From a virus, in the IMG/VR virus record IMGVR_UViG_3300022225_000548, positions 1 to 27,653 of that record: DNA of 27,653 nt. The stretch is one strand, 5' to 3'. How positions within the stretch are numbered: position 1 is the stretch's first letter; every line of letters begins with the position of its first letter. Positions 1 to 27,653 of this stretch are shown here, piece by piece. Position numbers and translations under genes: made by a program. The notes under the pieces were generated by a model. That model was given only the letters and a program-made list of their open reading frames with translations. It was not told the DNA's origin and made no database searches.

Positions 1-17
1 GTATACGCAATTTTCAT
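1..17 (-). CDS. First five codons of a further gene (partial)
   Basis: An ATG at 17-15 begins one base after the previous stop and reads MKIAY before the window ends. The opening resembles that of the GT2 gene (MKISY), so another glycosyltransferase is possible, but five residues cannot establish it. Confidence 0.35.
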
Positions 18-18
18 T

Positions 19-870
19 TTAATTTAAGAATAACTCCTTTTTATCATATTTGACGCTGTACTTATTTAATATATCTAAAAGACGGTCATCTACAACCTTA
101 ACGCCCAATTGATTACTCCCTTCGACCATAAAATTCCAATCCCTTTCTTTATCAGGTGAAAAGTGAACTACATTTATAGGTTTTGTTGCACCATCATATC
201 TTTCATTAAAACCAGTCATACCCATATTATACCGAGTATTTAAAACTGAAACTCTCCAATTATAAGTTGGATTAAGTTTAAGATGATTTCTTATCACAAC
301 CTCATCATCATGAGTTTGTAAAACCTTTCTCTTCATCATATCAACTAAATATTCAAACATATCTTTAGATGTAATTTTCAAATAAATAACACCACATTGA
401 CAGGAATGACCATCTCCACCTGGATATACACACGTTCCCCAATCACCACTAAAATTTGGAAACTTAAATTCTTTTAATTGAAATGCATCTAAATCATGAT
501 ACCAAAAATTTTTATTCAATATTTCTTTATTTAATAATTCTAAAGCCGCATATTGTTTATGATAAAATTGAGAATAATCACAGATATCTTCAACTATATG
601 CATACTAACTCCCATATATTCAAATTCAAAATTAGTAGCTATTATAATATCTTCTGGTTTCCAACCCAAATCTAAACTATTATGTATCTGACATTTAATC
701 AAATTATAAGTTTTTTCCATCTTACTATAATCTGTATCACCTTCTCTTAATTCTATACCAGATTCACCATAATCTGTTTTTACAAAAACCATAAAATTTA
801 AAAAACTATCTTCTACAGTTCCTTCAGATTCTAAATTTGTTATTCCAGGTGTCCTTAATTGATATCTCAT
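19..870 (-). CDS. Glycosyltransferase-like protein with DxD motif, 283 aa
   Basis: Abuts the GT2 gene and is followed by another start two bases on, so it belongs to the same block. The central WYHDLDAFQ (D126, D128) is a DxD-type metal site preceded by strand-helix units (DIIIATNFEFEY). GDWGTCVYPGGDGHSCQCGVIYLK suggests a glycine- and cysteine-rich loop, and HDDEVVIRNHL and INVVHFSPDK recall acceptor-side residues of GT-A enzymes with an HxxxxK-like end. No full family match is claimed. The role is probably sugar transfer with the neighbouring GT2 enzyme; substrate unknown. Confidence 0.6.
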   Translation of the reverse strand: MRYQLRTPGITNLESEGTVEDSFLNFMVFVKTDYGESGIELREGDTDYSKMEKTYNLIKCQIHNSLDLGWKPEDIIIATNFEFEYMGVSMHIVEDICDYSQFYHKQYAALELLNKEILNKNFWYHDLDAFQLKEFKFPNFSGDWGTCVYPGGDGHSCQCGVIYLKITSKDMFEYLVDMMKRKVLQTHDDEVVIRNHLKLNPTYNWRVSVLNTRYNMGMTGFNERYDGATKPINVVHFSPDKERDWNFMVEGSNQLGVKVVDDRLLDILNKYSVKYDKKELFLN

Positions 871-1488
871 TTATAATTCCATATAAAGTTTATTTTGTTT
901 TTCTTGTTTCTCAATTGTTTTTGGATGATACAAGGATAACTCTTCAACTGGTGGTAAATGTGCATATGTTGTAGCACCAGTTATAACTTCGTGTACTGGT
1001 TTTATCCACCTTATCTTATCATCTCTTTTAAAAACTCGAGCTTGATAATCAGGATAATTTATCCAACCTTTATCTGTTATTCTCCAACCCCATTTAGCAC
1101 AATGTTCATCAGTAATACCTTTAACAGTATTTACTCTTGGAATCCAAATTAATTCTACGTCATTCATTTCTATAATTGAATGAATTTGTTCTATTAAACT
1201 TTGATGTGGATATTCATCTGCATCCAAATGAAAAATAAAATCTCCTGTAGCATTTTCTATTGCATAATTCTTATGTTCTCCAAAATGTTTATTTAACTCA
1301 TGAGTATACCACGATTGAATAGAACCAACTTCAAATAACTTATCTAAGTATTCAACTAATTCTTTATCTGAATTATCATCTACAACAATAATTTCATCTT
1401 GTGATTGTTTATATTTTAATAATATTGGAATTAACTTTTGAAGTTCTTCAAATTCATTGTGAGTTGTAACCGCATAACTTATTTTCAT
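871..1488 (-). CDS. GT2-family glycosyltransferase, 205 aa
   Basis: A GT-A inverting glycosyltransferase. The N-terminus MKISYAVTTHNEFEELQKLI is the typical GT2 opening, IIVVDDNSD (D37, D38) binds the nucleotide, and FHLDADEYP (D89, D91) is the DxD metal site. The acceptor part (RVFKRDDKIRWIKPVHEVI) fits WaaE/KdtX-like enzymes. At 205 aa it is a minimal catalytic domain. It follows the conserved two-gene unit and abuts the next gene, with stop TAA directly against the next ATG. Likely decorates a glycan or protein with an unknown sugar. Confidence 0.88.
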   Translation of the reverse strand: MKISYAVTTHNEFEELQKLIPILLKYKQSQDEIIVVDDNSDKELVEYLDKLFEVGSIQSWYTHELNKHFGEHKNYAIENATGDFIFHLDADEYPHQSLIEQIHSIIEMNDVELIWIPRVNTVKGITDEHCAKWGWRITDKGWINYPDYQARVFKRDDKIRWIKPVHEVITGATTYAHLPPVEELSLYHPKTIEKQEKQNKLYMEL

Positions 1489-1496
1489 TTATATCT

Positions 1497-1991
1497 CTAT
1501 TCTCTTTCTCCCGTGGGTGTTATGTTTCCAAGTACTTGTCTTTTAACACTTTCTGGAAGTGGTAATGATTCATAAAATACTGCACTCTTACGAGCAATTT
1601 CCCAATCATATGTCCTATAAACTGGTTCTTTACCTAAAAGATATCGTATTCTTCTATAAACATTTCGTTTAGTACCCCCCCAAAACAAATCAGATTTTTT
1701 CATTTCAATTCTATATATATCTTTTTTTACATCTATTGGTACTATACTTCCTAACTTATTAAATATTTGTGTTACTACCTTGGCCGCTTCCTTAATTGTA
1801 CGAACTCTTTGCTCTGCTAATTTTAAACCAATTAGTGTGAAATGTCTTTCACCCTCTACTGTAATATACCACTTAGGATTTAAAACTAAAATAGTTTGAA
1901 GTCTTGTTTTACCTGTTTTTTTACTTTTATAGTTAAATGTAATAATATCTCCAGGTTGTATTCTACTCCAAGAAGTCCCTATTCTTGCCAT
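1497..1991 (-). CDS. Conserved phage protein with SH3-barrel-like N-terminus, 164 aa
   Basis: Start set at MARIGTSWSRIQPG, whose ATG overlaps the upstream stop as TAATG; a longer frame adds 17 residues that belong to the upstream gene. IQPGDIITFNYKS, TRLQTILVLNPKWYI and RHFTLIGLKL give a strand pattern reminiscent of PemK/MazF-type SH3 barrels, but no catalytic residues of those toxins can be confirmed. The C-terminal half is basic and helical (KRNVYRRIRYLLGKEPVYRTYDWEIARK). It is paired with the zinc-finger-like gene, likely as a conserved two-gene unit. Function unknown. Confidence 0.72.
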   Translation of the reverse strand: MARIGTSWSRIQPGDIITFNYKSKKTGKTRLQTILVLNPKWYITVEGERHFTLIGLKLAEQRVRTIKEAAKVVTQIFNKLGSIVPIDVKKDIYRIEMKKSDLFWGGTKRNVYRRIRYLLGKEPVYRTYDWEIARKSAVFYESLPLPESVKRQVLGNITPTGERE

Positions 1992-2446
1992 TATAAACCC
2001 AACTGATTTCTGATATCTTTTGTTATTCCCATATCCTGACACGCCTCCAAAAATTCATATTGTCCATATACTTTTGCATTTTCAACATCAAGTCTTCTAT
2101 CATAATTATCATATTTATAACGTTCTTCTTCTGGAATTTCAATAACAGTAGCATATCTCCAACTCCAAATTTCAGGTGTACCTTCTGGAAAAATTATACC
2201 ACGCGTTCCCATATTAATTACTGAAGGAAACCATATAATATCGCGTTTCTTATCTTTAATTTTTAAATCTTGTACAAGTTTAGGTGATTTTTTAAGATTA
2301 TCAGTTAATTGTAAACTACCTACTTCATAACGAGAATCACTCATAAAACCACAATTAAAACACAAAAAAGAACTATAATCTTCTTGTATTTCCTCAAAAC
2401 ATCTATCAACATCAAAACATACTGGACAATCTATTACACGTTCCAC
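1991..2446 (-). CDS. Conserved phage protein with N-terminal zinc-finger-like cysteines, 151 aa
   Basis: Starts with GTG (RBS-like AAGG upstream, inside the glycosyltransferase tail gap of one base after its stop). The first 35 residues contain CPVCFDVDRC and FLCFNCGFM, four or five cysteines in a zinc-ribbon arrangement. The rest (IIWFPSVINMGTRGIIFPEG, then WSWRYATVIEIPEEERYKY) looks like a strand-rich domain. I recall similar unannotated proteins in marine T4-like phages next to the following gene. No function assigned. The stop overlaps the next ATG as TAATG, supporting the start chosen for that gene. Confidence 0.75.
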   Translation of the reverse strand: MERVIDCPVCFDVDRCFEEIQEDYSSFLCFNCGFMSDSRYEVGSLQLTDNLKKSPKLVQDLKIKDKKRDIIWFPSVINMGTRGIIFPEGTPEIWSWRYATVIEIPEEERYKYDNYDRRLDVENAKVYGQYEFLEACQDMGITKDIRNQLGL

Positions 2447-2447
2447 G

Positions 2448-3779
2448 TTACACCTTTTTTAATTTAGGTAATTTAATTTTTGGAATATTTGCTGAACTTG
2501 TTTTCTTTAATTTAGGTAATTTAAGTTCAACTTCTTTTGGAAACTCTGGTACATATTTATCCAATATTTTACCAAATTCTTTTGTCATAGCATCCAATGA
2601 AAATCTTGACTTATTCACAATTGCTAATTTTTTAGCTCTCAAAGTAAATTGTTTATAATTCTTGTGAACACTTTTTAAAACCTTAGAGGCGTCATTATAA
2701 TTTACTGTAAACCATTGTGCTCCTTCAACCCACATTTCTTTTGGAAAAGAATTTCTTGGTACTTGTTGTAAATTACCATTCAATAAAATAGCATTATCTT
2801 TAGGTAAAAAATCTACATGGCCGCTCCAATTCGAAGCAATTATTGGTTTACTTGATATTGTTGCTTCAAGTAAAGGTCTACCAAATCCTTCACCATGAGT
2901 TATATTAACGTGAACTTTTACTTTAGGATGATGATATAACTCATTCATCTCTTCATCAGTAAAATCTCCGTGTAATAAATAAATATTAGGTAAATTCCCT
3001 TTAACCTGGTCTTTTATACTTTCAATCTTTTTTAACATATCTTCTCTATCTAATATAGAAAATGTTGCTCCACTTGTTTTTAAAATTAATGCTGGTTGTT
3101 TTTTCATATTTTTAAAAGTTTCACAAAAAACTTTAATTAACATTCCAGTATCTTTTCTGTCTTCACCCATATTTCCTTGTAACCAATGACCAACATATAA
3201 AAAACAAAAATTTTCATCAATATTTTTAAATTCTTCAACTAACTCTTTTGTAAATTCAGTAGTCTTTTTGAAAATATTTCTATCAACACCTTCAAATAAA
3301 ACTTCAACTGGTTTTTCATTTTTCAATTCTCCAGTTTTTTGATTAGTCTTTTCATCCACTCTATCAAATGCTACAGAAGACATAATTTGTTTTACAAATT
3401 TAGAAGGAACAATATTTAAATCCATTCTATTCATACCCTCAACCCATCGCGGTGGACATACAGTAGTTTCAATTCCTGCTGTAATACCAATATTATATTT
3501 ACCCATTGGTTGAAACTCATTCGGTATAACTATATGAATATGTAAATCAGGTTGTTTTGGTAAATTAGGGTCTGATAACATTCTGTCAATAATAATTTTA
3601 TCATTGGGATCTTCAATATTTAATGCATTTTGTGGTGTATTTCCCCAACGAACTGCATAAATTTTTACATCATACTTATCTAATTTCACTAAAGATCTAA
3701 CTATATCTCTACTGTGTGCACCATAACCACTTCTTGTTGCTATTGGTGCAGTAACTAAACATAATGGTTTATCACTCAT
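2448..3779 (-). CDS. GT4-type glycosyltransferase with lysine-rich repeat tail, 443 aa
   Basis: A second GT-B enzyme. PLCLVTAPIATRSGYGAHSR forms the N-terminal loop, VLFEGVDRNIF the hinge, FLYVGHWLQGNMGEDRKDTG the start of the second lobe, and THGEGFGRPLLEATISSKPI (294-313) the E-x7-E donor-binding motif (E297, E305). The C-terminal 25 residues hold two copies of a basic unit, LKLPKLKK (419-426) and IKLPKLKK (435-442), which may bind membranes or nucleic acid or be a localisation tail. AGGAG precedes the ATG and contains the upstream stop. Neighbours on both sides of this block are also glycosyltransferases. Confidence 0.87.
   Translation of the reverse strand: MSDKPLCLVTAPIATRSGYGAHSRDIVRSLVKLDKYDVKIYAVRWGNTPQNALNIEDPNDKIIIDRMLSDPNLPKQPDLHIHIVIPNEFQPMGKYNIGITAGIETTVCPPRWVEGMNRMDLNIVPSKFVKQIMSSVAFDRVDEKTNQKTGELKNEKPVEVLFEGVDRNIFKKTTEFTKELVEEFKNIDENFCFLYVGHWLQGNMGEDRKDTGMLIKVFCETFKNMKKQPALILKTSGATFSILDREDMLKKIESIKDQVKGNLPNIYLLHGDFTDEEMNELYHHPKVKVHVNITHGEGFGRPLLEATISSKPIIASNWSGHVDFLPKDNAILLNGNLQQVPRNSFPKEMWVEGAQWFTVNYNDASKVLKSVHKNYKQFTLRAKKLAIVNKSRFSLDAMTKEFGKILDKYVPEFPKEVELKLPKLKKTSSANIPKIKLPKLKKV
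2458..2524. repeat. 19-bp direct repeat inside the glycosyltransferase C-terminus
   Basis: The identical 19-mer TTTAATTTAGGTAATTTAA occurs at 2458-2476 and 2506-2524, 48 bp apart (16 codons), encoding the two LPKLKK units of the basic tail. It looks like a recent tandem duplication with diverged spacer, not a mobile-element repeat. Confidence 0.75.
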
Positions 3780-3787
3780 TATAACTC

Positions 3788-5203
3788 CTATGTTTTATAC
3801 ATACTATAACGTTTTTTTGGTTTCCAATTATTAAATCCTACATCCATATGGTCAATAAAATTTTGACACATCATTTTAGCAGTCATCATAGAATCCTTAC
3901 TTTTTACAAAATTATATCCAACTTCTCCACATTCTCTTCGTTTATCATCACCCACATCATACCACTCTTTAATAAGAACTGCCGCATCATCAAATCTACA
4001 TCTATCATCAAAAATATATGGTGTTGGAACTGAACCAACACATGACCTATTTGAAGGCCACACTGGTTTTACCCAGTCACCCCAGCCCAAATCTCTATTA
4101 TCTTTCCATTTTCTATCATCATGTAATGATTTTATTTCTAAATAATCATCTACAGTTAAAAACTTTTCACTACAACCAGATCCATCTGAAGCCCAATTTC
4201 TAAATACAAACCCACATTGGTCTTGTAATCCACCTGTAACATTTACAATAATTGGTGTCCCTGTCATTAATGATTCACACGTACCCAACCCAAAACCTTC
4301 ATTAGACGCTAAATTAATAGTTACATCTGCCATATTGTACAAATAATTCATATCCTTCGGTTCAAGTTTTTTATCTGAAAAATAAACCTTATACGGACAA
4401 AGAGCGTTTACAAACGCAGGTAAATCAGTCCCATTTTCATCTATTGGTTGAGTATGCATAACTAATGCACATTTATCAGATTTCTCTTTTGATAACGTAT
4501 CACAAAATGTTTTAAATGCTAAAATTACATCGCCAGGTGATTTTCTTCTAATATTACGACTGTTATATAATAATACAAATTCTACATCATCATCAGTTAA
4601 TTGTTTTCTAAACGACTGTACATTTTTATACTCATTATCAAAAATACTAATAGGATAAAATACATCTTCATTTATACCATGTGGAATATATGTCACTTGC
4701 CAATCTTCAGGCGGATTTTTTGTCCAAACATCCTTCACAATAGCATAACTCTGTTTAGAAATATTCATAATTAAATCACACGACTCATAAAAAAATTCAT
4801 TATATTTGGGGGCAGGCCAATCATCCCATATATTATAATAAAAAATCGGTATTTCCTGTCGAATTTCATGTTCCATTTCATATAACCATCTCCAAAATCT
4901 TGGGTCTGTATAATGAAGAATAGCATCAGGGCTTTCTCTAACTAATACAGCACGAAGTATGTCTGGGTTTCCATAACCATTTATTGGATAAATAGTAAGA
5001 TTAGCATCTTCTATTCCAGTTTCCTTTCTTATTGAATCATTCATATCAACAACTTTACCGTCTTCTGGATGTTTAATAGCTCCACCAATCTGTGCCCAAT
5101 CATAATGGTGTAGTGTACCAAGTACAAATTCTTTAGACATAGTTCCAACACCAGATGACATTCTCAAATCATCTGAAAGTAATAAAATCTTTTTCTTAGC
5201 CAT
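3788..5203 (-). CDS. GT4-type glycosyltransferase, 471 aa
   Basis: A retaining GT-B glycosyltransferase. The N-terminal lobe starts KKILLLSDDLRMSSGVGTMS, with the Gly-rich acceptor loop. IPHGINEDVFYP (about 173-184) is the interdomain hinge, LLYNSRNIRRKSPGDVILAF opens the second lobe, and NEGFGLGTCESLMTGTPIIV (301-320) is the E-x7-E donor-sugar motif (E302, E310). It lies next to a second GT4 enzyme with a 9-nt gap. Likely nucleotide-sugar transfer to a glycan or virion component; substrate unknown. An insertion with several cysteines and Trp residues (about 330-395) follows the donor motif and is unusual for the family. Start ATG has GAGG close by. Confidence 0.87.
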   Translation of the reverse strand: MAKKKILLLSDDLRMSSGVGTMSKEFVLGTLHHYDWAQIGGAIKHPEDGKVVDMNDSIRKETGIEDANLTIYPINGYGNPDILRAVLVRESPDAILHYTDPRFWRWLYEMEHEIRQEIPIFYYNIWDDWPAPKYNEFFYESCDLIMNISKQSYAIVKDVWTKNPPEDWQVTYIPHGINEDVFYPISIFDNEYKNVQSFRKQLTDDDVEFVLLYNSRNIRRKSPGDVILAFKTFCDTLSKEKSDKCALVMHTQPIDENGTDLPAFVNALCPYKVYFSDKKLEPKDMNYLYNMADVTINLASNEGFGLGTCESLMTGTPIIVNVTGGLQDQCGFVFRNWASDGSGCSEKFLTVDDYLEIKSLHDDRKWKDNRDLGWGDWVKPVWPSNRSCVGSVPTPYIFDDRCRFDDAAVLIKEWYDVGDDKRRECGEVGYNFVKSKDSMMTAKMMCQNFIDHMDVGFNNWKPKKRYSMYKT

Positions 5204-5212
5204 ATAACCTCA

Positions 5213-5365
5213 CTAATCGTTTAATAATTGTTTTGTAGTTTCTTCTTTTTTAACACTTTTTTCTATAACATTCAAACGCTCTTCCATTCTAATCAATATT
5301 CTATGTATATCCGTTAGCAACCTTTCAACATTTTTATTATTTGGCAGGCTTCCAGTATTCTTCAT
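5213..5365 (-). CDS. 50-aa coiled-coil peptide gene
   Basis: A short frame with ATG inside an ATGA overlap with the upstream stop and GGGAG seven bases ahead. The product MKNTGSLPNNKNVERLLTDI continues as a single amphipathic helix with heptad-like spacing (IHRILIRMEERLNVIEKSV) and a Lys/Glu-rich end. It fills the only gap between the ribbon-helix-helix gene and the glycosyltransferase, which ends 10 nt later at the next ATG. It may be a small oligomerisation or inhibitor peptide; no function can be assigned. Confidence 0.6.
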   Translation of the reverse strand: MKNTGSLPNNKNVERLLTDIHRILIRMEERLNVIEKSVKKEETTKQLLND

Positions 5366-5553
5366 AATCTACTCCCACTCGGTTTCAAATTCTTCCAACC
5401 TTGAATTTGATCTTTAAATGTGTCATCTAACAAATATAAATCCATTGAACGATTTACTAATTTTTGTAGTGTAAATTCATCATCTAAATTACAACTTTTA
5501 AATTTTTTGTATAAGTCCCTTAAAACTTTTACTGATGTTAATTTGTATTCCAT
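5362..5553 (-). CDS. Small ribbon-helix-helix-like protein, 63 aa
   Basis: The short protein reads YKLTSVKVLRDLYKKFK, then DEFTLQKLVNRSMDLYL and a C-terminal loop. A strand, two helices and the turn between them would fit an RHH (CopG/Arc-like) DNA-binding fold, and similar short proteins with a TLQKLVNR segment are, as I recall, common in marine T4-like phages. Function is not established; a regulator is the natural guess. GAGG lies ten bases before the ATG within the shared 11-mer leader. Its stop overlaps the next small gene by ATGA. Confidence 0.65.
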   Translation of the reverse strand: MEYKLTSVKVLRDLYKKFKSCNLDDEFTLQKLVNRSMDLYLLDDTFKDQIQGWKNLKPSGSRL

Positions 5554-5592
5554 AATATTAAAACCTCAAATATATACATATATAAATATATA
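5554..5592 (-). promoter_or_regulatory. AT-rich gap with repeated motif before the small ribbon-helix-helix gene
   Basis: This 39-nt gap carries a TAATATATAT copy (5595-5586, overlapping the SLOG stop), the 13-mer ATATATACATATA on the plus strand (5570-5582) shared with the clamp-gene leader, and TTGAGGTTTTA (5569-5559) shared with the polymerase leader. This combination suggests a phage transcription start, although no standard sigma70 pair is visible. Confidence 0.35.
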
Positions 5593-6006
5593 TTAATTAA
5601 TTATTTTAACCATTTTTTTTAAACGTTCGGCATGACTAACTGTATTCATTGTACCCTTTGATTCAACTCCCTCTGGTATAAATGCTACGATCATATCACT
5701 ATATTCTGCAATTTGTTTATTTCTTTTAAAATAGTTTGTAACATAATATTGTTTATTATACTCAGTAGCTGGTAATTTACAGTGCATATTCCAACTATAA
5801 TGTGCTGGTGGAAATTCAATATAATCTAAATCAAATTCTAATGCAAATTTCTTTGCATATCCATCAGCCCCATATTGTTGTCCACCACTTATTATTTCTA
5901 CACAATCAGCATATCCTTGTTTTAATTCAAATATTAAATCCTTTATCTTCTTTTTGTTAGTATACTGTCTGCTACCAACTATCCCAACTTTAATCTTCGT
6001 AGTCAT
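5593..6006 (-). CDS. SLOG-family (DUF2493/YspA-like) nucleotide-binding protein
   Basis: A 137-aa protein starting MTTKIKVGIVGSRQYTN. The frame is open 18 codons further upstream, but the fold starts at this Met. The Rossmann-like SLOG pattern is clear: GIVGSRQYT, then IISGGQQYGADGYAKKFA (GG and GAD nucleotide-binding loop), DYIEFPPAH, the RNKQIAEYSDMIVAFIPEG block and GTMNTVSHAERL. DUF2493 proteins are thought to bind nucleotides or nucleotide-derived ligands; some are linked to phage defence or NAD/ADP-ribose signalling. In this operon it may act on nucleotide pools or a signalling nucleotide. The stop lies inside a TAATATATAT repeat copy. Confidence 0.85.
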   Translation of the reverse strand: MTTKIKVGIVGSRQYTNKKKIKDLIFELKQGYADCVEIISGGQQYGADGYAKKFALEFDLDYIEFPPAHYSWNMHCKLPATEYNKQYYVTNYFKRNKQIAEYSDMIVAFIPEGVESKGTMNTVSHAERLKKMVKIIN

Positions 6007-6412
6007 TTCTTTTTTGTTTTCGTGGTGATTTATTCGATGTTGTAAATTTTGTAATATCATAAAAATGTTTTAATCCATTCAATATTTTATTTGAATCAAT
6101 ATAATAATATGTAAATCTTTTATGTGAATATTCTTTAGCTGTAACGGGTGTAATATCAAAATAAATAAAATCACCATATTTAACAGTATGGCCTTGCTTA
6201 ACAACTGTTTTAAATGACAATTTATCTTCCCATCTCATTAAAAATTCTTTTAAATCTTTTCCAGTAAAGTCACCCTCTTCAAACCATAGAAATAATAAAA
6301 TAGCACAACTTAATTTATTATGAGCTTCATTTATCATATCCATAACAGTTTGTTCTATATCAGTATTAATAAAATCTGTTAATTTTAACCTTAAACTTAT
6401 TTTAGATAACAT
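5990..6412 (-). CDS. Unidentified phage protein, 140 aa
   Basis: I do not recognise this gene. It begins with a TAATG junction to the nuclease gene and overlaps the SLOG gene by 17 nt, so it is probably co-translated. The first 75 residues are helical and hydrophobic in places (CAILLFLWFEEGDF, KDLKEFLMRWEDKL). The middle has strands rich in Tyr and Phe (YGDFIYFDITPVTA, HKRFTYYYIDSNKIL), and the C-terminus is a basic tail (SPRKQKRNDYED). There is no cysteine pair or known catalytic motif. I compared it with the T4 RegA translational repressor and saw no match. Confidence 0.7.
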   Translation of the reverse strand: MLSKISLRLKLTDFINTDIEQTVMDMINEAHNKLSCAILLFLWFEEGDFTGKDLKEFLMRWEDKLSFKTVVKQGHTVKYGDFIYFDITPVTAKEYSHKRFTYYYIDSNKILNGLKHFYDITKFTTSNKSPRKQKRNDYED

Positions 6413-7275
6413 TATTTTATACCTTCATCACAATATTCTGTTTGATTAAATTCACACCACCTACAATTTTTCTTAGATGGTTGTTTAGCATAATTATGTT
6501 CCATATTATATTCACCACCAATAAAAGATTCATCTATAAAAGATTTTACATTACGTGTAACCTTATTAATACTTGGTTTACCATTAGCTGGAGTAAATGT
6601 TTGAACTCTTCTTTGAGGAAAATCTACTTTCTCATATAATTTTCTTTTAACAATAAAATACTCAACTTCAATCTTATCCATTGAAATATTATTTTGTGCA
6701 CCATAAAATTGTTTATATAATAATACTTGGTCTGTTTTAATTTTATCAGCTTTTTGGTATTTATTCCAACCCATTGTAGAAGTTTTAATATCAATAATTT
6801 TATATTTATCTCTTATTTTATCATAAATAACAACATCTATATAACCAATAAATTTAATTCCATCACTTAATTTATATTCAATAGGAACTTCAACACCAAC
6901 TAATTCATAACCAGTCTTACTAAAATACATTCCCCTTCTTTTTTTAAACCAATCTAATATAATTAATCCATGTTTATAAAATTCTTCCATTTCATATTGT
7001 TCACAAATTACCTCACCACCATTAGTTTTCATAATTTTAACATAATTTTCTTTCATTCTATGTAATAACATTTCATCTACTGGAAGAGCATCTGCTGTTT
7101 TAATTGTATCATTATACATTACTGTAAGATATGTTTGAAGAACTTCATGCATTGCCGTACCAAATAACGTATGTATATTGCCCGCAAACTCTCTCTTATC
7201 ATCAATATATAACAATTTCCATCTATGGGGGCATACTGCCCATTGACTATATTGACTATAACTTATATTCTTCAT
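6412..7275 (-). CDS. PD-(D/E)XK nuclease of the Cas4/RecB type with four-cysteine Fe-S motif
   Basis: A 287-aa nuclease. MKNISYSQYSQWAVCPHRWK opens the family; LFGTAMHEVL carries the conserved His (H43). GYIDVVIYD (D147) and KIIDIKTS (D162, K164) form the PD-(D/E)XK core. C15 together with C271, C274 and C282 near the C-terminus make the four-cysteine pattern of Cas4 and AddB, which hold a 4Fe-4S cluster. Likely activity is exonuclease or end processing of DNA, useful with the RecA-like recombinase. There is no CRISPR array or other cas gene, so a CRISPR role is unlikely. It starts within an ATGA overlap and ends in a TAATG overlap. Confidence 0.87.
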   Translation of the reverse strand: MKNISYSQYSQWAVCPHRWKLLYIDDKREFAGNIHTLFGTAMHEVLQTYLTVMYNDTIKTADALPVDEMLLHRMKENYVKIMKTNGGEVICEQYEMEEFYKHGLIILDWFKKRRGMYFSKTGYELVGVEVPIEYKLSDGIKFIGYIDVVIYDKIRDKYKIIDIKTSTMGWNKYQKADKIKTDQVLLYKQFYGAQNNISMDKIEVEYFIVKRKLYEKVDFPQRRVQTFTPANGKPSINKVTRNVKSFIDESFIGGEYNMEHNYAKQPSKKNCRWCEFNQTEYCDEGIK

Positions 7276-7664
7276 TTACCCCACTTACCATTCTTTACAA
7301 TTGTTGCCATTATACCATAATTAGATATATCTAAATATGCATCTTCTAATGGTTCATCTACGGCTGATTGTTTATCACCCATCAATAAGGTTTTTAATCT
7401 CTGGCATTTGTCATTAATTCTAAACCATAATCCTGTAAGTGATAGTTTGATTTCTTCAGGTGTTTGTAGTTGTGTACCTACTGAAATATTACCTGGCCCA
7501 TAATCATGTTGTTTATGTAAAAATAACTCATATTGTACTCGTTGAAGTCGTCTAAACTCAGCGGTCATTTGAGGCCATCCAAGTTCCATTTGTTCAACTA
7601 CTGTCAAGTCAGGGTTATTTTTTGCATACTTTTTAACAGTTTTAGTATCCGTTATAACTTTCAT
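7272..7664 (-). CDS. DUF1599 / nucleotide modification associated domain 1 protein
   Basis: A 130-aa all-helical protein with the Nmad1 (DUF1599) pattern: HKQHDYGPGNIS (51-61), LWFRINDKCQRLKTLL (79-94) and EPLEDAYLDISNYGIMA (104-120), ending in GKW. The acidic and basic residues of these blocks (D54, R82, D85, K86, E107, D108, D112) resemble the metal-binding face of MazG-like NTP pyrophosphohydrolases. The family was named from association with modified-nucleotide pathways in phages; its reaction is not established. It overlaps the nuclease gene by ATGA. In this phage it may clear or make a modified nucleotide, together with the methyltransferase and possibly the winged-helix glycosyltransferase. 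Confidence 0.8.
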   Translation of the reverse strand: MKVITDTKTVKKYAKNNPDLTVVEQMELGWPQMTAEFRRLQRVQYELFLHKQHDYGPGNISVGTQLQTPEEIKLSLTGLWFRINDKCQRLKTLLMGDKQSAVDEPLEDAYLDISNYGIMATIVKNGKWGK

Positions 7665-8171
7665 TTAATAATCACCGTGACCTATACTACCTAATACATT
7701 TATTCCGAGTTCTTCTATTTTATTTTCCTCAATACCCCACTTAACGCATATTTCTCGTAATTCAAGCATACCACCTTCAGTAAGATATAACATTTCTATC
7801 ATATCAATAGCTTCTTTTCTACTATATTCTTCTTGATTTCTAATAATATTGATTAACCATTCTGGATGTTCCATTTGGTTTCTCCTTTTCGTGTATTTTA
7901 AAAATTGTTTACCTTTTGGTAAAACATTTATATAAAGATTATATAAATCTTTTGATTCTAAATTATATTTCTGAAATTCATTAACTAAATCTATCCATTC
8001 CATTTTCATAGATAAAAATCTATGAATCATATAATTAGACCATGTTTTTATATCATCTTCTGTAAGAGTATCCCAATAATCAGGATTCTGAATCGCCGTT
8101 ACTTGATTCAGATGTTGGAACAGATTTTTCCTCTTTTGGTTCTGTTTTTTTCTTTTTGTAGTCTGTTTCAT
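7665..8171 (-). CDS. 62: Clamp loader small subunit, T4 gp62-like
   Basis: A 168-aa protein (T4 gp62 is 187 aa). The segment WSNYMIHRFLSMKMEWIDLV followed by LYNLYINVLPKGKQFLKYTK parallels the T4 gp62 pattern YSKFMVENALSQFPE and FNYLMAAVPRGKRYGKWAK, in the same order and spacing, which is the basis for the call. The gp62 partner is expected because a gp44 homologue lies about 1 kb upstream. The only ATG start (8171) gives a very basic N-terminus encoded inside the FmdB gene; GGTAAAGGG lies just upstream but is also FmdB coding sequence. A non-ATG start near 8100 cannot be excluded. Function: bridges the gp44 subunits in the clamp-loader complex. Confidence 0.7.
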   Translation of the reverse strand: MKQTTKRKKQNQKRKNLFQHLNQVTAIQNPDYWDTLTEDDIKTWSNYMIHRFLSMKMEWIDLVNEFQKYNLESKDLYNLYINVLPKGKQFLKYTKRRNQMEHPEWLINIIRNQEEYSRKEAIDMIEMLYLTEGGMLELREICVKWGIEENKIEELGINVLGSIGHGDY

Positions 8172-8367
8172 AAAACCCTTTACCTTTAAATATTACTGTA
8201 GATTTTGAAAACTTACGTTTCATTTCTCGATTTAATATAGAAATAACTTTTTCTCCGTCCTTTACTTCTTTTACACACTCAGTACAAGTTGGAGCGTCCT
8301 CACCCATTTTCTGTAATAATTCTATTTCATTACCACAGCCAGGACAATAATACTCATAAATCGGCAC
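8080..8367 (-). CDS. FmdB-family putative regulatory zinc-ribbon protein
   Basis: A 95-aa protein beginning MPIYEYYCPGCGNEIELLQKM, the FmdB signature, followed by a second CTEC pair and by GKGFYETDYKKKK, the usual end of the FmdB domain. The family is described as putative transcriptional regulators with a single zinc ribbon; function in phages is unknown. The C-terminal 20 residues are a Lys/Glu/Ser low-complexity tail. The start codon is GTG with a distant AAGGAT. The tail region is read in a second frame as the start of the gp62-like gene, a 92-nt overlap that contains a run of seven A on the minus strand (8151-8145). Confidence 0.85.
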   Translation of the reverse strand: MPIYEYYCPGCGNEIELLQKMGEDAPTCTECVKEVKDGEKVISILNREMKRKFSKSTVIFKGKGFYETDYKKKKTEPKEEKSVPTSESSNGDSES

Positions 8368-8635
8368 GGAATAAACTATCCTTTTCAGATTCTTCTTCTA
8401 CACCAGAACCTTGTAACATTGTTTTAGGAACTCTTCCACAATTTCCACAACTATAAACATCAATTGGTACTAATGTTTCTTGACCTGTTGGAGATACTAT
8501 AGCCGATAATCTCTTTATAATTGTAGAAGTAATAAATAAATAATTTCCACAATATTCACATTTCATTGTTTCTGCTTGAGCTAAATCTACTTTAACTTCT
8601 GCTTTTGGTAATGGTTTTCTTGGTTTCATAGTCAT
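8354..8635 (-). CDS. Small zinc-ribbon protein, 93 aa
   Basis: Two CxxC pairs, MKCEYCGNYLF and YSCGNCGRVP, about 40 residues apart, indicate one four-cysteine zinc site. Between them lies a conserved-looking segment (IIKRLSAIVSPTGQETLVPIDV). The N-terminus is Lys/Pro-rich and the C-terminus acidic. Such proteins occur in marine T4-like phages without known function, as far as I recall. Start ATG is fixed by AGGAG seven bases upstream. It overlaps the following FmdB-like gene by 14 nt, so two zinc-ribbon proteins are made in tandem. A role in transcription or protein contacts is possible but not shown. Confidence 0.75.
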   Translation of the reverse strand: MTMKPRKPLPKAEVKVDLAQAETMKCEYCGNYLFITSTIIKRLSAIVSPTGQETLVPIDVYSCGNCGRVPKTMLQGSGVEEESEKDSLFRADL

Positions 8636-8645
8636 TTTATAACTC

Positions 8646-9248
8646 CTAAATTATTTCATCCACTAATCCATATTTCAAACACGTTTTTGCATCCCACAAT
8701 AAATCATGTTTTAATATTTCATCTATTTTTTTCATTGGAACTTTTGTATATTCTTTATAAACATTTTTAATAGTTTCCATCATTAAATCTAAATTCTTTT
8801 TCTCATCTTCTATTTCAGAATATTTTCCCCACAATGTTGAAGATAACTGATGAATCATCATATAAGAATTTCTACTAATAAATCTTTTATTACCAACAAC
8901 TGATAAAAACGTTGCGGCACTTGCACAAAACCCATCTACATAAGTATAAACTGGAACTTTACACCTCAGTATAGTATCCATAGATGAAATACCTGCAGTA
9001 ATTGAACCACCACCTGAATTTATAAATACTTTAATTGTTGGGTACTCAATATCTAAAGTATTAGCAAGATTTAAACTTTTAGACTCTATCTCACCTATTT
9101 TTTTATTTAACTCTACTACACTATTTCTTGATACACCAGAATAAAAATAAATTTTATTCTCATGAACTGAAATGTGTTTATCTTCATTTGGTTTTTGAGA
9201 TCCTTTTTTTAATATTTTTTTATCTTCACCCCAATATTTTTCTTCCAC
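8646..9248 (-). CDS. clpP: ClpP-family serine protease
   Basis: A 200-aa ClpP-like peptidase. The triad is present: S110 in GFCASAATFL, H133 in MMIHQLSS and D182 in KHDLLWDAKTC; the oxyanion loop INSGGGSITAG and the terminal KYGLVDEII also match. The first 25 residues are a charged extension before the first strand, lacking the usual ClpP N-terminal loop signature. Start is GTG, overlapping the gp44 stop as TAGTG, with AGGAG ten bases upstream; no in-frame ATG would keep the fold intact. No ClpX or ClpA ATPase is encoded nearby, so it either uses a host unfoldase or acts as a prohead-type or processing protease. The replisome neighbourhood argues against a simple capsid maturation role. Confidence 0.9.
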   Translation of the reverse strand: MEEKYWGEDKKILKKGSQKPNEDKHISVHENKIYFYSGVSRNSVVELNKKIGEIESKSLNLANTLDIEYPTIKVFINSGGGSITAGISSMDTILRCKVPVYTYVDGFCASAATFLSVVGNKRFISRNSYMMIHQLSSTLWGKYSEIEDEKKNLDLMMETIKNVYKEYTKVPMKKIDEILKHDLLWDAKTCLKYGLVDEII

Positions 9249-10165
9249 TATTTCACAACTCCTAACAATTCTATTATCATAGCCATAGCATTGATTTCTT
9301 TATCAACTACTTGACTATCACTTAATTCATATTTAGCAATTACCAAAATACATTCAGCAATATGACCTTTTCCATAACCATCTACTTCATCATACAACAA
9401 TCTAAATAAATCAGCAAAATCTGTAATTTGAGAATCAGCTACTAATTGTCTTATAGTTTTAAATGCATTTCTTTTATCTTGTGTTTTGAGTATTTCTAAT
9501 AATTTTAGTTTATAATCATTTTGAATAACACTTCCTTTATCCAAAGTTAAAATACTATTAACAACATTTCTTTGAGCTGTATTAATAATTCTACGAATAT
9601 CTGGATATCCTGAATTTATTAATATTTTTAACTCTTCTAATTCAAAATTAACTTCCTCTTCTTCTAAAATTTGATTTAGTCTTTGAGCTACTTCTGTTTT
9701 AGATGGTGGTACTATTTGAAAAGATTGACACCTACTTTGTATTGGGTCAATAATTCTTTCTACATAATTACAAGTCAATATAAATCTACAATGTTTACTA
9801 AACGTTTCCATAAGATTTCTTAAAGCGGCTTGAGCATTTGGTGTAATATAATCGCACTCATCAAGAATAATTATTTTAAAATCTTTAAAACCAATTGTAG
9901 ATGCAAAATTCTTAACCTTTGTCCTAACAGTTTCTACATTATTCTCATCACTTGCATTAATATAGATATAATCACATTCAATATTTTTAACAAGAATTTT
10001 AGCGAGAGTGGTCTTACCTGTACCAGCCTTTCCGTATAGTAAAAGATGTGGCAAGTCTCCACTCTCAAGGTAAACCTTGACCTTACTTTTGAGATGATCA
10101 TTCCCAATATAAGTATCAAGTGTTTCTGGCCGATATTTTTCAACCCATAATGTATTATTTTTCAT
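9248..10165 (-). CDS. 44: Clamp loader large subunit, T4 gp44-like AAA+ ATPase
   Basis: A 305-aa clamp loader ATPase (T4 gp44 is 319 aa) of the RFC small-subunit type, which opens the sliding clamp and places it on primer-template DNA. The N-terminus LWVEKYRPETLDTYIG is the RFC box. Walker A is GKAGTGKT (45-52), Walker B IIILDECD (about 98-105), sensor 1 ILTCNYVERI, and SRC with the trans-acting arginine finger is at 144-146 (DPIQSRCQSF). The C-terminal helical domain would form the collar. A gp62-like partner is encoded about 1 kb downstream. No strong Shine-Dalgarno is visible in the 3-nt gap before ATG, so translation may depend on the upstream gene. Confidence 0.95.
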   Translation of the reverse strand: MKNNTLWVEKYRPETLDTYIGNDHLKSKVKVYLESGDLPHLLLYGKAGTGKTTLAKILVKNIECDYIYINASDENNVETVRTKVKNFASTIGFKDFKIIILDECDYITPNAQAALRNLMETFSKHCRFILTCNYVERIIDPIQSRCQSFQIVPPSKTEVAQRLNQILEEEEVNFELEELKILINSGYPDIRRIINTAQRNVVNSILTLDKGSVIQNDYKLKLLEILKTQDKRNAFKTIRQLVADSQITDFADLFRLLYDEVDGYGKGHIAECILVIAKYELSDSQVVDKEINAMAMIIELLGVVK

Positions 10166-10168
10166 AAA

Positions 10169-11569
10169 TTAAAACCAAGTGTGTTTTTTTGTAACTATTT
10201 TTCTTTTAATTGTTGTTGGTTTGATTATCAAATCAATATCTTTAACCATATTTTCAACCGTATCTTTTATATTCTCAGGAACAGAATAATTTACATATGG
10301 GCTATTAATATTATCTTCAATTCCTATCTCTAATAAATATCGTCTAATATATTGCCATACAGAATTTAATTGTATATTTGGTTGAATTTGTTTAGCAATA
10401 TCATGTTTATAATTTATACCATTTAAAATACAATATAACCAATTTAATGCATCTTTTGGAATATGTTTTCTTGGTTTACTCATTATATTTTTCATAGAAT
10501 TTACTAAATTATTTTCAAATATTAAATTATAATCAGTAAGTTTCCATTCAAAATTTTTAACAGTATCTATCTTTCTTAATAAACTCTGAAATTCTTCTTT
10601 TGTTTTAAAATAAAACGGATAATTATCACCAACAACTTTTCTTAATGATGGGTGATCATAAATTAAAACAGGTTTATTTAATGATAATCCATCTTGAACT
10701 GATAAGTTCCACGTAGCGTATTTATCAACAAACGAAACACTACATAATGAATTTTCTAAAAGATATCTATATTCTCCCCTATCTAACTTAGACGCTACAT
10801 ATTCTTTTGGAGCTTTATAATCAGTACACCATATTTTATACTCATCCATACCTTCCATGTATTCTAAAAGTCTATTCACCCCTGTAGATTTTACCCACCT
10901 ATGATTAAAAACAATAACTTTATCATAATTCATATCTATTGTTTTAGACTTGGGAAGTTCATCTGATGAAAGTGGAAAAAACATAGATTTATCTCTAACA
11001 TAATCAATATTAAGTTTAGTAGCTTGTTTATTTTTAAAATTTCTCATTAACCAATCCGATGCAATATCTGTATGGAAAAACGCATGATCAGACATACTAA
11101 TAGCTTCTAATTGTCTCATATACGCTGGTGGAATGGCTGATGACGCTCTGCTTTGTGGACAATCAACCCAATGAAAAAATAAATATCTATTCATATTTTG
11201 ACCATATCGTTTATCATTAAATGAAACTAAAATATTAAATAACATTTCTGGTTGATGACAAAAAACAAAATCAAAATCCATATATCTAAAATCAAATAAC
11301 CTTCGAAAAGTTACACCATCAAAATAAGATCTGTTAGCAAGTAAATCTCTTGAATATGGATACTTTAAAAAAGTAACATTATCTCTAACATCAGGTATTC
11401 TATGTTTTGTTGGTACAACTACATAATGATGACATTTAGGTAAAAATGAAATTGTTTTTTCAACAGCTTTATAGTTTGAATCAAACTCATGTTGAAATAC
11501 TCCTGATGTATCAAATCTAACAGGAGACAAATAATGTAAAATTCTTAAACCACGTAAAAAATCATACAT
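10169..11569 (-). CDS. GT-B glycosyltransferase-like protein with C-terminal winged-helix-like domain
   Basis: A 466-aa protein sitting between the clamp and clamp-loader genes. Residues 1-350 look like a two-lobe GT-B glycosyltransferase: RILHYLSPVRFDTSGVF at the N-terminus, then VIVFNHRWVKSTGVNRLL opening the second lobe, and SVQDGLSLNKPVLIYDHPSL in the donor-binding position. Residues about 371-430 form a separate helical unit (KDALNWLYCILNG, YKHDIAKQI, LNSVWQYIRRYLLEIGIED, then a strand-like wing) that reads like a winged helix-turn-helix. The last 20 residues are strongly basic. Position in the replisome operon and a likely nucleic-acid-binding tail suggest it may glycosylate phage DNA bases; that is inference. 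Alternatives are a glycan enzyme inserted by chance or a regulatory fusion. The glycosyltransferase fold is reasonably sure, the winged helix moderately so. Confidence 0.72.
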   Translation of the reverse strand: MYDFLRGLRILHYLSPVRFDTSGVFQHEFDSNYKAVEKTISFLPKCHHYVVVPTKHRIPDVRDNVTFLKYPYSRDLLANRSYFDGVTFRRLFDFRYMDFDFVFCHQPEMLFNILVSFNDKRYGQNMNRYLFFHWVDCPQSRASSAIPPAYMRQLEAISMSDHAFFHTDIASDWLMRNFKNKQATKLNIDYVRDKSMFFPLSSDELPKSKTIDMNYDKVIVFNHRWVKSTGVNRLLEYMEGMDEYKIWCTDYKAPKEYVASKLDRGEYRYLLENSLCSVSFVDKYATWNLSVQDGLSLNKPVLIYDHPSLRKVVGDNYPFYFKTKEEFQSLLRKIDTVKNFEWKLTDYNLIFENNLVNSMKNIMSKPRKHIPKDALNWLYCILNGINYKHDIAKQIQPNIQLNSVWQYIRRYLLEIGIEDNINSPYVNYSVPENIKDTVENMVKDIDLIIKPTTIKRKIVTKKHTWF

Positions 11570-11570
11570 T

Positions 11571-12293
11571 TTAATCTACATCTTGTACCGCTACAAGATA
11601 ATATGTAGCATCATAATCATCTATTTTGAAATTAATTCTTGCCAAACCATCATTACTAACTTCGAGAGTAGCACTTTCACATTCCTTATTCGCTGTAAGA
11701 ATATCTTTGAAATAATTAGCATTAAATGAAATCAAATTCATTGATTGATATTCATCTACATTAACTGGAATTATAACTCTATTTGTATTAATAGAGGCAT
11801 AACCAATAACAACTTTAACATTATTATTATCAGTAATAACAGTAAATGTATCTGTTTCAGGTAAAGCACTTTTTCCAGAAATAAACTTTTGAATAAATTG
11901 AGTAGTAACATCAACTTTTAATCCAAAAGTTTGTGGAAGGTTTTGTGGATTTGGCGGTTTATTAATTACAGTAGTATCTGATAACATAAAATTAACAGAA
12001 GATGCTGAATCTGTTAGCTTAAATGAATGAGCTTTATCTCCAGCTTTAGCAACTACCATTGTTATATCATTGTCAAGAACTGACAACAATTTAAGAAGTT
12101 GATCTGTATTATATACCCCAAATTCTCCATTTTCAAAATTCCAATTTTTCATTGATAAAATTCCAAGTAATGATTTATCACCTGTTGTAAATCTTGTATG
12201 TAATACATTATCTTTAGATTCTAAAATTACTGCATTAACTGTTCCACCAAGATTATATTTATCAATAAATTTTACGAATTTTTGTTTATCCAT
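11571..12293 (-). CDS. 45: Sliding clamp, T4 gp45-like
   Basis: A 240-aa DNA polymerase processivity clamp (T4 gp45 is 228 aa), expected to form a trimeric ring loaded by the gp44/62 complex and, in T4, also to link replication to late transcription. The sequence has no enzymatic motif, as expected. The N-terminal MDKQKFVKFIDKYNLGG, the FENGEFGVYNTDQLLKLLSVL segment and the strand-rich repeats ending ATYYLVAVQDVD match the two-domain clamp layout of T4-like phages. The context is decisive: it directly follows the gp43-like polymerase and precedes the clamp loader. AGGAG lies nine bases before the ATG. The downstream glycosyltransferase gene begins immediately after its stop. Confidence 0.88.
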   Translation of the reverse strand: MDKQKFVKFIDKYNLGGTVNAVILESKDNVLHTRFTTGDKSLLGILSMKNWNFENGEFGVYNTDQLLKLLSVLDNDITMVVAKAGDKAHSFKLTDSASSVNFMLSDTTVINKPPNPQNLPQTFGLKVDVTTQFIQKFISGKSALPETDTFTVITDNNNVKVVIGYASINTNRVIIPVNVDEYQSMNLISFNANYFKDILTANKECESATLEVSNDGLARINFKIDDYDATYYLVAVQDVD

Positions 12294-12351
12294 AACTTAT
12301 TCTCCTATTATTATAACCATATATACATATATATTAGTTAACTTTTCCAAA
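12294..12351 (-). promoter_or_regulatory. AT-rich gap before the clamp gene with possible promoter
   Basis: The 58-nt gap carries TAATATATAT (12336-12327) overlapping a 13-mer, ATATATACATATA on the plus strand (12319-12331), that also occurs before the small ribbon-helix-helix gene (5570-5582). It also has a TATAAT box 12 bases upstream of the clamp Shine-Dalgarno AGGAG. No convincing -35 hexamer at standard spacing is visible, so this is either a phage-type promoter or simply AT-rich leader. Confidence 0.35.
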
Positions 12352-14853
12352 TTAAAAAAATCTTTCTATTGTTTTAGATTTATCAGTTGGTTCAGACCAA
12401 CTCATACTATCATATAACATCATAATTTTTTTATGTAAAGCGTGTTTATAAATTTTTTCTGGATTTATATATGTTTTTATAAATTTTATTATTTGTGGAG
12501 CATCATCATAACCCTTAAACGCCATAACCTGTAATCCAAATTCATTTTGTTTTAAATAAACCCATTTTATTTTCTCATTATTAACTATTGATTGATATTT
12601 TTTATCTAACTTATAATATTTTAATAAATCATTATGTACAATAGAGGCTTTAACATGAATAGGTGTTCCTTTTTTATAACCCCTAAACAAATTATCAGAT
12701 TCTATTTGATATTTATTTAATCCTTTAACCCCTGTAGGAATTGCTATTTTTTCAAAAGGTACAAGTTTCATACTATCTTTAAAATTAACTATAAATTTAT
12801 CTAAGTTATCTTTTGGAACATCCATCAAAATATCTTCAAGTAATTTTGATAACATTTCTTTCATAGCTATAGGAAAACTTGACCGAACTGTATCTAATCC
12901 TTTAATCATCATCTTATTAACTTTTTTACCATTATCGTTAATAATTTTTAATCCATATCTTTTCTTTGTAACAAATAATCCACTTTTTGCAATAACTTCT
13001 TGTTTAATTTCAAACCTATGTTTATCTAAATTACAAAATTTCTTAGCAAAATAATCATATCCCTTATTCAAATATTCTTGAACTTCAGATGCTATTTCTA
13101 AAATCACTTTAGACATTTTTTCTTCATTTTTAGTGTTCAAATCAGGATATCTATTTTTTACAAGTGGTAAAGCAGAATAAAAAACTGAATCAGTATCAAT
13201 ATAAATACAATAATTTTCATTATCATTTAATTCTTTATTATAATAATAATTAACAACCTTCTTAGTAAATTTAATGAGAGATTGACCTGTAGTTGTAACT
13301 GCTTCAGCGTTGTCAACATCATAAAACCTAAATACAGGTAATCCTAAGACACCATATAATGAATTTAAAACAACCTTTTGAAGATATTGTCTTCTATCAA
13401 AATAATCTGATTTTTCTTTATCACCTTCCTCATGAAACTTTTTAGATAATTTCCTATATTCAACTCGTTCATCAAACCATTTTTTTAATAACGCAGGTAA
13501 CAATCCATCTTTATCTGAACGATACATAACACCATTAGTTGATACTGAAACTTTTTCATTATCAAGAAAACTTTTTAATTCTACCTCTGTAAACTTTCCT
13601 ATTTCCTTTTCCCCGTGTAATATTGTATAAGTTTTTTTATTACCTATTTGTAAAAATTCCTCAGGATTCCATCCTTTAATCTTACCAATCTTTGTTTCTG
13701 GTGAAATATTCAATGACATAATACAAGATGGATACATAGATGTAATATCTAAATCATATACCCAATCATGTTTACCTTTAATTGGGTCTTGTACATACGC
13801 ACCAATAAATTTATCATCTTTATTAAAATCTTTTGGTCTTGGTGCTTTATTTGGTGCTACAATATTATTTTTTTTCAAGTACACCAAAATCGCACCTTCA
13901 AGATAATGAGATGACATATAAACAGATTCATAAGGTGTATGACCAAGATGTGCTAAACCACGAGCAATTTCTATAAAATCTAATTTATCATCAAGTTTTT
14001 TAACAAGTTTTACATCTTGTAAATTATACTCTACAAATGTTTTTAAATCATTCTCATATAACTCATTCAATGTACCTTCATATTCAATCTTTTTATCACC
14101 AACTTCTAACTCTCCAATCACATCTAATCTATATGAAGATTTTTGACTAAATGTAAATCTTTTATATAAACTAAGATAATCAAGAATACTAACTCCTGCT
14201 ATAATATATCTTTTTTTAAAATTACTCCACCTAACTATGTGTATTGGTGATAATAAATTTGCAACATCTTGACCAAGAATTTGTTGAGCTCTATTATAAA
14301 GATATGGTATATCAAAAAATTCTATATTCCAACCTGTTAAAATAGTAGGTTGTATTTCCCTATACTTAACATAAAATCTATTTAAAAGTTCATATTCAGT
14401 TAAAAAAGTTTCTATCGTTACATTCTCTCCAAAATCTTCATTTAAAACTGACTTTTCGTCAAGAACTAAACAAAAATATTCATCAGTAAGTGGATCATTG
14501 AACGCTATAGAAGTTATCTTATTATTAGCTATTTCAACATCTGGAAATCCATCAGTAACTTCAACTTCAATATCAATTATCATAACTTTATGTCCAACAG
14601 ATGGTTCATCAGATTCAGTATATTTATCAACTAAAACTCTTATTTCTGGATTAACATCAGATTCAAATAAATTAGGTTGGTCTTTATCCCATTTTGTTAT
14701 TTTGGTTAATTTATCACCATATAAAGAAACATAATTACCAGTTCTATTTTTAGTATATGCATACTTCTTATAACGAAAAGTTTGTTGTCCAAACTTATCA
14801 TCCCAAATATGCATTTTATTTTTTCTTCTATCGTAGAAGATATTCTGGTACAT
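12352..14853 (-). CDS. 43: Family B replicative DNA polymerase, T4 gp43-like
   Basis: An 833-aa replicative polymerase with proofreading (T4 gp43 is 898 aa). Exonuclease motifs: Exo I IDIEVE (D94, E96), Exo II TGWNIEFFDIPYL (N176, D181), Exo III YNLQD (Y276, D280). Polymerase motifs: A DLDITSMYPS (D369), B KVVLNSLYG (K493, N497, Y500, G501), C YIDTDS (D553, D555). All catalytic acids are present, so both activities should be intact. The C-terminus ends SKTIERFF, consistent with a clamp-binding peptide like the hydrophobic tail of T4 gp43. It is the first gene of a replisome run (polymerase, clamp, clamp loader) preceded by its own promoter-like sequence. A hairpin lies over codons 5-10. Confidence 0.96.
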   Translation of the reverse strand: MYQNIFYDRRKNKMHIWDDKFGQQTFRYKKYAYTKNRTGNYVSLYGDKLTKITKWDKDQPNLFESDVNPEIRVLVDKYTESDEPSVGHKVMIIDIEVEVTDGFPDVEIANNKITSIAFNDPLTDEYFCLVLDEKSVLNEDFGENVTIETFLTEYELLNRFYVKYREIQPTILTGWNIEFFDIPYLYNRAQQILGQDVANLLSPIHIVRWSNFKKRYIIAGVSILDYLSLYKRFTFSQKSSYRLDVIGELEVGDKKIEYEGTLNELYENDLKTFVEYNLQDVKLVKKLDDKLDFIEIARGLAHLGHTPYESVYMSSHYLEGAILVYLKKNNIVAPNKAPRPKDFNKDDKFIGAYVQDPIKGKHDWVYDLDITSMYPSCIMSLNISPETKIGKIKGWNPEEFLQIGNKKTYTILHGEKEIGKFTEVELKSFLDNEKVSVSTNGVMYRSDKDGLLPALLKKWFDERVEYRKLSKKFHEEGDKEKSDYFDRRQYLQKVVLNSLYGVLGLPVFRFYDVDNAEAVTTTGQSLIKFTKKVVNYYYNKELNDNENYCIYIDTDSVFYSALPLVKNRYPDLNTKNEEKMSKVILEIASEVQEYLNKGYDYFAKKFCNLDKHRFEIKQEVIAKSGLFVTKKRYGLKIINDNGKKVNKMMIKGLDTVRSSFPIAMKEMLSKLLEDILMDVPKDNLDKFIVNFKDSMKLVPFEKIAIPTGVKGLNKYQIESDNLFRGYKKGTPIHVKASIVHNDLLKYYKLDKKYQSIVNNEKIKWVYLKQNEFGLQVMAFKGYDDAPQIIKFIKTYINPEKIYKHALHKKIMMLYDSMSWSEPTDKSKTIERFF
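14824..14840 (-). promoter_or_regulatory. Hairpin in the first codons of the DNA polymerase gene
   Basis: The minus-strand sequence TCTTCTA-CGA-TAGAAGA is a perfect 7-bp stem with a 3-nt loop at nucleotides +14 to +30 of the polymerase coding region. In T4 and RB69 the gene 43 product represses its own translation through an RNA hairpin operator at the ribosome binding site. This hairpin is further downstream and its loop is shorter, so an operator role is only a possibility. Confidence 0.35.
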
Positions 14854-14885
14854 TTAAATTATAAAACCTCAATTTATGTTATATG

Positions 14886-14915
14886 AATATACGAATAAAA
14901 ACCTATACAAGTCAA
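14886..14915 (-). promoter_or_regulatory. Sigma70-like promoter for the DNA polymerase gene
   Basis: On the minus strand TTGACT (14915-14910) and TATATT (14891-14886) are separated by 18 bases, in the 74-nt gap between nrdJ and the polymerase gene. Predicted initiation near 14880 would give a leader of about 27 nt. The leader contains TTGAGGTTTTA (14872-14862), an 11-mer with the Shine-Dalgarno GAGG that is also present before the small ribbon-helix-helix gene (5569-5559). Confidence 0.5.
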
Positions 14916-14927
14916 GTACTTTTTTAG

Positions 14928-16907
14928 TTATTCTCCAGGTAATTCACACATATCATTATTACAAAATTTGTCAACTTCTGCTTCTTCACCTTCAATACCA
15001 ACAAAACTTAAATAACCAAGTTTCTCAACTTCAAAATGATATGTTTTTTCATCTATTGCTTCATAGGGCATTTGTTTGTACGCACCACCATTTTTTCTTG
15101 GTAATAGTGATATACCTTTTAATCTATACTGAAAATAATTTAAAGCGTGTGGTAATTCATCTGCTTCTGTTTCTGGATTGAAAGTTGCTGTACAACTAAC
15201 TTGATTATCTGCCCAATGTCGTTGTAAGAATGCGGCTAAACTAAACTGTTCCCAAATAGATAGTTCAGCCGCTGTTCTTATTCCTTCCCCTGCATCAATC
15301 GGTACATCTACTACCATTGTAGTATCTTCTGAACCGAATGCTGGTTCTATTGTATATCCAGCTCTTTTTAATGGTTCTATTAATTCAGATTGGTTTGATA
15401 ATCTCATTCTACGAATATAAAAACGACTTTCTGGATAATGCATTCCAGGAGTAACACCAACTAATAAAGAAACTGTACCACTTGGTTTAACTGAAGTAGT
15501 TTTAATTGAACGTGGTACTGCTAACCAATCTGAATACATCTTATCCCACTCTTGTATAATTTCAAATCCTTCTTCTAACCATTTTCTTAATTCTTCCATT
15601 CCCTGTTTTGTAATAAACTGTGCAACACCACTTACTGAACAACCAATTCTTCTATTTCTTAACATAACTCTATTAGTATCTGGCCAATGTGTTTTACCAA
15701 GTGTTACAGTTTTCGCATACAAATAAGCATATTTTAGTGTTCTTAAATAATCTTTTAATGTATCGTGATTTGTTGGAAATGTTTCCACTAAACAACACAA
15801 CTCATATGATTCAAGTGTTTGTTCTAAACAAGGATTACCACCTGCCGCTCTGTGATCTTTATTATCTCTACCATTTTTTAATCTACTATAACCTCTCATA
15901 TTTTCTAACCACGCAAATCCAGGTTCTCCATTGTCTGTAATTCTTTTACACACATCGGTATAATCCATACCAAGTTCTGCATATATTGAATTATTAGAAG
16001 TCCAACCATATTGTTCTCTATGTTTATTTACTTTGTAATTTTTTAAATCTAAATATTCTTCATCGTATGGATCTCCAAAAACAATTTCAGCAGTCCTTCT
16101 TACGTTACCAGCAACTACACATTTACCCACAAGATTCATTATATCAACAATTGTAGTAGTTGTAATTGGTTCGTCTATATTCTTATCTAATACTTTTCTA
16201 ATTTCCTGATGAACTTCTTTTAATGGTTTATGTCCACTCGATACTCCACCAAAACCTTTGATTGGTTCTCCTTCACCTCTAATTATATCATAATTAAAAT
16301 AAACAACACTTGTTCCATGAAAATATGAGTCTAAAAGTAATTTTAATGATTCTACCCAACCTTCTCTTGTATCAGGTATTTCAAATTGTTCACTCTTTCT
16401 ATTTTTATTAGGAGATTTAACCATTATTTCTCCTGTACCTTTTACATCAAAACCAACACCAACACCTAACATACTTGCATCCATAAGGAAACAGAATGGT
16501 TTTGAATAATCTTCTTTAAGTGTGGAAGTAGATACGAATGCACAATTGTTAAGAGCTGCATATAATCCCTTTTCTTCTGTAATAGCTGTCCCCATAGCCC
16601 ACAATCCACGACCAGGCGGTAAAAACTTCATATTGAACATTCGATCATACATTTCTTGAGCTGAAGCTTGAGCTTGCCAGGGATTCCAACCAAGACTGTG
16701 CGAATCAATCCAACGCTTTTGCATTGAATAAGTACCTTCTACAACCCTTTGTACAGTTTCCCACCATCTTTCATTTTTTCCATTTTCTTTAATTCTTGAA
16801 TAGGTTCTCATATAAACTAATTCACCTAAACCATTAAAACCAAATGGTGGTTTTTTTCTTTTATATTTATTCACAAAATTATTCGACAATGTAAACTTTT
16901 CAGACAA
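14928..16907 (-). CDS. nrdJ: Class II (adenosylcobalamin-dependent) ribonucleotide reductase, monomeric NrdJ
   Basis: A 659-aa enzyme reducing ribonucleotides to deoxyribonucleotides for phage DNA synthesis, with the thiyl radical generated from coenzyme B12. It resembles the monomeric Lactobacillus leichmannii enzyme (739 aa). Matching residues are NNCAFVSTS (C122, equivalent to C119), NPCLEQ (N358, C360, E362, the radical cysteine triad) and C371 eleven residues later (equivalent to C419). The C-terminal CNNDMC (C649, C654) is the redox-shuttle pair. SVKPSGTVSLLVG is the conserved substrate-site loop. The start codon is TTG: the conserved N-terminus (KPPFGFNGLGELVYMRTYSRIK) begins well before the first ATG, and AAAGGAG lies ten bases upstream of TTG. 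The enzyme needs no NrdB partner and works independently of oxygen, depending on host B12. Confidence 0.95.
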   Translation of the reverse strand: MSEKFTLSNNFVNKYKRKKPPFGFNGLGELVYMRTYSRIKENGKNERWWETVQRVVEGTYSMQKRWIDSHSLGWNPWQAQASAQEMYDRMFNMKFLPPGRGLWAMGTAITEEKGLYAALNNCAFVSTSTLKEDYSKPFCFLMDASMLGVGVGFDVKGTGEIMVKSPNKNRKSEQFEIPDTREGWVESLKLLLDSYFHGTSVVYFNYDIIRGEGEPIKGFGGVSSGHKPLKEVHQEIRKVLDKNIDEPITTTTIVDIMNLVGKCVVAGNVRRTAEIVFGDPYDEEYLDLKNYKVNKHREQYGWTSNNSIYAELGMDYTDVCKRITDNGEPGFAWLENMRGYSRLKNGRDNKDHRAAGGNPCLEQTLESYELCCLVETFPTNHDTLKDYLRTLKYAYLYAKTVTLGKTHWPDTNRVMLRNRRIGCSVSGVAQFITKQGMEELRKWLEEGFEIIQEWDKMYSDWLAVPRSIKTTSVKPSGTVSLLVGVTPGMHYPESRFYIRRMRLSNQSELIEPLKRAGYTIEPAFGSEDTTMVVDVPIDAGEGIRTAAELSIWEQFSLAAFLQRHWADNQVSCTATFNPETEADELPHALNYFQYRLKGISLLPRKNGGAYKQMPYEAIDEKTYHFEVEKLGYLSFVGIEGEEAEVDKFCNNDMCELPGE

Positions 16908-16925
16908 CTTAAAATTTCTCCTTTT

Positions 16926-16986
16926 ATTATATACGTTTTCTAATAACCAATAAACGTAACCACAATATTAAATATAATATATATTA
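16926..16986 (-). promoter_or_regulatory. Possible promoter region before the ribonucleotide reductase gene
   Basis: The 86-nt gap contains a perfect minus-strand TATAAT (16926-16931) with a weak TTTATT 17 bases upstream, and further upstream a TAATATATAT copy (16977-16986) shared with three other gaps. AAAGGAG follows directly. The -35 match is poor, so this is tentative; the AT-rich 10-mer may instead be a phage-specific promoter element. Confidence 0.35.
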
Positions 16987-16993
16987 AATCCTA

Positions 16994-18361
16994 TTACTCA
17001 AACCCCTCTACTTTCTTACCCATATCTTTATATTTATTAGCTAATTCTTTTCTTAAAAATTCTTCTTTATTATCCATCTTACCCTGTACTATTTTTCCAG
17101 ATCTTGAACTACTTTCGTGTATTTTTACAAGTCCAATATTAGTATTTATTGTAGAAGGATAAGTAATACCATCAATGCCAAATCTATTTTTTATCACATG
17201 AAACCTACCTGTGTTAGCTATTTTATCTTCAACTTTTCTACTCATACTCATTACAAAATCAGCTGTCATAACTTTACTATAATCTTCCGCAATTTTATCA
17301 GCACCAATCACATCTTCTTCCAACGCTGACCGATTTGCTTGTGAGGCTGTCCAAATAGGAATTTCTAATTCTCCAGCTACAGATCTCAAATCTTCATATA
17401 TCGTACCAAGTGCGTGTCTCTTCTCTCTAAAATGTCCAAGTGGTAATAATATATCAGCATAATCAACAATAACTAAATCAGGTTTAACACCGCTTAATTC
17501 AATTTGTTTTAAATGTGCACTAATTGTTTGAACTGATGCTGATTTTGTTGGAAAATATTTTATTAATAATTTCCCTTTTAAATTTCTAATTTTTTTCTCA
17601 ACTTCTTCTCTATAATATCTAATATTCGCTGTTGTAACTCCACAAAAAATAGAATCATATCTTAAACCAACATAATTCTCATTTAATTCTAATGAATAAT
17701 GCACAACTGTTTTACCATTTTTAATAACACCAGAACCTAACGCTTGAAGTGTCCAAGATTTACCAATACCCGCTGGTGCTACAATAACACCAAGTTCCCC
17801 CTTACCTAAACCACCATCCATAATTTCATTTACAACATCCCACGGCGTTTCAATTGTATCTCTACTTGACTTTGTTAATCTAACTTCAAGTGATTCAATA
17901 TAATCTTGACCGAGATCTCTTGATGCTCCTGCATTCATAGCAGTATCAATAATTTTCTTAATAGAATCATAATCTTTATTTTCTAATAAATCAACAGATT
18001 CTATAATAGCATTTTTTAACGCTTGATTTTTACAAAAATCCAAAGTTTGTTCTTGAACAAATTCTAAATCTGTAGCTTCATTGTGTTTCCAAACTTCTCT
18101 CAATTTATCTACTACTGAAACTTTCAAAACATCATTATCAAGTTCTCCAATCATAACTTTTAAAACTTCTAACGTTGGTTGTTTTTTATATTTATAATAA
18201 TATTGTATTATAGTATTAACTAACCACTTATTCGCATCACTATCGAACATTGGTGGTGTTAAAATATCACTAATAGTCTGTATAAATTCTGTATTATTTA
18301 ATAATAATGCTAAAATTTTAGACTGAAATGATGTTCCGTATTTTGTTAATGTTTCACTCAT
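16994..18361 (-). CDS. 41: Replicative DNA helicase, DnaB/gp41-like
   Basis: A 455-aa hexameric helicase of the DnaB/T4 gp41 group. The N-terminal about 150 residues are helical, like the N-terminal and linker domains of gp41. The C-terminal RecA-like core has Walker A APAGIGKS (195-202), HYSLELNENY (motif 1a region with a conserved Glu), Walker B LVIVDYADIL (D300), and TASQANRSALEEDVIGADKIAEDYSKVMTAD split over the conserved Q and R motifs. VIKNRFGIDG is near the arginine finger region. T4 gp41 is 475 aa. No primase gene (gp61) lies within this window. The ATG overlaps the methylase stop as TAATG. The helicase gene is followed by an 86-nt gap before the ribonucleotide reductase gene. Confidence 0.93.
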   Translation of the reverse strand: MSETLTKYGTSFQSKILALLLNNTEFIQTISDILTPPMFDSDANKWLVNTIIQYYYKYKKQPTLEVLKVMIGELDNDVLKVSVVDKLREVWKHNEATDLEFVQEQTLDFCKNQALKNAIIESVDLLENKDYDSIKKIIDTAMNAGASRDLGQDYIESLEVRLTKSSRDTIETPWDVVNEIMDGGLGKGELGVIVAPAGIGKSWTLQALGSGVIKNGKTVVHYSLELNENYVGLRYDSIFCGVTTANIRYYREEVEKKIRNLKGKLLIKYFPTKSASVQTISAHLKQIELSGVKPDLVIVDYADILLPLGHFREKRHALGTIYEDLRSVAGELEIPIWTASQANRSALEEDVIGADKIAEDYSKVMTADFVMSMSRKVEDKIANTGRFHVIKNRFGIDGITYPSTINTNIGLVKIHESSSRSGKIVQGKMDNKEEFLRKELANKYKDMGKKVEGFE

Positions 18362-19233
18362 TATAAAAACTTCTCAATTCCAAAAACCTTAATTTTCTCT
18401 GATGGATAATCTAATTCACCTTCTTTTCTAAATACCAAAATATATTCGTGTATTTTACTTGTATATCTTTTAGATGCAACCTTACCAATTTGCATACTTG
18501 CAAATGGACTTTTGTTTTTTATAACTATTAAATCGTGAAAGTTAAAACCAACTTTTTTAAACAATCTAATACAATCCGAATGAAATGGCCTGAATTCTAT
18601 ACCATCTCTCCAATCTGCACATACCCAAGTTAAAAATCCACCTGATTTTAAAACTCTTTTTATATTTACCGCACATATTTCTATCATTCCCAAAAATGTT
18701 TCATAATCATTTATATCTGATAGTTGATTTTCTACAGATTCATATTTTTCTAATTGATGATATGGTGGACAAGTCATAACTAAATCTGCGAAATTATTTG
18801 GTGTTTGTCTCATATAACAACCATCATCCAAATAAATTGTAGCGTCTAAGTTATGTTTTGTCAAATGTTGATTAACTCTTTTAACTGTATTTGGTGCTAT
18901 ATCATATCCATAATATTTTCTACCAAGTTTTGAACTCACAAACGCTCTTGTTAATCTACCAGCAAACGGGTCAACAACTACACTATCCACTACAGACCAA
19001 TATGACAAAATATCTTCAGTCAATCCTGCATGAAATTCACTAAAACCAAGACCACTTAAATATTTTGCATCATCACTTCTTCTTTGTTCTTTTATACCAT
19101 CATTTAAATATGCATTCTTCCATTGTTTTTTACTTTGTCTTTCTGGTTCAATAATAGAAACTGGTAACCAACCAAATTGATCTACAACTTTTTCATTATC
19201 ATCTAATGGTAATATTTTTTTATACATCTTCAT
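18361..19233 (-). CDS. DNA methyltransferase (N6-adenine or N4-cytosine type)
   Basis: A 290-aa SAM-dependent amino-methyltransferase. VVVDPFAG (about 85-92) is the SAM-binding motif I, followed by GRKYYGYDIAPNTV with an acidic residue typical of motif II. MTCPPYHQLEKY (153 onward) is catalytic motif IV. WVCADWRDG and a C-terminal KVASKRYTSKIHEYILVFRK region complete the fold. The order motif I then IV, with little room between, leaves the target-recognition region downstream of motif IV. No restriction endonuclease partner is adjacent, so it is probably an orphan phage methylase for anti-restriction or marking of phage DNA. Target sequence is unknown. The start could be either of two close ATGs; the first overlaps the exonuclease stop. 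It joins the helicase by TAATG. Confidence 0.87.
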   Translation of the reverse strand: MKMYKKILPLDDNEKVVDQFGWLPVSIIEPERQSKKQWKNAYLNDGIKEQRRSDDAKYLSGLGFSEFHAGLTEDILSYWSVVDSVVVDPFAGRLTRAFVSSKLGRKYYGYDIAPNTVKRVNQHLTKHNLDATIYLDDGCYMRQTPNNFADLVMTCPPYHQLEKYESVENQLSDINDYETFLGMIEICAVNIKRVLKSGGFLTWVCADWRDGIEFRPFHSDCIRLFKKVGFNFHDLIVIKNKSPFASMQIGKVASKRYTSKIHEYILVFRKEGELDYPSEKIKVFGIEKFL

Positions 19234-20239
19234 TTGTTTTTTCAGCGTATTGGTTTAATTGATTAAAATTAGTAAGTAACCAACTATTAACATTTGGTAA
19301 TGCACTATATAACTTATCTTCTAAAAACATTGTTTGAAATTTATATTTTATTAATCTATTAATCGGTTCATTAACTTTTTCTATTATCTTTGTTTTTGTA
19401 GAACCAGAAATATCTACGTCTGATAATTGCATCAAATTATAATTTCGTTCTATTATTTCTTTAGATTCTGGTAATTCTGTAATAACTTCATCTATCTCAA
19501 CTATACGATTCTCACTCAAAAACGGTAATTTTTTTTGTATAGTTTTCAATCCTAATCCTTTTACACCAGGAATATTATCTGACTTATCTCCATCTAATAC
19601 TCTATACCATATAAGGTTATGAGATGATATACCATACTCATCTAACACAGTATCTTCATCATACATTTTCTTTTTAGTTGGACTCCATACTTTTATTCTA
19701 CTGTTTGCCAACTGAAGAAAATCTTTATCAGTAGACATAACTGTTAACTCTGATTCAGTAAGAACTTGTCTACAAATATAACCAATCGTATCATCTGCTT
19801 CAATGTTATCATAAGATAAAACAGTTACAGGAAGTGTTTCTAAATATTCAACCACTCTCTGTAACTGCATTATCATATTTTGTTTCTCATCCTCTTGGGA
19901 TGCAAAATCATATGCTCGATTTACTCTATATTTTGTTTTTCTTTTTTGTTTATACTCAGGATATATTTTACGGCGACGTACAGACCCACCTTTACCATCA
20001 AATACAATAATACATCGAGTGGGTCTGATCATTTTAATAGTATAACCAATACTTCTTAGAAAACCAACTATTCCACCAACGTGAATACCATCATCATTAG
20101 TAGTTGGTATAACACTAAATACCCTTATAAAAGTATTCAGACCATCTATTATAAGTACTTTATCATTAGGTTCACCACTATCTATTTTACCGCCTTTAGA
20201 TTTTATCTCTTCTAAAATAGAGAGATATTTTCTATTCAT
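19220..20239 (-). CDS. rnh: 5'-3' exonuclease / flap endonuclease (T4 RNase H-like)
   Basis: A 339-aa FEN-superfamily nuclease that would remove RNA primers and 5' flaps during lagging-strand synthesis. The acidic metal ligands are all visible: IIDGLN (D32), VFDGKGG (D81), YDNIEADDTIGY (E147, D149, D150), STDKDFLQL (D171, D173) and GDKSDNIPGVKGLGLKT (D218, D221), the last being the helix-hairpin-helix-type DNA-binding motif. YPEYKQKRK matches the helical arch region. Length is close to T4 RNase H (305 aa) and to the nuclease domain of Pol I. It lies between recombinase and methyltransferase genes and overlaps both, consistent with one replication and repair operon. T4-type 5' nuclease is the best call; no polymerase domain is attached. 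Confidence 0.92.
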   Translation of the reverse strand: MNRKYLSILEEIKSKGGKIDSGEPNDKVLIIDGLNTFIRVFSVIPTTNDDGIHVGGIVGFLRSIGYTIKMIRPTRCIIVFDGKGGSVRRRKIYPEYKQKRKTKYRVNRAYDFASQEDEKQNMIMQLQRVVEYLETLPVTVLSYDNIEADDTIGYICRQVLTESELTVMSTDKDFLQLANSRIKVWSPTKKKMYDEDTVLDEYGISSHNLIWYRVLDGDKSDNIPGVKGLGLKTIQKKLPFLSENRIVEIDEVITELPESKEIIERNYNLMQLSDVDISGSTKTKIIEKVNEPINRLIKYKFQTMFLEDKLYSALPNVNSWLLTNFNQLNQYAEKTNEDV

Positions 20240-21326
20240 TATCTAAAATTTCTGTTACTGTTACATCATCTATACCAAAATTTTTATCATATTGTAAAAT
20301 ACTTTTCCCACATATTAATTTATAACAATGTTCTTTAAATTTCTCATCTTCTAATTGTTTTGACCAATCTTTAGATTGAAATTTTAATTCTTTTCCTTCA
20401 TGATTTTCCATAGTGTACCAAGCACCACCTTGTTTCACCAAATTATGGTCTTTTAAAACAGTTAACCAACTACCATTGTTATCAATACCTGTTTCAAAAT
20501 ATAACTCAAAATCAGCATGTCTCATTGGAGGCCCAAGTCTATTCTTAACAACTTGAGCTCTCATTTTCATACCAATAGTATTCTTTTTAGTATCTTTAAC
20601 TTGACCAAGATTTTTCAATCTAATACGTGTAGATGCATGAAAGGGTAATGCTTTACCACCACTTGTTGTCCACGGGTCTCCAAACATTACACCAAGTTTC
20701 TGTCTAAGTTGATTAGTAAAAACAAGAGCTATCTTTTGTCTACCAATCATTTGAGTAATTTTTCTCATAGCTTTTGATATAATAATTGCTTTTGCTGTAG
20801 CCCAACCATCTTTATCAAAATCTGCTTCTAACTCTACCTTTGTAGTAGCTCCAGCAAGAGAATCTACTAAAATAGTTACTAATCTATCTTTATCTGATTC
20901 ACGAACTTTTACAACAATCTCTTCAATTGCTTCAAATACCGCTTCAACTGTTTCTAAATGTAAATATAACATACTTTCCACATCAATACCTATTGCACCA
21001 AGAAACTCAGTACTAACAGAAGTTTCTGTATCTATATAAACAGCTACTCCACCTTTACGTTGAGTTTCTGCTAATATATGAGCACCAAGTAGTGATTTAC
21101 CACTTGATTCTAAACCATTTATTTCTGTTATTCTACCAACTGCAATTCCACCATTAGGTTTATTAGCAATTGCTAAATCTAACATTGTTGAGCCTGTTGA
21201 AACAAACTCCTTTATATCTGTGGGTGTTATATCCGTTCCATCCAAAAAATAAGCAACTTTCATATCTTTGAATTGTTTATTTAAGGTTTCAGCTAATACA
21301 CCCGCCAATTCATCTCGTGTTGACAT
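20232..21326 (-). CDS. uvsX: RecA/UvsX-family recombinase
   Basis: A 364-aa strand-exchange ATPase. Walker A is GLESSGKS (71-78), preceded by GGIAVGRITEING. YIDTE (97-101) holds the conserved acidic residue, ILVDSLAG is Walker B, and VFTNQLRQK with GGKALPFHASTRIRL resembles the RecA L2 and core region. Length and motif spelling are nearer to bacterial RecA than to T4 UvsX, but in this genomic position it fills the UvsX role: loading on gp32-coated single-stranded DNA for recombination-dependent replication and repair. Start ATG is preceded by GGAG seven bases away. It overlaps the downstream exonuclease gene by 8 nt. The structured RNA lies in its leader and could control its translation. Confidence 0.92.
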   Translation of the reverse strand: MSTRDELAGVLAETLNKQFKDMKVAYFLDGTDITPTDIKEFVSTGSTMLDLAIANKPNGGIAVGRITEINGLESSGKSLLGAHILAETQRKGGVAVYIDTETSVSTEFLGAIGIDVESMLYLHLETVEAVFEAIEEIVVKVRESDKDRLVTILVDSLAGATTKVELEADFDKDGWATAKAIIISKAMRKITQMIGRQKIALVFTNQLRQKLGVMFGDPWTTSGGKALPFHASTRIRLKNLGQVKDTKKNTIGMKMRAQVVKNRLGPPMRHADFELYFETGIDNNGSWLTVLKDHNLVKQGGAWYTMENHEGKELKFQSKDWSKQLEDEKFKEHCYKLICGKSILQYDKNFGIDDVTVTEILDNE

Positions 21327-21352
21327 ATGTTTTCTCCGATTAAATTATAACT

Positions 21353-21410
21353 TAGGGGAGTGTCCGGTAACCTTGACTAAGCGGTTTTATCCTAGCCTTC
21401 AACTCCCCCA
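21353..21410 (-). ncRNA. Compact structured RNA element between gp32 and recA genes (pseudoknot nested in a long stem)
   Basis: This gap is far more GC-rich than its surroundings. On the minus strand, GGGGAGU (21408-21402) pairs with ACUCCCC (21361-21355), and two further pairs (G-U, U-A) extend the stem outward to 9 bp. Inside, GGCUA (21397-21393) pairs with UAGUC (21379-21375). Within that hairpin loop, AACC (21386-21383) can pair with GGUU (21372-21369), giving an H-type pseudoknot enclosed by the closing stem. There is no U-tract directly after it on the minus strand, so it is not a typical intrinsic terminator in the direction of transcription; on the plus strand it is followed by ATTTTTT. 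It lies 29 bases before the recA ATG. It could be a translational operator, an mRNA processing or stability element, or a ribozyme or riboswitch; it matches no class I recognise. Confidence 0.6.
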
Positions 21411-21419
21411 TTTTTTAGT

Positions 21420-22175
21420 TTACTTATTAAATAAGTCGTCAAATGCATCAGCTGTTTTCTTAGCATCAAAATTTGATGTTTCAGGTAAAGAAGTTGATTC
21501 TTTAGTAGCTGATTCTTCATCAGTAGAACCACCTTTTAGATACCCATTTAATGCATCCGTAAGTTCTTCATAAGTCATTTCATTATAAACCTCACGAATA
21601 TCTTTTTGAGTTTCCTTTATGGTTTCTAAAACAGCCGCGTCTTCGGTAACTACGGTCTGATTTGGCTTGACTCTAATAGATGTTGATGGAAAAGATTTTC
21701 CAGTTTCTTCTGCTGTTTTAAATTCAACTACAACATCACGACCACTCGTTGGATCAGTAATATCTCCATAATCAGGGTCTGCTATAATACTAAGTAATTC
21801 CTGATAAACAGTTTTTCCGAATCCCCAAAATCTCACCCCTTGATTCTCTTCACCACGAACTACTACTGGTGTAAAAGTTCTCATTTTAGCTTCAATCTTT
21901 CTACCAAGACGATAATCATCCTTTGAACCAGTTGATTTGAGTTTCTGTGCAAACTCTTCAATTGGGTCTGGACGACCAAATGACTGTGGTGAAAGATAAG
22001 ACTTTCCACCTATATCATAGTGAAAATATAATTCGATAAAAGGATTTTCCTTGTTATGTTTATAAGGTACTATCCGAATTACCTGTTGACCAGGTTGCGG
22101 TTTCCAAAGATTGGATGTGCGATTGTTTGTTGTTTTAAGTTGATTAAGACGTTTTTTTATTGCATTTAAGTCCAT
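21420..22175 (-). CDS. 32: Single-stranded DNA-binding protein, T4 gp32-like
   Basis: A 251-aa homologue of T4 gp32, which coats single-stranded DNA during replication and recombination and contacts polymerase, helicase loader and recombinase. The N-terminus MDLNAIKKRLNQL resembles the basic LAST-like self-association region. The core includes LWKPQPGQQVIRIVPYK, FIELYFHYDI, SPQSFGRPDPI and RFWGFGKTVYQ, typical of OB-fold gp32 proteins. The C-terminus is acidic and ends KKTADAFDDLFNK, like the gp32 tail that binds replication partners. No cysteine is present, so the T4 zinc site is absent. T4 gp32 is 301 aa; this shorter form lacks mainly that zinc subdomain. Start ATG has AGGAG eight bases upstream. 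It is followed by a structured RNA element before recA. Confidence 0.92.
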   Translation of the reverse strand: MDLNAIKKRLNQLKTTNNRTSNLWKPQPGQQVIRIVPYKHNKENPFIELYFHYDIGGKSYLSPQSFGRPDPIEEFAQKLKSTGSKDDYRLGRKIEAKMRTFTPVVVRGEENQGVRFWGFGKTVYQELLSIIADPDYGDITDPTSGRDVVVEFKTAEETGKSFPSTSIRVKPNQTVVTEDAAVLETIKETQKDIREVYNEMTYEELTDALNGYLKGGSTDEESATKESTSLPETSNFDAKKTADAFDDLFNK

Positions 22176-22215
22176 TATTCAATCTCCTATTTTTATTATT
22201 CATTTTTTAATTTTT

Positions 22216-22235
22216 AATCAAGTATAACCTTGATT
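22216..22235 (-). promoter_or_regulatory. Leader hairpin upstream of the gp32 gene
   Basis: On the minus strand AATCAAG, loop GTTATA, CTTGATT form a perfect 7-bp stem with a 6-nt loop. It is followed by about 25 nt of almost pure A/U leader and then AGGAG before the gp32 ATG. In T4, gene 32 is repressed by its own product, which nucleates on a leader pseudoknot and spreads along an unstructured A/U-rich leader over the ribosome binding site. The layout here is similar, with a simple hairpin instead of a clear pseudoknot. The autoregulatory role is inference. Confidence 0.5.
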
Positions 22236-22272
22236 CATATATAAGTATAATCGAACCCTCGAAAATACAATT

Positions 22273-22689
22273 TTATTTTTTATCTCTATCCCAAGTTTTT
22301 ACATCTACTATGGTATAAATTCTGGTTGGTATTTTAGTGAAACCATTTTCATTTGTTAACAATAAACAATTTTTATAATTTTCCCAGGGTATCGGAAATG
22401 TTTTATCTAACTTACCATCATTTAATTCTCTGATAACATCGTTTAGTGCATTAATCGTATAAAGGGTATTTGTATTCTTTTTTCTATGTAATGAAATTGT
22501 ATCTGGAATACCTTCAATATAATCTTCATCATATTCTACATTATAAGTACAAATTAATTGATGTTGATCAAGTTCATTCTGAAATACATATACCTTATCA
22601 AATACAATATCATTACATTCAATTATTATATTAACTGTTTCATAAAATTTATTTCGTTTAGTGAATGTACAAAGTAATTGTGTTCTCAT
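22273..22689 (-). CDS. Conserved phage protein of unknown function, 138 aa
   Basis: Joined to the upstream 687-aa gene by a TAATG stop/start overlap, so it is likely translationally coupled. The N-terminal half looks beta-rich with alternating hydrophobic residues (MRTQLLCTFTKRNKF, VNIIIECNDIVFDKVYVF). A central segment ISLHRKKNTNTLYTINAL is followed by a helix NDVIRELNDGK and a C-terminal strand region ending IYTIVDVKTWDRDKK. I know no characterised family for it and see no catalytic, metal-binding or membrane features. It sits immediately before the gp32 leader, so it is probably the last gene of the upstream transcription unit. Confidence 0.75.
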   Translation of the reverse strand: MRTQLLCTFTKRNKFYETVNIIIECNDIVFDKVYVFQNELDQHQLICTYNVEYDEDYIEGIPDTISLHRKKNTNTLYTINALNDVIRELNDGKLDKTFPIPWENYKNCLLLTNENGFTKIPTRIYTIVDVKTWDRDKK

Positions 22690-24752
22690 TATTGTTTATC
22701 CTTAATAAGTTGTTGAAACTCGTTTGTCCATTTATAAACTGTTTGTAATTTACCTAAAGGCCCATCTTTAGTTCTATTTCTTTTTTCCATAATTGGAACT
22801 CTTTCTTCACCAACCATCACATAAACTATACCTGTAGAACCTGTAACTCTATCACCTTTAGATATTTGTTTTTCAGTTTTATCAACTTGTAATTTTTTCA
22901 AAAATTCTTCTTTTGAATTAACTCCTAATGCCTTTTTCAATACATTTCCATCCAATACAACACCAGCGTGATTTGTTTCAAACATACCTCTATATTTATG
23001 AACACCTTGTTCACCTGATATTGCTCCCATATGTCCTTGTTTCCAAATATTATTACCCTCAATATGTGTTCCTAAACCAACACCATCAACATCTATTTGG
23101 TCAAGTTCCTCTATTTGTTTATCAAGTAAATCAATTGATTCTTTTCTAATATCTTCAATAGAATTATCTACGTTTGGGCCACCTTTATGTTTATTTAAAT
23201 CCGATATTACTCTTTGAACATTTTTAGGTGGATTCTCTACTTTAGTAGAATATAATAAGAAAGCTTTTGCCTGTTGTTCCTCTGTTGGTTCACTTTCACC
23301 ATCCCAGCCAACCTCTTTAAGATATTCACCAGAATTATGTTTTTGTCCTTCTATTTTTTGTCCATTTTCATCAAATCTATCTGTTGACCAATTTGTATTT
23401 TTCTTAAACTTTTTAATTACACCCTTCTCACCATCCCAATATTTTTGATTTCCAGCACCTATTGATTTCATAAAATCAATATCATCGGATTCAAAGTTAT
23501 CATTAACATATTTTGCAGGTTCACTTGTAACACTTCTTAGTTTAGTTTCTATTTCTTCTAAACTATCAGAATAATTTCTTCTCTCACCTGCAACCGCTTC
23601 CGACTCTTCTTGTGTTATTTTTCCACTATCTGCTAAAGATAAAATAGCATCATCTGTTTGTGTAGATTCTGCTTTTGTAGAAGATTGTGCAATTATAGCT
23701 GATGTTGAATCTTTATCAGATGTAAATAATATTGTAGCTTCACCAGTATCTTTATTTTTTATAATTGTTGCCGTATCTGATGGATTATCTCCGCCACCAC
23801 CAGCTCTAATTAGTTCTACTATCTCATCCTTTGGTATTTCATTACCATCTAAATCAACTACTTTTGATGCAGATTTTATATCTTCTTCTTGTTTCTTTAA
23901 ACCAACCTTATCACCAAAATATTCTGTAGTTTCTGAATTCTTCCATCCTAAATCTTTAGATGCATCTACTGACCTCTGATGTTTTCTCTTACCACTTCTT
24001 ACTGCTATCAATGTTTTACTATATAACTCTCTTTGTTCTTTTGGTAAATCTTCAGGTAATTCTTTTGTTGATAACTTACCAGCCATTTTCACACTCGAAT
24101 TATCTTTTGCTAATTTAGAATCACCATATTTATCCAAAATACTTTTTACTAATTCTTCTTCTGATGCATCAGGATTATCACGAAGTAAATCTGCAACTTC
24201 TCCACTCATAATCTCATTATACATTGAACCAGCATTTCCAGGCGCGGCACCTTTTACAAATCCACTTTCAATATGTTTTTGTTTTGATTTATGATCACCT
24301 TTTGGTTTTTTTTCTTTAGGTTCTCCTGGTTCTTCACCACCATCTCTTTTATAATCTGGATTTATATCTGTATTATGTGGCTTTCCTCTATCCGCTTTTG
24401 CATCAGGGCCCTTAACAGTTGTAGTAGGTTCTTTTGTTTTACCTGTATCTAATAAATCTTTAGCCTGTTGATGTGCTGGATGTTCTGGATTTTCATATGC
24501 TGATTTTACTGAAGTTTCCCTGTCATTACCTTTATCATCTTTATACTTTATTCTTGTTTTAAGAATTTTTTCTCTATCTTTTTCTTGTTCATTTAAATTG
24601 TGTAATACTCCATCTATAACCTTTTGAGGCCATCCAAATTCAAACAATATCTGTCTTAAATGTAACTGATGAGCAATGTTTCGAGTTCGAATTATACCAT
24701 CCGATACTCTATAAGACCATTCTAATAAAATCTTATCAAAATCTATAATCAT
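22689..24752 (-). CDS. Large unidentified phage protein, 687 aa, with charged linker
   Basis: Start chosen at the ATG that overlaps the upstream stop as ATGA; the reading frame is open 16 codons further upstream but that extension lies inside the polymerase gene. The first 50 residues (MIIDFDKILLEWSYRVSDG, then helices ending VIDGVLHNL) form a compact helical segment. Residues about 80-160 are a low-complexity Lys/Pro/Glu/Gly linker. A repeated-looking central domain follows (GFVKGAAPGNAGSMYNEIMSG and ATIIKNKDTGEATILFTSDK), and the C-terminus contains GEQGVHKYRGMFETNHAGVV. No transmembrane segment or signal peptide is visible. From memory, similar proteins occur in marine T4-like phages and are often labelled structural, but no catalytic motif supports any specific role. 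Codon use matches its neighbours. Confidence 0.75.
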   Translation of the reverse strand: MIIDFDKILLEWSYRVSDGIIRTRNIAHQLHLRQILFEFGWPQKVIDGVLHNLNEQEKDREKILKTRIKYKDDKGNDRETSVKSAYENPEHPAHQQAKDLLDTGKTKEPTTTVKGPDAKADRGKPHNTDINPDYKRDGGEEPGEPKEKKPKGDHKSKQKHIESGFVKGAAPGNAGSMYNEIMSGEVADLLRDNPDASEEELVKSILDKYGDSKLAKDNSSVKMAGKLSTKELPEDLPKEQRELYSKTLIAVRSGKRKHQRSVDASKDLGWKNSETTEYFGDKVGLKKQEEDIKSASKVVDLDGNEIPKDEIVELIRAGGGGDNPSDTATIIKNKDTGEATILFTSDKDSTSAIIAQSSTKAESTQTDDAILSLADSGKITQEESEAVAGERRNYSDSLEEIETKLRSVTSEPAKYVNDNFESDDIDFMKSIGAGNQKYWDGEKGVIKKFKKNTNWSTDRFDENGQKIEGQKHNSGEYLKEVGWDGESEPTEEQQAKAFLLYSTKVENPPKNVQRVISDLNKHKGGPNVDNSIEDIRKESIDLLDKQIEELDQIDVDGVGLGTHIEGNNIWKQGHMGAISGEQGVHKYRGMFETNHAGVVLDGNVLKKALGVNSKEEFLKKLQVDKTEKQISKGDRVTGSTGIVYVMVGEERVPIMEKRNRTKDGPLGKLQTVYKWTNEFQQLIKDKQ

Positions 24753-26023
24753 ACAAATTTCTCCGTTATATCTTTCATTTCGTGATAGTCTACTCCCCAA
24801 CTCACTTTAACAGGAAATTTACCATTTTGTTCTATTATCTCTTTCACTTTCTTCAAGTAATTTAAACCATCTTCCATATCAAAGTCAAGTAAAAAACTAT
24901 CATAAGAATATAAAATTAATTTACTCTTATCATTTTTTATTTCAGGAATTAATTGACTTAACACCCTCATATTATTTTCAGTTTCCATAAGTTGTATTGT
25001 ATAATTAAACAACTTATTTTTATTCATATCTGTCAAATTTTTCTTATATATTCTCTTATTATAAATATCTGAAACAATAAATTCTTTAGAATTATATTTA
25101 TTCCATAAATTTTCTATATAATCATAAACTCTACTAAAATATGGATTTATTTGCCATACTTCTATTGGTATTCCACCATAAAGATACTGAAATGATTTTC
25201 TTTTTGATTCTTCATAATCACAACTATAAAATCTTGCCATATGCTCATGTACTGAACCTTCAGGAAATTTATAACCTATTTTATCAGCAATTAATCTTAA
25301 ATGATATGCATCAAAATCCATTTCAACTAACACTCCATTTTTAAATCTACTCACATATGGTTTTCTACTACCATCTGTTTTATTTAATGCTGCAAAATTA
25401 ATACCACCAAATCTATTTGATGGTCTACCAGTTGAAGTATATAAATTATATTCACTATAAACAAAACCATTTGTTGTTTGTAATCCATTTGATTCTATAT
25501 AACTTAAATTATCCAACACATCATTATTATATGACAAATTGACATTACTTGAATATTTTTCAACTGTATCTTTAAGAACTGTTGATATATTACGACATTT
25601 TTCCAAATGTTTAAATACAGGAATTATAACATTTACATCATCTTTCATATAATATCTCATATTAAAAAATTGATGCGCGTTAGTATCCATCTCTTCCATA
25701 TTCAATGGAATATTTGTTGTTACGTAATGTAAAAGATTTATATCAACAACATTATCTAATTGAATAAAATGATTTAAATATTTTCTATCGTAAGTGTATT
25801 TTTTTGTATTAGAATTAAGATTCGGTATATCTATATCAAGAGTTTCAGCATGATTAAATGGTAAAATAAACTCATCACCATCTAATGTTTGAATATATAA
25901 CAAAGATAATTCAGTATCAACTGGATGTTTCTTACTGTCACAAGATATCGGTATTACAATACTATCTTTAGTATTATATACTTCAAGAAAATCTTCAATT
26001 TGTTTTTTATTTTCTAATAACAC
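24749..26023 (-). CDS. Diverged family A (Pol I-like) DNA polymerase with degenerate 3'-5' exonuclease domain
   Basis: A 424-aa protein whose C-terminal half carries family A palm and fingers motifs: STGRPS (T198-R200), motif A VEMDFDAYHLRLIAD with D236 at the Klenow D705 position, motif B K274-x3-F278-x3-Y282-G283 (Klenow K758, F762, Y766), NYTIQ (N340, Q344, Klenow N845/Q849) and motif C SYDSFLLDF with D375 at the D882 position. The Glu after that Asp is Ser, and the steric-gate Glu710 position is His. The N-terminal 180 residues can be threaded on the Klenow 3'-5' exonuclease domain, but the DxE and other acidic catalytic residues are not evident. Start is GTG with AAGG six bases upstream; it overlaps the upstream gene by 17 nt. 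Both metal-binding Asp survive, so polymerase activity is plausible. Role beside the family B enzyme is unknown. Confidence 0.8.
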   Translation of the reverse strand: MLLENKKQIEDFLEVYNTKDSIVIPISCDSKKHPVDTELSLLYIQTLDGDEFILPFNHAETLDIDIPNLNSNTKKYTYDRKYLNHFIQLDNVVDINLLHYVTTNIPLNMEEMDTNAHQFFNMRYYMKDDVNVIIPVFKHLEKCRNISTVLKDTVEKYSSNVNLSYNNDVLDNLSYIESNGLQTTNGFVYSEYNLYTSTGRPSNRFGGINFAALNKTDGSRKPYVSRFKNGVLVEMDFDAYHLRLIADKIGYKFPEGSVHEHMARFYSCDYEESKRKSFQYLYGGIPIEVWQINPYFSRVYDYIENLWNKYNSKEFIVSDIYNKRIYKKNLTDMNKNKLFNYTIQLMETENNMRVLSQLIPEIKNDKSKLILYSYDSFLLDFDMEDGLNYLKKVKEIIEQNGKFPVKVSWGVDYHEMKDITEKFV

Positions 26024-26951
26024 CTATAACCTTATCTATTGCATTAAAAACCATTGGTGGGTCTATTTCTTTTGAACATTCAAATTCTCTTTCAGTTCCC
26101 TTATGGTCTGGACATACATTCCAATCACCCTTTAAATGTAATGTCTCATCTCTGTGCCAACAACCATTACAAACTTCATCATTATGAACGTGAATACATT
26201 TATGTTGAAATTCAAACCAGGGTTTTGTCATTCCATGTATCATTATTACATATTTATTTAATGCCCACGCTAACCAAGATAATCCTGAACCTAATCCTAT
26301 GAAAAATTCACAATGAATTAATTCATTAATTCTTTTATCTAACGATTTACCTTGACTTTTAATTACACCTTTCGGTAATTTATTTATATAACCATCTTGA
26401 CTTTGATCCACATTCAAATCAATATCTAAAACTTTATAACCTTTATGTTTTAAATACTTTACTACATAATCCCAACCATTAGGATAGTTCCAATACTTTA
26501 ATTGTGGGCCATTTGAATGTACACCAATACATACATACTTTTCTTTTATGGGTCTACCATAATTTTTAAAATGTAAGTTTGGTTTCTTTTCTATAAATGA
26601 TAATCCAAGTATTTCTGTAGCTGATTGTTGTAAAGAAATATATTGTCTTCCATCCCACGAACAACCTATTTTATAACTAATTATATTTTCAGCACTAAAT
26701 GGTAATTTAAAACATAACTCTCCATTACCAAATGGTTCTACATATTTATCTTCACTAAGAAATTCTATATCAGAATAATTCGGTTTTAATAATGGAATCA
26801 TTTCTTGCCTTGGTAGAAATAACTTTACTTTACATTTATTTTCAACTCTAAATTGTTCCACATAAGGAAACCACGCGAGCGTATCTCCAAGGCCTTTTGA
26901 CTGAAATATTATATAAACCACTTTACCCTGAATCGGATAGAACTGTTTCAT
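26007..26951 (-). CDS. Autotransporter-heptosyltransferase-like (BAHT/TibC type) glycosyltransferase
   Basis: A 314-aa GT-B glycosyltransferase resembling the heptosyltransferase (GT9) superfamily. The N-terminal SKGLGDTLAWFPYV segment matches the heptosyltransferase loop carrying the catalytic Asp (here D23), and GLGSGLSWLAWALN (about 220-232) fits the donor-binding region. The C-terminus has CNGCWHRDE followed by two more cysteines (C261, C264, C280, C292). The spacing C-x2-C-x15-C matches the iron-binding cysteines of the bacterial TibC/BAHT family, which transfer heptose to Ser residues of autotransporter adhesins; the last spacing is shorter here (11 residues). Start ATG is preceded by AAGG at a good distance. 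Inference: it glycosylates a protein or surface sugar, perhaps a virion protein or host surface component. Fold assignment is fairly sure, substrate unknown. It overlaps the next gene by 17 nt. Confidence 0.8.
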   Translation of the reverse strand: MKQFYPIQGKVVYIIFQSKGLGDTLAWFPYVEQFRVENKCKVKLFLPRQEMIPLLKPNYSDIEFLSEDKYVEPFGNGELCFKLPFSAENIISYKIGCSWDGRQYISLQQSATEILGLSFIEKKPNLHFKNYGRPIKEKYVCIGVHSNGPQLKYWNYPNGWDYVVKYLKHKGYKVLDIDLNVDQSQDGYINKLPKGVIKSQGKSLDKRINELIHCEFFIGLGSGLSWLAWALNKYVIMIHGMTKPWFEFQHKCIHVHNDEVCNGCWHRDETLHLKGDWNVCPDHKGTEREFECSKEIDPPMVFNAIDKVIGVIRK

Positions 26952-26977
26952 TTATAACCTTTATTTAACTATATATA

Positions 26978-27589
26978 TTAATAATTTTCTATAAACTTCA
27001 ATTTTTTTACAGTATCGTCTTTTGAACCTTTTTTTGGTTTCCAATATTCTAATGGTGTTAATAATTTACTAATACCAGGTAATATTTTTTCTTGTTCTTT
27101 CATTACTTTTTCATTTTTACGTATAACATCTTCTTTTAAACCTGATATAGTCCAATCAAAATTTATATTCAAATATAGTGGATTTCCATTACCAGAATCT
27201 TTTTCTGAAACCTCGAAGACTTCTGCATTAATATCATTTGTTAGTCTTGTAAAAGATCTTCTAATATTACCTATTCTATAATCACTATCCGTTGGAGTTA
27301 TTTTAAAATGTTGTGGATAAGTTAACCGAGTTGGATTTTTTAATATCTTATAATTTTTAAAAGAAGTAAATTCACTTCTATTAATTTTCTGCATCTCTCT
27401 TGATTTTAAATCACTTTTTAAACCAGTTAAATACACCTCATTCTTATTTAATGAATAATAAATAGAATATACTATATTAGGTTTAACTTTACCACCCATA
27501 TCTTTATATATAAACTCATTTGGTAAAGTTACTAAACCTTGAATTGTTCTTTCAGAATTATTTTTTAGATTATTAAATTTTTTCATCAT
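26978..27589 (-). CDS. Conserved phage protein of unknown function, 203 aa
   Basis: I do not recognise a characterised family. The protein is soluble-looking, rich in Lys, Asn and Thr, with no signal peptide, membrane segment or cysteine pattern. It begins with two Met codons and either could be used; the first overlaps the upstream stop as TAATG. The N-terminal part (LPNEFIYKD, then YSIYYSLNKNEVYLTGL) looks beta-rich. The C-terminal third is helical and charged (VIRKNEKVMKEQEK) before a PLEYWKPKKGSKD segment. Similar unannotated proteins occur, as far as I recall, in marine T4-like phages, possibly as structural components, but nothing in the sequence proves that. It ends just before a 26-nt spacer carrying the ATATATATTA motif. 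Confidence 0.75.
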   Translation of the reverse strand: MMKKFNNLKNNSERTIQGLVTLPNEFIYKDMGGKVKPNIVYSIYYSLNKNEVYLTGLKSDLKSREMQKINRSEFTSFKNYKILKNPTRLTYPQHFKITPTDSDYRIGNIRRSFTRLTNDINAEVFEVSEKDSGNGNPLYLNINFDWTISGLKEDVIRKNEKVMKEQEKILPGISKLLTPLEYWKPKKGSKDDTVKKLKFIENY

Positions 27590-27653
27590 TAACCGTCATA
27601 GGGATTTGGTGGAGCAAGACCAACGCCAAAAGAAACTTTTTTTCCCGCCTTCC
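27589..27653 (-). CDS. C-terminal end of an unidentified phage protein (partial)
   Basis: Only the last 20 or so codons lie in the window; the gene continues past the right edge. The open frame ends in KKVSFGVGLAPPNPYDG followed by TAA. The stop overlaps the ATG of the next gene in a TAATG junction, the arrangement used between many gene pairs here, which is the main reason to accept this frame. The Gly/Pro-rich end has no recognisable motif and no function can be assigned. Confidence 0.5.
   Translation of the reverse strand, partial: KAGKKVSFGVGLAPPNPYDG

Follow-up and report, generated by a model that had tools for sequence, protein, structure and literature searches.

A thumbless family A DNA polymerase homologue and its linked putative partner gene in the replication block of T4-related phages

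The thumb counts among the core elements of right-hand DNA polymerases, and we know of no thumb-free working polymerase of family A. The polymerase of Thermus phage Tt72, whose thumb (residues 230-336) has the length expected of one, carries Asp-Ser (D-S) at motif C and is active; mutants of either catalytic Asp keep 4% of activity, while 35% remains in E389A (Klenow E710) and 76% in S616A (Klenow E883) (PMC9324360). Here we describe mini-PolA, a family of short family A homologues found in phages, together with a linked gene, h138. Members have so far been annotated either as 'DNA polymerase family A' or as hypothetical; the family A homology of one of them, gene 1 of Flavobacterium phage immuto, is already in GenBank. 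In the open-access literature we found nothing on a thumbless family A polymerase, on the mini-PolA family or on an h138 partner.

The window, i.e. the whole stretch of 27,653 bases of viral DNA that was analysed, is probably a genome fragment. Its mini-PolA gene (24749..26023, minus strand), recognised as an ORF and by profile and fold homology, encodes 424 aa, from a GTG start at 26023 to a stop at 24749. A longer ORF is impossible because the GTG directly follows an in-frame stop, and in an identical copy (L005) the reading frame is open from the same GTG codon. Values of dN/dS span 0.10-0.28 (polymerase part, 0.10-0.17; N-terminal part, 0.14-0.28), which indicates clear purifying selection. 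The family is large and viral: two scans of IMG/VR for relatives yielded 206 and at least 588 stretches, and 155 of the proteins fall into 17 clusters at 50% identity. The sole match on a genome contig, considered as a possible host copy, was a 4.1-kb contig in a MAG that we read as a stray viral contig. Among annotated phages, tblastn found immuto, Microcystis phage Mel-JY01 and a 484-kb uncultured phage (LR756508) at E-values of 1e-41 to 1e-61 and, more weakly (7e-5 to 5e-3), PolAs of ordinary, full-length type from Roseobacter and Pelagibacter phages. A human-faecal phage match (4e-6) was rejected as a family member, being an ordinary full-length Pol I. The mini-PolA gene is real and under purifying selection, and many T4-related phages, a large group, carry it on top of their main replicase.

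The relation to family A became visible with a profile of the family. As a single sequence, the window mini-PolA had no meaningful match in Pfam, PHROGs or PDB (a PDB match to Lmo0066, at 0.064, was dismissed as chance), and for this protein only the profile worked. Run against PDB, the 66-member family profile reached Pol I of Bst and Taq (E 0.003-0.05), and its hhalign comparison with Pol I and T7-type PolA references gave a probability of 98.7 and an E-value of 1.4e-16 over residues 183-420, placing D236 on Klenow D705 and D375 on Klenow D882. Among 29 diverse members, 13 matched PF00476 (DNA_pol_A; best 1.2e-11) and seven matched the DNA polymerase family phrog_17 (best 1.7e-13). In the AlphaFold model (pLDDT 92.3, pTM 0.89) a strand ends at D236 and a beta-hairpin turns at D375, as in the Pol I palm. 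Foldseek matched this model to Klenow, Bst, M. smegmatis Pol1 and Pol theta/nu at E-values of about 1e-14 to 1e-16, with a query TM-score to Klenow of up to 0.77. The preliminary description of this DNA had named a diverged family A polymerase, to be checked by profile search and structure prediction, and had proposed superposing D236 and D375 on D705 and D882; both assignments are borne out by the profile alignment, the former also by the resemblance of the model to Klenow. The two Asp are kept in 154 of 154 relatives. By profile and predicted structure, and far beyond chance, mini-PolA is a diverged family A DNA polymerase homologue whose palm and fingers fold as in Pol I.

The main peculiarity of the protein is the loss of the thumb, which the preliminary description had missed along with the linked h138 gene. 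As spacing markers we used G180, in the 'E-x-NG' element that just precedes the Klenow thumb, and R200 (Klenow R668), in the TSTGRPSN motif at residues 196-203. They lie 20 aa apart in the window protein and 20-38 aa apart across 155 members, versus 124 in Klenow, 198 in T7 gp5, 214 in immuto gene 71 and 246 in CRP-738; from this difference we take the thumb to be absent. About 100-220 thumb residues are missing at the junction GLQTTNGFVYSEYNLYTSTGRPSN (residues 180-203; 25415..25486, minus strand), which ends in the R200 motif, the position of the deletion being suggested by the alignment and by predicted secondary structure. The fingers are shorter too (motif A to K758, 38 versus 47-74; K758 to Q849, 70 versus 83-119), while the spacings from R668 to D705 and from Q849 to D882 are near normal. 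Residues 1-160 (25544..26023, minus strand; the boundary is approximate, from predicted secondary structure) align with Klenow, T7 gp5 and CRP-738 as a shrunken relic of the 3'-5' exonuclease domain. Non-acidic residues have taken the place of the Exo I acids (P/Q and Y/Q/L in the two columns among relatives), and by this alignment the segments of Exo II and III have been lost; the set that marks proofreading (Exo I D-x-E, Exo II D, Exo III Y-x3-D) is therefore lacking. The absence of the exonuclease acids had been anticipated, but the domain was also thought to keep its length, which it does not, with the Exo II and III segments gone.

What remains of the active site is highly conserved. Motif A, EMDFDAYHLRLI (25289..25324), carries D236 and, at the steric-gate position E710, H241. 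Motif B on the O-helix, YEESKRKSFQYLYG (25175..25216), supplies K274, F278, Y282 and G283 as equivalents of K758, F762, Y766 and G767, with Y270 at R754. N340 and Q344 of NYTIQ (residues 340-344; 24992..25006) correspond to N845 and Q849, and Y374-D375-S376 of motif C, LYSYDSFLLD (24884..24913), to H881-D882-E883; all four features are on the minus strand. These motifs and TSTGRPSN are all at the residues given in the preliminary description. The equivalents of D705, D882, R668, N675, F762, Y766, G767 and Q849 are invariant among 154 relatives, and those of K758 and N845 nearly so; R668, N675, K758, F762, Y766, Q849 and both Asp are each kept in at least 153 of the 154, down to about 30% identity. 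The invariance of both Asp indicates a working metal site.

Other positions have changed just as uniformly. The steric-gate Glu is His and H881 is Tyr in 154/154 relatives, R754 is Tyr in 153/154, Q677 and N678 are Ala in 153/154, and R841 is mostly Asn. The canonical motif B pattern, R-x3-K-x3-F/Y-x3-YG, is consequently broken at its Arg though K, F, Y and G stay, the canonical Glu is absent from the gate, and motif C departs from D-E, with D-S in 135/154 and D-A in 19/154. All of R754, R841, Q677, N678, H881 and E710 are thus replaced, an observation that speaks against an active polymerase; several of these positions matter in Klenow. The His at the gate and the D-S of motif C had both been noticed before. 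The D-S pair is no sign of a decayed enzyme, since the full-length PolAs of CRP-738, CRP-212 and HTVC033P also have D-S and so does the active Tt72 polymerase. A dead or RNA-polymerase-like site had been considered, T7 RNA polymerase likewise having D-S at motif C; for the same reason we dropped this reading. Because Tt72 S616A and E389A stay active, neither D-S or D-A at motif C nor the loss of E710 precludes activity.

As far as the loci extend, 159 of them share the order mini-PolA, h138, SSB, UvsX, 5'-3' exonuclease and DnaB, often followed by ribonucleotide reductase, with other genes variably interspersed. In the window, where all these genes are on the minus strand, the conserved neighbours are a gp32-like single-strand DNA-binding protein (SSB; 21420..22175), a UvsX-like recombinase (20232..21326), a 5'-3' exonuclease of FEN/RNase H type (19220..20239) and a DnaB-like replicative helicase (16994..18361). 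A large low-complexity protein, h703 (22689..24800), lies between mini-PolA and h138; it is optional (48/159 loci). Farther along come an 833-aa family B replicative polymerase of gp43 type (PolB; 12352..14853), a gp45-type sliding clamp (11571..12293) and the large (gp44 type; 9248..10165) and small (gp62 type; 7665..8171) subunits of the clamp loader. That PolB is intact, as the preliminary description held, is evident from its DIE (exonuclease), NSLYG and DTDS motifs, and with clamp, clamp loader, helicase, SSB and UvsX it makes up the replisome beside mini-PolA. PolB is found in 13 of 20 records with mini-PolA, and those without it are contigs below 90 kb or immuto. The idea that mini-PolA is confined to PolB-bearing phages was rejected, as immuto carries a full 777-aa PolA; wherever a record is large enough to judge, mini-PolA comes on top of another polymerase, PolB or, in immuto, this PolA.

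The h138 gene (22273..22689, minus strand) encodes a 138-aa protein with ten invariant residues and a confident model (pLDDT 92.1) that has no match among PDB folds (best E 0.056). It lies downstream of mini-PolA in 171 of 194 loci, a count that does not represent independent events, since the IMG/VR loci partly overlap and the six matching phage records described below represent three lineages. The median gap between the two genes is 1961 bases, and none of the 23 loci without h138 is a clear absence because each has 2255 bases or fewer downstream. h138 is present in every mini-PolA locus with more than 2.3 kb downstream; conversely, every h138 locus without mini-PolA has less than 2.9 kb upstream. 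Searched against 50,697 phage records, h138 queries from the three lineages matched only six, all bearing mini-PolA, and three mini-PolA queries matched the same six and otherwise only ordinary PolAs. From this linkage alone, h138 may be a processivity or DNA-holding partner of mini-PolA.

We propose that mini-PolA actively synthesises short stretches at the fork as an accessory polymerase that does not proofread and has h138 as its partner, and give this reading, in which the activity and the partner role are what we infer, about an even chance. D236 and D375 would hold the two metals for DNA synthesis, with H241 in place of the steric-gate Glu, and a thumbless enzyme would add short stretches only, at low processivity. 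Perhaps h138, and then the gp32-like SSB, would hold the primer-template for it. The short synthesis, beside the replisome, could extend recombination primers in UvsX D-loops or lagging-strand primers; alternatively mini-PolA may close the gaps that the nearby 5'-3' exonuclease opens, in which case mini-PolA and FEN together would perform the job of single-chain Pol I. These substrates (gap, primer, D-loop) are suggested by the neighbours, and since the whole replication block is conserved it picks out no single role. The preliminary description had proposed a second, non-proofreading polymerase; a family A homologue without proofreading acids does stand beside PolB, but its role continues to be a conjecture. 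In a more specific form of the proposal, mini-PolA and h138 would make up an obligate two-subunit polymerase at the forks of marine T4-like phages, His-gated and with h138 replacing the thumb, possibly working on ribonucleotide-containing or recombination primers. We hold this form to be rather doubtful; if true, it would be a new kind of accessory replisome polymerase.

Other roles can be envisioned. An open, thumbless site without proofreading acids could bypass lesions or modified bases, making mini-PolA a translesion or damage-tolerance polymerase in place of a Y-family one. A search of 11 related records turned up no Y-family (IMS) polymerase, mini-PolA is grouped with SSB and UvsX, and immuto phages, the only members examined for 7-deazaguanine genes, also bear them. 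T4, searched as a twelfth record, lacks a Y-family polymerase as well, however, and the neighbourhood holds no damage-response-specific gene. R668 and Q849, which serve fidelity in the minor groove, and F762 of the O-helix are moreover conserved throughout the 154 relatives, unlike what a loosened site would show, so that we consider this role unlikely. The genomic position raises another candidate, an organiser of replication or recombination that replaces T4 gp59/gp33, its fold binding forked DNA and SSB and loading helicase with little or no catalysis: T4 genes 33 and 59 lie just upstream of 32, and mini-PolA and h138 occupy that place in these phages. Neither gp59 above the cut-off nor UvsY was found in 11 related records, the T4 control being positive for both, but these proteins evolve fast and may escape profiles, and a 130-kb contig (G001) has a sub-threshold gp59 match. 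An organiser would moreover have no need of invariant catalytic Asp and O-helix residues, which leaves it quite improbable; the earlier suggestion of a polymerase turned structural factor is likewise unlikely, with both Asp in 154/154 relatives.

A primase-like enzyme, i.e. an RNA/DNA polymerase serving DnaB and PolB by starting short RNA-containing primers or lengthening them, would fit the change of E710 to His in 154/154 relatives and the closeness to DnaB and SSB, and archaeo-eukaryotic primases likewise function thumb-free. Yet a primase of T4 gp61/DnaG type (phrog_47) is already encoded by immuto, Mel-JY01, LR756508 and G001, so that in these four there is no primase gap to fill, which weakens the idea of mini-PolA as substitute for a missing phage primase. 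This primase was not detected in a 132-kb contig or in smaller fragments, which are possibly incomplete, and nothing in the window, not even mini-PolA, matched its profile. The bulky His may also still keep ribonucleotides out, and we think a primase-like role a long shot. Finally, the loss of the thumb and of the exonuclease acids and the replacement of several Pol I active-site residues could mark a relic or pseudo-enzyme that is non-catalytic and has no defined part in replication, but this is very improbable in view of the two metal-binding Asp in 154/154 relatives, the invariant linkage to the partner and a dN/dS well below 1.

Whatever its substrate, mini-PolA is an unrecognised component in the T4-type replisome of many marine phages. 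A large natural family in which the thumb is gone, both catalytic Asp are kept and h138 is linked offers a direct test of thumb function, and the pairing allows testing whether a separate protein can replace the thumb.

The relatives in annotated phages are immuto gene 1 (QQO91919.1; 32% identity), WWT39333.1 of Mel-JY01 (31%) and the copy in LR756508 (in the 31-32% range), all members of the mini-PolA family with h138 close downstream; immuto differs from the window in replicating with its separate PolA (gene 71) and no PolB. Outside the family, the best single-sequence matches are the PolAs of CRP-738 and CRP-212 (Roseobacter) and HTVC033P (Pelagibacter), which share with mini-PolA the VSRFxNG before motif A, a YGG-type motif B, and the D-S followed by a further downstream Asp, but which have about 680-720 aa, a thumb region, an exonuclease domain, the steric-gate Glu and H881. 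In a palm-only tree the mini-PolAs form one clade on a long branch, whose origin is not firmly placed with the six PolA references used. With Klenow and Bst Pol I, mini-PolA shares palm and fingers, the motif order from R668 to D882 and the residues D705, K758, F762, Y766, N845 and Q849; it differs in its missing thumb, its exonuclease relic and the changes E710H, R754Y, R841 (mostly to N), Q677A/N678A, H881Y and E883S/A. The Tt72 polymerase resembles it in the D-S motif C, where the two Asp are essential and the Ser dispensable, but is full-length, with a thumb, strong proofreading and Glu at the steric gate (PMC9324360).

Between mini-PolA, the thumbless family A DNA polymerase homologue, and h138, the 138-aa gene linked to it, lies h703 (22689-24800), whose 703-aa low-complexity product is without any family match. 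It was found in only 48 of the 159 mini-PolA loci compared for gene order, and looks like replaceable cargo. Upstream of mini-PolA is a conserved gene for a 203-aa protein (26978-27589), again without a family match and present there in 47/159 loci; the immediately upstream position is held by a glycosyltransferase family 9 gene (26007-26951) that overlaps the mini-PolA start by 17 bases. Such a gene is carried, among the related loci, only by the near-identical contigs L005 and L006, and the same is true of the N6/N4 DNA methyltransferase gene (18361-19233) inserted with the 5'-3' exonuclease on one side and DnaB on the other.

Another carrier of mini-PolA is L171, a 4.1-kb contig of a Nitrosopelagicus MAG, which is probably a stray viral contig.

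Many relatives have a diverged version of the window's B12-dependent (class II type) ribonucleotide reductase (14928-16907), or lack a match to it. Several genes are glycosyltransferase-like (871-5203 and 10169-11569); one of these, with a weak Pfam match, sits between the clamp gene and the clamp-loader genes. Also amid the replication genes, and adjoining the clamp loader, is a ClpP-like protease (8646-9248), which corresponds to the PHROG annotation 'head maturation protease'.
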